From positions 323,614 to 387,613 of the forward strand of contig NZ_QFRK01000001.1 of assembly GCF_003143855.1 (NCBI RefSeq): a stretch of DNA of 64,000 bases. The letters are read 5' to 3'. This DNA is from Streptomyces sp. NWU339 (GTDB lineage: Bacteria > Actinomycetota > Actinomycetes > Streptomycetales > Streptomycetaceae). A program made the position numbers and the translations under genes. Positions 1 through 64,000 of this stretch are shown piece by piece. The notes beneath the pieces were generated by a model, which was not told the DNA's origin, ran no database searches, and saw nothing but the letters and a program-made list of their open reading frames with translations. Position 1 is the stretch's first letter. Every line of letters begins with the position of its first letter.

Positions 1-1862
1 AGGGTGCCGATCAGGTCCCAGGCGACCAGGACGGCGATGAACGCCCCGGCGATGACCAGGTTCTGGATCACGAGGCGGCGTGCGGTGCGGGAGAGCTGCA
101 CGACGGACGGGATGGTGGCCAGCTCGTCACGGACCACGACGGCATCGGCGGTCTCCAGGGCGAGGTCGGAGCCGGCCTTGCCCATCGCGATGCCGGAGTA
201 CGCGGCGGCCAGCGCGGGGGCGTCGTTGACGCCGTCGCCGACGACCAGCACCCTGCGTCCCTGGGCTTCCCACTTCTTGACGTCGGCCACCTTGTCCTGG
301 GGCAGCAGCCCGGCGCGGACCTCGGTGATGCCGACCTCGGCGGCCAGATGCTTCGCGGCGCGTTCGTTGTCGCCGGTCAGCAGGATCGGGGTGCGGCCGG
401 TCAGGCGGGTGAGGGCGGCGACGGTGGCCGCCGCGTCCGGCCGCAGCCGGTCCGCAACCCCCAGCACGCCCACCGGGACGCCGTCGCGCAGGACGACGAC
501 CGCGGTCCGGCCGGCCTCTTCCAGCTCGGCCACCACCTTCGGGTGGGCCGGGTCGGCGTCGGCGGGCAGCAGTCGGACAGGTGCGCCGACCTGGACGGTG
601 TGGCCGGCGATGGTGGCGGTGACGCCCTGCCCCGGGGTGGAGGTGAAGTCTTCGACGTCGGACAGGGCCAGGCCGCGTTCGCGGGCGGCGGCGACCACGG
701 CGCGGGCAAGGGGGTGCTCGCTGGGGTGCTCGGCGGAGGCCGCCAGCGCGAGCAGGGTCGTCTCGTCCAAGCCGCTGGCGGAAAGTGGGCGCAGGTCGGT
801 GACGTAGGGGGTGCCTTCGGTGAGGGTGCCGGTCTTGTCCAGGGCGACGGTGTCGATCTGGCCGAGGCGTTCCATGACGACGGCGGACTTGGCGAGCACG
901 CCGCGGCGGCCGGCGTTGGCGATGGCGGACAGCAGCGGGGGCATGGTGGAGAGCACCACCGCGCACGGCGAGGCGACGATCATGAAGGTCATCGCCCGCA
1001 GCAGGGCCGAGTCGAGCGTGTCGCCGAAGGCGAGCGGGACGCCGAATACGGCGAGGGTCGCGAGGACCATGCCGATCGAGTAGCGCTGCTCGATCTTCTC
1101 GATGAACAGTTGGGTGGGGGCCTTGGTCTCGGAGGCTTCCTCGACCATCGTCACGATCCGGGCGATCACCGAGTCCGACGGATCCCGATCCACGCGCACG
1201 TGCAGGGCGCCGGTGCCGTTGACGGTGCCGGCGAACACCTCGTCCCCGGCCTGCTTGGCCACCGGCAGGGGTTCGCCGGTGATGGTGGCCTGGTCCACGT
1301 CGCTGGCCCCGTCGAGGACCTGGCCGTCGGCACCGACCCGCTCGCCGGGCCGGACCAGGATCGTGTCCCCGACCGCCAGGTGCTCGGTGGCCACCGTCTC
1401 TTCGGTGCCGTCCGGCAGGAGCCGGGTGGCGATGGTGGGGGCGAGGTCGAGCAGGCCGCGCACGGAGTCGGCGGTGCGGGCGGTGGCGACCGCTTCCAGG
1501 GCGCCGGAGGTGGCGAAGATGACGATCAGGAGCGCGCCGTCGAGGACCTGGCCGATCGCGGCGGCCCCGAGGGCGGCGACGACCATCAGCAGGTCCACGT
1601 CCAGCGTCTTGTCCTTCAGGGCCTTCAGACCCTCCCAGCCCGGCTCCCAGCCACCGGTGATGTAGGTCGCGGCGAACAACGTCCCCCACAGCCAGGCCGG
1701 CCCGTCGAGCAGGTGGACCGGCAGCGCGAGCAGGAACAGCACCAGGGCCGCGAGCGCCCACCAGGCCTCCGGCAGCGCCAGCAGGCGGGTGCGGCGCCGG
1801 GGCGGAACCGGACGCGAGGCGCCGACGGGCGGCGCGGACCGCTGTTCCAGGACGGAAGACAT
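1..1862 (-). CDS. P1B-type metal-exporting ATPase, CtpJ/CoaT-like (3' end outside window)
   Basis: This is a heavy-metal-translocating P-type ATPase that would export a transition metal across the cytoplasmic membrane. The 620 residues visible hold hydrophobic N-terminal helices, the actuator motif TGEP (about residue 194), the membrane metal-site motif SPC inside IVASPCAVVLS (about 295), the phosphorylation motif DKTGTL (about 341) and the hinge GDGVNDAPAL (about 542). SPC in place of the usual CPC, and no N-terminal CxxC metal-binding domain, point to the P1B-4 group (Co/Ni/Fe export). The HEGxT motif that would confirm this lies beyond position 1. The ATG at 1862-1860 starts the only frame carrying these motifs. 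The gene is divergent from an ArsR regulator 95 bp away, the same layout as M. tuberculosis nmtR-ctpJ. The metal is inferred. Confidence 0.92.
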   Translation of the reverse strand, partial: MSSVLEQRSAPPVGASRPVPPRRRTRLLALPEAWWALAALVLFLLALPVHLLDGPAWLWGTLFAATYITGGWEPGWEGLKALKDKTLDVDLLMVVAALGAAAIGQVLDGALLIVIFATSGALEAVATARTADSVRGLLDLAPTIATRLLPDGTEETVATEHLAVGDTILVRPGERVGADGQVLDGASDVDQATITGEPLPVAKQAGDEVFAGTVNGTGALHVRVDRDPSDSVIARIVTMVEEASETKAPTQLFIEKIEQRYSIGMVLATLAVFGVPLAFGDTLDSALLRAMTFMIVASPCAVVLSTMPPLLSAIANAGRRGVLAKSAVVMERLGQIDTVALDKTGTLTEGTPYVTDLRPLSASGLDETTLLALAASAEHPSEHPLARAVVAAARERGLALSDVEDFTSTPGQGVTATIAGHTVQVGAPVRLLPADADPAHPKVVAELEEAGRTAVVVLRDGVPVGVLGVADRLRPDAAATVAALTRLTGRTPILLTGDNERAAKHLAAEVGITEVRAGLLPQDKVADVKKWEAQGRRVLVVGDGVNDAPALAAAYSGIAMGKAGSDLALETADAVVVRDELATIPSVVQLSRTARRLVIQNLVIAGAFIAVLVAWDLIGT

Positions 1863-1916
1863 GACGAAGCAACCTTCACGGGCGGGACGGGGGCAACACC
1901 TCCACCGTACAGGAAC

Positions 1917-1936
1917 ATATGAACAGGTCTTCAAAT
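1917..1936. promoter_or_regulatory. Probable ArsR-family operator between the ATPase and its regulator
   Basis: An imperfect inverted repeat, ATATGAA-N6-TTCAAAT with one mismatch, lies in the 94-bp divergent gap, 20 bp before the regulator start. AT-rich 7-6-7 repeats of this kind are typical SmtB/ArsR binding sites, and this part is notably AT-rich against its surroundings. Binding here would control both genes. Confidence 0.6.
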
Positions 1937-1956
1937 TTTGTCGGTATGATGGAGCA

Positions 1957-2349
1957 ATGGGCCACGGACGCGACACCACCGCCAGCAGCGCCAGCACCCG
2001 CGCACGCCTCGACGCGGTCGGCACCGCGGACGTCGCCGCCACCCTCCAGGCCCTCGCCACCCCCTCGCGGCTGTACATCCTGGCCCGGCTCCAGGAGGGT
2101 CCGTGCTCGGTCGGCGACCTCGCCGAAGCCGTCGGCATGGAAGCCTCCGCCTGCTCCCACCAGCTCCGGCTCCTGCGCAACCTCGGCCTGGTCACCGGCG
2201 AACGCCACGGCCGTTCGATCGTCTACTCGCTCTACGACAACCATGTCGCCGAGCTCCTCAACCAGGCCCTCTACCACGTCGAGCACCTGCGCCTCGGTCT
2301 GCACGACGCCCCGGCCCGCGCGCTCGCCCCGGCCGCCGCCGGACGCTAA
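1957..2349 (+). CDS. ArsR/SmtB-family metal-sensing repressor, NmtR-like
   Basis: This 130-residue winged-helix repressor should release DNA when it binds metal, derepressing the divergent ATPase gene. The recognition helix region reads MEASACSHQLRLLRNLGLV and is followed by the wing. The last helix carries an exact alpha-5 metal site pattern, D-x-H-x10-H-x2-H, in DNHVAELLNQALYHVEH. That is the ligand set of NmtR and CzrA (Zn/Co/Ni sensors) and not the alpha-3 Cys site of ArsR or CadC. The ATG at 1957 is preceded by GGAG at 1951-1954, and upstream in-frame codons lack homology. Together with the SPC-type ATPase this supports Ni/Co sensing, though Zn cannot be excluded. Confidence 0.9.
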   Translation: MGHGRDTTASSASTRARLDAVGTADVAATLQALATPSRLYILARLQEGPCSVGDLAEAVGMEASACSHQLRLLRNLGLVTGERHGRSIVYSLYDNHVAELLNQALYHVEHLRLGLHDAPARALAPAAAGR

Positions 2350-2634
2350 GCGGGCGGCAGGCGCCTCGCTGCCCGGCGCTTCAGCTCTGTTCCCCCCTCG
2401 TCCACCTCGGGCGCGTCCGGGTCGCGCAGCGGGCGCAGGGCGCCGGCGGCCGCCCATTGCATCGGATGCGAACAGGCGACACCCGACCCGGAGGTCACCC
2501 CCCGAACCGCGGGCGAGCGGTCCCCCCAGGGACATCGGACCTCAACATCACGCGGAACCACGACAGCCGTCACGGCGGCGCCTTTGCGGATGCGTCACCC
2601 CATCGGCGGTTGACCTGCGAAGACGCCCCCGGGA

Positions 2635-2735
2635 CGTATCTGATGCGAGAATTTCGCATCAGATACGACAGACGGAGGGTGATCGTGGGTAGGGACGGTC
2701 TCGTGCCGGGAGCTGCTCGACTGCACCTGGGGTAG
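2635..2735 (+). promoter_or_regulatory. Long perfect palindrome followed by an orphan 18-codon reading frame
   Basis: Positions 2635-2648 and 2654-2667 are perfect 14-bp inverted arms around the spacer GAATT, a strong dyad operator candidate. A ribosome binding site (GGAGG at about 2674) follows, then GTG at 2679 opening a frame of only 18 codons ending TAG at 2735. The layout looks like the operator, RBS and first codons of a gene whose body has been lost. No family is recognisable in the peptide. The remaining sequence from 2350 to 2634 holds no gene that can be supported. Confidence 0.5.
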
Positions 2736-2755
2736 GCCCTTCTGGGGCAGAGCAC

Positions 2756-3400
2756 TCAGCCCGCCCGGGCGGCGGCGAGGTGGGCGTCCACGGCGACGAC
2801 ACCGTCGACGCCCTGGCAGAGCCCCACGACCACCGGAACGAGCCGCGGTTCCGGGACGTGCCCTTGAAGGGTGACGACCCCGTCCCGGACCTCGACCGCG
2901 ACGGTGCCCTCGTCCAGGCCGAGGAGGCGTCCCAGGACGTCCTGCTCGACCTCGCCGCGGATCTCGACGTCGGAGCGGAGGAAGGCGTCGAGCAGGTCGC
3001 TGCGGGTGACGATGCCGGTGAGGAGCCCGTCGTCGCCGACCACCGGCAGCTGCTTGACGTGCCGCCTGCGGAGTTCCCGCGCGGCCCGGGGGATTGTCCA
3101 GTCGGCGCGGGCGGTGAAGACGGGGCTGCTCATGAGCGCGCCCGCGGTCCGGGCCCGGGCCTTGTCCCAGGAGCGCTCGTCGGTCCCGTCCTGGCCCTGC
3201 GGATCGGGCAGGCCGGTCTCGTGCCGCAGCACGTCGGACGCGGACACGACGCCGACGGGAGCGCCGTCCTCGTCGATGACCGGGGCCGCGACGATGTCGT
3301 TCGCGTCCAGCAGGGCTGCGACCTCCTGGAGTGGTGTGGTGGGGCGGAGGGTGACGACCTCCTCGGTCATCACGTCACCGACCGTGCGGCGGTACAGCAT
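2756..3400 (-). CDS. CBS-pair and BON domain protein
   Basis: This 214-residue soluble protein has two CBS motifs (about residues 8-60 and 95-150) followed by a C-terminal BON-like segment (about 155-214, ending VVAVDAHLAAARAG). CBS pairs bind adenine nucleotides as energy or redox sensors, and BON domains are thought to contact membranes or phospholipids. Actinobacteria carry several CBS-BON proteins, often in dormancy or hypoxia regulons, but the target of this one is unknown. The start is ATG 3400 (MLYRRTVGDVMT), preceded by GGAGGAG. An in-frame extension upstream to 3736 is low-complexity and Arg-rich and was rejected. It is monocistronic, with the palindrome region beyond its 3' end. Confidence 0.85.
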   Translation of the reverse strand: MLYRRTVGDVMTEEVVTLRPTTPLQEVAALLDANDIVAAPVIDEDGAPVGVVSASDVLRHETGLPDPQGQDGTDERSWDKARARTAGALMSSPVFTARADWTIPRAARELRRRHVKQLPVVGDDGLLTGIVTRSDLLDAFLRSDVEIRGEVEQDVLGRLLGLDEGTVAVEVRDGVVTLQGHVPEPRLVPVVVGLCQGVDGVVAVDAHLAAARAG

Positions 3401-3919
3401 GGCATCGGCCTCCTCCGCTGTGCGACGAGGCGGCCGCGGTCGGTCCGCCCGGGCGGACCACACCCGGCGCGTCGGCCTCCGCGCCCTTGCCGACTCGTCC
3501 ACGCCGTATTCCCTACCCATGACAGCACCGCGCCGCTTCGGCGACCAGTGCCGTTCGGCCAGGCGGGGAGGCCGGCGGTCCCGCGGCCAGGAGTGCGGCC
3601 GAGCGCGGTAGGCGTTGGCGACGCTGGGCGTCTGTCCCGTGCGCTTGCCGATGGGGGTGATCAGGTTGCCCCCTGACCGCTCACTCAGCGTCATTGAGCT
3701 GCGGGCTGCAGCCGCGAATACCCGCCCCCTCACCATGCGACCTCACCAGTCCCGAGGCCAGCTGGCGGGCATGAAACTCACCGTGCGGGGAGGTCCGCAG
3801 CGGGCGGACGCAGACACCCACCGGATATGCACCGTCTCGCCCTACGGCCGCCCTGTCGGCAGCCGTCGCCCTCGGTGGCTTCCGCTGCCGTGCGCTGCGT
3901 TTTCTCCGGACTGTCGGTG
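3401..3919. other. Intergenic stretch with no supported gene
   Basis: Open frames here have low-complexity Arg/Pro-rich translations and no recognisable domain or RBS. The promoter of the CBS-BON gene must lie near 3410-3500, and the 3' end of the tetR-type gene lies at 3920. Confidence 0.5.
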
Positions 3920-4528
3920 TCACGCCCCGGCGCCGGGTTCCGGGACCGGCTTTCCCGGTGGGGTGAAGGCGGCCAGCACCGTGGCGGTGATGTGGGCGGC
4001 GGCGCGGTCGGAGGTCAGGCGACCGGCGCGGATCTCGTCGGCGGCGCTGTGCATGACCGAGTGCAGGACATTGACCAGCCATGCGATCGGCAGGTCCGTG
4101 CGGAAGACCCCCTCGGCGCGGCCGCGGGCGACCAGCGTCTCCACCCGGGCGGCGGGGCCGCTGTGCAGCTCACGGATGCGCCCCGCGGGCAGTTCCCGCT
4201 GGGCGGCGACGAGCAAGGCCCGCGCCTCATCCACCAGATGCCAGCCGACCTCGACGTAACGCGCCAGCGCGATGAGCGGAGCCCCGGACAGATCGACCGC
4301 GTCCAACGCCTCGTTGCCCCGGTCGATGGCACGGCTCATCGCCGCATCGACGACCTCCGCCCGGGAGGCGAAGTGTGCGTACAGCGTCACCCGGCCCACG
4401 CCCGCGGCGCGGGCGATCTCGCTGAGGCTCGCCTCCGGGTTCCGCCCCAGGCACTCGGCTGCGGCCTGCACGATCGCGTCGATGCTCCGCAGGGCGTCGG
4501 CGCGCTTGGCGGTGCTTCTGTTGCCCAT
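3920..4528 (-). CDS. TetR/AcrR-family repressor
   Basis: This 202-residue repressor has the typical N-terminal helix-turn-helix (SEIARAAGVGRVTLYAHF, about residues 35-52). A helical ligand-binding region follows that contains the dimerisation-type helix AWLVNVLHSVMHSAADEI. It is divergent from an MFS efflux gene 106 bp away, the standard layout for a drug-responsive repressor controlling its own exporter. The start is ATG 4528. No clear Shine-Dalgarno precedes it, so the transcript may be short-leadered. The ligand is unknown and is probably a substrate of the neighbouring pump. Confidence 0.9.
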   Translation of the reverse strand: MGNRSTAKRADALRSIDAIVQAAAECLGRNPEASLSEIARAAGVGRVTLYAHFASRAEVVDAAMSRAIDRGNEALDAVDLSGAPLIALARYVEVGWHLVDEARALLVAAQRELPAGRIRELHSGPAARVETLVARGRAEGVFRTDLPIAWLVNVLHSVMHSAADEIRAGRLTSDRAAAHITATVLAAFTPPGKPVPEPGAGA

Positions 4529-4634
4529 GAGTCCACAGCCTATCCGAAGAAGTCGAACAAAGCTGTTTGGCTTACGCCCGGACCTGCTCTAACCTGAACA
4601 TGCCTGTACGGTTTATCGATGAGGGGTGAGCGTC
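4529..4634. promoter_or_regulatory. Divergent promoter region of the tetR-type gene and MFS gene
   Basis: This 106-bp gap must hold both promoters and the TetR operator. It is less GC-rich than the flanking genes. An imperfect dyad with outer arms AACC and GGTT lies in the part just before the MFS gene, but it is too weak to assign as the operator. GAGGGG at 4621-4626 is the MFS ribosome binding site. Confidence 0.5.
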
Positions 4635-6032
4635 ATGAGCGACACGGAAACCACCGGCACACACGCACCGGAAACACCCCATCCGCGGCGCTGGCCGGTC
4701 CTGGGCCTGCTGGGACTGGCCCAGCTGATGCTGATCCTCGACATCACCGTGGTCGCCATCGCGCTGCCCCACATGGGCACCGAACTGGACCTGGACCGCG
4801 CCGCCCTGACCTGGGTGGTCAGCGGCTACGCCCTCACCTTCGGCAGCCTGATGCTGCTCGGCGGCCGGGCCGCCGACCTGTTCGGCGCCAAGCGGGTCGT
4901 CCTGGCCGGCCTCGCCGTGTTCACCGCCGCCTCCCTGGCCGCCGGCCTGGCCACCGGCGCACCCCTGCTGCTCGCCGCCCGGATCGCCCAGGGGGCGGGC
5001 GCCGCGCTGCTCTCACCCGCCGCGCTGTCGGTGGTGGTGCGGCTGTTCGACGGCGACGAACGCAACCGGGCACTGGGCATCTGGTCGGCGCTCGGAGGCG
5101 GCGGGGCCGCCCTCGGCGTGCTGCTGGGCGGGCTGCTCACGGCCGGGCCGGGCTGGGCCTGGGTCTTCTTCGTCAACGTCCCCGTCGGCCTGATCGTCCT
5201 CGTCGTACTCGCCCGGATACTGCCCCGTCTGCCCCGGGCGGCCTCCGGCCCCCTCGACATGCCGGGCGCCGCCCTGGTCGCCGCGGCGACCGGCGCCCTC
5301 ATCTACGCCCTGATCCGTGCCGGCGACCACGGCTGGCTCAACGCCCTCACCCTCGCCCTGTTCATCTTTGCGGCAGCCGCGTATACCGCCTTCGCCGCCT
5401 GGCAGCGCCGGGCGGCGGCACCGCTGATGGACCTCCGCCTGCTCGGCCGGCGCCCGGTGGTGGCGGGCATCTTCGTGATCGCGGTGGCCACGGCTCTGAT
5501 GGTGGGGGTCTTCTTCCTCGGCTCCTTCTACCTCCAGAACCACCAGAATCACGGCGCCCTGATGACCGGTGTGCTGTTCCTGCCGGTGGCGCTGCTGACC
5601 ATGGCCGCCGCCACCGCCGCCGGCCGCATGCTCGGCCGCCTCGGGGCCCGGTCGCCGGCAGCGGTCGCCCTGCTCGTCGCGGCCGCCGGGTTCCTCGTCC
5701 CGGTGCTCTGGTCCGGCACCGCCGCCATGGTCGCCGGCGTGAGCGTCACGGCGGCCGGCCTGGGTGCCCTGTTCGTGGTCGCCTCAGCCACCGCACTGGG
5801 CAGCGTCGCCCCGCACGAGGCCGGCGTGACCTCCGGAATCGTCAGCACCTTCCACGAGTTCGGCGCCTCGGCCGGCGCCGCGGCCGTCTCCAGCGCCGCA
5901 GCCGCCGGCATCGCCGGCCACACCGGCACCCGAGCCACCTCCGGCTTCGACGACGCGTTCCTCCTGGCTGCCGGTGTGGCCGCACTCTCCGCCGTCATCG
6001 CCCTGTGGCTGATCCCGTCCAGGAGCGAGTAG
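4635..6032 (+). CDS. MFS drug-efflux transporter, DHA2 (14-TM) family
   Basis: This 465-residue integral membrane protein should act as a proton-coupled exporter in the cytoplasmic membrane. Features include the first-helix motif LMLILDITVVAIALPHMG, the motif-A-like loop GGRAADLFGAKR (GxxaDrxGrk class) and motif C-like glycines in LGGGGAALGVLLGGLL. The hydrophobic segments match a 14-helix EmrB/QacA arrangement. The ATG at 4635 is chosen because GAGGGG lies 8 nt upstream; a GTG at 4626 is also in frame but overlaps that site. It is divergent from, and probably repressed by, the TetR-type protein. The substrate is unknown. Confidence 0.9.
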   Translation: MSDTETTGTHAPETPHPRRWPVLGLLGLAQLMLILDITVVAIALPHMGTELDLDRAALTWVVSGYALTFGSLMLLGGRAADLFGAKRVVLAGLAVFTAASLAAGLATGAPLLLAARIAQGAGAALLSPAALSVVVRLFDGDERNRALGIWSALGGGGAALGVLLGGLLTAGPGWAWVFFVNVPVGLIVLVVLARILPRLPRAASGPLDMPGAALVAAATGALIYALIRAGDHGWLNALTLALFIFAAAAYTAFAAWQRRAAAPLMDLRLLGRRPVVAGIFVIAVATALMVGVFFLGSFYLQNHQNHGALMTGVLFLPVALLTMAAATAAGRMLGRLGARSPAAVALLVAAAGFLVPVLWSGTAAMVAGVSVTAAGLGALFVVASATALGSVAPHEAGVTSGIVSTFHEFGASAGAAAVSSAAAAGIAGHTGTRATSGFDDAFLLAAGVAALSAVIALWLIPSRSE

Positions 6033-6195
6033 GCCCAGCAGCACGTGGCCTCCCGGCCGGGTGCGGACTCCATGCCGCCGTGTCGCCGAAGGCCAGGCGC
6101 TGGGGACCAAACAGCACTGCCCTCTGCCCGAGCGGCGGCTGGGGAAGGTGGACGGCATCCAGTGTGACGTAGATCGCTGCCGGAGCCGATGCTGA

Positions 6196-6324
6196 GCGCC
6201 CCTCCCCCGGCCCGATCTGCGGCCGGGCCGGGCGGGAGAGCCGAAGTGGGACGGCCTTCGAGCCTTGGTCTCCGACGAGGCGGGCCGGATGATGCTGCGC
6301 GCCCGGCGCGGCACCTGTGTGTGA
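6196..6324 (+). pseudogene. Fragment of an ATP-dependent DNA ligase (nucleotidyl-transfer motif)
   Basis: In the frame of GAG at 6238 the translation reads EPKWDGLRALVSDEAGR and then MMLRARRG. This is the region around motif I (KxDG, the AMP-accepting lysine) of LigC/LigD-type ATP-dependent DNA ligases. A stop codon lies just upstream (6193-6195) and TGA follows at 6322-6324, so only about 28 ligase-like codons survive. It is a gene fossil with no function of its own. The identification rests on one short motif. Confidence 0.55.
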
Positions 6325-6336
6325 GAACTCCAGCGG

Positions 6337-6438
6337 CTATGCCGCCGAACGCCGGTCGGCCCGCCGGGACAGGACGACGATTGACAGACCGCCGCAGACG
6401 ATGAAGACGTCCGCGAGGTTGAAGGTGGGCCATCTCGT
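6337..6438 (-). pseudogene. C-terminal fragment of signal peptidase II (LspA)
   Basis: The minus strand encodes TRWPTFNLADVFIVCGG, then a hydrophobic helix and RRADRRSAA before TAG at 6337. FNLAD with its catalytic Asp, preceded by WP and followed by the last transmembrane helix, is the hallmark end of LspA. The earlier GNLxDR motif and the first helices are absent upstream. lspA copies are often linked to heavy-metal ATPase genes, which suits the metal exporter at the left edge. This is a remnant only. Confidence 0.6.
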
Positions 6439-6775
6439 CTCGGCCTGCGCGGCACCCCGGCCCAGGCCCCGGCCGCGGCGGCTGGTGCCCGCTGAGTCAT
6501 CCCTGGCCCAGCCACCGCATCCGCCCTCGCCGTGCATCCGTCCATCGGTGCGGAGGTCCACCAGGCGGCGGGGCCCGCACCGGCCGGTTGGCAGGGACGC
6601 TCCGGACTCCTGGCGGATGGCAACGGCATAAGCGCGCGCAGACCCTGGAGCACGTGACATGGAATGCGTCGACCGCTCGTGCTCCGCGTCGTGGAGCCGG
6701 TGGCGCGGACCGCCATGCAGCTGCCGCCACAAACACGTCACCACGACAGGCCGGGCCAAAGAGGAGGGCAGACCC
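6439..6775. other. Intergenic stretch with no supported gene
   Basis: No frame shows a recognisable domain. Degenerate LspA-like sequence may extend into the left part. GAGGAGG at about 6761-6767 is the ribosome binding site for the next gene. Confidence 0.4.
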
Positions 6776-7432
6776 ATGACGATCCGCCTGACGCTTCTGT
6801 GCGCGCCTCCGGCAGACACGGTCTTCGGTGACGCCCCGCCCAGTAAGTACGAACTCCTGGGTGCGGGCGCCGCCGTGGCCTCGCTGCCCGCGCACGCGCC
6901 GGCCATGAGATCGCCTTCGTCCGGCTCGGCGCTGACCGCCGCAGCCCTCGGAGTGAAGGCCGCAGTGGAGCCCGCACTGCGCGACCTCGACTGCGGCACC
7001 TGGCGCGGCCGCACCGTGGCCGACATCGCCGCCGCGGACCCATACGGATACAGTGCCTGGCTCACGGACCCGGATGCCGCGCCACACGGAGGCGAAACCG
7101 TAAGGGAACTCTGCCGCCGTGTCGCGCACTGGCTCAGTGCCCTGCCCCCGGACACGGGCCGCGCGCTGGCCATCGCCGAACCAGCCGTGGTGCAGGCCCT
7201 GCTCGTCCATGCTTTGTCCGCACCGGTCCGAGCCTTCTGGACACTCCGGGTACCGCCCCTGTACACCGGCTCCCTGACGTGGCGCGATGGCGCCTGGAGT
7301 GCCCGGCCGGCCGACACGTCTTCCGCCCGCGGCCCCGGTCAGCCTCCGGCCCTGCCCTTCACCGTGCTGACCGCGCCCCGGCGCACGGTCAGCGACCGCG
7401 GCCCCTATCTCTGCGGAGAACAAGCGGCCTGA
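6776..7432 (+). CDS. Histidine-phosphatase-like protein lacking catalytic residues
   Basis: This 218-residue protein has the phosphoglycerate-mutase-like frame. LRDLDCGTWRGRTVADIAAA matches the LREIDFGDWEG block, and HGGETVRELCRRVAHWL matches the PGGES block. Where active members have LVRHGET this protein reads LLCAPPADT, and where they have VSHGGVIR it reads IAEPAVVQ. Both active-site histidines and the RHG motif are therefore missing, and it is unlikely to be a phosphatase. Degenerate members of this family occur in actinobacteria, including beside metal-related genes. The ATG at 6776 has a good GAGGAGG upstream. Its role is unknown; a binding or scaffold function is speculation. Confidence 0.7.
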   Translation: MTIRLTLLCAPPADTVFGDAPPSKYELLGAGAAVASLPAHAPAMRSPSSGSALTAAALGVKAAVEPALRDLDCGTWRGRTVADIAAADPYGYSAWLTDPDAAPHGGETVRELCRRVAHWLSALPPDTGRALAIAEPAVVQALLVHALSAPVRAFWTLRVPPLYTGSLTWRDGAWSARPADTSSARGPGQPPALPFTVLTAPRRTVSDRGPYLCGEQAA

Positions 7433-7603
7433 CCCAGGCCAGCCATTAGGGGAGGGACACGTCCGGCGACGCTGTCGGCCGGATGGTCCACCAGAGCGCG
7501 AGAGGCAGGGATGCGCTGTCCAGCGGCTCGCGCCGCATCCCGAAGCGTCGGCCGAGGCCCCGGCCGTCGTGGCCGGGGCCAGTGCCGGAGCAGCCGCGTC
7601 ACC

Positions 7604-8845
7604 TCACCCCGGTACCGGAACCGGCTCGGCCGCGAGGTACCCGGCGCGGTGCAGCCGTGACACGAGCCCCGCGCAGACGAGCCCGGTGCCGGCCAGGGTG
7701 GCCCACGGCAGCCAACGCACGCCGGTGTCGAACAGCGCGCCGACGACAAGGTTCCCGACGGAGATCGCGATGCCCGAGGCGGTGTTATAGGCGCCGTAGT
7801 ACGTCGCGACCAGCCGGTCGCCGGAGAGCCGGACCACGGTGTCCATCTCGAAGGGGTAGAGCAGCGCCCCGCCCCAGGCCAGCAGCGCCGCACACAGCGT
7901 CAGGGCCCCCACGCCCACGATGGCGTTATACGAGCTGGGCAGCAGTGGCAGGAACGCTGCTCCCATCAACACCAGTCCGTACACGATCGCCCGCGGCCCG
8001 GGCAGGTTCCGCTTCGCCCACGCGGTCAGTTTCAGCTGGCCGGACAGCGCGGCCAGCGCCGAGACGGCGAAGACCGTGCCGGTCACCAGCCCGGTGTGCT
8101 CGCCGAACAGTTCGCGGGCGTGCAGCGGGAGGGCGAGGTAGACCTGGAAGGCCAGCACGTAACTGCCGGACATGGCGGCGGCGAAGAGCAGGAAGGGGCG
8201 GTTGGCGGCGACAGTGCGCCAGTCGGCGGCCACTGCCCGCCAGGCCGGCTCCGCGCCGCGGCCGGCCGGCGGACGAGGCGGCAGGGCGCGGGCCTGCAGG
8301 GCGGCCAGGGCGCCGAAGATGAGCGCGGCGACCGCGCACACCGCTCTGAAGTCCCAGGCCAGGAGGGCTAGTCCGGCGAGCGGGCCGACGAGGATGCCCG
8401 CCTGGTAGAAGACGTTGAAGGCGGCGAACGCCTCCACGCGCCGCTTTTCACCGGCGTCCGCCGCCAGATACGCGCGTACGGCCGGGTTGAACAGCGCGCC
8501 CGCCAGGCCGGTCAGTCCTGAGGCCAGGACCAGCACCGGCAGGCTGCCGGCCACCGCGAGCAGCCCGAAGGCGACGGTCCGCAGGGCGCACCCGGCCAGG
8601 ATCAGCGGCTTGCAGCCGTAGCGGTCGGCGAGGGTGCCGCCGACGAGGAACATGCCCTGCTGGGAGAGGTTGCGCACGCCCAGCACCAGGCCGACCGCCC
8701 AGGCCGCCAGCCCGAGGCCGTGGGCGAGGTGGTCGGCCAGGTAGGGCATCAGCATGTAGAAGCCCAGGTTGATGGCGAACTGGTTCACCATCAGCAGCTG
8801 CGCGGGCCGGTCGAAGGAGGCCATCTGGGCCCGCAGCCGCCTCAT
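7604..8845 (-). CDS. MFS exporter (MdtH-like)
   Basis: This 413-residue major facilitator has about 12 hydrophobic helices and the conserved loop [12 protein letters not shown] (motif A) after the second helix. It overlaps the upstream cysteine-synthase-like gene by ATGA (8842-8845), so the two are translationally coupled and probably work together. Exporters paired this way usually secrete the product of the neighbouring enzyme. Here that would be an amino-acid-like compound, which is inference. About 170 bp without features follow its 3' end. Confidence 0.88.
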
Positions 8846-9960
8846 CGCACACCCGCCTTCACCTCAGCCTGGCGCCCCAGCGGATCCCGCACCCGGCTGC
8901 ACCGCGTCCAGGAGGTCACCACACACTCGTCCGGCTCGGCGATCTCCTCGGGCTCCGGAGGCGGTTCATGGCCCAGCAGGCCGTGCTCGCGGCACCAGGC
9001 ATCGTTGTAGACGGTCTCCAGGTAGCGGTGCGGGCCGTCCGGGAAGACGGCGGCGATCCGAGTGCCGGCGGGGTACGTCCGTGCCGCCCACCCGGCCACC
9101 AGCGCCACCGCACCGACGCTCCAGCCGCCGGACGCGTAGTGGCGGCGGGCCAGCCGGCGGCAGGCCCATACCGCCTCGGCCGGGGCCACCCAGTGAACCT
9201 CGGTGAACGCGTCGTAGTCGACGTTCGACGGGTGGATGCTGGAGCCCAGTCCCCGCATGAGACGAGGAGCCGCGGACTGGCCGAAGATCGTCGATCCGAC
9301 CGCGTCCACCCCGATCAGCCGCAGTCCGGGGAACCACTCGCGCAGTCCCGCCGTGATGCCGGCCGAGTGGCCGCCTGTGCCCACCGCCGCCACCAGGACG
9401 TCGACACAGCCGAGTTGGGCGACGAGCTCGGCGGCCAGCGGCCGGTAGGCGGCGGTGTTGTCGGGGTTGTGGTACTGGTCCGGACAGTACGCGCCCGGGG
9501 TCCGGGCGAGCAGTTCACCGACGCGGTCGCGGCGGGCCCGCTGCCAGCCGCCCTGAGGGTGCGGGACCGGCACCTGCTCGACGTGCGCGCCCAGCGCGGT
9601 GAGCAGCCGGACCATGGGGGGCTCCATGCCGGGATCGGTGACCACGGTGACCGGGTGACCGTACGTGAGTCCGGCCAGGGTGAGCCCCAGGCCGAGGGTG
9701 CCGCTGGAGGACTCGACGACGGGCGCGCCCGGCGCGAGCTCACCGCGCCGTCGCGCCTCACGGACCATGTGCAGGCCGGGACGGTCCTTGATGCCGCCGG
9801 GGTTCGCTCCCTCCAGCTTGGCGTAGAAGCCGCGGCCGGGTGGGGCGAAGGGTTCGTCGATCCACAGGACGGGGGTGTTGCCCACCAGCTGTGCGGGGCG
9901 GCGGGCGGTCACGGACAGCGGGGCGTGCGCCCCGCGGTATGCGAGCAGGGGGACGTGCAT
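8842..9960 (-). CDS. PLP-dependent cysteine-synthase-family protein
   Basis: This 372-residue fold-type II PLP enzyme is related to O-acetylserine sulfhydrylase and SbnA. The PLP lysine lies in [15 protein letters not shown] (about residue 57); the usual Ser between Gly and the hydrophobic residue is missing. [15 protein letters not shown] is the substrate loop and [12 protein letters not shown] the phosphate-binding loop. A C-terminal extension of about 45 residues contains two cysteines. ATG 9960 is preferred because AAGGAG lies about 10 nt upstream; an ATG at 10020 lacks a ribosome binding site. It is coupled to the MFS gene by ATGA. The altered active-site loop and the exporter partner suggest a specialised beta-substitution product and not housekeeping cysteine. 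Confidence 0.85.
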
Positions 9961-10079
9961 GGGCGTGCGGCTCCTTCGCACCCGCTTCTTGCGTCGGTGG
10001 GTGCGGTCGTTGCGGTTCATGGGCGCGCGGGCACGCCTCGGCCACCGTGTCGGGGCGAGGTCGGGGCGTGCGGGCGCGC

Positions 10080-10547
10080 CTAGAAGCGCCAGACGCAGTG
10101 GAGCGCGAGAGTGCCACGGCTGTCCGAGGCACGCGCGGCCTGAGGTGGACCGGCCCAGGCGGCGTACGCGGCCGTGGCCCCCGCCACCGGGGGCGGTGCG
10201 ACATCCGCACCGCTGTGACCGGACCCGAGGACGACGGTGGCATCGGCGGAGGCCCTGGGCCGGTCCGCCGCGTGCTCGATGTGATCGTCTGCCTCGTGGT
10301 GATGCGCGGGAGCGTGGTCATCGCTCTCGTGGTCGTGCCCGAGAACCGGGCCGCGTCCGTGGCCGATGCCGGCTTCCGGGTGGGTGGAGGCTGCGGCTTC
10401 GATGCCGACCGCCAGATGGGGGCCGTCGTACGAGGAGCCGTGTACGGTGCCCGCCAGATGGGCGACGATCAGCAGGACAAGCCCCAGCAGCGGGCCGACA
10501 TGGCCCGCCCGCCCTGGGATTCCTGTTCCGATCCGCCTACCGCTCAC
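10080..10547 (-). CDS. His-rich DUF6153-like secreted or membrane-anchored protein
   Basis: This 155-residue protein starts with a short basic N-terminus and one hydrophobic segment ([20 protein letters not shown], about residues 18-37). A region dense in His, Asp and Glu follows ([19 protein letters not shown], about 70-88), then an Ala/Pro-rich tail. It resembles the streptomycete DUF6153 family, and its composition suggests extracytoplasmic metal binding, which is inferred. The start is GTG 10547 with a weak ribosome binding site. It lies 119 bp upstream of the cysteine-synthase-like gene on the same strand, so the three genes may form one operon. Confidence 0.65.
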
Positions 10548-10791
10548 ACGCGGAGCGTAATGGAATGATTGCTTTCTGTTGCGTTGGGTGGGCTGCGTGC
10601 CGGGGTGTGTCGACCTCGGGGATTCGCTGGACGGAGGCGGGCGGCCACGGACCCGTGCCGTGGCCGAAAGCCTCCCGTCGACCGACCACTGCCTGATTGC
10701 CCCGCCCCGCGGTGCGCGCAGACCGGCGAGGCCCTCGGCGTCGCTTCCGTGAGGGAGCCTGCGCTGCCCGAACCGGACCTCGCCTCCGGGC
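10548..10791. other. Intergenic DNA next to a gene fossil
   Basis: No gene can be supported here. It contains the promoter side of the DUF6153-like gene, including a less GC-rich patch at 10558-10585. Confidence 0.4.
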
Positions 10792-11196
10792 TTGAGCCCA
10801 CCAGGAGCCGAACGGCCCCAGCACCCGGTTCACCAGCCTCAACCGTGCCGAGGCGGGCAGGAAGCGGCAGCCGGCTGCCTGGTGAACGACCGCGTACAGC
10901 CCCCACGACCGGCCGAGCGGGGTGTCCGGCGGCCAGTGCGGCGCAGGCGTCGGAGCCGCCCCGAACACCAGCCGCCTCCCGCGCACCAGGAGCTGAACCT
11001 CTGCCCCGGTCTCGCGCAGCAGGACCGCGCTCCCCTGGGCCGGCTGACCGGCCCCGACCACGACCACGACCTGTCCGGCGAACGTCGCGGGGTCGGCGCG
11101 CTGCGAGCTGTGCGAGACGAGTCCCTCCGGTGCGAGCGCCGCCACCGGTTCGGGAACGCATGCGAAGCCGTCCATGCCGCCGGCCACCACCACGCG
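10792..11196 (-). pseudogene. Fragment of a flavin-dependent monooxygenase or NAD(P)-binding oxidoreductase
   Basis: The minus strand encodes a Rossmann segment, VVVVGAGQPAQGSAVLLRE followed by GAEVQLLVRG. It is preceded by VSHSSQRADPATFAG and followed by a helical stretch ending VNRVLGPFGSWW. This matches the middle of FAD-dependent monooxygenases, where the NADPH-binding GxGxSA loop follows a SHS motif. Here the loop has Pro in place of Ser. Neither the FAD-binding N-terminus nor a credible C-terminus is present, so only about 135 codons survive. It lies 96 bp beyond the end of the DUF418-like gene on the same strand. Confidence 0.6.
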
Positions 11197-11292
11197 GCCG
11201 AACCGACGACCCCGGCATCGCGGCCATCGCCGCCCGGAACGGCGAGGAGCCGGACGGGCCGGGACCTCGCCGCGCAACTGGCGTGTGCCGCC

Positions 11293-12555
11293 CTATCTGA
11301 CGTGGCGCGCGGGCCGGCCGGCGAGGTGGAGCAGGTGCTCGAGGGGGCCACGCCGGAAGAGGCGGGTCCATACGGCCGCCAGGAGCGTGGCGGCCGCGAT
11401 GAAGCCCAGGAGTACCGGCAGCGCGTTCATGGTGTCGGCCTCGATTGCGGCCACGTACCAGACGTCGGCGAAGAACCAGAGGGCGACGATGTGCAGGACG
11501 TAGAAGGTCAGAGCCATCGTGCCGACCGCCGCGACGGGGGCGGCCAGGCGGGTGAGCCGCGGCAGCCGGGCGGCGATGGTCAGACACGCGGCCAGCACCA
11601 TGAGGGCGACCCCCGTGTTGCCGAGGATCGAGAAGGTCGTCTGGCTGTGCGGCGCGCCCACCAGCAGCCAGGCCAGCGGGGTGCGGTTCTCGGGTTCGCC
11701 CACTGCGTCGGACCACCATCCCGACGCTGCCGAACCGCCGCCCGTGGCCCCCGCGACGGCGGTGAGAGCGTGCGGGACCAGGCGCAGGGCCAGCCAGGAG
11801 CCGCCGTAGCCGGACAGGGCTAGTGCTCCGCCGGCCAGGGCCAGCCGGGAGCGGATGCCGGGCCGGGTGAGATCGAGTTTGGCCACTGCCATGCCCGCGA
11901 CCAGGAACGGCATCCAGGTGAGGACCGGATACTCCCCGGTGAACAGCAGTTCGGTGATCTCGCCCGTGCCGCTGACCCGGGCCAACGGATCGCCGGCGGT
12001 GATGGCGTCCGCCCAGTTCCCGCCCTCGATCGACCGGCGGATCGCGTAGAGGACCTGAGGCAGGATCAGTGCGCCCGCGCCGGCGATGAGCGCGAGCGTT
12101 TTGGCCCGCAAGCGGTACAGCGGGAGGACGGTTAGGAAGAGCAGCCCGTAGAAGCTGAGGATCACGTCGACCCCGGTGTCCAGGGCGGTCAGGGCGTAGC
12201 CGAACCCCAGGAGGACGGCGGCGCGGATCACGATCCGGGCCACCGCCTGTCGCCCGGACCGCCCGGTCCTGGGGTGCGGGCGGCCGGTGATGATGACCAG
12301 CGAGAAGCCGGCGAGCAGCGCGAAGAGTGCGGAGGAGCGGCCGCGGGCCGTCTCCAGCAGGAACCCCACCGGCCCGCCCACCGTCACGTCGGGGCCGACA
12401 TGGGCGGAGTACATGCCGAAGACCGCGAGGCCGCGGGCCAGGTCGATGCCGACCAGCCGCCCCGTCGACGGCGGGCCGGCGTGGGCGGGGGAGCCATCTG
12501 CCGCAGGCTCCCGCGGCGCCTGTGCCGGCACGGCCGGCCATGCGTTCTGCGTCAT
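11293..12555 (-). CDS. DUF418-like multi-pass membrane protein
   Basis: This 420-residue membrane protein begins after a short polar leader with GRLVGIDLARGLAVFGMY, the signature of the DUF418/DUF1624 (heparan N-acetyltransferase-like) acyltransferase-type superfamily. About ten hydrophobic helices follow, with a conserved-looking FYVLHIVALWFFADV near the C-terminus. The substrate is unknown. The ATG at 12555 (MTQNAWPAV) is preceded by GAGG. An open frame continues upstream to 13227, but that part is an integrase fossil on the same frame and not a domain of this protein. Confidence 0.8.
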   Translation of the reverse strand: MTQNAWPAVPAQAPREPAADGSPAHAGPPSTGRLVGIDLARGLAVFGMYSAHVGPDVTVGGPVGFLLETARGRSSALFALLAGFSLVIITGRPHPRTGRSGRQAVARIVIRAAVLLGFGYALTALDTGVDVILSFYGLLFLTVLPLYRLRAKTLALIAGAGALILPQVLYAIRRSIEGGNWADAITAGDPLARVSGTGEITELLFTGEYPVLTWMPFLVAGMAVAKLDLTRPGIRSRLALAGGALALSGYGGSWLALRLVPHALTAVAGATGGGSAASGWWSDAVGEPENRTPLAWLLVGAPHSQTTFSILGNTGVALMVLAACLTIAARLPRLTRLAAPVAAVGTMALTFYVLHIVALWFFADVWYVAAIEADTMNALPVLLGFIAAATLLAAVWTRLFRRGPLEHLLHLAGRPARHVR

Positions 12556-12684
12556 GTCCTCAGCATTGCCGAATCTCCGCCGCGGCTCACGCGGCGCCGC
12601 TCCGCGGCCACCCCGCCGACCGGCCGAAGCCCTCCTGGCCGACTGGCCGGGGCCGCGCGGCCGATCGGCGGCAATCGCGCTGGT

Positions 12685-13227
12685 CCGCGGCCCCACGTCG
12701 GCCGCCGGCCGGACTACCGCGTCATTGCGGGCCGCCGGGCCGAACTTTCGGCAGGATGCCGGCTCCCCACGCCACCCGGCGAACAGTTCTGCGATCTGTG
12801 CTTCGCTGGGCGGGATCCGCAGTTGCGGTTCCACCGAGGCCCGCGGCCGGTTCATCTCGTCCAGCGGGCACTCGACCACACGCCTGGTGAGGTTGTGCAG
12901 CTCCACCTTGTGCCGCAGCTCAAGGAACTGGAAGAACACCGCTGGCGCACCTGCCCGGCCGGTCCGGGTCGACGGTTGGGCGTCGCGGAGCACCTTGCCG
13001 AAGTACATGTCGGCGTCGGCCGGCCCCATCTTCCCCAGCGGGCGGCCGAACCGGTCCCGGATCGGTTCCGGGAGGTCAGGGTCGTGGCGGATCGTGCTGC
13101 CGGCCGGTCCGGCCGAAGCCCTCGCGAGCACGAGCCCGGCCAGGACGTCTGTCTCGAACTCGGCGAGTTCCTCCTCGCTCACCGGGGCCCGGTACTCACA
13201 CGGATCGTGCACTACGGCCAGAGCCAA
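12685..13227 (-). pseudogene. N-terminal fragment of a tyrosine recombinase/integrase
   Basis: About 181 codons (starting MALAVVHDPCEYRAPVSE) resemble the SAM-like N-terminal arm-binding half of streptomycete site-specific integrases, with the core-binding part RFGRPLGKMGPADADMYFGK. The fragment stops before the catalytic R-H-R-Y region and then runs in frame into unrelated sequence and the DUF418-like gene. Many positions appear substituted relative to the family as I remember it. The IS1380-type element begins 6 bp beyond its 5' end (13233). Confidence 0.6.
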
Positions 13228-13232
13228 CCTAG

Positions 13233-14888
13233 CCTCGCGCTTTCACGAAGCGGTCTGTCCGGCACGTAAGCAGGGGCGTGGGAAGTGCCTCTGAACAGCG
13301 AGAATGAGGATTGTCGAGGTCCTTGTTCCCGCACCAGCCGGAGGCACTTCCCAGGTGAAGAAGCGTATCGGGTTCTACGCGCGTGTCCGCGTCGAGGGCG
13401 GCCGTGGGGTGGTCTCCCAGGCCGGGGCCGTACTGCTGGTCGAGACAGTTCGCAAGAGCGGCCTGGATGCGGCGATATCGCGGGCGCTGGCGCCGTGGCG
13501 GAAGGCCCGGGCAGTGCATGATCCGGGCAAGATCCTGCTGGATGTGGCGCTCGCCGTCGCCCTGGGCGGGGACTGCCAGGCCGATGTGGCCATGCTGCGG
13601 GCCGAGCCGGCCCTGTTCGGGCCGGTGGCCTCCGACCCGACCGTCTCCCGGCTCATCGACACGCTGGCCGCCGACGGGAAGCGTGCCCTGGCCGTGATCC
13701 GCACCGCCCGTGCCGAAGTACGCGAACGTGTCTGGCAGTTGGCCGGTGAAGCGGCGCCGGACGCCGGCGGACAGGTGACCGTGGACCTCGACGGTGTCCT
13801 CGTCCTGGCGCACTCCGAGAAGCAGGACGCCGCCGCGACCTGGAAGAAGACCTTCGGCCACCACCCGCTGGTGGGGTTCGTCGACCACGGCCGCGGCGGG
13901 TCCGGCGAGCCCGTCGCGGGGTTGCTGCGACCGGGAAATGCGGGCTCCAACACCGCCGCGGATCACATCGAAGCCGCCCGGCTCGCGCTCGCTCAGCTGC
14001 CCAAACGCTACCGGCGCGGCCGGCAGACACTCATCCGCACCGATTCCGGCGGCGGCACCCACGAGTTCGTGGCCTGGCTCGCGAAGCGCGGACGGTGGCT
14101 GTCGTACTCGGTCGGCATGACCATCACCGACGCCATCCACGCCGCCGTCCTGAAGGTCCCGGCCGGCGCGTGGACACCGGCAATCGAACCGGACGGCGAG
14201 ATCCGCCACGGGGCCTGGGTCGCCGAAATCGACGGCGCCTGCCTCAAGGGCTGGCCAGCGGGCATGCGGCTGATCGTCCGCAGGGAACGCCCGCACCCCG
14301 GCGCCCAGCTGCGCTTCACTGACGCCGACGGCATGCGCCTGACCTGCTTCGCCACCAACACCCACACCACCCCGATCGCCGCTTTGGAGCTGCGGCACCG
14401 CCAGCGGGCCAGAGCCGAGGACCGCATCCGCGCCGCGCGGGCCGCCGGCCTGCGCAACCTGCCCCTGCACGATGCCGCGCAGAACCAGGTCTGGCTGGAG
14501 ATCGTCCAGACCGCCCTGGACCTGCTGGCCTGGATGCCGATGCTCGCCCTCACCGGCACCGCCCGGCTCTGGGAGCCCCGCCGGCTCCGCCTACGACTGT
14601 TCTCCGCCACCGCTCAGCTCGTCACCACCGGCCGCCGCCGCATCCTCCGCCTGGCGAAGCACTGGCCCTTCACAGACGTGATCACAGAGGCCCTGGGACG
14701 CCTCACCGCCCTACCAAGGCCTGGCTGGCCAGCGGAAACGTCCTGCCCCTACGACCCCATTCACCCCGGAGCCGTGGAACCCGGCGCCCACCCGACGCGA
14801 CAGCCGGGCAATAACCTTGCCCATGATCAGCCCGGACGACCGAAACGGCCCGCCAGAAAACCCGACGGTCCGTCATGAAAGGTCGAGG
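13233..14888 (+). mobile_element. IS1380-family insertion sequence, apparently complete
   Basis: Imperfect 16-bp inverted ends are CCTCGCGCTTTCACGA at 13233-13248 and the complement of CCTCGACCTTTCATGA at 14873-14888. The adjoining bases are CTAG on the left and TTAG on the right, which either extend the ends or are a 3-4 bp target duplication. The 1.66-kb length and single DDE transposase fit the family. The right end lies inside a lipoprotein gene. A second, truncated copy with the same terminal sequence lies at 30303-30668. Confidence 0.8.
13355..14878 (+). CDS. IS1380-family transposase
   Basis: This DDE transposase of about 507 residues has characteristic blocks: LDVALAVALGGDCQADVAML, SDPTVSRLIDTLAADG, TVDLDGVLVLAHSEKQ (first Asp), LIRTDSGGGTHEFVAWLA (second Asp) and the late LAWMPMLALTGTARLWEPRR with a C-terminal helix. 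It appears full length and uninterrupted, so the element may be active. GTG 13355 (VKKRIGFYARVRV) is the preferred start. An in-frame ATG at 13304 would add 17 residues with no family similarity. Confidence 0.88.
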   Translation: MKKRIGFYARVRVEGGRGVVSQAGAVLLVETVRKSGLDAAISRALAPWRKARAVHDPGKILLDVALAVALGGDCQADVAMLRAEPALFGPVASDPTVSRLIDTLAADGKRALAVIRTARAEVRERVWQLAGEAAPDAGGQVTVDLDGVLVLAHSEKQDAAATWKKTFGHHPLVGFVDHGRGGSGEPVAGLLRPGNAGSNTAADHIEAARLALAQLPKRYRRGRQTLIRTDSGGGTHEFVAWLAKRGRWLSYSVGMTITDAIHAAVLKVPAGAWTPAIEPDGEIRHGAWVAEIDGACLKGWPAGMRLIVRRERPHPGAQLRFTDADGMRLTCFATNTHTTPIAALELRHRQRARAEDRIRAARAAGLRNLPLHDAAQNQVWLEIVQTALDLLAWMPMLALTGTARLWEPRRLRLRLFSATAQLVTTGRRRILRLAKHWPFTDVITEALGRLTALPRPGWPAETSCPYDPIHPGAVEPGAHPTRQPGNNLAHDQPGRPKRPARKPDGPS

Positions 14889-14953
14889 TTAGTGCCCGCG
14901 CAGCCCGCTAGGAGCAGCGCTGCCGCGATCGTGCTCACCACCGTGCGTCTCAT
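14873..14953 (-). pseudogene. Lipoprotein gene cut off by the IS1380-type insertion
   Basis: The minus strand starts ATG at 14953 and encodes a classic lipoprotein signal: MRRTVV, a hydrophobic core and the lipobox LLLAGC, then AGTN. It then runs directly into the inverted repeat of the IS, where the frame ends at TGA (14873). Only about 22 native codons remain. The rest of the gene is not found on the other side of the element, so a deletion accompanied or followed insertion. Confidence 0.65.
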
Positions 14954-15094
14954 TGTCCCGCCCCTGCCGTGCCCGTCCGGTGCTGATCACCGAGCCGGAA
15001 CGCCACAGTGTGCCATGACATTTCCCGCCCCTTTTCCGCGCGGATGTGCCGTGCCCGGCGGGCGGAACGCGCCGCACAGCGGCGTCCAGGGCGG

Positions 15095-16196
15095 TCAGGG
15101 GGCGGGTTCTTCGGCGGCGGACATGTCGCGCGGGCGGCTGTAGTGGAACTGGTGGGCCACCGTGACCGTGGCGGTGGGCCCGTTGCGGTGCTTGGCCGCG
15201 ATCAGGTCGCTCTCCCCGGCCCGCCCGGACTCGGGCGCGTAGTGGTCCTCGCGGTGCAGCAGGAGGATCGCCTCCGCGTCCTGCTCCAGGGCCCCGGAGT
15301 CCCGCAGGTCGCTCACCGCCGGCTTCTTGTCCTGCCGCTGTTCGGGCCCGCGGTTGAGCTGGGCCGGGGCGATGAGCACGGCGCCGGTGTCGGCGGCGAG
15401 GATCTTCAGTTCGCGGCTGATCTCGGTGACCCGCTCGTAGGGCGACTGCCTCGCGGTGCGCTGGTCGGTCTGCATCAGCTGGAGGTAGTCCACCACCAGC
15501 GGCGCCCGGCTGGTCTCCCGGGTGATGGTCTTGATGCGGGAGCGGATCCGGGCGGGGCTGAGGCGGGCGGAGTAGTCCATCCACAGCGGCAGGTCGCGTA
15601 GTTCGGGGGTGTGCCGGTCCAGGCCGGTCCCAGTCGTCTCCGGTGAGGCCGTCGACGCCGTCGCGGATGTGGTGGAACGCCACCCGGGCCCGGGCGGACA
15701 GGATCCGGTTGCTGACCTCGGTCCTCCTCATCTCCAGCCTGTGCACCAGGGTGGGGGCCCCGGTGCGGGCGTTGGCGGTGGCGACGCCGAGGGCGAACGC
15801 GGACTTGCCCATGGCCGGGCGGGCGGCGACCACGATCATCTGCCCGGGCATCAGCTTCATCAGGGCGTCCAGATCGGTGAAGCCGGTGACGGCGGCCGCC
15901 GGGAGGGACACGGCCAGGCCGTCCAGGTGGGCGTCCAGGTGGTCCCCGAACCGGCCGAAGTCGTCATCGTCGGCCTGGCCGTCGGCGGCGAGGTACTCCA
16001 GCTCCGCCTGATGGGCGGCGATCGTCTCCGGCACGGACAGCGGGTCCGCCAGGCGGGCGCCCTGCATCCCGCGCACCAGGGCGGCCTGGTAGCGGCGCAC
16101 CTGGGCGTAGCCGTGCACGAGGTCGGCGTAGTGGCCGGCCTCGGCCGCCGAACAGGCTTCACTCGCGAGGCGGGACAGGCCGACCACGCCGCCCAG
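15095..16196 (-). pseudogene. DnaB-like replicative helicase, frameshifted and N-terminally incomplete
   Basis: Two frames together encode most of a DnaB-type hexameric helicase. The upper part has VVAARPAMGKSAFALGVAT (Walker A) and RLEMRRTEVSNRILS. The lower part has APLVVDYLQLMQTDQR (Walker B), RELKILAADTGAVLIAPAQL, SDLRDSGALEQDAEAILLL and the C-terminal RNGPTATVTVAHQFHYSR. A single extra base in GGCC near 15622-15625 joins them: without it the text reads GDDWDRLDRHTPELRDLPLW. The N-terminal collar domain is largely gone. Such second DnaB copies usually come from phages or integrative elements. Confidence 0.8.
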
Positions 16197-16328
16197 GCGC
16201 TGGACATGTAGCCGGAGACGTCCGGCAAACGCATCACCGCCCGCATCTCCCTCCTGGACACCGGCGGAGCGTGACCGGGCGGTTCCCCTCCCGCTCCCCG
16301 GCGACGGCACCCGACCGCGTGATCCGCC

Positions 16329-17480
16329 TCAACCGTCCAACCCGGCCGGGCCGTTCACGAGGGCGTCATGGATGGCCCACCCCATGTCGCCCGCACACCA
16401 GCTGACGTTGCCCAGGACGGCGACGTCCACATCGTGCCGGGGATAGTGGTAGAGGCGGGCGCTGACCCCGTCCTCCTCGCCCGTGTGACCCCAGCGGACG
16501 ACGGTTCCCCCGTCGTCCAGGAGGTGGGTGAGGCCGAAGCCGTACTTCCACCGGTATCCGCGCACCTTCTCCGCCCGCTCGTCGACCTGCGGGGTCAGCG
16601 CGAGGCGTGTGGTCTCCTCGTCCAGCAACCGGCCGATGCGCAGCGCCCGGGCGAAGGCGGTCAGGTCGGCGGCGCTGCAGGTCGCTCCCCCGTCGGCGGC
16701 GGCGCGCGGAGTGGTGGTGTAGTGATTGGTCCGGTACGGAGTGGGGCCGGTGGCCGGGGTGAGATACCCCTCGGCGATGTCTGGACCGAGTTCGTCCAGC
16801 GCCCAGAACCCCGACGCGGTCATGTCGGCGCGGGCGAAGACCTCGTCGGTGATGACCTGCTCGTAGGGGCGGCCGGTCAGCGACTCGATGAGCAGCCCAA
16901 GCAGGATGTACCCGGCACCGTTGTACAGATGGCGCTCCCCGGGCGGGAAGTGCGGTTCCTTGCCGGCGAACAGCGGCAGGTAGTCCGCGTTCTCTCGCAG
17001 GAGATACAGCGGATGGGAGGAGGTCAGGGCGGCCCATTCGGCCTCCCAGTCGGGGCTGCCCTCCTCGAACCAGTCGCCGATGCCGGACGTCATGGTCAGG
17101 GCGTGCCGGACGGTGACACGCGGGTCGAGCCGGGGCATGTGCTCCTTCACGTGGTCCGCGAGCGAGTCGTCCAGATGGACCCGCCTTTGCTCGACGAGCT
17201 GCAGCACGGCCACCGCCGTGAACATCTTCGACACCGAGGCCACGCGGAACCGGGTGTCGCACGTGTTGGGTATCGCCCAGCGCCGCGACGCCATCCCGAA
17301 GGCGCGGGCGAACACCGTCTCCCCGCGCCGGGTAACGCGCACCGTGCCGGAGAATCCCTGGCCCTGGGCCACGCCGAGGACGGCCTGCTCGAGACGGTCG
17401 GGATCGAGGCCGCCGGTCGGATCGTCCGTCGTCGCGCTTGCCACCGTGGACTCCTCGCAGAAGAAGGTTGCATCAGCCAT
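16329..17480 (-). CDS. Class C beta-lactamase-like serine hydrolase
   Basis: This 383-residue protein belongs to the penicillin-binding/AmpC-esterase superfamily. The nucleophile motif is SVSK in FRVASVSKMFTAVAVLQL (about residue 83), the second motif is YNG in LYNGAGYILLGLL (about 187), and the third is HTG in RWGHTGEEDG (about 330). No signal peptide is apparent, so it is probably cytoplasmic. Homologues include esterases, D-amino-peptidases and unknowns, and beta-lactam resistance should not be assumed. The ATG at 17480 is the first in-frame Met. It is monocistronic and lies just outside the IS5-like element. Confidence 0.88.
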   Translation of the reverse strand: MADATFFCEESTVASATTDDPTGGLDPDRLEQAVLGVAQGQGFSGTVRVTRRGETVFARAFGMASRRWAIPNTCDTRFRVASVSKMFTAVAVLQLVEQRRVHLDDSLADHVKEHMPRLDPRVTVRHALTMTSGIGDWFEEGSPDWEAEWAALTSSHPLYLLRENADYLPLFAGKEPHFPPGERHLYNGAGYILLGLLIESLTGRPYEQVITDEVFARADMTASGFWALDELGPDIAEGYLTPATGPTPYRTNHYTTTPRAAADGGATCSAADLTAFARALRIGRLLDEETTRLALTPQVDERAEKVRGYRWKYGFGLTHLLDDGGTVVRWGHTGEEDGVSARLYHYPRHDVDVAVLGNVSWCAGDMGWAIHDALVNGPAGLDG

Positions 17481-17614
17481 GGGCCATGATCGTCAGGGGT
17501 TCGTGTATCAGGCAACCGCTTTGTATTCAACGCCGACTCTGCTGCGCAATTCGGCTGGGTGAGTTCTGCCGGTCGAGCGTGATCGTCTCTGTGGTTGCGA
17601 TATCCCGGCCTCGT

Positions 17615-17632
17615 GTCAGTGACGTTTTCTCA
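17615..17632 (+). repeat. Left terminal inverted repeat of the IS5-like element
   Basis: GTCAGTGACGTTTTCTCA, an exact inverse of 19232-19249. The next inward bases are only partly complementary. Confidence 0.9.
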
Positions 17633-17644
17633 GCGGATGTCCGG

Positions 17645-18316
17645 TCAGCACTGCCAGAGGAACGAGCCTTCCTTGCACGGCACGCACGCGAAGACGTATC
17701 CGCAGCCGCCTCCACCGAAGTTCATCGCTGTCCGGTGGTCACGTCCCTCCTCGAGCTGGGCCATGAAGCTCATCGGCTGCGCGCACGACGGACATGCCGG
17801 CGTCTCGTCGTGCTGCAGCCACGCCGGAGCGCCGCCCAGTTGGCCGAGGACGTCCCGCAAGGGACGGCCGTAAGTCTGCGACCAGTTACTGCGTGCCTCG
17901 TGGTAGGGAACCGCGTCGATCGCCGTGCAGTCGATGCCACAGGTCTCCGACAGCAGGGTCTCACCTTCCGTTGGCACCGGGGCGGGCGTGAGTCCGGCGC
18001 GAGGGAACAGCAGTGCCCGGTTGCCGCCCGCGCCCGGATCCCACTCGTCGCACAGCCCCGGGTCGTTCTGGCACATGAAGACCGACAGGACGCACTCGGC
18101 CGCCGCAGCTGCCTCGGCCCCCTGGGCGCCGGGCGCGTTCACCAGCAGTTGCGCGATGAACTGCATCGGCCCCGAGCACGCCGCGCACCGCGGCCAGGTG
18201 AACCCGGCCGGCACCAGCGGCACGCCGCCGGTGCGTGTCACCAGCGCGTGGTCATCGACCGGACCGATATACGTCATCAAGGTAGTGGTCACGGTCGGGA
18301 AGCCTAGATCAGCCAT
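17645..18316 (-). CDS. YwqG/DUF1963-like protein with zinc-ribbon cysteines
   Basis: This 223-residue soluble protein has WPRCAACSGPMQFIAQLLV near the N-terminus and CPSCAQPMSFMAQLEEG near the C-terminus, plus CGYVFACVPCKEG at the end. The repeated W-P-x-C-x-x-C-G-x-P-M-x-F block and the internal duplication are typical of YwqG/DUF1963 proteins. Three CxxC pairs predict one or two structural zinc sites. The function of the family is unknown. ATG 18316 follows AGGGAG at a good distance. The gene lies wholly inside the 18-bp inverted repeats, divergent from the transposase, and looks like cargo. Confidence 0.75.
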   Translation of the reverse strand: MADLGFPTVTTTLMTYIGPVDDHALVTRTGGVPLVPAGFTWPRCAACSGPMQFIAQLLVNAPGAQGAEAAAAAECVLSVFMCQNDPGLCDEWDPGAGGNRALLFPRAGLTPAPVPTEGETLLSETCGIDCTAIDAVPYHEARSNWSQTYGRPLRDVLGQLGGAPAWLQHDETPACPSCAQPMSFMAQLEEGRDHRTAMNFGGGGCGYVFACVPCKEGSFLWQC

Positions 18317-18413
18317 ACGACAGCTCCCTGCGGCCCGACCGTGGGAGCACGACGCTGGGCTGGTAAGACGGGGCCCTTCACACACGATCGTCCGCCGACC
18401 CAGAGGCTTCACC

Positions 18414-19224
18414 GTGGTCCCCTACGCCGCCATGCTCGACGTCCCGCGCCGTACCGTCGAGTTCCTCGCCCGCTTGCTGGCCGCGCACCGCCGCCGGATC
18501 GGCACTCCGAGGAGGTCCCGTGCCTTGGGCCCGTTCCGGCAGGCGGTGTTGGTGCTGCGCTGGTTCCGCGAGCGCGGCTGCGTGCACTGCCTGGCCCACG
18601 ATGCTGGGATCTCGCAGGCCACCGGTTACCGCTACCTGCACGAGGGCATCGACATCCTCGCCGACCGAGCCCCCGACCTGCACGAAGTCCTGGAGCGCTG
18701 CCGCAAGGACGGCATGACCCATGTGATCCTCGACGGCACGCTGATCGAATCGGACCGGGTCGCCGGCGTGCGCGAGAACGGCAACGACTGGTGGTTCAGT
18801 CAGAAGCACAAGGCCTTCGGCGGGAACGTGCAGTTCCTGGCCGCCCCCGACGGCACGCCGCTGTGGATCTCCGAGGTCGAGCCCGGCAGCGTCCCCGACA
18901 TCACCGCCGCCCGCCTCCACGTCCTCCCGGCTCTGCACAAGGCGGCCCGCCGACGGCCTGCCCACCCTCGCGGACAAAGGCTATATAGGCGCTGGCATCG
19001 GCATCCTCGTCCCCACCCGTCGCCCGAAGGGCCGCTCCGAGCAGGCACTCCACATCGATACCCGCACCACCAACGCCCTGCTCAGAAGCCTCCGAGCCCT
19101 CGGCGAACGCGCCGCCGCCGAACTCAAGCAGCGCTGGCGCGCCCTGCAGCATGTCACCCTCAGCCCCAGCCGGATCAGCGCCATCGCCCGCGCCGCCCTC
19201 GTCCTCAACGGAACCTGGAAATGA
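18414..19224 (+). pseudogene. IS5-family transposase with a frameshift
   Basis: The translation from GTG 18414 shows an N-terminal HTH-like region (CLAHDAGISQATGYRYLHEG), the first catalytic Asp in MTHVILDGTLIESD and the HKAFGGNVQFLAAPDG block. After codon position about 18948 the frame must change by one base to read DGLPTLADKGYIGAGIGILV (second Asp) and ERAAAELKQRWRALQHVTL (catalytic Glu), ending LNGTWK and TGA at 19224. One extra C in the CCCGCCGACGG stretch explains the break. All three catalytic residues survive in the two halves. Confidence 0.85.
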
Positions 19225-19231
19225 TCATCGT

Positions 19232-19249
19232 TGAGAAAACGTCACTGAC
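19232..19249 (-). repeat. Right terminal inverted repeat of the IS5-like element
   Basis: TGAGAAAACGTCACTGAC, the exact complement of 17615-17632, beginning 7 bp after the transposase stop codon. Confidence 0.9.
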
Positions 19250-19368
19250 TGCGGGAGCGCTCCTTCCGGGGGTCGCCTGGCCATGGTGGTTTCTCGAGTG
19301 GCGGCACCAGCAGCCCGGCCGTATGAAGCGGTGCGCGACCGAAGGGAGCCGAGGTCTACCGTCCGGTC

Positions 19369-20148
19369 ATGAATTTCACCCTGCCAGAAGGACTTCCCCC
19401 GGGGCGGTTCGTCTCCTCGGGGTCGGCGTGCGTCTGGGTCGCGGACGAGCTGCCATGTGACGTTGACGGGGTGTGGCGGCCCCTGCTGTCCATGCAGGAA
19501 GACACCGAGCTGGTGCCCCTGCTGGGCGGGACGTTCCTTAGCCGTCCGATAGACCTGGCACAGATATCCGCTGTCCGTCTGGAGGATGCCCTGACCTCGG
19601 ACTTCGCCGAGTACCGGCGCCGCCGTCTGCCCTGGTGGACGGACCCGACGCCGGAGCCGGTGCCCGAGGGCACCGCGCCGTGGCCGCATGATCCGGGCCC
19701 GCCCTTCGAGACATGGCCGGGTCTGGCACCGGCAACGCCGGTCACGGACACTGCCCCTTCACCGGCGGACGCCGCAGCGCACACGATCGGCCACCTCATA
19801 GCTACAAACCCGTACGAGTTGGCCGGATGCAGCCTCGTGCTGGCCCCCGCGCAGCACAGCGCCGATATCCCAGCACTTCTCGGCTGGGATGCGGAGGCTC
19901 CGCTGCCGCTGGTGTGCGCGCTGCTGCGCAGCTGGGAGGAGCGGTTCGGCGCTCGGGTGGTGGGAATGGGAGGCAGGTTGTTCGTCTCGGTTGCCCGCCC
20001 GCCGCAGACCGCAGCGCACGCGGACCTTCTTGCCCTGGAGCATGTCCTGTCGACCGCCGACAACATCGTCGACGACCCACCGACCCCCTTCCCCGAGTAC
20101 GCAGCGATCCTGCCGCAGCGAACGCACTGGTCGTTTTGGTGGGACTGA
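19369..20148 (+). CDS. DUF4253 domain protein
   Basis: This 259-residue soluble protein has in its C-terminal half the DUF4253 pattern. PLPLVCALLRSWEERFGARVVGMG is the core, followed by LFVSVARPP, a segment ending in DNIVDDP, and the terminal THWSFWWD. The N-terminal half is less conserved and Trp/Pro-rich. Members are widespread in Streptomyces, sometimes near contact-dependent or polymorphic-toxin loci, but no activity is known. The start ATG 19369 fits the conserved length. It lies 119 bp right of the IS5-like element. The GC-rich hairpin at 20300-20329 could terminate its transcript. Confidence 0.85.
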   Translation: MNFTLPEGLPPGRFVSSGSACVWVADELPCDVDGVWRPLLSMQEDTELVPLLGGTFLSRPIDLAQISAVRLEDALTSDFAEYRRRRLPWWTDPTPEPVPEGTAPWPHDPGPPFETWPGLAPATPVTDTAPSPADAAAHTIGHLIATNPYELAGCSLVLAPAQHSADIPALLGWDAEAPLPLVCALLRSWEERFGARVVGMGGRLFVSVARPPQTAAHADLLALEHVLSTADNIVDDPPTPFPEYAAILPQRTHWSFWWD

Positions 20149-20299
20149 CTCGTCGGCTCCAGGTGCCGGACGAACGTTCCCGCAGTCAGCGGCTGACCTG
20201 CGGATTCACGGAATCGCGGTCAGAACCATTTTCAAAGGGCCCTATCAACATCCTGACGGCGGGGTTCCCTGGCGCTGCCCGGCGGCCTGGTCGTGGTCG

Positions 20300-20329
20300 G
20301 CCCCCGGGCGGGATCGGCCGCCCGGGGGC
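20300..20329. terminator. GC-rich hairpin downstream of the DUF4253 gene
   Basis: Perfect 12-bp arms (GCCCCCGGGCGG and its complement) surround a GATCGG loop. There is no T-tract, so termination is plausible in a streptomycete but not proven. Confidence 0.5.
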
Positions 20330-20342
20330 ATCGCGGCGGTGA

Positions 20343-20460
20343 GGAGGCTGTGTCGTGGCGTGGTTCTCGGTGGGACGCTGGCCAGGGACATGCGGCGTCG
20401 GCGGGGCGGTCTGCCGTTCGGCCAGGGCCGCGCCGAGAACCACGCCACGACACAGCCTCC
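20343..20460. repeat. MITE-like 118-bp element with 28-bp perfect inverted ends
   Basis: Arms 20343-20370 and 20433-20460 are exact complements (28 bp, beginning GGAGGCTGTGTCGTGG). Similarity continues inward at 9 of 13 positions, leaving a core of about 36 bp. No reading frame is present. The structure fits a miniature inverted-repeat element or a deletion derivative of an IS. Confidence 0.65.
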
Positions 20461-20473
20461 GACGTCCCGGCGG

Positions 20474-20498
20474 GTGTTTGTACGCACTTGTTTTTGGG
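20474..20498 (+). repeat. Left member of an inverted repeat pair flanking a membrane-protein gene
   Basis: The segment has the core TACGCACTTGTTT followed by TTGGG. It matches the complement of 21162-21184 with two extra T residues and a few mismatches. The pair brackets about 660 bp holding one gene. Confidence 0.6.
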
Positions 20499-20600
20499 AC
20501 CAGGATTTCCAGGCTCTCTTGGCCGCACTGACAGGCTGCAGGGGGCGTGTGCGGCGTCTCGCACACCCCTGGTTCCGAGAAGTTTTGGCTCCACGTCCGA

Positions 20601-21011
20601 CTACGGCCCGGCGCTGGGCGGCACCGAGGGCTGCACTGCGCCCGGGGCGTTGCCAGGCGGCTGCGACTGCTGGAAGCGGCCGCTGGGCGGGGAAGGCGTG
20701 ATGTGCTGCTCTTCCACCGTGCCGCGGGTTCCCCGCCACAGCACGGTCAGGAGGCCGACGGCACACACAACGCCGACGACCAGCACGATCGGTGGGCGTT
20801 GCCGCGATCGGATCAGGCGAAGGCAGAGCCAGCCAGCGCATGACCCCGCGAAGATGATGATCAGCGGGGTGAGCCTGCCCCGCTTGTATGTGATCAACAG
20901 TGCGTCGGGGTCGGCGAGCAACAATATGAGCGCCGCGTAGACGGCGCCGAGCGCCACGATGACCTTGCATGCCCCTTCCAGCAGGCGCAGCGCGAGGCAG
21001 CTGCTGTGCAT
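20601..21011 (-). CDS. Small three-helix membrane protein, unknown function
   Basis: This 136-residue protein has three hydrophobic segments (about residues 15-34, 47-66 and 73-92) separated by short basic loops such as YKRGRLTP and RSRQRPP. A Pro/Gln/Ser-rich hydrophilic tail of about 40 residues ends PPSAGP. No family is recognisable. The ATG at 21011 has a strong ribosome binding site, GGAGGGGAGGGG. The gene stands alone between a pair of imperfect inverted repeats (20474-20498 and 21162-21184) and could be the only gene of a small mobile or recombined segment. Confidence 0.65.
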   Translation of the reverse strand: MHSSCLALRLLEGACKVIVALGAVYAALILLLADPDALLITYKRGRLTPLIIIFAGSCAGWLCLRLIRSRQRPPIVLVVGVVCAVGLLTVLWRGTRGTVEEQHITPSPPSGRFQQSQPPGNAPGAVQPSVPPSAGP

Positions 21012-21493
21012 GTTGCCCCTCCCCTCCGCGGCCTACCGTCCAGAGATCGTCAGCCGGCCCCGCTGCGCCCCCGACCCGTGCAGGCTACGGCGTTTGTCAT
21101 ACCAGTGGGGCCAGATCGACTTGGTACATCGGCGGGGCCACAACTCATTGGTGCGGGGGAGCCCAAACAAGTGCGTATAGACACGGGCGGGCGCGCACCG
21201 GTGCTGTGGGGCCGGACCGAGTGCGCACCGCCCTGACCCGGTCTGCGCCGCGCTCGGTGTGCCCCGTGTATCCGTCGGCCGGCCCTGCCGGGCCGTCGGT
21301 TCGGTGCGGAGGCGGCAGGGCTCCGGAAGGGGTGCGCGCAGGAGAATTCTGACCTGTCGCATCGAAGTTAGCCGTCCGGGTCGCGTTGACCCGCGTCGAT
21401 CAGGTTGAGCGAGATGGAGTCTCCGGATGTTCTTGACGGAGCGCTTCAACTGGCCATTCTCGCCCTCAGTGCTCCATCCGCCTACCAAACCTT
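21012..21493. other. Intergenic stretch holding one repeat, no supported gene
   Basis: It contains the right inverted repeat (21162-21184) and the presumed promoter of the membrane-protein gene. No frame has a convincing start or domain. Confidence 0.5.
21162..21184 (-). repeat. Right member of the inverted repeat pair
   Basis: The core is AAACAAGTGCGTA; it is inverted relative to 20474-20498. It lies about 150 bp upstream of the membrane-protein start. Confidence 0.6.
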
Positions 21494-21524
21494 GAGCGCC
21501 GCACCTGGATGGGGCGCGGCGCTC
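21494..21524. terminator. Hairpin terminator after the epimerase gene
   Basis: Perfect 9-bp arms GAGCGCCGC and GCGGCGCTC surround a 13-nt loop, 46 bp beyond the stop codon of the minus-strand epimerase gene. Confidence 0.6.
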
Positions 21525-21570
21525 GGTCTTGGTCACCCCGTTCCCGTTTCGCGCGAGCCCCCGCGCCTCC

Positions 21571-22557
21571 TCATCCCAGTGCTTCCAGGAGTTTGCGTTC
21601 GCGCTCGATACTCAGGCCGGCCCGGCGGGGCCGGTCCAGACCCTGCTCCCGTTCCCAACGCAGAGTCTCCTCCAGCAGCTCCGCCCGAGGCCGGTGCCGC
21701 AGGCCGGCCGCGCTCGCCGCAGCGCCGTTGCGGGCGCCGAAGCCGGCCCAGTCCGGGTCGGCCACCCACAGCGCGAGCGACTCCGGGCCCATGGCCTGGA
21801 CCACCTTCTGCCCGAGCAGCCAGTCGTCGTCCGCCTCCACCACCGGCCCGGTGTGCCCGCCGATCTCCCGCGACAGCGCGACCCACTCCCCGAAGGGCAC
21901 GATCGGGCCGACCGCGTTGTACGTTCCGGTCGTCCCCTTCTCCGCACAGTCGAGCAGCCATGCCGCGAGGTCTCGCGCGTCCACCACCTGCGTCGGGATG
22001 CCCAAAGAAGTCGGCACCAGCAGCGGGGCCAGCGGCTCGCGGGCCGCGCGGCCGACCCAGTACCCGGAGCGGCCGCTGTGGTCACCGGGGCCGCCGATCA
22101 GTCCCGCCCGCGCGATGAGGAGCCGGTCTCCCACTGCGGCCGCCGCGGCCTCCTCGCAGGCCACCTTGGCCTCCCCGAACTCGTCGTGGTCGACCTCGTC
22201 CCGCTCGGTCGCCGGGAGCAGTTCCGCCGACTCGTCCGCGTCCGGCTGCGCATGCGAGGCATACGCGCTGACCGACGACACGTACGACCAGTGGCCCGCC
22301 CGCTCGCCGAGCGCCGCCAGTGCCCCGCGGACGAAGCCTGGCTGCCACGACACCTCGACCACGGCGTCCCAATCCCGGCCCGCCAGGCTTTCGTACGCCG
22401 ACGGGTCACGCCTGTCCGCAGCGACCAACACCGCGCCCTCGGCCGCCTCGCCACTCTCCCCGCGGGCCAGGCAGGTCACCCGATGCCCACGTTCCAGTGC
22501 CTGCCGCGAGACCTCGCGGCCCACCCACGCTGTTCCGCCCAATACCAAGATCTTCAT
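21571..22557 (-). CDS. NAD-dependent epimerase/dehydratase-like reductase
   Basis: This 328-residue Rossmann protein begins [16 protein letters not shown], carrying the GxxGxxG dinucleotide site (residues 7-13). [21 protein letters not shown] (Ser/Tyr near the usual catalytic region), [18 protein letters not shown] and a C-terminal substrate region follow. It is an extended-SDR or isoflavone-reductase-like protein, and similar streptomycete genes are annotated only as epimerases or reductases. The classical YxxxK is not evident, so catalysis is uncertain. ATG 22557 is clear from the Rossmann start. The gene is monocistronic and ends near a hairpin. Confidence 0.85.
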
Positions 22558-22864
22558 CAGCTCACTCAATCCGGACTGTGAGCCTGCGCGTCTCGGCTTC
22601 GCCGAGGGCGTAGCGGTCCTCAACGGGCCACCGGGGCGCCTTCCCAGCCGTTTACAACGGTCGGACGCTGTGGCCAACTGCCCAGTGCGTCCATCCGCGC
22701 GCCTAGGTTCGCTGAGACGGAAGGCCAAACGACTGGGTTCGATGAGGAAACGCCTCGATTGGATGAGAGCGGTCAAATTCGGTTTCCGAAAAAGAGGAGG
22801 AAGACTCTTCGAAATCAGGGATAATTCACGTCTGTTGCGTGCTTGGATCGGCTCGGACGAACGG
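22558..22864. other. Intergenic stretch, less GC-rich, no supported gene
   Basis: Divergent promoters are expected here. Positions 22770-22870 are distinctly poorer in GC than the surroundings, and the open frame entering the next gene has a basic, unrecognised translation. Confidence 0.4.
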
Positions 22865-23407
22865 ATGGGAATCCTGGTGAAGAAGATCGCTCTATTCGGT
22901 CCCCCTGCGAGCGGGAAAACGACGATCGCGAAGAAACTGTCCGATTCGCTGGGTCTCCCCCATACCGACCTGGACGAGATCCTGTTCACCGGCGACGGGA
23001 CTCTCCCGCTCGATGAATTCCGCATCGAGGCCGACCGGATCACGCGCGGGGCATCATGGGTCGTCGAAGGGAATTACTCGAAACTGGCGGACGTGGTCTG
23101 GCACCGGGCCGAGGTCCTGGTCTGGCTCGACCTCCCGCTGCTCCTGGTCGTGCGCCGGATCGTCTACCGGAGCCTGCGCCAACTCGCCGGCCTGGACACG
23201 AGCGCGCAGGCCCGGCGGCTCACCTGGAACCGCGCGTTCTTCGGCCGGCGTTCCCTGCTGCGCACCGCCATCCGCAAGTACCGCAACAACCGACCCCGTT
23301 ACGCCCAGCAGGTCGCCGAGACGGCCGCTCTGGGCGTCCACGTCGTACGGCTCCGCAGCGGACGTCAGGCAAACGCGTGGCTCACCCGGCAGCTCACCGG
23401 ACGGTGA
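22865..23407 (+). CDS. P-loop kinase-like NTPase (adenylate-kinase/topology-modulation type)
   Basis: This 180-residue protein has Walker [10 protein letters not shown] (about residues 12-20), a DEILFTGDG segment, and [14 protein letters not shown] followed by [21 protein letters not shown] basic helical region with RNNRPRYAQ follows. This is the layout of the FlaR/topology-modulation group of small P-loop kinases, whose substrate is unknown. ATG 22865 gives [15 protein letters not shown] 22877 is an alternative with a nearer purine-rich site. A terminator hairpin follows at 23494. Confidence 0.8.
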
Positions 23408-23493
23408 CCCGGACACCGGGGCCTGACAAAACACTGCGATCTTTCACCTTCGTGTCAGTACGCAACCTGCGCGTATATCGCCCGGTGACTGCC

Positions 23494-23513
23494 GCAGATC
23501 ATCAGTGATCTGC
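23494..23513. terminator. Hairpin terminator after the P-loop protein gene
   Basis: GCAGATCA-TCAG-TGATCTGC: 8-bp perfect arms, 86 bp beyond the stop codon, also able to serve the opposing remnant. Confidence 0.6.
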
Positions 23514-23524
23514 GTCGATACGAT

Positions 23525-23914
23525 CTACGTCACGTTGTCGGCGCTGCCGCCGGTGCCGGTGTCCTTCAGCCGGTAGGCGGTCCCGTCGGGTGCGATCAGA
23601 TCCACCTGCAGGTCACCGCTCCAGGTGTGCTTGACGTCCACCTCCACGTGGAGGTTGGCGGGAGCGTTGTGGGGAACGCCGGTCACCCTGATCGGCGACT
23701 CGGCGACCGACCAATCCGGGACTCCGTAGTCGGTGGTGTTCTCGAACCGCTTACCGCTCGGCGCCGGCGCGGGCTCCGGAGCACCTCCGCCGTCCTCGCC
23801 AACGTTGAGCAGCAGGTTCGGCGAGCCGGGGCCGTGATCGGTGACGGCAGCGTAGGTCGCCTTGCCCGCCAGCGCGGAAGCGCCCTCCTCCGGGGTGGCG
23901 GTGGGGTCGTCCGC
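23525..23914 (-). pseudogene. C-terminal remnant of a secreted subtilisin-like protease with P domain
   Basis: The minus strand encodes the end of an S8 peptidase domain (TPEEGASALAGKATYAAV, then GSPNLLLNVG), a linker, and most of a proprotein-convertase P domain (KRFENTTDYGVPDWSVAESP; DVKHTWSGDLQVDLIAPDG). It ends prematurely in SADNVT followed by TAG, so the last P-domain strands are gone. The catalytic triad and signal peptide are missing upstream, where homology stops 4 bp from a long hairpin. Intact members are exported proteases with a 50-60 kDa precursor. Confidence 0.75.
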
Positions 23915-23918
23915 CAGG

Positions 23919-23946
23919 GGGTCCCCACCGTGAACGGTGGGGACCC
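23919..23946. repeat. Long hairpin resembling an IS200/IS605 right end
   Basis: Perfect 13-bp arms (GGGTCCCCACCGT and its complement) are separated by 2 nt, directly beside the point where the protease remnant is cut. On the minus strand the hairpin is preceded by AACCACGTACGTCGAA and ends in GGGGACCC. This hairpin-at-the-end layout is typical of IS200/IS605-type right ends, where the tnpB-associated guide RNA terminates. No TnpB coding is recognisable next to it. Confidence 0.45.
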
Positions 23947-24257
23947 TTCGACGTACGTGGTTGCAGTTCTCGTGAACAGGCTCGACAACTGCGAATCTGC
24001 ACCGGAAGGACACGCCGCGACCTGCAGCAACCGCACGAGCCGTCACCGCAAAAACCGCACCCCGATGTCACCACCACCCCACACCCCACGGCGAACCCCC
24101 AGCCCACCGCCCTGACACCAGCGCTGGAGGGCACTGGTGTCACCACTACAGAAACCGGTGACATGGAGATGCAGATTCGCATCCTGCGCCGGTAGTCCGT
24201 CGTTAAATCTCACATAAGTTCTTCCGCCAGGGTGCCGGCAGGGCCCCGGCGTTTGCC
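23947..24257. other. Stretch without a supported gene; one hairpin at 24113-24142
   Basis: 9-bp arms TGACACCAG and CTGGTGTCA surround a 12-nt loop at 24113-24142. Open frames on both strands are low-complexity (Thr/Pro-rich on the plus strand) and unrecognised. If the hairpin at 23919 is an element end, this is its interior remnant. Confidence 0.4.
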
Positions 24258-24389
24258 CTACAACTCGAACTCCAGGTGCTCAATGTCGGTGAACTCCACC
24301 GCCAGGCCGTGGGCGCGCCGGCCGCCGTCGCGGAAGTACACCGCACCCGGGCCTTCGGCGGCGATGCCGCGCAGCACAGCTGTGAGCAT
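24258..24389 (-). CDS. Small hypothetical protein, probably truncated
   Basis: A frame of 43 residues from ATG 24389 reads MLTAVLRGIAAEGPGAVYF, then a basic turn and a terminal EFTDIEHLEFEL. The balanced composition looks like real protein, and the frame is open for seven further codons upstream (VGGSYPR) to a stop. It may be the 3' end of a longer gene. No family is recognised and the ribosome binding site is weak. Confidence 0.35.
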   Translation of the reverse strand: MLTAVLRGIAAEGPGAVYFRDGGRRAHGLAVEFTDIEHLEFEL

Positions 24390-24546
24390 GAGCCGTGGAT
24401 AGCTGCCCCCGACGGGGCGCGATCAACTGTTTCCCCGGTGCGCCGCCCGTGTGGGCGCACTGGTCATACCGGCACAGGCACGGCGCACCCCTCCCGCACG
24501 CGTCGCGGTCGCGAACCGAGGTTCTTCGGCCGAATGGCGGGCGGGG

Positions 24547-24753
24547 TCACCTCTCGTCCGGCCACACCCTAAACACCGCTCCGCTCTCCGCATCGACCAG
24601 GATGACCCGGGCGTCCGGCAGCGCACCGTACACGCCGACCCAGACGACGAACTTGTCGCGGGCTGTGGCCTCGCTCCCCCACCAGCCATGCATCGCCGGA
24701 CGGCCCGCCGCGATCAGGATCAGGTGATAACGCCGGTCGGAACCGAGTCTCAT
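24547..24753 (-). CDS. Conserved-looking small protein, unknown function
   Basis: This 68-residue protein starts MRLGSDRRYHLILIAAGRPA and continues with a Trp-rich centre (HGWWGSEATARDKFVVWVG) and a C-terminus ending FRVWPDER. The ATG at 24753 has GGAGG 8 nt upstream, so it is very probably translated. Similar small proteins are, as I recall, common in streptomycete plasmids and integrative elements, but the role is unknown. No membrane segment is predicted. Confidence 0.6.
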   Translation of the reverse strand: MRLGSDRRYHLILIAAGRPAMHGWWGSEATARDKFVVWVGVYGALPDARVILVDAESGAVFRVWPDER

Positions 24754-24955
24754 CCCACCAGCCTCCGTCCGGCGTGTCGACGCGCAGCGACCGGCCCGCC
24801 GTGACCACACTCGCCCAAAGGCCCGCGATGACGTCCTCCACGGCCAGGCCGTGGTGGCACAGGTCGACCCGGCCGGGGCCGGCCCCCGGGGCAGTCGACG
24901 GCCCCCTTTCCGGGCGGCGGCCGCGCAGCTTCTGGGGGTGCGGGTCTTTGCCGTC

Positions 24956-25294
24956 TCAGGCCCCGGCCGATGGATTGGACGATCCGGCGGTGCGGCGGTA
25001 TGCGGCGTTGAGGCGCTGGGCCTCCTCGAGCTGGTCCTCGAGGATGATGATGCGGCAGGCGGCCTCGATGGCGGTGCCCTGGTCGACGAGTTCCCGGGCG
25101 CGGGCGGCGATGCGCAGCTGGTAGCGGGAGTAGCGGCGGTGGCCGCCCTCGGAGCGCAGCGGGGTGATCAGGCGGGCTTCGCCGAGGGCGCGCAGGAAGC
25201 CCGGGCTGGTGCCGAGCATCTCGGCGGCCCGGCCCATGGTGTAGGCGGGGTAGTCGTCATCATCGAGCCGGCCGAAGGAGTCGTCTGCGGTCAC
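24956..25294 (-). CDS. MerR-type helix-turn-helix regulator
   Basis: This 112-residue protein contains YTMGRAAEMLGTSPGFLRAL (helix-turn-helix) and a wing ending EGGHRRYSRYQLRIAARARE, the hallmark GGHRRY of MerR/BldC folds. A predicted coiled coil with Arg/Glu repeats (LEDQLEEAQRLNAAYRR) follows. There is no effector-binding domain and there are no cysteines, so it does not look like a metal sensor. GTG 25294 is chosen for its GAGAGG site. A GC-rich hairpin lies 27 bp upstream of the start. Small MerR proteins of this type often accompany cold-shock genes in Streptomyces, as in the group at 27-30 kb. Confidence 0.85.
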   Translation of the reverse strand: MTADDSFGRLDDDDYPAYTMGRAAEMLGTSPGFLRALGEARLITPLRSEGGHRRYSRYQLRIAARARELVDQGTAIEAACRIIILEDQLEEAQRLNAAYRRTAGSSNPSAGA

Positions 25295-26241
25295 TTGCAC
25301 CTCTCGGTAAAACGCGGGGAGGGGCCCCGGTGCCAATGGCACCAGGGCCCCGAAGGAACTACTACACCATCTGCCGGCCCTGATCCTGCGCCGGCCTCCT
25401 GTGTCCGCAGACCCGGCCGAGATGCTGCCGGGGGTGCGGGGATCGCGGTTGCTTGACCGGAGACCACCTCACTATCGATGTCCTGCGGTACCCGGGCTCA
25501 GACGTCCGCCCGGGCGATCCTGATGGCGCTCGGCTCCTCCGTTCTTCCCTCTGGGATCAATCACTTGCCTACTGCTGGTACTGCTGGTGATGCGACCTGC
25601 TCTGTGGCCTGTGACAGCGCCACCCTTCGGCAGCCGGCCCCGTCGCCCGTCCTGCGTCTGCTCTGGCGTTGGAACCCCACTGCCGAACCTCCCGGTGCGC
25701 GCGTCCGCAGCCGACGCCTTCACCGGGGTGCTGCCTCTTTACTTCGCTGCGGGGTACTGCTCACGGCGGCCCCTGATCACTGCGGGCCACCCGGTCCGGT
25801 CGTCAGTCCCGTCGCCGTCCTGCAAGCTCTGGCTTCGGAACTCCACCACCGCACCGTCCTGCGGGCACTGCGGCCCGGCAGTTCGTGTCTGCCGGGCCTT
25901 GCTCGATCTCGGCTACGAGAGAAACCGTAACCATGCGAGCATCGAATGTCTACTCCAGCAGGCATAGATTTCGGTGTGCTCGGCGATGAGATATCCCCCC
26001 TCGGCCGGTCTGCGAATGCTGGGGACCGTCCGCAGCGCAGGTCCGGCGCACGGGGTGAGACCCACAAGCCGCCCGCTGGGCTTCCCGTGACGCCGCCGAC
26101 CGGCGCGGCGCGTCGACTGCGATCCTCAGTCCCCTCCGGCAAGCACGGTGGCTCTGGCGGGTTGGCCAGGTGGCGGGCAGGGCACAGGGGCCGGGTGGGC
26201 AAGGGCCGGGCATAGACGATCCAGCGACCGGGGCGACCCTG
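25295..26241. other. Long intergenic stretch, no supported gene
   Basis: At 25321-25351 a hairpin (GGGGCCCCGGTGCC, AAT, and nearly perfect complement) lies in the leader region of the MerR gene. ACTACACCATC at 25360-25370 recurs upstream of bldC (53869-53879). Beyond this, frames on both strands lack ribosome binding sites and recognisable domains. The right part carries the promoter of the next remnant. Confidence 0.45.
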
Positions 26242-26632
26242 ATGAACACGATGGCCGTCAACGCCACAACTTTCCGTTCTCCAGCGGCCGTTGCCGACGC
26301 ACGTGACACCGCACGGGCCTTCCTCAAAGACCTGCGGCAGCCGACCATTGCCCCGGAAACCGCGGACACCGTGGTCCTGGTCATGTCCGAGCTCGTCACC
26401 AACGCCCTGCGCCACGGCGGGGGCACCTGCACACCGGAACTGACAGCCCACCCGGACACCATCGAAGTGGCCGTCCACGACCCCAGTTGCAGGTGCCGCA
26501 CCTGCGCACGCCTGACCTGTATTGCGCCATCTGGGGTTCGGCCGGCCCATGGTCAACCACCTGGTCCGCGCCACCGCGGTCACCCGCCGGGCCTCCTGCG
26601 GCAAGAACGTATGCGCCCGTCCTGCCCGGTAG
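26242..26632 (+). pseudogene. Decayed ATP-binding (HATPase, RsbW-like anti-sigma) gene
   Basis: The frame from ATG 26242 encodes the N-terminal half of a streptomycete HATPase_c regulator: TFRSPAAVADARDTARAFL, the N-box in DTVVLVMSELVTNALRHGGG and VAVHDPS. The following blocks appear in other frames: QVPHLRTPDL in frame +3 and GRPMVNHLVRATAVTRRAS in frame +2, ending TAG at 26632. At least two indels are therefore present. Intact relatives are RsbW/SpoIIAB-type kinases that bind sigma factors or anti-sigma antagonists. Confidence 0.7.
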
Positions 26633-26681
26633 TGCCACCGCCCAAGCCGTCCGGACGGGCCGGTGCATACAATCGGATCTC

Positions 26682-27041
26682 ATGCCGAAGCCTGACAAGC
26701 TGATCGTGGAAATCGCCGCCCTTGTGGAGTCCGGGCAGAGCAATCAGATGTCCCTGACCGTGGTCACCGGTGGTGCTGTCATCACCGGTCGCCTGGCTCC
26801 CGAAGCCGTGTGGAGGCAGAGGGTGTCGGAGGTGCTGAAGGACTCCGCCCGCCTGGGCGAGTTCTCCGCTGTCTTCGACGCCCCCGCGAAGAAGGACGGG
26901 CCGCCCACGCATCTGCACTTCCATGTCGCCCGGATCCTGCAGGGCGCGGTGGGGATCCCGGAGACGGGCGGGATGTACCGCGTTGCGATCGAGGACGTCA
27001 GTGCCTGGACCGTGGGTGACTTCAGTTACTCCGACCACTGA
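26682..27041 (+). CDS. GvpU-like gas-vesicle accessory protein
   Basis: This 119-residue protein contains MSLTVVTGGAVITGRLAPEA and later THLHFHVARILQGAVGIPE, ending DVSAWTVGDFSYSDH. The order of a GAVI-S/T-G strand, an HL...V...G strand and a final strand ending DV-x-W/F-x-x-G matches my memory of Bacillus GvpU, a small protein that modulates gas-vesicle assembly. No other gvp gene lies in the window, so here it is an orphan with unknown role. ATG 26682 gives MPKPDKLIVE. A strong bidirectional hairpin follows. Confidence 0.55.
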   Translation: MPKPDKLIVEIAALVESGQSNQMSLTVVTGGAVITGRLAPEAVWRQRVSEVLKDSARLGEFSAVFDAPAKKDGPPTHLHFHVARILQGAVGIPETGGMYRVAIEDVSAWTVGDFSYSDH

Positions 27042-27071
27042 CCCACCGCCGCGCCGAGAGCGGCACGGCAC

Positions 27072-27115
27072 GCAGTGAGGGTCCGACCGGCGCGCGCCGG
27101 TCGGACCCTCACTGC
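27072..27115. terminator. Strong bidirectional hairpin terminator
   Basis: 20-bp perfect arms (left arm begins GCAGTGAGGGTCCGACCGGC) surround a 4-nt loop between the convergent GvpU-like and SCO5918-family genes. It can stop transcription from both sides. Confidence 0.8.
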
Positions 27116-27143
27116 TCTGTTCGGCTCGCGCCTGTCCCGTCGG

Positions 27144-27461
27144 TCAGATGGACATGGGGGCGCCAAGCATCGCGGAAGCCCGCTGGAGCGGGTCGACGAT
27201 CCTCGCCGCTGAGGCCGCTGAAGCCTTGGGGACGGTGCGGCAGGTGAAGCCGAGCTGGGTCATGGCCCTGAGGACTTCGCCGTCGCTGAAATCGCGGCGG
27301 TCCTGGCGGGTGATGACCTGGCCGACCTGCTTGGCGGGATAGTGGCGGCGCCCGATGACCACGGAGTCGCCGGTGACCGGCTCGGGTTTGACGCCCTTCA
27401 TCGCTTCCAGCACGCCGCCCTTGGTGAGCTCGAACGGAAAGCGGGCGATGACACAACGCAT
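27144..27461 (-). CDS. SCO5918-family protein (cold-shock gene group)
   Basis: This 105-residue protein, MRCVIARFPFELTKGGVLEA through VIGRRHYPAKQVGQVITRQD and DGEVLRAMTQLGFTCR, matches a streptomycete family I remember next to a DEAD-box helicase and a cold-shock gene (SCO5918-SCO5921). Its biochemical role is unknown; the small basic, soluble fold would suit nucleic-acid or ribosome contact, which is speculation. It is last in a minus-strand run with the CBS protein, helicase and cspA-like genes, 47 bp after the CBS gene. Confidence 0.75.
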   Translation of the reverse strand: MRCVIARFPFELTKGGVLEAMKGVKPEPVTGDSVVIGRRHYPAKQVGQVITRQDRRDFSDGEVLRAMTQLGFTCRTVPKASAASAARIVDPLQRASAMLGAPMSI

Positions 27462-27508
27462 GATGCCTCACAAGGAGAAGAGGAAGGGGCCGACCATGGT
27501 GTGGCGGT

Positions 27509-27913
27509 TCAGCGGGAGAGGACGACGACGCCCAGGGCGTTGCCGTGCTCGTCGACCACGGGCAGGGCCCCGAGCCGCTGGTGGCGCATCGCGTGCTCGG
27601 CTTCGGCCACCGTGGTCAGCGGCGAGGCGAAGGGCCCGCCGTCGTCGGAGATGTCGCGCAGGCGGACCCGGTCGGTGTATTCGGGACTGTCCCGCACGGC
27701 GGTGAGCCGGGCCTGGGTGACCAGGTCGGTGTACTGGCCGTCCTCGTCACAGACGACGAGGTGAGCCGTGCGGGCGGCGGCCATGACGGACAGCGCCACC
27801 TCGACGGTCATGGCGTCCCAGACCTGAGGCCCGGCCGAGTCCGTGGCATCGGTAACCGTTCTGGGCACGGCGTTGGTGCTAGTTGAGCGGGAATGCATCT
27901 GGACCAGCGTCAA
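27509..27913 (-). CDS. Single CBS-pair protein
   Basis: This 134-residue protein has a CBS pair: AGPQVWDAMTVEVALSVMAA opens the first motif, and AEAEHAMRHQRLGALPVVDE with GNALGVVVLSR closes the second. CBS pairs sense adenine nucleotides. The TTG at 27913 is preferred as start because AGGAGG lies 6 nt upstream; the next in-frame ATG (27898) lacks a site at proper distance. It lies between the DEAD-box helicase and the SCO5918-family gene on one strand, probably co-transcribed, and may tune the group to energy state, which is inferred. Confidence 0.8.
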   Translation of the reverse strand: MTLVQMHSRSTSTNAVPRTVTDATDSAGPQVWDAMTVEVALSVMAAARTAHLVVCDEDGQYTDLVTQARLTAVRDSPEYTDRVRLRDISDDGGPFASPLTTVAEAEHAMRHQRLGALPVVDEHGNALGVVVLSR

Positions 27914-27959
27914 GAGGTGCCTCCTGCAGAGATGTGTCAGCTTCCTGATCAAGACGGTT

Positions 27960-29450
27960 CTAGGCCGCGTCGGAGACGGACCGTCGTGCGGGCGCGCGCC
28001 GGGTCGCCGAAGCGGAGCGGCGCCGACCGCGTGAGGTGGCGCCGCGCTTGGGGCGGTCGACCACCGGTGCGGTGATGACGACCGGGATGCCGGAGGGGGC
28101 CTGGGCACCGGTGATGCGGTGCAGGGCCTCCGCGCCCGCGCGGACCTGGGTGGTGTGCGGGACGATGCCGGCCATTGCCATGAGACGGGTCATGGCGCGG
28201 CGCTGGTTCGGGGTGACCAGGGTGACGACGCTGCCGGACTCGCCGGCGCGGGCCGTGCGGCCGCCGCGGTGGAGGTAGTCCTTGTGGTCGGTCGGAGGGT
28301 CGACGTTGACGACGAGGTCGAGGCTGTCGACGTGAATGCCGCGCGCAGCGACGTTGGTCGCCACCAGCACGCTGACGTGTCCGTTCTTGAACTGCGTCAG
28401 CGTACGGGTGCGCTGCGGCTGCGACTTGCCCCCGTGGAGGGAGGCGGCCCGCACCCCGCTGTTCAGGAGGTGCTCGGTGAGGCGGTCGACGGCGTGCTTG
28501 GTGTCCAGGAACATGATCACGCGGCCGTCGCGTGCGGCGATCTCGGTGATGGCCGCGTGTTTGTCGGCGCCGTGGACGTGGAGCACATGGTGCTCCATCG
28601 TCGTGACCGCGCCGGCCGACGGATCGACGGAGTGCACGACGGGGTCGTTCAGGTAGCGGCGCACGAGCAGATCGACGTTGCGGTCGAGAGTGGCGGAGAA
28701 CAGCATGCGCTGACCCCCGGGGCGAACCTGGTCGAGCAGGGCGGTGACCTGCGGCATGAAGCCCATGTCGGCCATCTGGTCCGCCTCGTCGAGGACGGTG
28801 ACCAGGACCTGGTCCAGCCGGCAGTCGCCGCGTTCGATGAGGTCCTTGAGCCGTCCGGGGGTGGCGACGACGATCTCGACGCCGCGGCGCAGCGCGCCGG
28901 CCTGCCTGCTGATCGGCATCCCCCCTACGACCGTCGCCAGGCGCAGCTTCACGGCGCGGGCGTACGGCGTGAGCGCGTCGGTGACCTGCTGCGCCAGCTC
29001 ACGCGTCGGTACGAGGATCAGCCCCAGCGGCTGCCGGGCCTCGGCGCGCTGCCCGGCCGTACGGGCCAGCAGGGCCAGCCCGAAGGCGAGGGTCTTGCCG
29101 GAACCGGTGCGCCCCCGGCCCAGGACGTCCCGGCCGGCGAGGGAGTTCGGCAGCGTCGCGGCTTGGATCGGGAACGGGGCGGTCACGCCCTGTGAGCCGA
29201 GCGCGGCCAGCAGCTCCATGGGCATGGCGAGATCGGCGAAGCTCGCCGCGGCGGGCAGCGCCGGGGTGATCGTCTTCGGGAGGGCGAACTCACCCTGCAA
29301 CGCGGCGGGGCGGCGGCTGTGACCATTGGAACGAACCGGTCCGCCGGAGCGGCTCGGGGACGATGAGCCGAACCGTTTGCCGTTCTTCCCGGGGGCGGTG
29401 CTGCCGTTCCGAGTGCGAGCGAAGCGGTCGTTCGTGCGTGTGCGGTTCAT
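27960..29450 (-). CDS. Cold-shock-type DEAD-box RNA helicase
   Basis: This 496-residue helicase would unwind structured RNA in the cytoplasm. It has a basic Ser/Arg-rich N-terminus, the Q motif (FPIQAATLPN), motif I GRTGSGKT, PTRELA, TPGRL, motif II LDEADQM, motif III FSATLD, RT in GGKSQPQRTRTL, NVAARGIHVD and motif VI HRGGRTARAG. A basic C-terminal tail ends RRAPARRSVSDAA. ATG 29450 follows AAGGAAGG. It heads the run with the CBS and SCO5918-family genes and lies 0.3 kb from a CspA gene, so cold-induced expression is likely. A second, longer DEAD-box helicase at 42-44.6 kb is a paralogue. Confidence 0.92.
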   Translation of the reverse strand: MNRTRTNDRFARTRNGSTAPGKNGKRFGSSSPSRSGGPVRSNGHSRRPAALQGEFALPKTITPALPAAASFADLAMPMELLAALGSQGVTAPFPIQAATLPNSLAGRDVLGRGRTGSGKTLAFGLALLARTAGQRAEARQPLGLILVPTRELAQQVTDALTPYARAVKLRLATVVGGMPISRQAGALRRGVEIVVATPGRLKDLIERGDCRLDQVLVTVLDEADQMADMGFMPQVTALLDQVRPGGQRMLFSATLDRNVDLLVRRYLNDPVVHSVDPSAGAVTTMEHHVLHVHGADKHAAITEIAARDGRVIMFLDTKHAVDRLTEHLLNSGVRAASLHGGKSQPQRTRTLTQFKNGHVSVLVATNVAARGIHVDSLDLVVNVDPPTDHKDYLHRGGRTARAGESGSVVTLVTPNQRRAMTRLMAMAGIVPHTTQVRAGAEALHRITGAQAPSGIPVVITAPVVDRPKRGATSRGRRRSASATRRAPARRSVSDAA

Positions 29451-29735
29451 GCGGGACCTTCCTTGATGCGGCACATATCAAGGAATTCCCGCAGCAGTGC
29501 GCAGCATGGAGAATTGCAAGAACGGGCCGGTGGAACGCGAAGCGAATCTGGCCGGCAGAAAATCCGTGCGGGCGCAGGCGCTGAAATGGGTGACGCGATG
29601 TGGATGCAATACTCAGGGCGTCGACTGCGATGCAGCTATGCAAGGATGCACTGCATCCCCGAAAGGGAACCCGTGTGCGTAAGTCCGCGGATTCCTCGCA
29701 GTCGTCCCGCAGGTGAAACCACTACGGGAAGTGCG
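29451..29735. other. Leader and promoter region of the helicase gene
   Basis: This 285-bp region is less GC-rich than the genes. It probably holds a long 5' leader as is usual for cold-induced helicases. No conserved RNA motif can be named, and no ORF is supported. Confidence 0.45.
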
Positions 29736-29779
29736 TACAGCTGGGGCCCGCACCCCGAAGGATGCGGGCCCCAGCTGTA
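29736..29779. terminator. Hairpin terminator after the CspA gene
   Basis: 17-bp perfect arms (TACAGCTGGGGCCCGCA and complement) around a 10-nt loop begin 15 bp past the cspA-type stop codon on the minus strand. Confidence 0.8.
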
Positions 29780-29793
29780 AGTGCGTGCCGACG

Positions 29794-29997
29794 TCAGGCG
29801 GGAACGATGTTCTCGGCCGTCGGGCCCTTCTGGCCCTGCGCGATGTCGAAGCTCACCTTCTGGCCTTCGAGCAGCTCGCGGAAGCCCTGGGCGGCGATGT
29901 TCGAGTAGTGGGCGAACACGTCAGCGCCGCCGCCGTCCTGCTCGATGAAGCCGAAGCCCTTTTCCGCGTTGAACCACTTCACGGTACCAGTAGCCAT
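29794..29997 (-). CDS. Cold-shock domain protein (CspA family)
   Basis: This 67-residue single-stranded nucleic-acid-binding protein is a classic cold-shock domain: [20 protein letters not shown] carries RNP1 (KGFGFI) and DVFAHYSNI is the RNP2 region, with the usual ending [10 protein letters not shown]. It would act as an RNA chaperone. The ribosome binding site GGAG lies 8 nt before ATG 29997. It is followed by a strong terminator, so it is transcribed separately from the helicase gene on the same strand. Confidence 0.95.
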
Positions 29998-30302
29998 GTC
30001 ATATCTCCTTTGGGGCAGTGCATCGGAATCCACACTGCGCGGACGCCGTGTCGCCGCGATGATCACCCCGCCCGGAAAAAGACCGGAAAATACAAAAGCG
30101 CTTCCAGCGACACAGAAGCCGGCCGGAGAGCACTTGAAGTTTCGGGAACCACAACTGCAACCGAGATCGACAGTAGCACGCCGCAGCGGCCTGCGGGCGG
30201 TGAAGAATCCCACGTTAATTATTGCGGCAGGAAATCTGTCTGCATGTTCCGCTGAAATCTCACCTCGCGGACACAGCTATTGATTCACCCGGAGCGCAAC
30301 CT
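29998..30302. other. Promoter and 5' leader of the CspA gene
   Basis: A GC-poor stretch (30070-30260) precedes the gene, consistent with a long cold-shock leader. No ORF is supported. The inverted end of an IS1380 remnant starts at its far edge. Confidence 0.45.
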
Positions 30303-30668
30303 TTAGCCTCGATCTTTCGTGATCGGCCGTCAGCTCTTGCTGGCGGCCGATCTACGTTCGGCGGTGTTCTTCGGACGTGAGGGCAGCCCGACTGTCGCGT
30401 CGGGTGGGCGTCGGGTTCCACGGCTCCGGCGGCGTGGTGCTGTTCGCAGGAACGGGACTTGCTGGTCAGCCGGGGTTGGGAAGGGTTGCGAGTCGCTGGA
30501 TCGCACCGCTGATCACATCGGTCCAGGGCCAGTGGCGGGCGAACCTCAGGTGCCGGCGGCGCGCGGTGGTGACCAGCTGGACGGCGGCGGAGAGCAAGCG
30601 GAGTCGCAGGCGGCGGGGCTCCCAGAGCCGGGGTACCTGTCAGAGCGAGCATCGGCATCCAGCCTGGA
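30303..30668 (-). mobile_element. Truncated IS1380-family element (3' end only)
   Basis: The terminal repeat CCTCGATCTTTCGTGA at 30307-30322 matches both ends of the IS at 13233-14888. The minus strand carries the transposase C-terminus in broken frames: WMPMLALTG, then after a one-base deletion RLWEPRRLRLRLLSAAVQLV and RHWPWTDVISGAIQRLATL. The 5' three quarters of the element is missing. Its inner edge is fused to the relaxase gene. Confidence 0.8.
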
Positions 30669-31275
30669 GCCACTCACGGCTGGTGCGTTCCCATCCGAGG
30701 CGCTGGGCCTTGTGCATCTCCGCCTGGGTGGGGCGGCGGGTGGCGGTGCGGTCGCCCTTCTTCAACTGCCGCAGGCCATAGTCCTTCTCGATCTGCCGAC
30801 ATGCGTCGCCCACACGGAGACCGCTGTCGTGAAGCTTGGGACGGCGGCCGTCCTCACGAACCGTGGTGGCGAGGATGTGGATGTGGTCGTCGGCGTGGCG
30901 TACGGCGATCCAGCGGCAGCCGAGGTCGCCGCTCGCCGAGACGATGCCGGCGGCTTCCACGATGCGCTGGGCGATCTCCGCCCACTCGGAGTCGGAGAGG
31001 TGGCGGTCCTCGGGGGCAGCACGAACGGGGCAGTGCCAGACGTGGTCCGTGATCTTCTTGCCGAACTCGCTGTTGCGCAGCCGCACGGGCTCGTCGAGGT
31101 GGCGGGTGAGCTGAGTGAGGGTGGCGTCCTCGTTGCGTCCGGGATCGGGCATGTCGAGCATCGCGAAACCGGCGACGATGTGCGGATCGGTGTGCTCGTC
31201 GTGCCGACCCGGCCCATAGAGGTACGCGAGCAGGCCGCGTGTGTTGGCCCCGGCCGGTTTGATTGCGGCGATCAT
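30640..31275 (-). pseudogene. Relaxase/mobilization nuclease, 3'-truncated
   Basis: The surviving 200 or so residues are the N-terminal catalytic half of a MobA/MobL-like relaxase: MIAAIKPAGANTRGLLAYLY, a HIVAGF motif near residue 33, and the metal-binding histidine motif DDHIHILATT (about 128-137). Full-length relatives have about 500-600 residues. After REWLQ the frame enters the IS1380 remnant and stops (GCRCSL). The start ATG overlaps the mobC stop as ATGA, so the two were translationally coupled. Nicking activity might remain, but the C-terminal partner-binding part is lost. Confidence 0.8.
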
Positions 31276-31988
31276 GCGGACAGGTCCTTCGTCGGGTCGG
31301 TGGGCTCGCGCAGAGCCTCGGCGATCAGCTCCAGCAGGTGGTGGAGCTCAGCGAGGTTCCGGCGGATGTCGGGCGGAGTGAGGTCGCTGTTGAGCGCCCG
31401 GGCGATCTGGTTGACGTTGACGCCGATGCGGTTGAGGTGGCGCAGTACCCGCGTGCGGAACTCGTGCGTACGGCGGCGGTCCTCGGACAGAGGCAGATTC
31501 GCGGTGAACCGGCCGTCCATGAACGCGAGGACGACATCGGCGGCGAAGCCGGATTCGCCTTTGTAGCCGTGCTCTGCGGCGACCTCTTGGAGGCGCAGGC
31601 GTTCCTCGCCAAGGAAGCGCAGAGGGCCGACGCGTTCTACGCGCTTGTCGCCGGTGAAACGGCGGATCGTGGGCTGAGCACACTGGGCATGCGGATCGCT
31701 GGACGCGGGGCGGAGAACGGCTCTCTGCGCGGCGGGGAATTCGTCCGGCTCGGGGCCGCCCTCGGCCCCGACCCCCGGGTCCGGCGCCCCCTGGCGCCGG
31801 GCCGTCTCCGCCACCCCCGGGGCGGAGATCCCCGAAGGCCGGCCGTGAGTCGGACTCGGGGTACTACTGGCTCCGCCAGGGGCCGTCCGTCCGAACGCCT
31901 GCCGCAAACGCGCCAGCAGCGCAGGGGACTTCGCCGACGGCAGCGGCTCGTCGGGGGCGTTCTCGGGGTGGAGCGGGTCGCGCGTCAT
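31272..31988 (-). CDS. mobC: MobC-like relaxosome accessory protein
   Basis: This 238-residue protein has a Pro/Ala-rich N-terminal half and a C-terminal MobC module: GDKRVERVGPLRFLGEERLR, then RRTHEFRTRVLRHLNRIGVN and VNQIARALNSD (the ribbon-helix-helix and Asn-rich N-Q-I-A-R motif of MobC proteins). It would help the relaxase open DNA at oriT. ATG 31988 fits the coupled layout: its stop overlaps the relaxase start by ATGA. It is the upstream member of the mobilization pair in this integrative element. Confidence 0.8.
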   Translation of the reverse strand: MTRDPLHPENAPDEPLPSAKSPALLARLRQAFGRTAPGGASSTPSPTHGRPSGISAPGVAETARRQGAPDPGVGAEGGPEPDEFPAAQRAVLRPASSDPHAQCAQPTIRRFTGDKRVERVGPLRFLGEERLRLQEVAAEHGYKGESGFAADVVLAFMDGRFTANLPLSEDRRRTHEFRTRVLRHLNRIGVNVNQIARALNSDLTPPDIRRNLAELHHLLELIAEALREPTDPTKDLSA

Positions 31989-32117
31989 GGACGGTTCTCT
32001 CCAGAAAGGGACGGGGAGGGCATGCGGGGCGACGGGAAGGTCTGACGGAGCTCGAGCGCCCACCACCCCATCCACAGGTGTGGACGATCACGCGATGCGT
32101 GGGGCGGGGGCCGGCAG

Positions 32118-32151
32118 GCCGGGTGACCGGAAGGGGTTCCGGCCACCCGGC
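32118..32151. terminator. Hairpin between the DUF2637 and mobC genes
   Basis: 8-bp arms GCCGGGTG and CACCCGGC, with a second inner pairing CGGAA/TTCCG, lie 12 bp past the DUF2637 gene on the minus strand. It may terminate or attenuate before mobC. Confidence 0.5.
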
Positions 32152-32162
32152 AGGGGTTCCGG

Positions 32163-33026
32163 TCAGCTGCTGGCCGGATCGGACTCGGCGGAGGCTTCGC
32201 GCTCGGCCCGGAGGATGGCCATCACCTCGGTCAGCCGCTTGCTGCCGATCGTCAGCCCCTTGTCCTCAACTGCCATTCGGACGACGGCCCGGGTGAGCTT
32301 GCCCTGCTCAGCGGCAGCAGCCCGGCCGATCTCCACGAGTACCTCGAGTGGGGCGCCGGGCGGACGGCCACCACGCGGCTTGCCCTCAGCGGCGTCGAAA
32401 GACGATTCCGACGGCTGGACGGATAGGGCGGCCGGTGGCGCGGTGCCCTGGCCGGGCTCAACCAGTGGCTCGGCAGGCCGGACGCGCTCGACCGGAGCCT
32501 CGGCAGACTGGCCGGTTGCGGTGGCCGACGGCTCGGTGGGCCGGCCGGATGGGGTGACCGGTGGTTCCGGCACCTGCGCGGAACCAGGGCCCGAGGGGTC
32601 GACAGGCTGCTCGACGAGCTGGTGGATCTGCCGCATCAGCACGCCGAAGGCCACCATCGCGGCGGCCGGGGGAACCGCGGCGACCACGTAGTCGAGGAAC
32701 GGGACGGTGCCGGCGTCGCCCGTGCCGCTGACCCCGGCGACGTTCAGCGCGATGGAGCCGACCGATCCGATGGCGGTCACGGCGATGGCCCATCGGTCGG
32801 TGACGCGGCGCAGGGCCGCGCGGAGCATGAGCAGCTCCCCCGCGACGATGAACGCGTCCAGGGTCGCCGGCCACGCCCAACGGCGGATCGGCGACGTTCC
32901 CAACCCGTGCCGGCCGGCGACGTCGGCCAGGTGCGCGTAGGAGAGCCAGAACGCTCCGGCGGTCAGGGCCACGATGACGACGCCGGCCATGACGAGCGCG
33001 TATCGCTCGGCATCGTGCTTGGTCAT
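32163..33026 (-). CDS. DUF2637 (SpdB-like) membrane protein
   Basis: This 287-residue protein has four hydrophobic segments in its first 125 residues (starting ALVMAGVVIVALTAGAFWLS) with the conserved AWPATLDAFIVAGELLML. A Pro/Ser/Glu-rich linker and a C-terminal helix-rich domain (AVVRMAVEDKGLTIGSKRL) follow. DUF2637 proteins are the SpdB-type spread proteins of actinomycete conjugative plasmids and AICEs, acting in intramycelial spread. ATG 33026 (MTKHDAERYALV) is the conserved start. It lies between the mobilization genes and the DUF3631 gene. Confidence 0.88.
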   Translation of the reverse strand: MTKHDAERYALVMAGVVIVALTAGAFWLSYAHLADVAGRHGLGTSPIRRWAWPATLDAFIVAGELLMLRAALRRVTDRWAIAVTAIGSVGSIALNVAGVSGTGDAGTVPFLDYVVAAVPPAAAMVAFGVLMRQIHQLVEQPVDPSGPGSAQVPEPPVTPSGRPTEPSATATGQSAEAPVERVRPAEPLVEPGQGTAPPAALSVQPSESSFDAAEGKPRGGRPPGAPLEVLVEIGRAAAAEQGKLTRAVVRMAVEDKGLTIGSKRLTEVMAILRAEREASAESDPASS

Positions 33027-33135
33027 CCTCGGCCGCCCTTTGCCGGGCCGGTCCTCCGGCGACTGGTGGTGCGGTGGAGGAGAGAGGGGAAGAGGCGTCA
33101 AGCGGGATACTCCTGTGGTTTCGGCGTGGTGCGTC

Positions 33136-33500
33136 TTTGCCGTCTTGACCGTTGCAAGCGCAGGTCAGGGCGGGTACGGCAGCGGCCTCGGCCTTCCGTC
33201 TCGGCGGGTGGTGTCGGCGTCTTCGGCCCGGATGCGAGGAGGCTCAGGTGGTTCGTCGTGCCCGAGCCCGTCTCGGAGTGGCCGGGCCCCGGGTCAAGAC
33301 GGTGGCGTCACGTCTTCCGTCTCGGTGGGCAGGGCTGTGACCTGCGTTGATACGGCAAGGACGCCTGGGACGTCGCAAGACGGATCGGGACGGCGTCTTG
33401 GGCGGGCGACACGCTGGTCGTGATCGCGTTGCCGTCTCGGCCCCGGTTGCCGTCTTGCCTGGAGGCCGTGTGACCTGCGAGGTCACGGCAGGGACGGCAC
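33136..33500. repeat. Array of short repeats upstream of the DUF2637 gene
   Basis: The motif CCGTCTYGG or its complement occurs about eight times between 33139 and 33456 in irregular spacing. Two longer direct copies, starting TGACCTGCG and ending ACGGCA-GGACG, lie at about 33339 and 33471. The stretch has no supported gene. It separates the DUF3631 and DUF2637 genes and resembles an iteron or multi-site operator region. Confidence 0.55.
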
Positions 33501-33525
33501 GGACGGCAACCGGGGAGTGCGGGGC

Positions 33526-34782
33526 TCAGCCCTCGCGGGGGGCGGGGTCGGCGTCGACGGGGTGGACGGTGGGGCAGTACCGGCGCCAGGCGTCGAGGAA
33601 CTTGTTGCGCATGTAGCCCTTGCGCTGCGTCCGGTCGGCCATGCGCACGTTGCCGGACGTGATGCCGAACTCGCGCAGCATCCTGCCCAGTTCGCGGGCC
33701 GTCAGCCCGCCACGTCCCCACTCCGACCACGGAGCCTCGGGGTCCTGGCGCAGGTGGTGGAGGAGTTCCTCGGTGGACAGGCTGTCCACCTCGCGCTGGG
33801 CGACGAAGACGCGGCGGATGTCGGCGAGGATCCGTGCTCCGCTGGGGTGATCCTCCTCGGCTGCCACTTCGGCGGCGACCATTCTCGTGCACGCGGCTCG
33901 CGCCAGGCGGGGCCAGTGCCCGCCTGCCAGGTCGGCGACGATGACCAGGGGTTCCCAGGTGTCGGCGGCGCGGTCCTCGACCGGCATGTCCGGCTCCAGC
34001 CCCGCGGCCTCGTCGAGGAGCGGCCTGGCCCACGCGGCGATGCGGTCACGCAGATCGTGCAGGGCCGGGATGTCGCGGCGGGAGCGGAAGGGCTTGACCT
34101 TCTCGCCCTCGGCCCGGCGCCGCATACGGATCACGGCTGCCCGGTCCATGATCGTGTCGGGCAGGTCGCCGATTCCCGCGATGGCCGCCATGGCGAAGGT
34201 GGCGAAGCGGTGCGGGGTGTGGTCGTTGCCGACGACCCGGGTCACATACCGGTTGCGCTGGTGACCGGCGTTGAGCAGGCCGCGCATCTCCTCGTTCTTC
34301 TCCGCCATCTTCGGGGTGCCGAAGATGGTGTCCGCCTCGTCCACCAGGAGCGTGGGCGGCTGCTCCTCGGTGATCGAGCGGAAGATCGCCGCGGGTGTGG
34401 TGTTGATGGTGAGCATCGGCTCGTGGACCGTCTCGGTCAGCACGTCCAGCAGCCGCGACTTGCCGCACCGCTTGGCCGGCCCCACCACCGCCAGGCGCGG
34501 GGCGTGCTGCCACGCGGGCTGCAGGTGCGTCGCCGCCACCCACAGCGTGACCGCGTCCAGCGCCTCCGGCGAAGGCAGGATCAAGAACTTGGCTATCTGC
34601 TGCCGGAGTTCGTCCAGCAGCGCCGACCCGTGGGTCGGCTCGGGGTCCGGTATCGAGCTCTCGGCTGTCTCGGCCGGCGACGTTTCTTCGGGTTCGCGCC
34701 GGCCTGGGTTGCCCGGCACCGCGACCGGCGGCCAGGCGGCGGCACCGGGTGCGGAATAGGGCGCGGGTATCTCGGGTTCCAC
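33526..34782 (-). CDS. DUF3631 P-loop protein of integrative elements
   Basis: This 418-residue protein has Walker A GPAKRCGKS (about residues 95-103), Walker B LLVDEADTIFG and the DUF3631 signature region KPFRSRRDIP, ending in VADLAGGHWPRLAR. A C-terminal winged-helix-like part (LTARELGRMLREFGI) follows. The family is typical of actinomycete integrative and mobilizable elements and is thought to be a DNA-related ATPase or primase partner. GTG 34782 is preceded by GAGGAG at 7 nt and is preferred over longer in-frame extensions of low complexity. Confidence 0.88.
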   Translation of the reverse strand: MEPEIPAPYSAPGAAAWPPVAVPGNPGRREPEETSPAETAESSIPDPEPTHGSALLDELRQQIAKFLILPSPEALDAVTLWVAATHLQPAWQHAPRLAVVGPAKRCGKSRLLDVLTETVHEPMLTINTTPAAIFRSITEEQPPTLLVDEADTIFGTPKMAEKNEEMRGLLNAGHQRNRYVTRVVGNDHTPHRFATFAMAAIAGIGDLPDTIMDRAAVIRMRRRAEGEKVKPFRSRRDIPALHDLRDRIAAWARPLLDEAAGLEPDMPVEDRAADTWEPLVIVADLAGGHWPRLARAACTRMVAAEVAAEEDHPSGARILADIRRVFVAQREVDSLSTEELLHHLRQDPEAPWSEWGRGGLTARELGRMLREFGITSGNVRMADRTQRKGYMRNKFLDAWRRYCPTVHPVDADPAPREG

Positions 34783-35018
34783 TGGGCGGCTCCTCTTCTT
34801 GCGTCGCTGGGCGTGCAGGTCCGGCGGGCGCGGGTCGTTCGCGGGGATGCGGGCGGTGGAGTGTGTTGGGCCTCCGGCGTTGGCGCGCCGGGGGCTCACC
34901 CGTTTCTCGTGGGCTGTCGGCCACGGGCGGGGAACAGGGACAGTACGTTCACGCCTGGTGACAGTCCAGCGTTTCTGTGTCAGCTCAGCGCAGAACCGTC
35001 TGCTACGCTGCCGCTCCT

Positions 35019-35249
35019 TCACGCCGCCAGTCCGAGCAGTTCCAGCAGGTCCGCGGTCACCACCCGGTAGGCGTTGCCGAGCCGCAGCACCTTGCACGGG
35101 TACTCGCCCCGCTTCGCCAGCTCGTACCCCTTGCTCCGCCCGAGACCCAGGGCTCGATTGCCTGTATCCAGGTCAACGGCCACGGGGAGGGCGAGCAGCT
35201 CCTCCCGGCTCATCCCCTTCACGCGTGCCGCGCGGCTTCCTTCAGGCAT
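35019..35249 (-). CDS. Excisionase-like helix-turn-helix protein
   Basis: This 76-residue protein matches the AlpA/Xis-type DNA-binding module: VAVDLDTGNRALGLGRSKGY is the helix-turn-helix and AKRGEYPCKVLRLGNAYRVV the wing. Such genes next to an integrase encode directionality factors that favour excision. ATG 35249 gives MPEGSRAARVKGMSREELLA; a start at the internal MSREEL is possible. It is divergent from the XRE regulator, sharing a region with nested palindromes. Confidence 0.75.
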   Translation of the reverse strand: MPEGSRAARVKGMSREELLALPVAVDLDTGNRALGLGRSKGYELAKRGEYPCKVLRLGNAYRVVTADLLELLGLAA

Positions 35250-35318
35250 GCAGCTTCCGTCCATTCCGTGCGCCGTCGGCGAACGAGCCCATCTCGTCCG
35301 GCTCCAGGCAGGCACTTA

Positions 35319-35371
35319 CCAGCATCGCCAAGCTAATGTGTCTTCATGACACAACACGTTGGCGATGCTGG
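35319..35371. promoter_or_regulatory. Nested palindromes over the XRE start codon (probable operator)
   Basis: Outer perfect 13-bp arms CCAGCATCGCCAA (35319-35331) and its complement (35359-35371) enclose an inner dyad TGTGTC-N5-GACACA (35337-35353). The start codon of the XRE gene (35346) lies inside the inner dyad, and the right outer arm lies in codons 5-9. Binding by the XRE protein would block its own start and the divergent excisionase promoter. Confidence 0.65.
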
Positions 35372-36029
35372 ATGGGACGAAGACGACGTCCCCGAGTGGG
35401 CGGATCAGGTCATGGCCACGGTGGCGGCCGAGGTCCGCCGACGCAGGAAGGAACTCCGTATGAGCGCTCAGGACTTGGCCGACCGCTGCGAAGAGATCGG
35501 CCACCCGATCCCCCGCAACGTGATCGCCAACATGGAATCCGGCCGGCGCGCCAACCTTCCCTTGATCGATGTCCTGGTCCTCGCCGAAGCTCTGCAGACG
35601 CCTCCGCTCACTCTGATCTATCCCGTCGGCTACGTCCCCGAAGTGCAGCGCCTGCCCTTCCGCTACACCGAGCCGACCTGGGACGCCCTGCACTGGTTCA
35701 CCGGCGACTTGGACGAGCACCCCTACCAACTCGACACCATGCTGCGTCGCTTCCATCGACACGTAGGCCTCCAGCGCGCTGCCTTCGCCGCCATCCGAGG
35801 CGAGAAGCACGAACGCTGGAAGGCCGAGACAGCCTCCATCCCCACCAAGCGCGCCGAAGCCGAGCAGAACCGCGAGGACTACGCCGAACGGGCCCTCCAG
35901 GCCAAGTACGAGCTCCGCAGCCTGCGCGCCTCTATTCGTAAGCACGGCGGTACCCCGCCACTCCTGCCGCCCGAACTCCACGACGTTGACCCGCCCGAAC
36001 CCGACACCGTCACGGAGGAACGCCTTTGA
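35346..36029 (+). CDS. XRE-family transcriptional regulator
   Basis: This 227-residue protein has an N-terminal helix-turn-helix of the Cro/CI type: RRRKELRMSAQDLADRCEEI and NVIANMESGRRANLPLIDVL. A middle region of unknown fold and a C-terminal coiled coil rich in Arg/Glu (KRAEAEQNREDYAERALQ) follow. It directly precedes the integrase gene, and its TGA overlaps the integrase TTG start (36026-36029), so the two are translationally coupled. ATG 35346 has no clear ribosome binding site and lies within a palindrome; the mRNA may be leaderless. It probably controls excision and integration. Confidence 0.85.
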   Translation: MTQHVGDAGWDEDDVPEWADQVMATVAAEVRRRRKELRMSAQDLADRCEEIGHPIPRNVIANMESGRRANLPLIDVLVLAEALQTPPLTLIYPVGYVPEVQRLPFRYTEPTWDALHWFTGDLDEHPYQLDTMLRRFHRHVGLQRAAFAAIRGEKHERWKAETASIPTKRAEAEQNREDYAERALQAKYELRSLRASIRKHGGTPPLLPPELHDVDPPEPDTVTEERL

Positions 36030-37576
36030 AGGGCTCCACTCACCGCCGCTGCTACTGCCGTGATCCCAAGACCAGCAAGCCGCTCGGCAAGAACTGTCCC
36101 AAGCTCTCCAGCCGCAAGCACGGCTCATACTCCATACGCCAGGAACTCCCGCCCCGCGAGGAAGGCACCCGCCGCTCCTTCAGCCGCGCCGGCTACGAGT
36201 CCCTGAAGGCCGCTCAGGCGGACCTCGACCACGTCCGCTCCCTGCTCGCCCTGGCGGACAAGGACGACCCGGACAGCCTCCAGCGCCTCGTGGCCATGCT
36301 GGAGGAGGTCGCGGTTGAGAAGGCTCCGTTGCCGGCCATCGAGGAGACCCGGCGCCGCCTGAGGGCCGGCCTGACCCTCAGGGGCAGCCTCACCGTGGGC
36401 GAGTGGCTCGACCAGTGGTTCGCCGCGAAGAAGCGCCGCAAGACCACTCTCAACGGTTATGCCTCCCACATCCGCGTCCACTTGAAGCCCCGCATCGGGC
36501 AAGTACGCCTCGACCGGCTCAACGTCGGCCACCTGGTGGAGATGTTCGATGCCATCGCCGACGAGAACGAGGTGATCGCGGCCGAGAACGATGCCCGCCG
36601 CGAGCAGATCGCCCGCTGCAAGCCGAGCAAGCCCGGTCGCCCCGTAGGAGCCGAGCGGAAGCTGCTGGCGGCCGAACGGGCCAAGCTGGCGGAGATGAAG
36701 CCGTTCCGGAAGGTCACCGGCCCGGCCACCCGTCAGGCGGTCCGCCGCACCCTCCGCGCTGCCCTGAACTCCGCGATCGCCCAGCAGCTCATCACCTTCA
36801 ATCCCGCATCCCACGTCGAGTTGGAGTCCGGCCGACGCCCCAAGCCGCTCCTATGGACCGAAGAGCGGGTCCGGCGGTGGTGCGAGACGGGCGAGACACC
36901 CGGCCCGGTAATGGTGTAGACCCCTCAGCAGTTCGGCGCCTTCCTCGACGCCGCCGAGGGCGACCGGCTGTACGCGATCTTCCACCTGATGGGCACCCGC
37001 GGCCTTCGTCGCGGCGAGGCGGTCGGCCAGGACTGGCACGAGATCGATCTCGACGCCGGCCTCATCACACCCGCCAAGGAGATCGTGGTGGACGGATGGG
37101 ATCCCTACGAGTCCGAGCCGAAGACGGACGGCAGCGCGAACACGATCGCGCTCGACAGCGTGAACATCGCCGTCCTGCGCGACCACAAGGCCCGCCAGGA
37201 AAAGGAACGCGCCGAGTGGGGCGACGCCTGGAAGGACACCGGCAAGGTGTTCACCAAGGAGGACGGTTCCTGGCTGCACCCGGAGACGGTCTCCGAGACC
37301 TTCCGCCGCGTCCTCGCCACGACCGATCTGCCGCCCATCACGCTGCGGGACCTGCGCCACGTCTCCGCGACCCTCACGCACGGAGGCGGCGGCGACATCC
37401 ATGCAGTGAAGGAGACGCTGCGGCACTCCACCATCACGCTGACATCGGACACGTACACGAGCCTGCTCCCTGAGCTGGACCGTGAGATCGCCGAGAAGGC
37501 GGCAAAACTGATCCCGCGGTCTCGTCCGGCAGTCGACGAATCGACGGCCTCACCGGCAGCCGATCCGCAGGCATGA
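36026..37576 (+). pseudogene. int: Tyrosine integrase interrupted by an in-frame amber codon
   Basis: A continuous frame of 516 codons encodes a streptomycete tyrosine recombinase broken only by TAG at 36917-36919 (codon 298). The N-terminus has a Cys-rich arm (HRRCYCRDP, GKNCPKL), then a SAM-like domain (TVGEWLDQWFAAKKRRKTTL). After the stop come the catalytic domain motifs: GTRGLRRGEAV (first Arg, about 326), TLRDLRHVSATL (about 441) and LRHSTITLTSDTYTSL with the nucleophile Tyr (about 476). The context PVMV-TAG-TPQQFGAFLDAAE suggests Trp (TGG) changed by one base. Without readthrough no active integrase is made. Confidence 0.85.
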
Positions 37577-37579
37577 ACG

Positions 37580-37597
37580 CATCCGCTCACGCATCGC
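37580..37597 (+). repeat. 18-bp direct repeat just after the integrase gene (copy 1)
   Basis: CATCCGCTCACGCATCGC lies 3 bp after the integrase stop and recurs exactly at 42020-42037 beside the tRNA-Lys gene. The bases on either side differ. It may mark an attachment or recombination site. Confidence 0.75.
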
Positions 37598-37752
37598 CCA
37601 GGGGTTGAACGTCTGCCTGCACTACTTGCCGTCGAAGCCGGCCGGGGTTCCACGGCGATCTCGGAGACACCGGTACCCGGCGGTCCCAGGAGTAGCGTGG
37701 TCAGCACGAGGCGAATCCGTGTTCGCACCGGATCCCGAACGGGTGGTCCCTC

Positions 37753-38229
37753 ATGACCGACTCCGACACATCCCCTGGTTTCCGGCATCTGCCGAGTGGC
37801 ATTCACCAGGCCGTGCGGCCGGGGTGTGCACTGCTCCGGCTGGAGACGACGGCATCGCGCGAAGGCGTTCTCGACGGGGCGTGGTGGCCGCGGTCGCGTG
37901 ATATCGGTGCGGAGTTGCCCGCGCTGCTGAGCGCCCTCACGGGGCACCTCGGGCCCCTGACCCGCGTCGGGCTGGACGCCGAAGCCTGGGAAGGGCTCCC
38001 GACTCGGATCGTCGTGGACGACCGGGTAGTGCACATCGACTCCTTCCCGGTGGGTGACGACACCGTCCTGATCACCCGGGGCGAGAAAGACCTCTTCTCT
38101 CTGCTGGTGGTTCCGCCGGACGCGGCTCCCGAGGCCGCCCACGCGGCGATGGCCCAGGCTGTCCGGGCCGACAATCTCAGCCCGGCGGAGCAGATCATCG
38201 TCGACACGGGAAGCGGGCAGAGGCCGTAG
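37753..38229 (+). CDS. DUF5994 family protein
   Basis: This 158-residue soluble protein contains CALLRLETTASREGVLDGAW followed by WPRSRDIGAELPALLSAL and a C-terminal LLVVPPDAAPEAAHAAMAQA. The DGAWWPR(S/C) core and P-P-D ending are the DUF5994 hallmark. The family is abundant in Streptomyces beside anti-sigma/anti-anti-sigma genes, but its function is unknown. A paralogue lies 1.3 kb away at 39546-40046 on the other strand, flanking a broken phosphatase gene. The start ATG 37753 fits family length. Confidence 0.8.
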   Translation: MTDSDTSPGFRHLPSGIHQAVRPGCALLRLETTASREGVLDGAWWPRSRDIGAELPALLSALTGHLGPLTRVGLDAEAWEGLPTRIVVDDRVVHIDSFPVGDDTVLITRGEKDLFSLLVVPPDAAPEAAHAAMAQAVRADNLSPAEQIIVDTGSGQRP

Positions 38230-38273
38230 CGCTGACGGGCCGGGCCGCCCCGCGGCCGGCGCCGACGGCGCGC

Positions 38274-39483
38274 TCAGCCGCGCCACTCCATCAGGAGGAG
38301 CGTGGCGTCGTCCGTGGTGTGTCCGCCCCGCGCCCGCTTGAGTGTGTGCGACAGGGAGCGTGTCACCGCCCGGACACCGCGACCGGTTCTCTCCAGCTGG
38401 TTCACCCAGTCGATCAGCTGGTCCTCCCCCGAACTGCTCTTCGCCCCTCGCGTGTTCCTCGATCAGTCCGTCGGTGAAGCAGAGGACGCGGTCTCCGCGT
38501 TCCAGACCCACCTCGCTGACCTCTGGCTCCGGTCCGCCCAGGCCGACCGGGAGTGTCGTGGGGGCGGCCAGCCGACGCGTGAGGCGGTGGTCGCGAACGA
38601 GCATCGGCAGCGGGTGTCCCGCATTGACCCACTGCATGCTTCCCGTGGTCGTGTTCAGCCGCATCATCTGCGCGGTGACGAAGTGGTCAGGACCGAACTG
38701 CTGTGCCACAGCGGCGTCCATGAAGGCATAGATCTCCGACAGCCCGGTTCCGAGGCGGCGGGCGTGGCGGTAGGCGCCGATGGCCACGGTGGCCATGGTG
38801 GCCGCGTCCAAACCGTGCCCCATCGCGTCGATCATGGCCACGTGGAGGACGTCGTCGTTGAGCGCGTAGTCGAAGCTGTCGCCCGCCACGTCGTAGGCGG
38901 GTTCCAGGATTCCGGCCACGGCGACGCGCGGCATGATCATGGCCAGCGGCGGCAGCAGAGACCACTGGATCTCGGCGGCGACGCTCATCGCTTCACCGCG
39001 CCGGGTATGGAAGAACAGGTCGGAGTAGCCGTGTTTGGTCACCAGCAGGTCGGCCACCAGGCCGGCGAGCCTGCGCAGCATGCGGCGGTCGTCGTCATCG
39101 ACGCGGTCCAACGTCACGGCCATGACGCCCACCTGGTCGCCGCCGTCCAGCAGCGGCAGGTGGACCCGTACGCCGTCGTCCTCGGGCAGTTCGACCGTCA
39201 GCGCGTCGAGGAAGCAGCGCCCGGCGGCAGAGTCGTCGATCACCTGCGGGTCCCCGCCCGTGAGGCCCTCGCCGGGCAGGGGTACGAGCAGCAGCTGGCC
39301 ATAGTCCTGCGGCAGCACCTACGGACGGCGGCCCCCCAACCGCTCCACGACGCCGGCGACCAGCGACCCGATGAGATGGGGCGGAAGCGCGTGCGCGCGA
39401 TCGAGAACCATACCCAGCAGCGCTTCCCCGAAGCTCTCGGAGCGGTCCGCACGACGCCCGGCTGTCATTCGCTCACCCGCCAT
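38274..39483 (-). pseudogene. SpoIIE-type PP2C phosphatase, broken by a stop and a frameshift
   Basis: The gene from ATG 39483 encodes an N-terminal sensor-like segment, then an SpoIIE/RsbU phosphatase domain: SVAAEIQWSLLPPLA, VAGDSFDYALNDDVLHVAMI, DAMGHGLDAATMA (metal-binding Asp-Gly region), WVNAGHPLPMLV and RVLCFTDGLIEE. Two lesions break it: TAG at 39319-39321 after VVERLGGRRP, and one extra G in a run of five near 38437-38441, after which the correct frame reads DQLIDWVNQLERTGRGVRAV to the end at 38274. Intact homologues dephosphorylate STAS proteins. The G-run lesion could be a sequencing error; the stop is harder to dismiss. Confidence 0.8.
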
Positions 39484-39545
39484 GATCCGTGCGTGTACGG
39501 ACGGCGGGGTCGGAGGACGAAGGGACTGCCCGTCTCATCGCTCCA

Positions 39546-40046
39546 TCATGGCCCGTTCCGCTCCCCGGCGCTCCCCTGGCCGAAGCCGTCCTCGACGCGC
39601 GCCAGGATGCGCTGAGCCGACAGCGGGTTCCAGGGATCGGCGGCGGCGGTCAGCAGCCGGGCGGCCGTTCCGACCGGCTCGTCGGGCGGGATGACCAGCA
39701 GCTCCCAGCGCCCCACGGTGCCGCAGTCCACGGCGATGGCATGGGCCTCGTCGGCGACATCGGTCAGGATCACCTCGATCACGTGATCGGGCGCCGGCAC
39801 TGTCTGTGGGGCATCGGGCCAAGCCTCTGCGCCCACGGTCACACGGGTGACGGTGCCATGACCCGGGTCCAATGAGCCCACGAGCGCGGGCAACTCCAGT
39901 TCCAGGGCGCCGCACCGCGGCCACCACGCCCCGTCCAGCGGGCCGTGGCTGGCGTCCGGCGTGAGGCTCAGCCGGGGCAGGGGCATCCGGTAGGTGTGTT
40001 CGTCAGCTGAGGACGTGCCGCCGGCGGGCGGAGTGATGGCGTCCAT
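39546..40046 (-). CDS. DUF5994 family protein, second copy
   Basis: This 166-residue protein has RLSLTPDASHGPLDGAWWPR, a middle strand region and WELLVIPPDEPVGTAARLLT near the C-terminus, as in the paralogue at 37753-38229. The two share the DGAWWPR and IPPDE/VPPDA blocks but differ widely elsewhere, so they are old paralogues. ATG 40046 is the first in-frame start; an internal ATG at 39986 is possible. It lies upstream of the phosphatase remnant on the same strand and downstream of the STAS-GNAT gene. Confidence 0.75.
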   Translation of the reverse strand: MDAITPPAGGTSSADEHTYRMPLPRLSLTPDASHGPLDGAWWPRCGALELELPALVGSLDPGHGTVTRVTVGAEAWPDAPQTVPAPDHVIEVILTDVADEAHAIAVDCGTVGRWELLVIPPDEPVGTAARLLTAAADPWNPLSAQRILARVEDGFGQGSAGERNGP

Positions 40047-40145
40047 CGTGCGGTCCCGTCCCGGGTGGCCTTCGGCTGCCCGCGTTCGTCACTTGCCGGG
40101 AACGGCGCCGCCGTGGTCGTGCGCGCGACATGCTCTCGGTACCTC

Positions 40146-41159
40146 TCAGGCTACTCCCGGCCTGGGCCGACGGCGCGAGGCGCAGGCGCCGTGCGAAAGC
40201 GCGGTTTCCCGGGACAGGCCCAGCACGCAGGGGGCGACCGGACCGGGCAGCCCGATCACCTCTCCGTGGTTCCGCCAGCCCCAGGACTCGAAAGCGGCCT
40301 GCCCGGCCTGGTCGGCCGGATGAAGCAGGGCGACTGCGAGGGCATTGTGCCGGTCGGCCAGCAGGCGCTGTTGCAGACGGCGGGCGATGTCGAGGTGTTG
40401 GGCGTGCGGATGCGCCACAACCTGGGTGAGGAGCAGGAACCGGGTGCAGCCGGTAAGCCGTTGGATGCTCTCCTGCAGTCCTCGGTCGGACCGGACGCCG
40501 GGGCATATCGGAAAGCCGAAGGCGCATCCGACCAGCCTCGTCGTCTCGGCGACCAGCAGCGCGAAGCCGGGCCGTCGGGCGCTGGCGGCCAACCGCCGCA
40601 GGAAGTCGCCCCGATCCTGGTACGCCTCCCCGGATGTGCCCACGACGGACGCCATGGCCAGGTCGGCGATGTCCTCACTCATCCCCTCCGCCTGCCAACG
40701 ACTCAGCCGGCGAAGGCGGATCCCGTCCTTGACGACCGGCGCACTGGCGCGGTCGCCCACCGTCGGCATCCCGTCGGTGGGCGAACCCGACGGGGCCGTC
40801 TCCAGTAGATCGCGGAGCAGGGCGGGTGGCGCCGGAAACGCCGGGGCCGCAAGGAGCAGGGGTGTAGAGCCGGTGGCGGCGAGCAGCCGGGTGATCTGCG
40901 CGCACGGATGGTGCAGCCGCAGGGAGGCGTGCACCCGGCCGGCGCGCTGTGACGCCGTCAGGAAGACGTTGAGGCCCTTGGCATCGCAGGAGCCGACCGT
41001 CGTCAGATCGACGTCGATGGCGGTCACGCCGTCGCGCAGACACTGGTCCAGCGCGGCCCGCAGCAGGGGCGCTGTGGCCGACCCGATCTCACCGGCGAGC
41101 GTGACGAGAGCCCGCTCCCCTCGGTCACGTCGGTGGATGTCCAGCCGCCGCAGGGCCAT
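40146..41159 (-). CDS. STAS domain fused to a GNAT-like acetyltransferase domain
   Basis: This 337-residue protein has an N-terminal STAS (anti-anti-sigma) domain, residues about 1-110: RALVTLAGEIGSATAPLLRA, AIDVDLTTVGSCDAKGLNVF. A C-terminal GNAT-like half follows (about 165-320), with RLVGCAFGFPICP and HPHAQHLDIARRLQQRLLAD in the acetyl-CoA-loop position. In phosphorylatable STAS proteins the loop reads D-S-S-G; here it is D-A-K-G, so the phospho-acceptor Ser is absent. The fusion would couple partner binding to acetylation or simply sense acyl-CoA, which is inferred. ATG 41159 follows GGAGG. Confidence 0.8.
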   Translation of the reverse strand: MALRRLDIHRRDRGERALVTLAGEIGSATAPLLRAALDQCLRDGVTAIDVDLTTVGSCDAKGLNVFLTASQRAGRVHASLRLHHPCAQITRLLAATGSTPLLLAAPAFPAPPALLRDLLETAPSGSPTDGMPTVGDRASAPVVKDGIRLRRLSRWQAEGMSEDIADLAMASVVGTSGEAYQDRGDFLRRLAASARRPGFALLVAETTRLVGCAFGFPICPGVRSDRGLQESIQRLTGCTRFLLLTQVVAHPHAQHLDIARRLQQRLLADRHNALAVALLHPADQAGQAAFESWGWRNHGEVIGLPGPVAPCVLGLSRETALSHGACASRRRPRPGVA

Positions 41160-41512
41160 CACGCCTCCGCCCGGCAGGCGCACAGAACGGCACAGACACT
41201 GAACTTGCGCGAAGTTGCTTCGATGGCGGCGGACACGATGCCGACCCGTCTCCGCGCCGACCGCTCGGGCAGGTACGGGGTTCGTCTCTCGCCGAGGACG
41301 ACCCGGCGTGGCGGCCTGAGTACGCGATGCCCTCGGTATCTCCACGGTACGCCGCCGACAACTGGAACGGTTGCGGCGCGGGGCAGGAGTGGCGTGGGAA
41401 GGATCGAGGGTACGTCGTACGCCGCTGACAGGACTGGTCTTGTCCTCGGCGCGCGGCGCGGGCCGTGCGACACGATACGAGCCGTTCCTCGGCCCAGGTC
41501 GGGTTCCGCCTC
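41160..41512. other. Intergenic region with two similar 20-bp patches
   Basis: TACGCCGCCGACAACTGG at about 41348 and TACGCCGCTGACAGGACTGG at about 41413 are near-duplicates 65 bp apart, as seen for duplicated promoters or operator sites. No ORF is supported. Confidence 0.4.
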
Positions 41513-41821
41513 ATGACCACCGAACCCGTGCGCCTTCCGTACCCGCTTCCGTCCGCGGACCCGCCGGACGACGTTCCCAGTGAGAGCAGGGTCGAGGCCC
41601 GCATCATCTCCATGGACCCCGAAGCGGCCCGGCACGTCGCCGATGCCCTCCGGCTGCTGTTCGCCGGGGGCGAGCAGCGCAGTTATCCGGCGTGCCCGTC
41701 GGAAGAGGGACACGTCTGCACCTCACGCTCGATCCCGCGCGGGGCGTCGGCCCGCGGCTGCTCCTGGCTGGAGGCCAGCAGGCCGCCCGTGGACCGAACG
41801 CATCCGGGCGAGACCGCCTGA
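41513..41821 (+). CDS. Hypothetical protein with a scrambled middle
   Basis: The 102-codon frame from ATG 41513 begins MTTEPVRLPYPLPSADPPDD, passes a helical part (MDPEAARHVADALRLLFAGG) and ends SWLEASRPPVDRTHPGETA. Between them the reading is Cys/Ser-rich and improbable, while the neighbouring frame reads GTRLHLTLDPARG over the same bases. This suggests two compensating indels of a real protein of similar length. No function is known. The ribosome binding site is weak. Confidence 0.4.
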   Translation: MTTEPVRLPYPLPSADPPDDVPSESRVEARIISMDPEAARHVADALRLLFAGGEQRSYPACPSEEGHVCTSRSIPRGASARGCSWLEASRPPVDRTHPGETA

Positions 41822-41908
41822 CGCGTGTCCCCGCCGGCGCCGGACCAACGGCACCCACCAAGCCACCGCCACCGGCGGATCTCCACCACTCCAGCCCCAG
41901 GAGACCTC

Positions 41909-42010
41909 ATGACAACCGCCTCAGTGCTCCACTCGTCCACAGAGGCGGAAGCCGAGCGGTTCATGGAGACGGCCACAGCAGACAGCCGGCTCGTGGGGCA
42001 CGCTGCCTGA
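41909..42010 (+). CDS. Small ORF ending at the repeat boundary, probably truncated
   Basis: A 33-residue frame from ATG 41909, with AGGAG 6 nt upstream, starts MTTASVLHSSTEAEAERFME and ends RLVGHAA at TGA (42010), 9 bp before the 18-bp repeat at 42020. The good ribosome binding site and acidic helical start look genuine, but the abrupt end at a recombination boundary suggests loss of the 3' part. Confidence 0.4.
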   Translation: MTTASVLHSSTEAEAERFMETATADSRLVGHAA

Positions 42011-42019
42011 CCGCGGGCA

Positions 42020-42037
42020 CATCCGCTCACGCATCGC
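42020..42037 (+). repeat. 18-bp direct repeat near tRNA-Lys (copy 2)
   Basis: Exact second copy of CATCCGCTCACGCATCGC found at 37580-37597, here followed by TCACGCAAGG, 99 bp from the tRNA-Lys 3' end. The two copies bound the DUF5994/SpoIIE/STAS-GNAT segment. Confidence 0.75.
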
Positions 42038-42136
42038 TCACGCAAGGGCCCGAAAACGAAGCAGCGCCCGAGCCGACCGAAGCCGACCCGGACGCTGAAG
42101 ACCAGGTCAGAGGGGGTAACCCCTTCCCCACATCCG

Positions 42137-42209
42137 TAGGCCCTGTGGGACTCGAACCCACAACCAATGGATTAAAAGTCCACTGCTCTGCCAATTGAGC
42201 TAAGGGCCC
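42137..42209 (-). tRNA. tRNA-Lys (UUU anticodon)
   Basis: The 73-nt cloverleaf has acceptor arms GGGCCCT and AGGGCCT (one G-U), anticodon loop CTTTTAA and T-arm GTGGGTTCGAGTCCCAC. The 3' CCA is not encoded. It marks the border between accessory DNA (left) and conserved chromosome (right), a common integration target. Confidence 0.95.
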
Positions 42210-42302
42210 TTGGCGATGTTGCCCCCACGAGCATAGCGGGATGTGGGCGCTTCTTTGATCGGGTATCGGCGAGGGGGACCCGGACGTGTCCCGTGGAAAA
42301 CG

Positions 42303-42342
42303 CGGGAGGGCCCGCACGACGGGTGTCGTGCGGGCCCTCCCG
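42303..42342. terminator. Strong hairpin terminator after the RG-rich helicase gene
   Basis: 18-bp perfect arms (CGGGAGGGCCCGCACGAC and complement) around GGGT begin 22 bp past the helicase stop on the minus strand. Confidence 0.85.
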
Positions 42343-42363
42343 GGTCGGTCCGGTGCGCCGGGG

Positions 42364-44568
42364 TCAGCCGTTGCGCTTCCAGCGCGGCTTGTCCTCGCGG
42401 CGGCCGAAGGAGCCGCCACCGCGGTGGTCGTCACGGCGGCCGTACGGGCGGTCGTGGGAGGCACCGGAACGGAAGCCGGGGCGGTCGCCCTGACGGTCAC
42501 GGTTGAACGGACGGTCGCTGCCGCGGTGGCCGCCACGCTCGTCGCGACGGAAGCCGCCACGGTCACGGTCGCCGTCACGGCTGAACCCACTGCGGTCGTC
42601 ACGGCGTTCGAAGGAACGGCCACCGCGGTCACGGTCACGGTCGAAGGAACGGCCGCCACGGTCACCCCGGTCGTCACGGCGGAAGCCGCCACGGTCGCCG
42701 TCACGGCGGTCGTCGCGACGGAAACCGCCGCGGTCACCGCGGTCGTCACGGCGTTCGAAGGAACGGCCGCCCCGGTCGCCGTCACGGCGGTCGAAGGAAC
42801 GGCCGCCACGGTCACCCCGGTCGCCACGGTCACCCCGGTCGTCACGGCGGAAGCCGCCACGGTCGCGGTCCCTGTCGCGGTTGAACCCACCGCGGTCGTC
42901 ACGGCGTTCGAAGGAACGGCCGCCACGGTCACCGCGGTCGCCCCGGTCGTCACGGCGGAAGCCGTCCCGGCGCTCGGGGCGCTCGAAGCGCTCCGTGTCG
43001 CGCGCGGTCGGCTGCTCCGGCAGCGAGACCACGGTCTGGGCCTGGGCCGCCGCCACCTCAGTGGCCGCCTCGGCCACCGCCGTCTCCGGGTCCTCGCCCC
43101 GCTCCCGGGCGGCCCTGGCGACCAGCCGGTCCGCCTCGTCACGCAGTTCGGACGCGCGGCGCTGCGCCCGCTCCAGCTCCTTGGTGAGCTGGGCGACCTC
43201 ACGCTCCGCGTGCTGCGCCGCGTTGCCCGCCGACTCCGCCTGGACCTCGGTCATCGACCGGGCCCCGGTGATCTCGGCGAGCTCCGGGTCGAAGGCCGCG
43301 CCGCCCTGGATGATGTGGCGCGTGGCGTCCACGCCCGCGTCCTCCATCAGCCGGAAGATCTGGCGCCGCTGGTGCGGCAGCGAGAGGGAGACCACGGTGC
43401 CGGTACGGCCCGCGCGCGCCGTGCGGCCGGCCCGGTGCAGGTAGTCCTTGTGGTCGCCGGCCGGGTCGACGTTCAGCACCAGGTCGATGCCGTCGACGTG
43501 AATACCGCGCGCGGCGACGTCCGTGGCGACCAGGACGTTGACGTAGCCGTCCTTGAAGTCGGCCAGCGTCCGCGTCCGCGCGCCCTGCGTCATGCCGCCG
43601 TGCAGCGCGTCGGCCTTCGCACCCGCCTCGCGCAGCTGGTCGGCGACACGGTCCGCGCCCAGCTGGGTGCGGACGAAGATGATGGTGCGGCCCTTGCGGG
43701 AGGCGATGGCCGCGGTGACCGGCGCCTTGTCCTTCGGCTTCACGACCAGGATGTGGTGCGACATGGTCGTGACGGCACCCTGGGCGGCGTCGACCTCGTG
43801 GCTGACCGGGTCCTTCAGGTACCGGTCGACGAGGGTCTTGATCTCGTTCTCCATCGTCGCGGAGAACAGCATCCGCTGACCGCCCGCCGGAACCTGGTCC
43901 AGCAGCTCCGTCACCTCGGGCAGGAAGCCCAGGTCGGACATCTGGTCGGCCTCGTCGAGGACGGCGATCTGCACGTTCTCCAGGGAGCACGCGCCACGGT
44001 TGATGATGTCGCGCAGCCGGCCGGGCGTGGCGACGAGGATGTCGACACCGCGCTCGAGGGCGTAGATCTGGTTGCCCATGGAGGTGCCGCCGCAGACGAC
44101 CTTCATGCGCAGGCCGACGACGTCGCCGTAGGGCTGGAGGGCGTCGGCCACCTGCATGGCCAGCTCACGGGTGGGCGTCAGGATGACGGCCCGCGGCTTG
44201 TGCTTCTCGGTCCGGCCACCGGCCAGCGTGGCCAGCGTCGGCAGACCGAAGGAGAGGGTCTTGCCGGAGCCGGTACGGCCCCGGCCGAGGATGTCCTTGC
44301 CGGCCAGGGCGTCCGGGATGGTCGCCGCCTGGATCGGGAAGGGGCTGGTCACGCCGTTCTGCGCGAGCTTGCGCACGACGCCCTCGGGAAGACCGAGGTC
44401 GGCGAAGGTGAGCTCGGGGGTGTCGTCGGTGACGCCGTCGTCGGCGACATCGATGACGGTGTCGTCGGCGACGTCGGTGATGACGGCGGTGATGTCGGTG
44501 TCCACCGAGCTCCCTGCGTTCTCAGGGGTCTCGGGCACGACGACGTGATCAGTACTGGCGATGGGCAT
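42364..44568 (-). CDS. DEAD-box RNA helicase with long RG/RD-rich tail
   Basis: This 734-residue cytoplasmic RNA helicase is probably the SCO4096-type core enzyme. After an acidic N-terminus (about 60 residues) come the Q motif FPIQAATIPD, GRTGSGKT, PTRELA, TPGRLRD, LDEADQM, FSATMEN, DVAARGIHVDG and HRAGRTARAG. A coiled coil of about 80 residues (LTKELERAQRRASELRDEAD) follows, then roughly 200 residues made of RRDDRGDRGG and RSFERRDDR repeats that should bind RNA nonspecifically and favour condensates. ATG 44568 starts MPIASTDHVVV. It is monocistronic with a strong terminator. Confidence 0.93.
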   Translation of the reverse strand: MPIASTDHVVVPETPENAGSSVDTDITAVITDVADDTVIDVADDGVTDDTPELTFADLGLPEGVVRKLAQNGVTSPFPIQAATIPDALAGKDILGRGRTGSGKTLSFGLPTLATLAGGRTEKHKPRAVILTPTRELAMQVADALQPYGDVVGLRMKVVCGGTSMGNQIYALERGVDILVATPGRLRDIINRGACSLENVQIAVLDEADQMSDLGFLPEVTELLDQVPAGGQRMLFSATMENEIKTLVDRYLKDPVSHEVDAAQGAVTTMSHHILVVKPKDKAPVTAAIASRKGRTIIFVRTQLGADRVADQLREAGAKADALHGGMTQGARTRTLADFKDGYVNVLVATDVAARGIHVDGIDLVLNVDPAGDHKDYLHRAGRTARAGRTGTVVSLSLPHQRRQIFRLMEDAGVDATRHIIQGGAAFDPELAEITGARSMTEVQAESAGNAAQHAEREVAQLTKELERAQRRASELRDEADRLVARAARERGEDPETAVAEAATEVAAAQAQTVVSLPEQPTARDTERFERPERRDGFRRDDRGDRGDRGGRSFERRDDRGGFNRDRDRDRGGFRRDDRGDRGDRGDRGGRSFDRRDGDRGGRSFERRDDRGDRGGFRRDDRRDGDRGGFRRDDRGDRGGRSFDRDRDRGGRSFERRDDRSGFSRDGDRDRGGFRRDERGGHRGSDRPFNRDRQGDRPGFRSGASHDRPYGRRDDHRGGGSFGRREDKPRWKRNG

Positions 44569-44882
44569 ACGAATGCGAAACCTTCCGGAGTCTCTTCGGC
44601 ACGCGCCCGTCAACTCCGTGATTCGCGATTCGCAATATGACCGCCTCGATGCGGTCCACCACGGTAAGGGGAGAGTACGCGCCACACGGCGCGCTCTGCA
44701 GTGGCGCCGGGCAAATAGGATCAAACGATCTGCCACCATACGCACCCTCCCCCACCGAAAGCAAACCGATCTCCCCTCACTCCACAGACCCGCAGGTCAG
44801 CAGAGTGAAGGCCAATCGGCCCACGCATCGACAGGACGGCAGGACAAGTGCGCATACCGGCGAGGAAACGCTGGAGAAGCCG
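44569..44882. other. Promoter and leader of the helicase gene
   Basis: This 314-bp region contains a moderately AT-rich segment at 44620-44760 and no supported ORF. A leader of this length is usual for regulated DEAD-box genes. Confidence 0.45.
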
Positions 44883-45434
44883 CTACACCGGCGCCCCCGC
44901 CTCCGGCGCCGGCTCCCGCCGCGCCAACTGGGTCTCCGGCGGCTCGTGCGCCGGCGAGGAAGGCTCCGCGACCGTCGGCTCCGGTGTGACCGACGGCTCC
45001 GGCGGCGGGGGTGCCGGCTCCGGGTCCGACGGCCGACTCGGCTCCGGTGGATCGGGTCGGCTGTCGGGCGTCGTCGGCTCCGTCGGCCCGCCCGGCCGCC
45101 CGGTGTCGTCCGGCGCCGGACCGCTCACCCCCGCGGAGGGCGACGCCTCGGCCGAGGCCGACGCCCCCGCCCCGCCCTTCTCGCGCTTGCCCTTCCCTCC
45201 TTGGCCCGCACGGCCCCCGCGCTCGCCCTCGGCCGCCGCGCCGCCATGGCCGTCCACACCTCCCGGCCCCGGCGGCAGCCCTCCGTCGGGCGCCGCACCA
45301 CCCGGCCGACCCTCGGAATGCGACGGCTTGGCGGCCCCGCCCGCCCCGTCCTCACCGACACTCATACAGCCGGCGGCGGCGGCGACGGCCACGACGGTGG
45401 CGGCCAGGCGGACGGGTACGTACAAGGGGCGCAC
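44883..45434 (-). CDS. Pro/Ser/Gly-rich lipoprotein, unknown function
   Basis: This 183-residue protein starts at GTG 45434, with GGAGG 7 nt upstream. It opens VRPLYVPVRLAATVVAVAAA followed by AGC, a lipoprotein signal peptide with the lipobox cysteine at about residue 23. The rest is low-complexity Gly, Pro, Ser and Glu, ending REPAPEAGAPV, and probably forms a flexible extracellular chain. No enzymatic domain is visible. It lies 95 bp downstream of the metallopeptidase gene on the same strand. Confidence 0.7.
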   Translation of the reverse strand: MRPLYVPVRLAATVVAVAAAAGCMSVGEDGAGGAAKPSHSEGRPGGAAPDGGLPPGPGGVDGHGGAAAEGERGGRAGQGGKGKREKGGAGASASAEASPSAGVSGPAPDDTGRPGGPTEPTTPDSRPDPPEPSRPSDPEPAPPPPEPSVTPEPTVAEPSSPAHEPPETQLARREPAPEAGAPV

Positions 45435-45529
45435 GAGGCCACCTCCGGTCGCGATGCTGGGTCGATGTGTCCAACTCCCGCCGCCCGCCGGAGGACACGC
45501 CAACAACGCACCAGTGACAGACTGGTGAC

Positions 45530-45898
45530 CTACCCGTAGCCGAGAGCGTGCAGTCGGGCGTCGTCGATCCCGAAATGATGCGCGATCTCGTGCACCACCG
45601 TGATCTCCGCCTCCGCGACGACGTCCTCCCGGGACTCGCACATCCGCAGGGTCGGGCCCCGGTAGATGGTGATCCGGTCCGGCAGCACGCCGGCGTACCA
45701 CTCGCCCCGCTCCGTCAACGGAGTTCCCTCGTACAGCCCCAGCAGCTCGGGATCGTCCGCCGGGGGCTCGTCCTCGACGAACACCGCGACGTTGTCCATC
45801 AGCCTCGTCAGCTCCGGCGGAATCCGGTCGAGCGCCTCGGCCACCAGCTCCTCGAACTCCCCGCGCGTCATCTCCAGCACACCGCCATTGTCAGCCAT
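45530..45898 (-). CDS. Small zinc metallopeptidase (HExxH, Zincin_1-like)
   Basis: This 122-residue protein is a minimal gluzincin-like peptidase. The zinc motif is HEIAH in AEITVVHEIAHHFGIDD (about residues 103-107), with conserved upstream VAVFVEDEPP and LLGLYEGTPL. It lacks a signal peptide and should be cytoplasmic. The family is widespread in actinobacteria with no known substrate. ATG 45898 gives MADNGGVLEMTRGEFEELV; a start at the later Met is possible. It is divergent from the metallophosphoesterase gene 67 bp away. Confidence 0.85.
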   Translation of the reverse strand: MADNGGVLEMTRGEFEELVAEALDRIPPELTRLMDNVAVFVEDEPPADDPELLGLYEGTPLTERGEWYAGVLPDRITIYRGPTLRMCESREDVVAEAEITVVHEIAHHFGIDDARLHALGYG

Positions 45899-45965
45899 GA
45901 CCCGTCCGTACGAGCGCCATCGGACACCCCGCATATCGACTGCTCCGTATGGGCATACGGGACCA

Positions 45966-47594
45966 ATGGTCCGCGTCCCCTCCGTACTCAGGAACCTCCG
46001 ACACCGCTCCCCAAGGGGCCCGCGCGCACTCAGTCGGCGCCACCGCTCCCGCCGCCGCGTCCCTCCGACGACGACCACCACGCTCGCCCCCCGCCCCCGC
46101 CCCTGGAAGCGGGTCCTGGGACTCATCGCCGTCGTTCTGCTGGGCGCCTGGCTCGGCCTGCTGGTCGTGGGCGACGTCCGGGTCCCGGTCGGCCCCATGG
46201 ACACGACCATGACCCTGCGCCCCTCCCTCACCGGCGGCACGAAGATCAACGTCTCTCCCCTGGGCGCCCTCGAACTCGACAGCCACAACGCCCCCGTCCG
46301 CCTCGACGTCAACGTCGACCAGCTCGACCCCGCCCGCTCCCAGGCCCTCGTCGACCACCCCGAACGCCTCTCCGGGCTCCAGGACGAAGTCACCCAGGAC
46401 ATCGCCCGCGGCACAGCCGACCTCGCCGTACGCTCCGTCGTCGCCGTCGTCACCGGCGCCACCGCGCTCGGCCTCATCGTCTACCGCCGGCCCCGCCGCG
46501 CCCTGGCCGCGGGCGGCCTCGCCCTCACCCTGCTGGCCGCGTCCGGCGGCACCGCGTACGCCACCTGGAACCCGGACTCCGTCCTCGAACCGAAGTTCTC
46601 CGGGCTGCTCTCCTCCGCGCCGTCCCTGGTCGGCAACGCCCGCAGCATCGTCACCGAGTTCGACGTCTACCAAAAAGAGCTGGCCCGCCTGGTCACCAAC
46701 GTGACGAAGCTCTACGACGCCACCTCCACGCTCCCCGTCTACCAGCCCGACCCGACCACCATCCGGGTCCTGCACGTCTCCGACATCCACCTCAACCCCG
46801 CGAGCTGGGCGATCATCGCCTCGCTCGTCGAGCAGTACCGGGTGGACGTCATCGTCGACTCCGGCGACACCATGGACCACGGCACCGCCGCCGAGAACGG
46901 CTTCCTCGACCCCGTCGAGGACCTCGGCGCCCCCTATGTCTGGGTCCGCGGCAACCACGACTCCCTGGTCACCCAGCGCTATCTGGAAGGCCTCAAGAAC
47001 GTCCACGTCCTGGACGAGGGCCGGGCCGAGACCATCGCGGGCCTGCGCTTCGCCGGCACCGGAGACCCCCAGTTCACCCCGGACCGGTCCAAGAAACCCG
47101 GAGCCGAGCAGTCCCAGGAACTCGCCGGCGCCCGCCTCGCCTCCGCCCTGCGCGACCAGAAGGCGGCCGGCACCCCGGTCGACGTGGCCGTCGCCCATGA
47201 ACCGTCGGCGGCTCGCGAGGTCGACGGCACGGTGCCCCTCGTCCTGGCCGGGCACATCCACCGCCAGAAGACGGAGGTCATGAAGTACGGCACCCGGCTC
47301 CGCACCGAGGGCTCCACCGGCGGCAGCGGCCTGCGGGCGATCGAGGGCGAGCACCCCGACCCGATCGAGACCTCGATCCTCTACTTCGACCGCGACACAC
47401 GCCGCCTCCAGGCCTGGGACGCGATCAAGCTGGGCGGCCTGGGTCTCACGACGGCAGAGGTCAGCCGCCACCTCCCGGAGGAGAACCAACCGGGCGCGAC
47501 GCCGTCCGGGTCCTCCTCCGAGTCCCCTTCCGAGTTCCCCTCCGAATCCCCCTCCCAGTCCCCGCCTCGGCCCCCCTCGACAAGCGCCCCGTAA
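45966..47594 (+). CDS. Membrane-anchored metallophosphoesterase
   Basis: This 542-residue protein has an Arg-rich N-terminus, a transmembrane helix (VLGLIAVVLLGAWLGLLVVG, about residues 50-69) and two further hydrophobic segments near 160 and 190. A calcineurin-like phosphoesterase domain follows: DxH in HVSDIHLNP, GD in VDSGDTMDHG, GNHD in VRGNHDSL, H in VAHEPS, and GHIH in VLAGHIHRQ. The C-terminus is a Ser/Pro-rich tail. The catalytic part probably faces outside. The substrate is unknown. ATG 45966 is the first sensible start. Confidence 0.9.
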   Translation: MVRVPSVLRNLRHRSPRGPRALSRRHRSRRRVPPTTTTTLAPRPRPWKRVLGLIAVVLLGAWLGLLVVGDVRVPVGPMDTTMTLRPSLTGGTKINVSPLGALELDSHNAPVRLDVNVDQLDPARSQALVDHPERLSGLQDEVTQDIARGTADLAVRSVVAVVTGATALGLIVYRRPRRALAAGGLALTLLAASGGTAYATWNPDSVLEPKFSGLLSSAPSLVGNARSIVTEFDVYQKELARLVTNVTKLYDATSTLPVYQPDPTTIRVLHVSDIHLNPASWAIIASLVEQYRVDVIVDSGDTMDHGTAAENGFLDPVEDLGAPYVWVRGNHDSLVTQRYLEGLKNVHVLDEGRAETIAGLRFAGTGDPQFTPDRSKKPGAEQSQELAGARLASALRDQKAAGTPVDVAVAHEPSAAREVDGTVPLVLAGHIHRQKTEVMKYGTRLRTEGSTGGSGLRAIEGEHPDPIETSILYFDRDTRRLQAWDAIKLGGLGLTTAEVSRHLPEENQPGATPSGSSSESPSEFPSESPSQSPPRPPSTSAP

Positions 47595-47674
47595 ATCGTT
47601 TTGGCGATCGCTCCCGCCATCCCATATGCTTCTCACGTCCCCGACGCGCTGAGAAGCGCCCAGGCGGGCCGATA

Positions 47675-47747
47675 GCCCTCATCGTCTAGCGGCCTAGGAC
47701 GCCGCCCTTTCAAGGCGGTAGCACGGGTTCGAATCCCGTTGGGGGCA
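47675..47747 (+). tRNA. tRNA-Glu (UUC anticodon)
   Basis: 73 nt; acceptor GCCCTCA with TGGGGGC, anticodon stem CCGCC/GGCGG around CTTTCAA, T-arm ACGGGTTCGAATCCCGT. It is first of a Glu-Asp-Phe cluster. Confidence 0.96.
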
Positions 47748-47782
47748 CGCACCACCCTGTGCGACACTGTCGTACGAAGCTT

Positions 47783-47857
47783 GGTCCTGTGGAGCAGTTA
47801 GGAGTGCTCGCCACCCTGTCAAGGTGGAGGCCGCGGGTTCAAATCCCGTCAGGACCG
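47783..47857 (+). tRNA. tRNA-Asp (GUC anticodon), copy 1
   Basis: 75 nt; acceptor GGTCCTG/CAGGACC, anticodon loop CTGTCAA, T-arm GCGGGTTCAAATCCCGT. Identical in sequence to the copy at 52177-52251. Confidence 0.96.
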
Positions 47858-47881
47858 CTGAGGTTTCACGTGAAACCTCGT

Positions 47882-47955
47882 GGCTGGGTAGCTCAGTTGG
47901 TACGAGCGATCGCCTGAAAAGCGATAGGTCGCCGGTTCGACCCCGGCCCCAGCCA
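47882..47955 (+). tRNA. tRNA-Phe (GAA anticodon)
   Basis: 74 nt; acceptor GGCTGGG/CCCAGCC, anticodon loop CTGAAAA, T-arm GCCGGTTCGACCCCGGC. It is third in the cluster and followed directly by a terminator. Confidence 0.95.
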
Positions 47956-47959
47956 CAAC

Positions 47960-47991
47960 AACACCCCCTCCGGGTTCCCGGAGGGGGTGTT
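47960..47991. terminator. Terminator of the tRNA cluster
   Basis: 15-bp perfect arms (AACACCCCCTCCGGG and complement) with a 2-nt centre lie 5 bp after tRNA-Phe. Confidence 0.85.
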
Positions 47992-48056
47992 CGCGTGCGC
48001 CGCACCGCCAAAACTGTTGGCCACAAAATTCTCGATGATGAGATCCTGGTTCCCGT

Positions 48057-51000
48057 ATGTCCACGCAACCTGTCTCCGCTTCCGCGTCCTCTTCCGACAC
48101 CCCCTCCTTCGGAGCCCTCGCCTCCCGCCTGACCGAGCTCTCACTGCGCGATGCGCAGCGGCTCGGGCGCAGGCTCGAAGGCGCGCGCAAGATCCGCAAG
48201 CCGGAGGCCCGGACCGCTGTGCTCGACGAGATCGCGGCGGAGGTCACGAAGGCCGAGGAGCGGATGGCCGGGCGGCGTGCGCGTGTCCCGGTGATCACGT
48301 ATCCGGAGCAGTTGCCGGTCAGCCAGAAGAAGGACACGATCGCCGAGGCCATTCGCGATCACCAGGTGGTGATCGTCGCGGGCGAGACGGGTTCGGGCAA
48401 GACCACGCAGATCCCGAAGATCTGCATGGAGCTGGGCCGGGGCGTCCGCGGGATGATCGGGCACACACAGCCCCGCCGGATCGCCGCCCGCACGGTGGCC
48501 GAACGTGTCGCCGAGGAGCTGGACACTCCGCTCGGGGAGGCCGTCGGCTGGAAGGTGCGGTTCACCGATCAGGTGAGTCCGGACTCCACCTTCGTGAAGT
48601 TGATGACCGACGGCATCCTGCTCGCCGAGATCCAGACGGACCGGGAGCTGCGCGCCTACGACACGATCATCATCGACGAGGCCCACGAGCGGTCGCTGAA
48701 CATCGACTTCCTGCTGGGGTATCTCGCTCAGCTGCTGCCGCGGCGCCCGGACCTGAAGGTCGTCATCACCTCGGCGACCATCGACCCGGAGCGGTTCTCC
48801 CGGCATTTCGGCGATGCTCCGATCATCGAGGTCAGCGGTCGTACGTATCCCGTCGAGGTCCGGTACCGGCCGTTGCTCGAGGAGGATTCGCAGGACGCCG
48901 ACCGTGACCAGATCACCGCGATCACGGACGCGGTCGAGGAGCTGATCGCCGAGGGACCGGGCGACATCCTGGTCTTCCTCTCCGGTGAGCGGGAGATCCG
49001 GGACACGGCGGACGCGCTGACGAAGAAGCAGTACAGGTTCACCGAAGTGCTGCCGCTGTACGCGCGGCTCTCGCACGCCGAGCAGCACCGGGTCTTCCAG
49101 CAGCACAGCGGCCGCAGGATCGTTCTCGCGACCAACGTGGCGGAGACGTCGCTGACGGTGCCGGGCATCAAGTACGTCATCGACCCGGGCTTCGCCCGTA
49201 TCTCCCGGTACAGCCACCGGACCAAGGTGCAGCGGCTGCCGATCGAGCCGGTGTCGCAGGCCAGCGCCAATCAGCGCAAGGGCCGCTGCGGGCGTACGTC
49301 GGACGGCATCTGCATCCGGCTGTACAGCGAGGACGACTTCGACGCCCGCCCGGAGTTCACGGACGCGGAGATCCTCCGTACGAACCTGGCGTCGGTCATC
49401 CTGCAGATGACGGCGGCGGGTCTGGGCGACATCGAGAAGTTCCCGTTCATCGATCCGCCGGACCACCGGAACATCCGGGACGGCGTGCAGTTGCTGCAGG
49501 AGCTCAACGCGCTGGACCCGGCGCAGAAGGACCCTCGCAAGCGGCTGACGGAGACCGGGCGGAAGCTGGCCCAGCTGCCGGTCGACCCACGGCTGGCGCG
49601 CATGGTGCTGGAGGCGGACCGCAACGGCTGTGTCCGCGAGGTGATGGTGATCGCGGCGGCGCTGTCCATCCAGGACCCGCGTGAGCGGCCGTCCGACAAG
49701 CAGACCCAGGCGGACCAGCAGCATGCCCGGTTCCGGGACGAGACCAGCGACTTCCTCGCCTACCTGAACCTGTGGCGCTATGTGCGCGAGCAGCAGAAGG
49801 AGCGCGGCTCGTCGTCCTTCCGGCGCATGTGCAAGCAGGAGTATCTGAACTTCCTGCGGATCCGTGAGTGGCAGGACATCTACACGCAGTTGCGCACGGT
49901 CGCCAAGCAGATGGGCATCCACCTCAACGAGGAGGACGCGCCCGGGGACCGTATCCATGTCTCGCTGCTCGCGGGTCTGCTCTCCCACATCGGGATGAAG
50001 GACGTGAAGGAGTCGAAGGACTCCGGTGCGGCCGGGCACAAGGACGGGAGCGGTCGCAAGGACGGAGGCGGGCGCAACGAGTACGTGGGGGCGCGCAACG
50101 CCAAGTTCGCGATCTTCCCCGGTTCGGCGTTGTTCAAGAAGCCGCCGCGGTTCGTGATGTCGGCGGAGCTCGTCGAGACGTCCCGGCTGTGGGCCCGGGT
50201 CAACGCGAAGATCGAGCCGGAGTGGGTCGAGCCGCTCGCCGGGCATCTGCTGAAGCGCACGTACAGCGAACCGCACTGGGAGAAGGACCAGGCCGCGGTG
50301 ATGGCGTACGAGAAGGTCACGCTGTACGGCGTCCCGATCGTCGCCCACCGCAAGGTGAACTACGGTCGGATCGACGCCGAGGTGTCGCGCGAGCTGTTCA
50401 TCCGCCATGCCCTGGTCGAGGGTGACTGGCGCACGCACCACAAGTTCTTCGCGGACAACCGCAGGCTGCTCACCGAGGTCGAGGAGCTGGAGCACCGGGC
50501 GCGGCGCCGGAACATCCTGGTCGACGACGAGACCCTGTTCGACTTCTACGACCAGCGGGTTCCCGAGCACGTCGTGTCGGGGGCCCACTTCGACTCGTGG
50601 TGGAAGCGCAAGCGGCACGAGCAGCCGGACTTCCTCGACTTCGAGCGCGAGATGCTCATCCGTGAGTCGGCGGAGGCCGTCACCAAGGCCGACTATCCGG
50701 ATTCCTGGCGGCAGGGCGCCCTCACGTTCCGGGTGACGTACCAGTTCGAGCCGGGTGCGGACGCGGACGGGGTGACGGTCCATGTTCCGCTCCAGGTGCT
50801 GAACCAGGTCACGGAGGAGGGCTTCGACTGGCAGATCCCGGGTCTGCGGGAGGAGGTCGTCACGGAGCTGATCCGTTCCCTCCCCAAGCCGATCCGCCGC
50901 AACTACGTGCCGGCGCCGAACTACGCGAAGGCGTTCCTGGAGAGAGCGGTTCCGCTGCAGGAGCCGCTGACCACGACGATGGCGCGTGAGCTGAAGCGCA

Positions 51001-52082
51001 TGGTCGGGGTGCCCTTCGACGCGGACGACTTCGACTGGTCCAAGGTCCCCGACCATTTGAAGGTCACGTTCCGGATCGTCGACGAGCGTCGTCGCAAGCT
51101 CGACGAGGACAAGGACCTCGAAGCGCTCCGGATCCGGCTCAAGCCGAAGGCCCGCAAGGCGCTCTCGCGGGCGGCGGCCGCCACGGCCGAACGCCGGGGT
51201 GGCGAGTCCCTGGAGCGTACGGGGCTGACCGACTGGACCGTCGGCACACTGACCCGCGTCTTCGAGACACGGCGGGCCGGTCAGCCGGTGAAGGCGTTCC
51301 CGGCACTGGTCGACGACGGCGACACGGTCTCCGTACGGCTCTTCGACACGGAGGCGGAGCAGCAGCCGGCGATGTGGAAGGGCACGCGTCGGCTGATCCT
51401 GCGCAACATCCCGGTGAGTCCCGCGAAGTTCGCATCCGAAAAGTTGACGAACCCCCAGAAGCTCGCTCTGTCGGCGAATCCGCACGGTTCGATCCAGGCG
51501 CTGTTCGACGACTGCGCGATGGCGGCGGCGGACCGGCTGATCGCGGACTTCGGTGGGCCCGTGTGGGACGAGGAGTCGTATCGCAAGCTGTACGACAAGG
51601 TGCGCGCGGAGATCGTGGACACGACCGTCCGTGCGGTGGATCAGGTGCAGCAGGTACTTGCCGCCTGGCAGGCGTGTGAGCGGCGGCTGAAGAGCGTGCG
51701 CAGCCCCGCGCTGCTGGCGAACCTCCAGGACGTGCGGGGGCAGCTGGACGCCCTGGTGAAGCCGGGGTTCGTGACGGAGACGGGGTTGCGGCGGCTGCCG
51801 GACCTGATGCGGTACCTGGTGGCCGTGGACCGTCGTCTGCAGCAGATGCCGGCGAACGCCCAGCGGGACACGACCCGCATGGAGAAGGTCCAGGAGATGC
51901 GGGACGAGTACGCCTGGCTGCTGGAGCAGATGCCGCAGGGGCGGCCGGTGCCGCAGCAGGTGCTGGACATCCGCTGGATGATCGAGGAGCTCCGGGTCAG
52001 CTATTTCGCCCACGCGCTGGGCACGGCGTACCCGGTGTCGGACAAGCGGATCGTGAAGGCGATCGACGCCGCCGTTCCGTGA
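48057..52082 (+). CDS. hrpA: ATP-dependent RNA helicase HrpA
   Basis: This 1341-residue DEAH-box helicase acts on RNA in the cytoplasm; in E. coli HrpA resolves stalled ribosomes and processes mRNA. Motif I GETGSGKTTQIPK begins at about residue 109, QPRRIAARTVAERVAEE follows, and motif II is IIDEAHERS (about 205-213). Motif III is SATIDPERFSRHF, then come TNVAETSLTVPGIKYVID and QRKGRCGR. The helicase-associated, OB-fold and long C-terminal HrpA-specific domains follow, ending KAIDAAVP. The length matches the family. ATG 48057 begins MSTQPVSASASS. It is monocistronic between tRNA clusters. Confidence 0.96.
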   Translation: MSTQPVSASASSSDTPSFGALASRLTELSLRDAQRLGRRLEGARKIRKPEARTAVLDEIAAEVTKAEERMAGRRARVPVITYPEQLPVSQKKDTIAEAIRDHQVVIVAGETGSGKTTQIPKICMELGRGVRGMIGHTQPRRIAARTVAERVAEELDTPLGEAVGWKVRFTDQVSPDSTFVKLMTDGILLAEIQTDRELRAYDTIIIDEAHERSLNIDFLLGYLAQLLPRRPDLKVVITSATIDPERFSRHFGDAPIIEVSGRTYPVEVRYRPLLEEDSQDADRDQITAITDAVEELIAEGPGDILVFLSGEREIRDTADALTKKQYRFTEVLPLYARLSHAEQHRVFQQHSGRRIVLATNVAETSLTVPGIKYVIDPGFARISRYSHRTKVQRLPIEPVSQASANQRKGRCGRTSDGICIRLYSEDDFDARPEFTDAEILRTNLASVILQMTAAGLGDIEKFPFIDPPDHRNIRDGVQLLQELNALDPAQKDPRKRLTETGRKLAQLPVDPRLARMVLEADRNGCVREVMVIAAALSIQDPRERPSDKQTQADQQHARFRDETSDFLAYLNLWRYVREQQKERGSSSFRRMCKQEYLNFLRIREWQDIYTQLRTVAKQMGIHLNEEDAPGDRIHVSLLAGLLSHIGMKDVKESKDSGAAGHKDGSGRKDGGGRNEYVGARNAKFAIFPGSALFKKPPRFVMSAELVETSRLWARVNAKIEPEWVEPLAGHLLKRTYSEPHWEKDQAAVMAYEKVTLYGVPIVAHRKVNYGRIDAEVSRELFIRHALVEGDWRTHHKFFADNRRLLTEVEELEHRARRRNILVDDETLFDFYDQRVPEHVVSGAHFDSWWKRKRHEQPDFLDFEREMLIRESAEAVTKADYPDSWRQGALTFRVTYQFEPGADADGVTVHVPLQVLNQVTEEGFDWQIPGLREEVVTELIRSLPKPIRRNYVPAPNYAKAFLERAVPLQEPLTTTMARELKRMVGVPFDADDFDWSKVPDHLKVTFRIVDERRRKLDEDKDLEALRIRLKPKARKALSRAAAATAERRGGESLERTGLTDWTVGTLTRVFETRRAGQPVKAFPALVDDGDTVSVRLFDTEAEQQPAMWKGTRRLILRNIPVSPAKFASEKLTNPQKLALSANPHGSIQALFDDCAMAAADRLIADFGGPVWDEESYRKLYDKVRAEIVDTTVRAVDQVQQVLAAWQACERRLKSVRSPALLANLQDVRGQLDALVKPGFVTETGLRRLPDLMRYLVAVDRRLQQMPANAQRDTTRMEKVQEMRDEYAWLLEQMPQGRPVPQQVLDIRWMIEELRVSYFAHALGTAYPVSDKRIVKAIDAAVP

Positions 52083-52176
52083 CGGAAGCGGCACGCAGGG
52101 TGAATTCGACCAGCGGGCCACGACTCCTGTACAGTCTCTTCTCGCAGCGCAAGACGGTAATCGCGCCGCGAAACCT

Positions 52177-52251
52177 GGTCCTGTGGAGCAGTTAGGAGTG
52201 CTCGCCACCCTGTCAAGGTGGAGGCCGCGGGTTCAAATCCCGTCAGGACCG
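52177..52251 (+). tRNA. tRNA-Asp (GUC anticodon), copy 2
   Basis: Sequence-identical to 47783-47857. A perfect palindromic terminator begins 6 bp downstream, and a degenerate copy of its 3' end plus that terminator follows about 123 bp on. Confidence 0.96.
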
Positions 52252-52462
52252 CTTTCACGAAGGGGCCCGCACCGTACGGTGCGGGCCCCTTCGCCGTACT
52301 TGAGACCGGGCCGGGGCAGAGGCCGCGCCCGCGGCGGCAGCCGCCGTCGAACACAGCGAACCCCGTCAGGACCGCATCCACCAAGGCGCCCGCACCATGT
52401 GGCGCGGACCCTTTCGCCGTATCCGCGACCAGGCCGCGCCCGTGGCGGTCGCCGTAACGGTG
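52234..52462 (+). repeat. Degenerate tandem duplication of the tRNA-Asp 3' end and terminator
   Basis: Unit 1 (about 52234-52357) contains CCCGTCAGGACCGC, the terminator and AGGCCGCGCCCGCGGCGG. Unit 2 (about 52358-52462) repeats CCCCGTCAGGACCGC, a decayed hairpin with GCGCCCGCACCATGTGGCGC, TTTCGCCGTA and AGGCCGCGCCCGTGGCGG. Order and spacing are kept, so it is a true duplication of 100-120 bp, perhaps an old integration scar. Confidence 0.6.
52258..52293. terminator. Terminator of tRNA-Asp copy 2
   Basis: Perfect 18-bp inverted arms, CGAAGGGGCCCGCACCGT and complement, meet at position 52275/52276. Confidence 0.85.
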
Positions 52463-52534
52463 AGGTCCTTCTCGCCAGGTTTCGTCGTCGCCCTCTCTCC
52501 CACTCCCCCCTCGCGGCGTCGCCATTCGCCACCC

Positions 52535-52565
52535 GAAGGCCCTCACCGGCGGCGTGAGGGCCTTT
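52535..52565. terminator. Hairpin before the DUF6274 gene
   Basis: 12-bp arms GAAGGCCCTCAC and GTGAGGGCCTTT (one mismatch) surround CGGCGGC, followed by a pyrimidine-rich base run. Confidence 0.6.
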
Positions 52566-52719
52566 CATGCGGTCCCGCGTGTTCCAGGGCCCCACGCCCC
52601 GTGTCGAGCGCCTCTGAGGCTTCCCGGCGGAACTCCCTGTGTCTTGACGGGGCGGGATTCCCTGGGTACCCCGGACAGCAGGGCGGGCCGCTCTCCGTGC
52701 GGCCCTCTGGAGGTGGCAC

Positions 52720-52965
52720 ATGACCGCATCGGCCAGGCACGAAACGCAGGCGTTACTCCGCGCGCACCTGTTGGCCGCGTCGTCGTTCGGGGGGCATCTC
52801 ACCCGCCACTGTCCTGTCTGCCACCGCCTGTTGCGGCTGGCGATGGACTCCGCCCCCCACGACTCCTTCCCCCGCCCCACCGAATCCACCGAACCCACCG
52901 AACCCCCCGAAGGCACAGAGCGGCCACCGGAGCCCGTCGAGGGCGAGGGCGCCGCGACCGCCTAG
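52720..52965 (+). CDS. DUF6274 family small protein
   Basis: This 81-residue protein starts MTASARHETQALLRAHLLAA and carries TRHCPVCHRLLRLAMD (a CxxC knuckle) followed by a Pro/Thr/Glu-rich tail. It matches the streptomycete DUF6274 family, which sits between hrpA and bldC, as here. GGAGG lies 6 nt before ATG 52720. The single CxxC with a nearby His could bind zinc. The function is unknown. Confidence 0.75.
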   Translation: MTASARHETQALLRAHLLAASSFGGHLTRHCPVCHRLLRLAMDSAPHDSFPRPTESTEPTEPPEGTERPPEPVEGEGAATA

Positions 52966-53348
52966 CCCACCGCCCCGCCCAGCACCCCGGCCACCCGGTT
53001 ACCGGGCCCCACCGCCGAGTTGCTCGCCTCGCCCCCGACGCCCACCCCCTCTAGCGCATATGCCGGTGGCTCAACAACCCAGCCGGTATGTGACGGGTGT
53101 CACCGCACGAGTTTTGGAATGTGCGGTACTCACTCCCGTCCTATGCCAAGTCAATTTAATATGTACAATTGCACTCTCTTCAGGGGCCCGCACAAGCCTC
53201 CGCACAGATGGCCCCACAGTCGCCCCCGGAGTCGGACAAGCTCGCGCACGAAGCACCCGTCGGCCCACCCGGCCGGCCTTTCCGGGGCCTCGGCCAGCAC
53301 CGATCACCGAGCGTTCACACCGACCGGCCGACAGCCCACCGCACAAAA
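52966..53348. other. Intergenic stretch with a GC-poor patch
   Basis: Positions 53100-53180 are clearly AT-rich for this genome (CAATTTAATATGTACAATTG region), suggesting a promoter or regulatory site, but no gene is supported. The bldC terminator follows. Confidence 0.4.
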
Positions 53349-53380
53349 AATCGCGCTGGACTCGGCGGAGTCCAGCGCGA
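53349..53380 (-). terminator. Intrinsic terminator of bldC
   Basis: 14-bp perfect arms (ATCGCGCTGGACTC and complement) are followed on the minus strand by TTTTTT, a true T-tract, 150 nt past the bldC stop. Confidence 0.85.
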
Positions 53381-53530
53381 TCGACGACGCACCCTGTGCA
53401 GCTGCCTGGAAAGTTCTGTTCGGCGTGGGAGAGGGGCCTGTTGGGGCAGTCCCCGCGTCGTGTGGAGCTGTGGTTCCGAACGCCTCGACCAGTTGGGGGA
53501 CCAGCCGGTTCGTCCGGGTTATTCAGTTGT

Positions 53531-53737
53531 TCAGGCCTCGCTGCGCTGCTGCGGAATGCCCGCGAGCAGGGCGCGGACCTCAGCTTCGCGGTAGCGGCGG
53601 TGCCCGCCGAGCGTGCGGATCGACGTGAGCTTGCCGGCCTTCGCCCAACGCGTGACCGTCTTCGGGTCCACGCGGAACATGGTGGCGACCTCAGCCGGGG
53701 TCAGCAGCGGCTCGGCATCAGGGGTGCGAGCGGTCAT
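53531..53737 (-). CDS. bldC: Developmental regulator BldC
   Basis: This 68-residue MerR-like DNA-binding protein controls the timing of development in Streptomyces by binding tandem direct repeats. LLTPAEVATMFRVDPKTVTR is the helix-turn-helix and LTSIRTLGGHRRYREAEVRA the wing with the GGHRRY signature. Its full length is the known BldC size and it ends AGIPQQRSEA. It lies between DUF6274 and a SCO4090-type gene as in S. coelicolor (SCO4091 by memory). It is monocistronic with a long leader and a T-tract terminator downstream. Confidence 0.95.
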   Translation of the reverse strand: MTARTPDAEPLLTPAEVATMFRVDPKTVTRWAKAGKLTSIRTLGGHRRYREAEVRALLAGIPQQRSEA

Positions 53738-54249
53738 GAGCGGCCTCCTCGGGAGAACCGAACCTTCTCGGTTCTTTCCTCTAAATTCTGCACCTTGACC
53801 CGCGTTGCCCGAAATGGTGGACGCGGGTCGAGTCGGTTATAGGACGAACGGCTTGTCCTCGGCACTACAACTACACCATCCGTCCAGCCGCGTCGGCCAA
53901 ACCGATGGAATTGCCCTCCCAGGTGTTCATCAGCCGCGGAAGCCGATGGACCATGCCATAGCGGACAGTCACTCGCCTGTGACGATCAGTCACAGGCGAG
54001 ATCAGGAGCCACTCGACCCCCCAAAGCGGGCAATGCTGAGATTCCGCCCATAGTCGAGCACAGCAGGACGGAGGAGCCCTCCCGGACTCCTTGTCCTATT
54101 TTGGCACGAGGGGGTGCAAGGGGCGCAAGGGCCGCGTACGTGCGGTCCGTCACGCTTGACCCGCTTGGGACATACGCCCGGATCGGCATCTACGTCCGTT
54201 GTCGGGTTCGGGTTGACGAAACCTCAGGGCGACGACAAAACCTCAAGAA
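53738..54249. other. bldC promoter region with a long dyad
   Basis: 12-bp arms CTCGCCTGTGAC and GTCACAGGCGAG around GATCA (53972-54000) contain TGTGA-N7-TCACA, close to a Crp half-site pair, 235 bp upstream of the bldC start. ACTACACCATC at 53869-53879 also occurs upstream of the MerR gene near 25.3 kb. No ORF is supported. Confidence 0.5.
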
Positions 54250-54269
54250 GGGCGTTTGGTCAAACGCCC
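54250..54269. terminator. Hairpin after the SCO4090-type gene
   Basis: 9-bp arms GGGCGTTTG and CAAACGCCC with a 2-nt centre lie 28 bp past the minus-strand stop codon. Confidence 0.6.
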
Positions 54270-54297
54270 GTTCGCCACCTCGGCCGTGCGGCGGGCG

Positions 54298-55152
54298 TCA
54301 GTTGGCCGACCGCAGATCCCGTACGGAACGCCACCGCTCCACCAGCCGCCCGTAGGCCTCCCCCGCGGCCACTCCGTCGCCGCGGCGCAGGGCCGCGATC
54401 CCCTCGGCCACGTCGGCCGCCGAGTGGTCGTCCTCCAGGGCGCCGGCCGGCAGGACGTGCACCAGGCCGCCGTAGTCCAGCTCGACCAGTGAGCGCGGAT
54501 GGAACTCCTCCAACCAGCGCCCGACGTCCACCAGGCCGTCGATCAGCGGCCCTCCGTCCATGGTGTCTTTCAGTGCCCGCAGTCCGCGTGCCACCCGCCG
54601 CCGCGCCTCGACCATGGGCGTCCGGTAGCGCAGTACGGGAGTCCCGGTGGAACCCGCGCCGGCGGAACCCTTGTCGTACTCGCGCTCCTCGTCCGAGACC
54701 AGCACGAACCAGTTGATCGGCACCTGCCAGGTCGCCGTGCGGATCCACGGCCGGGCGTCGGGGTGGGCGGCCAGCCAGCGCTCGTAGTCCTCGGCGGCCT
54801 GGCGTCGTACGAACGGGGGCAGCAGCGTGTCCAGGACGGGCAGGGGAAATTCCTCGGCGAGTTCGCCCAGGGCCTGCCAGCCGCGCAGCCGGGTGCGCCA
54901 GGGGCAGACGCAGACCACTCCGTCGACCTCCAGCACGAACGCGTCGTCGCTCTCCCGCACCGGAACCGGGACCGGCGGGGTGGGCACGACGTCGGCCAGG
55001 GCCCGGCGGAGTTCGTCCTGGTAGGAGGGGAGGTCGGTGCGGCGGGCGTAACGTGCCCAGTGGCCGCGCTCCGGCTCCGGGAAGGCGGCCAGTGGTTCGT
55101 ACACGCGCAGATAGGTCGCGTAGGGCACGACCACCGAGGAGACCTTGGGCAC
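54298..55152 (-). CDS. SCO4090-type conserved protein, unknown function
   Basis: This 284-residue soluble protein starts at GTG 55152 (VPKVSSVVVPYATYLRVYEP) after AGGGAG. The conserved-looking middle includes VVCVCPWRTRLRGWQALGEL and WIRTATWQVPINWFVLVSDE. The C-terminus has ELDYGGLVHVLPAGALEDDH and a helical ending. No catalytic motif or membrane segment is visible. It occupies the slot between bldC and vdh, where S. coelicolor has SCO4090. Frames continuing upstream of the GTG are Arg-rich and unlikely to be translated. Confidence 0.8.
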   Translation of the reverse strand: MPKVSSVVVPYATYLRVYEPLAAFPEPERGHWARYARRTDLPSYQDELRRALADVVPTPPVPVPVRESDDAFVLEVDGVVCVCPWRTRLRGWQALGELAEEFPLPVLDTLLPPFVRRQAAEDYERWLAAHPDARPWIRTATWQVPINWFVLVSDEEREYDKGSAGAGSTGTPVLRYRTPMVEARRRVARGLRALKDTMDGGPLIDGLVDVGRWLEEFHPRSLVELDYGGLVHVLPAGALEDDHSAADVAEGIAALRRGDGVAAGEAYGRLVERWRSVRDLRSAN

Positions 55153-55427
55153 GCCTGCTCCCTCCCCCGCGCACCGGCGCGAAAACCTGCGGGCCCGCTC
55201 ACGCGCGCGCGGGGGACGCGGACGCACGGGCAATCCAGGCAAATGGTCGCACGGTGACACCCCGGGAGTGACCACGGGAACGTGATCCTGGACACGTCGC
55301 CGCTCTCGGGCACGGCAGGGCCTAATCTCGTGCTCACAGCCTCCGCGGGCTCCCCCATCGCCACAAGCGGCGGGGGAGTTTTCGGGATCTGCGTCCACCC
55401 GCCGCTACTTACTCAGGAGTCACCACC

Positions 55428-56516
55428 GTGACCGACGTATCTGACGGCGTCCTGCACACCCTGTTCCGTTCGGACCAGGGCGGTCACGAGCAAGTCGTGC
55501 TCTGCCAGGACCGTGCAAGTGGCCTCAAGGCCGTCATCGCCCTCCACTCCACCGCCCTGGGCCCCGCCCTCGGCGGTACGCGCTTCTACCCGTACGCGAC
55601 CGAGGAGCAGGCCGTCGCCGACGCGCTGAACCTCGCCCGCGGGATGTCGTACAAGAACGCCATGGCCGGTCTCGACCACGGCGGCGGCAAGGCAGTGATC
55701 ATCGGGGATCCCGAGACGGTCAAGAGCGAGGAGCTGCTGCTCGCCTACGGCCGGTTCGTCGCCTCACTGGGCGGCCGGTACGTCACCGCCTGTGACGTCG
55801 GCACCTACGTCGCGGACATGGACGTCGTGGCCCGCGAGTGCCGCTGGACCACGGGCCGCTCCCCGGAGAACGGCGGCGCGGGCGACTCCTCGGTGCTCAC
55901 CTCCTTCGGTGTCTACCAGGGCATGCGGGCCGCCGCCCAGCACCTGTGGGGCGACCCCTCTCTGCGCGACCGCAAGGTCGGCGTCGCGGGAGTCGGCAAG
56001 GTCGGCCACCACCTGGTGGAACACCTGCTCAAGGAGGGCGCGGAGGTCCTGGTCACCGACGTGCGCGAGGACGCCGTGCGGCGGGTCCTGGACCGGCACC
56101 CACGGGGCGTCACGGCCGTCGCCGACACCGAGGCGCTGATCCGGGCCGAGGGGCTGGACGTGTACGCCCCCTGCGCACTGGGTGGTGCCCTGAACGACGA
56201 CAGCGTGCCGGTCCTGACCGCCAAGGTGGTCTGCGGCGCCGCCAACAACCAGCTCGCCCACCCGGGTGTGGAGAAGGACCTCGCCGACCGCGGGATCCTC
56301 TACGCGCCGGACTACGTGGTGAACGCCGGCGGTGTCATCCAGGTCGCCGACGAGCTGCACGGCTTCGACTTCGACCGGTGCAGGGCGAAGGCGGCGAAGA
56401 TCTTCGACACCACGCTCGCGATCTTCACACGTGCGAAGTCCGACGGGATTCCGCCGGCCGCGGCGGCCGACCGGATCGCCGAGCAGCGGATGGCGGAGGC
56501 CCGCGCGGCGCGCTGA
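55428..56516 (+). CDS. vdh: Valine (branched-chain amino acid) dehydrogenase
   Basis: This 362-residue NAD-dependent enzyme oxidatively deaminates valine, leucine and isoleucine to their 2-oxo acids, feeding catabolism and supplying starter units for fatty acids and polyketides. The catalytic Lys lies in [16 protein letters not shown], the dinucleotide loop is [16 protein letters not shown], and the substrate-side motifs [10 protein letters not shown] and YVVNAGGVI are intact. GTG 55428 has AGGAG 9 nt upstream. Its position between SCO4090-type and DUF3073 genes is the Streptomyces vdh locus. A strong terminator follows. Confidence 0.95.
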
Positions 56517-56562
56517 AACAGGCTGTAAACCGTAAACAGGAACGCAGACAGGAACGCCGATG

Positions 56563-56612
56563 CCGGACGGGGGCGGGGACGGGCCGGTGGGTCCGTCCCC
56601 GCCCCCGTCCGG
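56563..56612. terminator. Terminator of vdh
   Basis: 20-bp perfect arms (CCGGACGGGGGCGGGGACGG and complement) around a 10-nt loop, 46 bp past the stop codon. Confidence 0.9.
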
Positions 56613-56712
56613 ACGCTGTTCGTACGTTTGGCCGGTACCCGCGGCGGGGTACTTCGAGAGAACTCTCACTTCTCTCGGCGGGTCGGCCCTCGACAAGTGC
56701 TTGAAATCGCAG

Positions 56713-56742
56713 TTGACCTGCGAGAACAGGGTGCCGTAAGGG
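56713..56742 (+). promoter_or_regulatory. Possible vegetative promoter of the DUF3073 gene
   Basis: TTGACC (56713-56718), 18 bp, then TAAGGG (56737-56742) resembles a HrdB-type promoter about 165 bp before the start codon. It is a suggestion from spacing and sequence only. Confidence 0.35.
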
Positions 56743-56905
56743 TCACGGAAGGGGGCACGTCACGCGGGCGACGTACCGTATGGGCGTGGGCTCAGGTACC
56801 GTGGGAGCCCTACGGACCGGCCTCTCCACGGAGAGTCCGTTCCGGACTATGAACGCGTGTCAAGACTCTGGGGCCGTCGAGCCCCGTCGTTGAGGGGGTC
56901 GAGCC

Positions 56906-57157
56906 ATGGGGCGCGGCCGGGCCAAGGCCAAGCAGACAAAGGTCGCCCGCCAGCTGAAGTACAACAGCGGCGGGACGGATCTCGCACGTCTGGCCGAGGA
57001 GCTGGGTGCATCACCTTCGAACACGTCACCGAATGTCAACGGTGACCCGGTCGAGGACGATGAGCAGGACGACCTGTACGCACGGTACGCCGACCTCTAT
57101 GAGGACGACGACGAGGACGAGGACGGCCAGTCCTCTCCCCAACGTCGTGGCGCTTGA
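56906..57157 (+). CDS. DUF3073 family protein
   Basis: This 83-residue protein has the conserved basic start MGRGRAKAKQTKVARQLKYN and an acidic Asp/Glu-rich C-terminus (DLYEDDDEDEDG). It is a universal small actinobacterial protein of unknown function encoded next to purM. A GAGGGGG site precedes ATG 56906. The charge split suggests nucleic-acid or ribosome contact, which is inferred. Confidence 0.92.
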   Translation: MGRGRAKAKQTKVARQLKYNSGGTDLARLAEELGASPSNTSPNVNGDPVEDDEQDDLYARYADLYEDDDEDEDGQSSPQRRGA

Positions 57158-57176
57158 CCTTGCACTGATTCATCAG

Positions 57177-57206
57177 CCCGGTCGGTGACTCCGGTCACCG
57201 ACCGGG
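57177..57206. terminator. Terminator between DUF3073 and purM
   Basis: 13-bp perfect arms CCCGGTCGGTGAC and complement around TCCG, followed by TTCT, 19 bp past the DUF3073 stop. Confidence 0.85.
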
Positions 57207-57333
57207 TTCTGTGCTGCCCGCACGCCCCGGGTTCCGGGCGCGGCCCGGTGGTGCCGGGTCCACTGGCCCCGGTCCGCCGGTCCGCGCGGGGAGTCACCGT
57301 GCTCGGCCTGCCGCTCGGTGTGCTCGTCCTGCA

Positions 57334-58416
57334 TCAGCTCGCGTAGTCACCCACCAGTGCCGCTCCCGTCGTGTACTCGCCGCGGTCGGTGATCTCGCCG
57401 GCCACCCAGGCGTCCACACCACGGTCGGCCAGCGTGGTCAGCGCCGCGTCCGTGGACTCCTCCGGCACGATCGCGATCATGCCGACGCCCATGTTGAGGG
57501 TGCGCTCCAGCTCCAGGCGCTCGACCGAACCGGTCCGGCCGACGAGGTCGAAGACCGGGGCCGGGCTCCAGGTGGAGCGGTCCACGACCGCGTGCAGCCC
57601 GTCCGGGACGACGCGGGCCAGGTTGGCCGCGAGGCCGCCGCCGGTGACGTGGCTGAAGGCGTGCACCTCGGTGGTGCGGATCAGGGCCAGGCAGTCCAGC
57701 GAGTAGATCCGGGTGGGCTCCAGGAGCTCCTCCCCGAGGGTGCGGCCCAGCTCATCGATCCGGCTCTCCAGGGCGAGCCCGGCCTGGTTCAGCAGGACGT
57801 GCCGGACCAGCGAGTACCCGTTCGAGTGGAGCCCGGAGGCGGCCATGGCGACGACCCGGTCACCCTTGCGGATGCGGTCCGGGCCGAGCTGCCGGTCGGC
57901 CTCCACGACGCCCGTACCGGCGCCGGCGACGTCGAAGTCGTCCTCGCCCAGCAGGCCGGGGTGCTCGGCCGTCTCCCCGCCGACCAGGGCGCAGCCGGCC
58001 AGTACACAGCCTTCGGCGATGCCCTTGACGATGGCGGCGACCCGCTCGGGGTGGACCTTGCCGACACAGATGTAGTCGGTCATGAACAGCGGCTCGGCGC
58101 CGCACACCACGATGTCGTCCATCACCATGGCGACCAGGTCGTGCCCGATGGTGTCGTAGACGCCCATGCGGCGGGCGATGTCGACCTTGGTGCCGACGCC
58201 GTCCGTGGCGGAGGCCAGCAGGGGACGCTCGTACCTCTTCAGGGCGGAGGCGTCGAAGAGGCCGGCGAAACCGCCGAGGCCGCCGAGGACCTCGGGGCGC
58301 CGCGCCTTCTTCACCCACTCCTTCATCAGCTCGACCGCTCGGTCACCCGCGTCGATGTCGACGCCCGCGGTCCTGTACGACGCCGCCGCGTGGCCGGCGC
58401 CAGTGTTCTCAGACAT
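57334..58416 (-). CDS. purM: Phosphoribosylformylglycinamidine cyclo-ligase
   Basis: This 360-residue enzyme is PurM, which closes the imidazole ring to give aminoimidazole ribotide in de novo purine synthesis. Motifs include SATDGVGTKVDIARRMG, the metal/ATP-binding GGETAEHPGLLGEDDFD, AASGLHSNGYSLVRHVLL and NMGVGMIAIV. It lies 39 bp downstream of purF on the same strand, forming a purF-purM operon. ATG 58416 starts MSENTGAGHAAASYRTAGVD. It is of usual length and ends GDYAS. Confidence 0.97.
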   Translation of the reverse strand: MSENTGAGHAAASYRTAGVDIDAGDRAVELMKEWVKKARRPEVLGGLGGFAGLFDASALKRYERPLLASATDGVGTKVDIARRMGVYDTIGHDLVAMVMDDIVVCGAEPLFMTDYICVGKVHPERVAAIVKGIAEGCVLAGCALVGGETAEHPGLLGEDDFDVAGAGTGVVEADRQLGPDRIRKGDRVVAMAASGLHSNGYSLVRHVLLNQAGLALESRIDELGRTLGEELLEPTRIYSLDCLALIRTTEVHAFSHVTGGGLAANLARVVPDGLHAVVDRSTWSPAPVFDLVGRTGSVERLELERTLNMGVGMIAIVPEESTDAALTTLADRGVDAWVAGEITDRGEYTTGAALVGDYAS

Positions 58417-58455
58417 GACTGGGAGAGCCTTCGTCTCGTTACGGCAGGGCAGGGC

Positions 58456-59982
58456 TTACGGGCGGCGGATCGCGTCGAGCGCGGCCGGCTCGGCCGTACC
58501 GGCGGCCAGCTCCGACTCCAGGAGCCGCTTGCCGAGGAGCTCCGGATCGGGCAGCTCCATCGGGTACTCGCCGTCGAAGCAGGCGCGGCACAGGTTCGGC
58601 TTGGCGATGGTCGTCGCCTCGATCATGCCGTCGATGGAGATGTACGCCAGGGAGTCGGCGCCGAGCGAGGTGCCGATCTCGTCGATGGACATGCCGTTGG
58701 CGATCAGCTCGGCGCGGGTCGCGAAGTCGATGCCGAAGAAGCACGGCCACTTCACCGGCGGCGAGGAGATCCGGATGTGGATCTCGGCGGCACCCGCCTC
58801 GCGGAGCATGCGGACCAGGGCGCGCTGGGTGTTGCCGCGCACGATCGAGTCGTCGACGACGACCAGGCGCTTGCCCTTGATGACGTCCTTGAGCGGGTTC
58901 AGCTTCAGTCGGATGCCGAGCTGGCGGATGGTCTGCGAGGGCTGGATGAACGTACGGCCGACGTACGCGTTCTTCACCAGGCCGTTGCCGAAGGGGATGC
59001 CGGAGGCCTCCGCGTAGCCGATGGCGGCCGGGGTGCCGGACTCCGGGGTCGCTATCACCAGGTCGGCCTCGGCGGGCGCCTCCTCGGCGAGGCGGCGGCC
59101 CATCTCGACGCGCGAGAGGTAGACGTTCCGGCCGGCGATGTCGGTGTCCGGGCGGGCCAGGTACACGTACTCGAAGACACAGCCCTTGGGCTTCGCTTCC
59201 GCGAATCGGGAAGAGCGCAGTCCGTTCTCGTCGATGGCGACGAACTCGCCGGGCTCGATCTCGCGGACGAAGCTGGCGCCGCAGATGTCGAGGGCGGCGG
59301 ACTCGGAGGCGATGACCCAGCCGCGCTCGAGCCGGCCGAGGACCAGCGGGCGGATGCCCTGCGGGTCGCGGGCGGCGTACAGCGTGTTCTCGTCCATGAA
59401 GACGAGGCTGAAGGCGCCCTTGACCTGCGGAAGGACCACGTGCGCGGCCTGCTCCACGGTCACCGGTTCGCCGTCGGCGGCACGCTGGCCGGCCAGCAGG
59501 GCGGTTATCAGGTCGGTGTCGTTGGTGGCCGCCACCTTCGGGGCGCGGCCGTTCTCCTTGGGCAGCTCGGCCACCAGCTCGGCGAGCTCCGCCGTGTTGA
59601 CCAGGTTGCCGTTGTGGCCGAGCGCGATCGAGCCGTGCGCGGTGGCGCGGAACGTCGGCTGGGCGTTCTCCCACACGGAGGCGCCGGTGGTCGAGTAGCG
59701 GGCGTGACCGACCGCGATATGACCCTGGAGCGAACCGAGCGAGGTCTCGTCGAAGACCTGGGAAACCAGGCCCATGTCCTTGAAAACGAGGATCTGGGAG
59801 CCGTTGCTGACCGCGATACCCGCGGATTCCTGACCCCGATGCTGGAGGGCGTACAGCCCGAAATACGTGAGCTTGGCGACCTCTTCGCCCGGAGCCCAGA
59901 CACCGAAGACGCCGCAGGCGTCCTGGGGGCCCTTCTCTCCGGGGAGCAGGTCGTGGTTGAGTCGTCCGTCACCACGTGGCAC
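58456..59982 (-). CDS. purF: Amidophosphoribosyltransferase
   Basis: This 508-residue enzyme is PurF, which makes phosphoribosylamine from PRPP and glutamine, the first step of purine synthesis. The N-terminal nucleophile is Cys23 in GPQDACGVFGV after a short propeptide that must be removed. The PRPP loop is VVVDDSIVRGNT. Four cysteines (GCVFEYVYLARPD, WPCFFGIDFATR and the pair in NLCRACFDG) match the [4Fe-4S]-ligand set of Bacillus-type PurF. The start is GTG 59982. It is the first gene of the purF-purM unit. Confidence 0.97.
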   Translation of the reverse strand: MPRGDGRLNHDLLPGEKGPQDACGVFGVWAPGEEVAKLTYFGLYALQHRGQESAGIAVSNGSQILVFKDMGLVSQVFDETSLGSLQGHIAVGHARYSTTGASVWENAQPTFRATAHGSIALGHNGNLVNTAELAELVAELPKENGRAPKVAATNDTDLITALLAGQRAADGEPVTVEQAAHVVLPQVKGAFSLVFMDENTLYAARDPQGIRPLVLGRLERGWVIASESAALDICGASFVREIEPGEFVAIDENGLRSSRFAEAKPKGCVFEYVYLARPDTDIAGRNVYLSRVEMGRRLAEEAPAEADLVIATPESGTPAAIGYAEASGIPFGNGLVKNAYVGRTFIQPSQTIRQLGIRLKLNPLKDVIKGKRLVVVDDSIVRGNTQRALVRMLREAGAAEIHIRISSPPVKWPCFFGIDFATRAELIANGMSIDEIGTSLGADSLAYISIDGMIEATTIAKPNLCRACFDGEYPMELPDPELLGKRLLESELAAGTAEPAALDAIRRP

Positions 59983-60044
59983 GGCACCGAGTGTAGGCGA
60001 GGTCGAGTGCTGGTCCGAATTGGGTGCACCACCTCAGCCCTGGA

Positions 60045-60887
60045 TCACGTGGCGGCGAAGAGTTCGACGGACGGACCGTTCTCGCTGGTCAGCGTCATGC
60101 TCCGGTGCTCGACCCGGTAGTTGAGCGTGGTGTCGAAGAGCCGCAGCAGCCGCTTCTCGGTCTTCATGAGTGAGTCTTCGCACACCATTCGGGTCGTGGT
60201 GGGCGTGCCGACGGTGATATGGCCGTCGCGGACGGTGGCGTCGGCGTTCACCTTGTTGCAGCCGAGGCTTCCGGAGACGGTGCCCTCCTCCTCGTCGAAG
60301 GTGAGGTGGGCACGGCCCGCGGAGTCGGGGGAGACGATCTTCCACTTCGTGCCGTACAGCGGGGTGTCCGCGTTGCCCTCGCTGAGACGGACGGTGGTGC
60401 CGTCGTCGGCGGTGAGGCTCAGACGGTCGTCGTTCACCCGGACCTTCAGAGCACCGTCCTGGAAGGAGAGGGCGCGGGCGAGGGCACCTTCGAAGCTCCT
60501 GCGCGGCTCGTCGTCACAGGCCATCAGGGTGGTGTCGACGGCGAACCGGACCCGGTCTTCGTCGAAGCCGGTCTCACCGCGGAAGTAGTTGCAGGCGTAC
60601 CGGCCGCTGGTCCGGCCGTCGTCCTCGATGGTGACGTGCGAGTCGACGGGGGCACGGAGGGTGGTGCCGTTCGCGGTGACGCTGTCGACGTTCCAGCGCA
60701 TGCCGGTGAGGGACCGCTCCGCCGTACCCGTCTTCGCACCGACCGCGCTCGCCCGCCCGGCGTCCGCCCCCGCGCCCGCGCCCGCCTGCTCACTGCCACA
60801 GGCCGCCACGAAGGGGACGGAGAGGGCGACGGTGGCCGCCGCGAGAACGGTGCGCCGTTTGCGCCGGTTGTTCCTCTGTGTGTACAT
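60045..60887 (-). CDS. Lipoprotein with two META domains
   Basis: This 280-residue protein has a lipoprotein signal (RRTVLAAATVALSVPFVAAC, Cys at about residue 30). Two META/HslJ-like repeats follow: GMRWNVDSVTANGTTLRAP with YACNYFRGETGFD, and YGTKWKIVSPDSAGRAHLTF with GSLGCNKVNADATV. The paired G-x-x-x-C-N motif occurs in both. META proteins are cell-envelope, often stress-linked. ATG 60887 begins MYTQRNNRRKRR. It lies 62 bp from purF. Confidence 0.88.
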   Translation of the reverse strand: MYTQRNNRRKRRTVLAAATVALSVPFVAACGSEQAGAGAGADAGRASAVGAKTGTAERSLTGMRWNVDSVTANGTTLRAPVDSHVTIEDDGRTSGRYACNYFRGETGFDEDRVRFAVDTTLMACDDEPRRSFEGALARALSFQDGALKVRVNDDRLSLTADDGTTVRLSEGNADTPLYGTKWKIVSPDSAGRAHLTFDEEEGTVSGSLGCNKVNADATVRDGHITVGTPTTTRMVCEDSLMKTEKRLLRLFDTTLNYRVEHRSMTLTSENGPSVELFAAT

Positions 60888-60943
60888 GCCGCTTCGACGG
60901 AGACGGGGGACTTCCGGTTCCCCTCGCGTCGTCCGCCGTCGCC

Positions 60944-61741
60944 TCACGTCATCAGCGGCAGGTACGGTCCCAGGTCCGCCCGCTCCCCGCTCGCGCTCAC
61001 CTCGGCATCGGCCACCGCGTCCTGCCAGGCCGTGCGCCCGGTGGCCAGCCGGATCCAGGTCAGCGGGTCGGTCTCGACGACGTTGGGCGGGGTGCCCCGG
61101 GTGTGCCGCGGCCCCGCCACGCACTGCACGACCGCGTACGGCGGGATGCGCACCTCCGTCGAGCCGCCGGGCGCCTTCGCCGCCAGCGTGTCGGCCAGCA
61201 GCCGGGTGCAGGCGGCGAGGGCCTGACGGTCGTGGGGGACGTCGAGGCCGGGCACGGCGGCGCCCAGGTCGTCGGCGTGGACGACGAGCTCGACGGTGCG
61301 GGTGACCAGGTAGTCGGTGAGGTTCATGGCCCCGGGGCGCAGGGCGAGCACACGGGTGGGCGGGGCGGCGTCGAGGTCCCGGGTCAGCTCCTCCGCGGTG
61401 CGGGTGAACAGGGCGTCGAAGTCCGAGGTCGCCTCGGCGAGCGCCCGGGAACGCTCGGCGACGGCACCGGCGTGGGCGGCGGTCGCGGCGGGGTAGTCCA
61501 GCAGCGCCAGCTCGGGCTTCGCCGGTTCGTCCCGCTCCAGGGCCCGGCTGACGCTCCCGACGGTCAGGGCGAGGTGCGCGAGCAGGTCCCGTACGGTCCA
61601 GTCGCCGAGGCGGGTGGGCAGGGCGAGGTGTCGCGCGTCCAGGGTGCGTACCGCCTGCCGTACGTTCCCGAACTGGGCCAGGACGGCGGTGCGGGTCTTG
61701 GCGGGGTCGTAGGAGCGGGTGCGCTTCTTGGCCGGGGACAT
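60944..61741 (-). CDS. Mycothiol-dependent maleylpyruvate-isomerase-family (DinB-like) protein
   Basis: This 265-residue protein has an N-terminal MDMPI/DinB-like helical bundle (LGDWTVRDLLAHLALTVGSV, with Trp and His of the metal/thiol site; VTRTVELVVHADDLGAAVPG). A C-terminal sterol-carrier-like segment follows (ETDPLTWIRLATGRTAWQDA). Such proteins use or handle mycothiol in actinobacteria, and the substrate of this one is unknown. ATG 61741 gives MSPAKKRTRSYDPAKTRTAV. It precedes the META lipoprotein gene by 56 bp on the same strand. Confidence 0.85.
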   Translation of the reverse strand: MSPAKKRTRSYDPAKTRTAVLAQFGNVRQAVRTLDARHLALPTRLGDWTVRDLLAHLALTVGSVSRALERDEPAKPELALLDYPAATAAHAGAVAERSRALAEATSDFDALFTRTAEELTRDLDAAPPTRVLALRPGAMNLTDYLVTRTVELVVHADDLGAAVPGLDVPHDRQALAACTRLLADTLAAKAPGGSTEVRIPPYAVVQCVAGPRHTRGTPPNVVETDPLTWIRLATGRTAWQDAVADAEVSASGERADLGPYLPLMT

Positions 61742-61820
61742 GGGGGCAGCCTAGGAGGTGCGCCGCGAGGTCGGCACGGGCGCCTCGGACACCTCGCCGC
61801 CCCGGCCGGCCCCACGAACG

Positions 61821-61858
61821 ACGGAGCCCCCGACCGGCGGACCGGGCGGGGGCTCCGT
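61821..61858. terminator. Terminator of purL
   Basis: 12-bp perfect arms ACGGAGCCCCCG and complement around a 14-nt loop, 29 bp past the purL stop on the minus strand. Confidence 0.8.
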
Positions 61859-61887
61859 ACGGGAAACCGAACGACGCAGGCCTCGGA

Positions 61888-64000
61888 TCAGGCCAGCAGG
61901 GCCGGGATCGTCTCCTCGTGGACCGTGCGCAGCTCCTCGAGGGTGAGCGCGAACTCGCCCTGGAGGTCCACCGTGTCCCCGTCGACGACTCCGATGCGGG
62001 TCGCCGGGAGGCCGCGCACACCGCACATGTCGGTGAAGCGGACCTCCTCCGAACGCGGCACGGCGACGATCGCGCGGCCGGCCGACTCGGAGAACAGGAA
62101 GGTGAACGCGTCGAGCCCGTCCGGTACGACCAGACGCGCGCCCTTGCCGCCGAGCAGCGCCGACTCGACCACGGCCTGGATCAGACCGCCGTCGGACAGG
62201 TCGTGCGCGGAGTCGATCATGCCGTCGCGGGAGGCGGAGATCAGGATCTCGCCGAGGAGGCGCTCGCGCTCCAGGTCGACCTCGGGCGGCAGGCCGCCGA
62301 GGTGGTCGTGGACGACCTGGGACCAGGCCGAGCCGCCGAACTCCTCACGGGTGTCGCCGAGGAGGTAGAGCAGCTGCCCCTCCTCCTGGAAGGCGGCCGG
62401 CGTGCGCCGCGCCACGTCGTCGATCACACCGAGGACCGCGACCACCGGGGTGGGGTGGATGGCGGCCTCGCCGGTCTGGTTGTAGAGCGAGACGTTGCCG
62501 CCGGTGACCGGGGTGCCGAGCTGCAGACAGCCGTCGGCCAGACCGCGCACGGCCTCCGCGAACTGCCACATGACCGCGGGGTCCTCCGGCGAGCCGAAGT
62601 TCAGGCAGTCGGAGACGGCGAGCGGCTTGGCACCGGTCGTCGCCACGTTGCGGTAGGCCTCCGCCAGGGCCAGCTGCGCGCCCGTGTACGGGTCGAGCTT
62701 GGCGTACCGGCCGTTGCCGTCGGTGGCGATGGCGACGCCGAGGCCGGTCTTCTCGTCGACGCGGATCATGCCGGAGTCCTCGGGCTGGGCGAGGACCGTG
62801 TTGCCCTGCACGAAGTGGTCGTACTGCCGGGTGATCCACTCCTTGGAGGCCTGGTTGGGCGAGCCCACCAGCTTCAGGACCTGGTCCTTCAGCTCGTCGG
62901 ACGTCTGCGGCCGGGGCAGCTTGTTCGCGTCGTCGGCCTGGAGCGCGTCCTGCCAGTCGGGGCGGGCGTAGGGGCGCTCGTAGACCGGGCCGTCGTGGGC
63001 GACGGTGCGCGGGTCGACGTCGACGATCTTGCCGCCGTGCCAGAAGATCTCCAGGCGGTCGCCGTCGGTCACCTCACCGATGACGGTGGCGATGACGTCC
63101 CACTTCTCGCAGATCTCGAGGAAGCGGTCGACCTTCTCCGGCTCGACGACCGCGCACATGCGCTCCTGCGACTCGCTCATGAGGATCTCCTCGGGCGAGA
63201 GCGTGGAGTCGCGCAGCGGTACGTCGTCGAGGACGACGCGCATGCCGCCGGAGCCGTTGGAGGCCAGCTCGGACGTGGCGCAGGACAGGCCGGCCGCGCC
63301 GAGGTCCTGGATGCCGACGACCAGCTTCTCCTTGAAGGCTTCCAAGGTGCACTCGATGAGGAGCTTCTCCTGGAAGGGGTCGCCGACCTGGACCGCCGGG
63401 CGCTTGGACGGCTTGGCGTCGTCGAAGGTCTCGGAGGCGAGGATCGAGGCGCCGCCGATGCCGTCGCCGCCGGTCCTGGCGCCGTACAGGATAACCTTGT
63501 TGCCGGGCCCGGAGGCCTTGGCAAGGTGGATGTCCTCGTGCCGCATGACGCCGATGGCACCGGCGTTGACCAGCGGGTTGCCCTGGTAGCAGGCATCGAA
63601 GACGACCTCGCCGCCGATGTTGGGCAGGCCGAGGCAGTTGCCGTAGCCGCCGATGCCGGCGACGACGCCGGGCAGGACGCGCTTGGTGTCGGGGTGGTCG
63701 GCGGCACCGAAGCGCAGCGGGTCCACGACGGCGACCGGGCGGGCGCCCATCGCGATGATGTCGCGGACGATGCCGCCCACCCCGGTGGCCGCGCCCTGGT
63801 AGGGCTCGACGTACGACGGGTGGTTGTGCGACTCGACCTTGAAGGTGACCGCGTAGCCCTGACCGACGTCGACGACACCGGCGTTCTCGCCGATGCCGAC
63901 GAGCATCGCGTCGGACTCGGGGGCCTTCTCGCCGAACTGCCGGAGGTGGACCTTGGAGGACTTGTACGAGCAGTGCTCGGACCACATCACCGAGTACATG
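61888..64000 (-). CDS. purL: Phosphoribosylformylglycinamidine synthase, large subunit (5' end outside window)
   Basis: This is PurL, the glutamine-dependent FGAM synthase catalytic subunit of purine synthesis. About 704 codons are visible. They open inside the protein at [20 protein letters not shown], a conserved stretch that is usually about 50 residues from the N-terminus, so the true start lies to the right of position 64000. Further motifs are [68 protein letters not shown] and [14 protein letters not shown]. The protein is the small bacterial PurL type that works with separate PurQ and PurS. It is followed by a terminator. Confidence 0.97.

What the first reader, a model, noticed from the sequence alone, without database searches (positions are those of the whole stretch)
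37580..42037. 4.4-kb segment bounded by an exact 18-bp direct repeat beside tRNA-Lys
CATCCGCTCACGCATCGC lies directly after the integrase and again 99 bp from the tRNA-Lys gene. An integrase normally sits next to its attachment site, so the segment between looks inserted or captured between the integrase and the tRNA. It has no recombinase of its own.
Basis: partly seen in the sequence, partly recalled or inferred. Interest (0 to 1): 0.6.

Follow-up and report, generated by a model that had tools for sequence, protein, structure and literature searches.

The report
Hitchhiking gene cassette at tRNA-Lys
A 4.4-kb block of signalling genes sits between a mobile element's integrase and the tRNA gene where the element is inserted; the 18-letter repeat around it is the integrase's presumed docking site, and relatives show that such blocks ride along as interchangeable cargo between Streptomyces species.

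Summary
The repeat is real: exact copies at 37580-37597 and 42020-42037, no other copy in the genome at up to 2 mismatches. It is not the junction of a captured segment. It is most of a 24-bp tandem pair of 11-bp units found at fixed spacing on both sides of tRNA attachment cores in Streptomycetaceae, which is how paired arm-type integrase sites look. The left copy is where the integrase's own arm site belongs; the right copy is the normal 113 bp (start to start) from tRNA-Lys. In 9 of 32 examined integrase loci, integrase, arm and tRNA are joined directly; in 21 of 32, window included, 1.4-5.9 kb of cargo lies between. The window's cargo (two DUF5994 genes plus a remnant, SpoIIE phosphatase, STAS) also fills that slot in G274, G413 and G265, where integrase, cassette and arm are 95-98% identical but the flanking chromosomes 81-83%. 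In 11 of 21 further loci the cassette lies beside a tRNA-Arg(CCT) or tRNA-Lys core, in three between two tRNA-Arg cores with no related integrase inside. Best reading: a decayed integrative element fused by accretion and junction deletion to an integrase-less (CIME-like) cassette. The kind is known; the recurrent cargo slot and this cassette were not found in the literature searched.

The parts
30643..31275 (-). relaxase (MobA/VirD2-like), truncated at about 30640-30663
   Evidence: Pfam PF03432 E=6e-11; in most relatives compared, homology of the element begins at 30663-30668
31275..32075 (-). MobC-like mobilisation protein
   Evidence: PF05713 E=1.7e-7
32166..33026 (-). DUF2637 protein
   Evidence: PF10935
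33529..35097 (-). DUF3631 protein (replication/primase-like by recall)
   Evidence: PF12307 E=4.5e-76
35022..35315 (-). 98-aa ORF, probable excisionase by position only
   Evidence: no Pfam hit; a gene annotated 'excise' holds the corresponding place upstream of HTH and int in phage TurkishDelight
35346..36029 (+). HTH regulator
   Evidence: PF13560/PF01381
36026..37576 (+). tyrosine integrase of the element, interrupted by TAG at 36917-36919
   Evidence: PF14659 and PF00589; homologues 90-94% identical over the C-terminal half, most without internal stops
37580..37597 (+). integrase-proximal arm-type site: first 11-bp unit intact, second decayed
   Evidence: at +57 from integrase residue 202, against +58 in 6 of 9 directly joined relatives
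37598..42019 (.). 4422-bp cargo cassette between the two arm sites
   Evidence: same cassette, 83-85% identical over the main block 37690-41360, between integrase and tRNA-Lys in G274, G413, G265; also beside tRNA-Arg(CCT)
37753..38229 (+). DUF5994 gene 1
   Evidence: PF19457 E=5.6e-37
38274..39483 (-). GAF-SpoIIE (PP2C-type) phosphatase, broken by a stop near 39319 and a frameshift near 38440
   Evidence: PF07228 E=4.6e-32 on the unbroken middle stretch; full-length orthologues in G413, G265, G175; ends read
39546..40046 (-). DUF5994 gene 2
   Evidence: PF19457 E=1.2e-30
40146..41345 (-). STAS-domain protein with a long C-terminal extension
   Evidence: PF13466 E=3e-11
41465..41821 (+). small conserved ORF without Pfam hit, frameshifted relative to G175 (by eye)
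41909..42010 (+). internally deleted remnant of a third DUF5994 gene
   Evidence: both ends align by eye with the full gene in G175 (L275:4247-4660:-; Pfam of the G175 gene)
42020..42043 (+). tRNA-proximal arm-type site, complete tandem pair of 11-bp units
   Evidence: motif start 113 bp from tRNA 3' end; 111-114 in 21 of 21 cargo loci
42136..42209 (-). tRNA-Lys(TTT); the attachment core is its 3' 46 bp (42136-42181)
   Evidence: ARAGORN; 37 bp of the core exact at the attL of 9 of 9 relatives and on own contig C48

Best explanation
This is the right end of a decayed tRNA-Lys integrative mobilisable-type element (relaxase, MobC, DUF2637, DUF3631, regulator, tyrosine integrase), fused to a second, integrase-less cassette that had inserted at the same tRNA. 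Shown: the 18-mer belongs to a tandem 11-bp-unit motif at fixed spacing on both sides of tRNA cores; the int-side copy is where the element's own arm site belongs, and the tRNA-side copy is the arm of the occupied tRNA; the same integrase, cassette and arm are shared as one near-identical block by three relatives whose chromosomes are divergent; the cassette also sits beside tRNA-Arg(CCT), in G175 between two cores with no related integrase inside. Inferred: that the motif is bound by Int (or Xis); that the cassette first arrived as a cis-mobilizable element by accretion; and that a deletion at the tandem junction (removing the inner core and left arm) welded it to the integrase element, so that Int acting on the outer sites would mobilise both together. 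In this strain the integrase, the phosphatase and the relaxase are broken and the left end lies on another contig, so the copy here is probably immobile.
For: Motif class: of 131 occurrences, 44 lie before an intact tRNA (42 of them at 104-127 bp, all tRNA-Lys or tRNA-Thr), 8 more on the same side of a partial tRNA, 67 on the other side of a partial tRNA (65 of 67 with the T-arm 145-155 bp upstream), 12 neither; at 2184 random positions of the same loci the same T-arm test hits 10 times on the right and 16 on the left. Direct join in 9 of 32 integrase loci, cargo in 21, no intact tRNA found in 2. Graded junctions: inner core plus decayed left arm (G329), inner core (G327), about 20 bp of core (G240), arm without core (G279), motif only (window), decayed motif (G274, G413, G265) (partly by eye). 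Joint transfer: int plus cassette side 94.9-97.7% against 81.2-82.7% for the chromosomal flank in the three pairs of G274/G413/G265, with the drop just beyond the tRNA. Cassette beside a tRNA-Arg(CCT) or tRNA-Lys core in 11 of 21 further cassette loci.
Against: The window keeps no inner core or left arm between int and cassette, so the accretion step is inferred from relatives. Ten of 21 cassette loci have no Arg or Lys core nearby, so the cassette is also an ordinary chromosomal gene set. I saw no integrase remnant of the cassette's own former helper before the right arm of the window (by eye only). Window versus G413 identity of the cassette (83%) is close to chromosome-level divergence, so recent transfer into this strain is not shown. 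Cassette positions beside tRNA-Arg may partly be vertical inheritance; this was not removed. The 21 cassette loci were picked by score, not at random.
Confidence: 0.75

Rival explanations
1. One reading: the segment was inserted or captured by recombination at the 18-bp repeat itself (homologous or Int-mediated exchange between arm sites, for example collapse of two arm motifs), the repeat being the crossover point.
For: Exact repeats flank the segment. Motif pairs on either side of an inner core lie only 261-272 bp apart in tandem arrays (909/1181 in L046, 3625/3886 in L275) and could recombine. G279, G240 and G329 also have an int-side and a tRNA-side motif around cargo.
Against: In 17 of 21 cargo loci no int-side motif is found at up to 4 mismatches, including the three with the same cassette. 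What follows the left copy here (CCAGGG) is not the TCACGC that follows 6 of the 8 left arms read; this is weak, because other left arms have changed there too (two, G175, own C48, G329). By recall, tyrosine integrases exchange strands in the core, not in arm sites. On checking I found the TCACGC argument weaker than first written and moved 0.03 of the odds here.
Confidence: 0.15
2. The cassette is native chromosomal DNA downstream of tRNA-Lys, and the integrase element merely lies next to it.
For: The genes are common in Streptomyces: 133 of 392 genomes match the cassette DNA at E<=1e-100, many of the listed matches over the SpoIIE gene alone. G081 has the cassette beside tRNA-Lys without a related integrase in the 12 kb fetched.
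Against: The native left flank with its own core copy is on contig C48 and is syntenic with 9 of 9 relatives; directly joined relatives have no room for the cassette here; near-identical int plus cassette in three species with divergent chromosomes.
Confidence: 0.06
3. The 18-bp repeat is a chance or low-complexity match.
For: Six exact direct repeats of 18 bp or more in the masked window.
Against: At least 119 stretches in genome contigs and 8 in viral contigs carry the 22-bp core of the motif, and 119 of 131 occurrences lie beside a tRNA 3' end.
Confidence: 0.02

Closest known systems
XSAM1, a 42-kb cis-mobilizable element immediately adjacent to the AICE pSAM2 in Streptomyces ambofaciens (PMC4891641, passages seen)
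   Same: an element named as cis-mobilizable next to an integrative element in Streptomyces
   Different: XSAM1 is much larger; here the inner core is lost and cassette and element form one composite
TR1 (CIME) and TR2 (ICE) toxicogenic region of scab-causing Streptomyces (PMC8369830, passages seen; Zhang and Loria 2017 known only from its citation there)
   Same: composite of an ICE and a cis-mobilizable neighbour with an internal att site
   Different: inserted at aviX1, not a tRNA, and carries thaxtomin genes
AICE/DAICE accretion at a tRNA-Arg hot spot in a Streptomyces population (PMC9513070, section 13 and passages read)
   Same: several elements with the same target stacked at one tRNA, with decayed remnants and pseudogenised cargo
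   Different: no integrase-arm cargo slot or arm motif in the parts read; the element here carries relaxase/MobC genes and no TraB was seen
attP of Cluster J mycobacteriophages (PMC3706429, passages seen)
   Different: 10-bp units of another consensus, a tRNA-Leu target, no cargo between int and arm in the passages seen

Membership tests
Cis-mobilizable element (CIME) | flanked by attachment sites on both sides | tested here: not met
   window: right arm and core only, no other tRNA-Lys core match of 11 bp or more in the window. Met in relatives: G175, G411, G275 have the cassette between two tRNA-Arg cores; G329 has other cargo between two tRNA-Lys cores
Cis-mobilizable element (CIME) | no recombination or transfer genes of its own | tested here: met
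   five segment ORFs scanned: DUF5994 twice, GAF-SpoIIE, STAS, one without hit; G175 orthologues agree
Cis-mobilizable element (CIME) | mobilised in cis by a neighbouring element | tested here: inconclusive
   int plus cassette shared as one block by three relatives; no excision assay possible, and the window's integrase is broken
Integrative mobilisable element at tRNA-Lys | tyrosine integrase with tRNA 3' end as core, duplicated at both ends | tested here: met
   core at 42136-42181 and on own contig C48, though the link between the two contigs is not shown; attL in 9 of 9 relatives
Integrative mobilisable element at tRNA-Lys | relaxase gene | tested here: met
   PF03432 and PF05713 hits, relaxase truncated
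Actinomycete ICE (AICE) | FtsK-like TraB transfer protein | tested here: inconclusive
   not among the 15 window proteins left of the cassette that were scanned; the left part of the element is missing
Paired arm-type integrase sites | direct repeats about one helical turn apart on both sides of the core at fixed distance | tested here: met
   period-11 self-match 10 of 10; fixed spacing on both sides, with control
Paired arm-type integrase sites | bound by the integrase N-terminal domain | not testable with these tools
   needs a binding assay; an excisionase site is not excluded (direct repeats one turn apart are also typical of RDFs, abstract of PMC7498355 in the listing)

The most novel reading that the evidence does not exclude
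The gap between integrase and its right arm site is a general, evolvable cargo slot of Streptomyces tRNA-Lys elements. It is filled again and again by accretion of integrase-less cassettes (a SpoIIE/STAS/DUF5994 regulatory module, restriction endonuclease, phosphorylase-type effector, pPIWI-associated nuclease, STAND-WD40) and welded in by deletion at the tandem junction. The conserved arm motif, shared by elements aimed at tRNA-Lys, tRNA-Thr and tRNA-Arg, would let one cassette pass between attachment sites.
Probability: 0.45. Interest if true: 0.6.

Novelty: new variant of a known kind. Interest (0 to 1): 0.45.

Why it matters
It gives a graded series, readable in genomes, of how a separate integrase-less island could become permanent cargo of an integrative element: complete inner attachment core, remnant core, arm only, bare motif, nothing. 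It also marks a place to look for mobile regulatory and defence-like genes in Streptomyces, and a 22-24-bp motif that can locate attachment sites of several tRNA targets without knowing the element.

Tried and rejected
Chance repeat: rejected through the fixed motif spacing and its control, although repeat length alone would not have excluded it.

tRNA core copy inside the window: none of 11 bp or more. A left attachment copy was then found on contig C48.

Collinear left flank on C1: in the listed (capped) matches, window 1-10000 hits scattered places in 9 of 9 relatives and not the tRNA-Lys neighbourhood, so I read the left side as rearranged and did not pursue it.

Close matches among plasmids and phages: no record has one place covering 80% of the query. 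Phage TurkishDelight has a related integrase and a tRNA-Lys core in the opposite orientation, but no match to the 22-bp motif at up to 6 mismatches on either strand of the 7.1-kb stretch held.

Collapse of two arm motifs by direct recombination as the exact joint: kept as part of a rival. The DNA right of the left copy lacks the TCACGC that follows most left arms, but some left arms have changed there too, so this does not decide it.

Defence reading of the window's own cassette: no PADLOC hit for the G175 phosphatase orthologue; the other cassette proteins were not scanned against PADLOC.

Papers: DUF5994 is in 0 papers of the library and the motif string in 0; 'cis-mobilizable' with Streptomyces in 5.

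Full report
Observation. Both 18-bp copies are exact and are the only ones in the genome at up to 2 mismatches. The left copy starts 3 bp after the integrase stop. The right copy ends 98 bp before the 3' end of tRNA-Lys(TTT), which lies on the minus strand at 42136-42209. The integrase is interrupted by an in-frame TAG at 36917-36919. Simple length is a poor argument: the masked window holds 6 exact direct repeats of at least 18 bp, against a mean of 0.5 in 40 order-3 Markov windows. Besides this one they are a tRNA-Asp pair, a stretch shared by two helicase paralogues, and three that I did not follow up.

What the repeat is. At the tRNA end the 18-mer is part of CATCCGCTCACGCATCGCTCACGC, whose core reads as two 11-bp units, CGCTCACGCAT and CGCTCACGCA (period-11 self-match 10 of 10). 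I classed 131 occurrences. Forty-four lie before an intact tRNA (27 tRNA-Thr, 17 tRNA-Lys), 42 of these at 104-127 bp, one at 81, one at 310. Eight more are on that side of a partial tRNA. Sixty-seven lie on the other side, downstream of a partial tRNA 3' end, and in 65 of the 67 the T-arm is 145-155 bp upstream. Twelve show neither. As a control the same T-arm test at 2184 random positions of the same loci hit 10 times on the right and 16 times on the left. [quoted passage not shown] I infer that the motif is an arm-type integrase site. An excisionase site is not excluded.

Where the two copies sit. In relatives whose integrase is directly joined to the tRNA, the motif starts 58 bp after integrase residue 202 (numbering of the C-terminal part used as query) in 6 of 9, and the tRNA 3' end lies 112-114 bp further in the 8 of 9 with a detectable motif. 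In the window the first copy is at +57, and the second is 113 bp from the tRNA. So the first copy is the integrase's own arm site, and the second is the arm of the occupied tRNA. In the first copy the second 11-bp unit has decayed.

Empty and filled sites. I tabulated 32 integrase loci: the 30 best-ranked, window included, plus G254 and G095, whose integrase matches are partial. G106 and G250, ranked between, and the remaining matches (132 of 392 genomes at E<=1e-40) were not examined this way. Nine are directly joined (133-171 bp from residue 202 to tRNA): G136, G183, G333, G200, G112, G285, G189, G013, G018. Twenty-one including the window have 1571-5986 bp there, ending at an arm site 111-114 bp from tRNA-Lys. 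Two (G327, G358) have no intact tRNA in the stretch held. In 4 of the 21 (window, G279, G240, G329) an int-side motif survives as well at up to 4 mismatches; in 17 of 21 it was not found.

Graded junctions. G329 keeps, after integrase and arm, an inner core, then a decayed left arm motif, then cargo. G327 keeps the inner core. G240 keeps the arm and about 20 bp of core. G279 keeps the arm without core, the window only the motif, and G274, G413 and G265 a decayed motif (the finer readings are by eye). In G023 the DNA just before the tRNA-side arm reads as an integrase C-terminal remnant (by eye), and in G329 and G348 partial integrase hits lie upstream of it. The series is what accretion at one tRNA followed by deletion at the tandem junction would leave. 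The order of events is inferred.

The cassette is mobile with the integrase. G274, G413 and G265 carry the window's cassette at 83-85% identity, in the same orientation and slot; G274 lacks about 640 bp of it. G286 also holds it at 83%, with only an integrase remnant beside it. Among the first three, the int-plus-cassette side is 96.3, 97.7 and 94.9% identical in the three pairs, while the chromosomal right flank is 81.2, 82.7 and 82.0%. In 25-bp bins identity is 22-25 of 25 up to and through the tRNA gene, still 21-24 in the next 50 bp, and 15-19 of 25 at 125-150 bp from the tRNA 3' end. The first 50 bp beyond the tRNA are fairly well conserved between window and G413 too, so the boundary is at the tRNA to within that distance. 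Upstream, G274 and G265 share 6.3 kb at 93% up to int, but most of their left halves show no DNA match. So int, cassette and arm moved between species together. For the window itself this is not shown: its cassette is about as divergent from G413 as the chromosomes are.

The cassette elsewhere. I fetched 20 high-scoring loci, most with several cassette genes, and already held G020. In 11 of these 21 a tRNA-Arg(CCT) core (G020, G247, G175, G411, G275, G109, G224, G093) or tRNA-Lys core (G286, G081, G182, the last with 3 mismatches) lies within about 3 kb; in 10 none was found. In G175, G411 and G275 the cassette lies between two tRNA-Arg cores with no related integrase inside. In G175 the neighbouring unit ends in an integrase tail, arm motif and core, then a left arm motif, cassette and intact tRNA-Arg. 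These loci were chosen by score, and shared ancestry among them was not removed.

Cassette content and decay. The intact version in G175 has a small gene with a weak winged-helix hit (PF13601, below its cut-off), DUF5994, GAF-SpoIIE phosphatase, DUF5994, STAS protein, a small ORF and a third DUF5994. This looks like a partner-switching signalling module, by recall of SpoIIE and STAS proteins. In the window the phosphatase has a stop and a frameshift, the small ORF is frameshifted, the third DUF5994 is internally deleted, and there is no room for the winged-helix gene.

Other cargo in the same slot. Pfam and PADLOC name a STAND-NTPase/WD40 protein (G279), a NaeI-type restriction endonuclease (G372), a pPIWI-associated nuclease (G394), phosphorylase-superfamily proteins (G259, G095, G329), an S1-domain protein (G029), DUF4231 (G023) and an XRE-DUF5753 regulator (G012). 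The proteins scanned from G123, G348 and G220 had no hit. Cargo of G105, G240, G254, G321 and G344 was not scanned. Similar cargo occurs with different integrases: G220 and G344 share two cargo blocks (77 and 81% DNA) with integrases 79% identical. Conversely G220 and G394, with integrases 96% identical, show no DNA match in their cargo.

Left end. The native left flank of tRNA-Lys, with the core and a partial left arm, is on contig C48 of this genome and is syntenic with 9 of 9 relatives. On C1 the relaxase is cut at about 30640-30663 beside a transposase remnant, and window 1-10000 matches scattered places in relatives. The element here is therefore broken and rearranged, or misassembled.

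Comparison with what is known. Accretion, defective elements and decayed cargo are described for Streptomyces (PMC9513070, section 13 and passages). CIMEs adjacent to AICE or ICE are described too (XSAM1 beside pSAM2, PMC4891641, passages; TR1/TR2, PMC8369830, passages). The window's cassette fails one CIME criterion because its left attachment site is gone, so I call it CIME-derived by inference, not a CIME. The arm motif string and DUF5994 were not found in the paper library.

Noticed in passing
window 13304-14878, 14562-14733 and 30461-30632: A DDE transposase gene (PF13701) and an inverted 72%-similar remnant of it 16 kb away; the remnant abuts the truncated relaxase at about 30.64 kb. Probable IS-linked rearrangement breakpoint.
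   Followed up: partly
G000 contig C48 (L199 about 8012-8141, minus strand): The attL of tRNA-Lys with the native left flank lies on a different contig from the tRNA, implying rearrangement or assembly error.
   Followed up: partly
window 27963-29474 and 42364-44745: Two DEAD-box helicase genes, one left of the element's relaxase and one next to tRNA-Lys, 73% identical over a 300-bp stretch; the second has a long arginine/glycine-rich repeat tail (the second named by its similarity and sequence, not scanned).
   Followed up: no
L064-L190: The same 22-bp motif marks elements at tRNA-Thr (often after an ORF ending in a lysine-rich tail) and tRNA-Lys, and with 1-2 mismatches tRNA-Arg(CCT), so the presumed arm specificity looks shared across different core specificities.
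   Followed up: partly
L251 (phage TurkishDelight): A Streptomyces phage carries a related integrase and a tRNA-Lys core downstream of it in the opposite orientation, without this motif in the stretch held.
   Followed up: partly
L110: One motif occurrence has a third tandem 11-bp unit.
   Followed up: no
window 47782-47859 and 52176-52253: Two tRNA-Asp(GTC) genes share a 78-bp identical stretch 4.4 kb apart.
   Followed up: no
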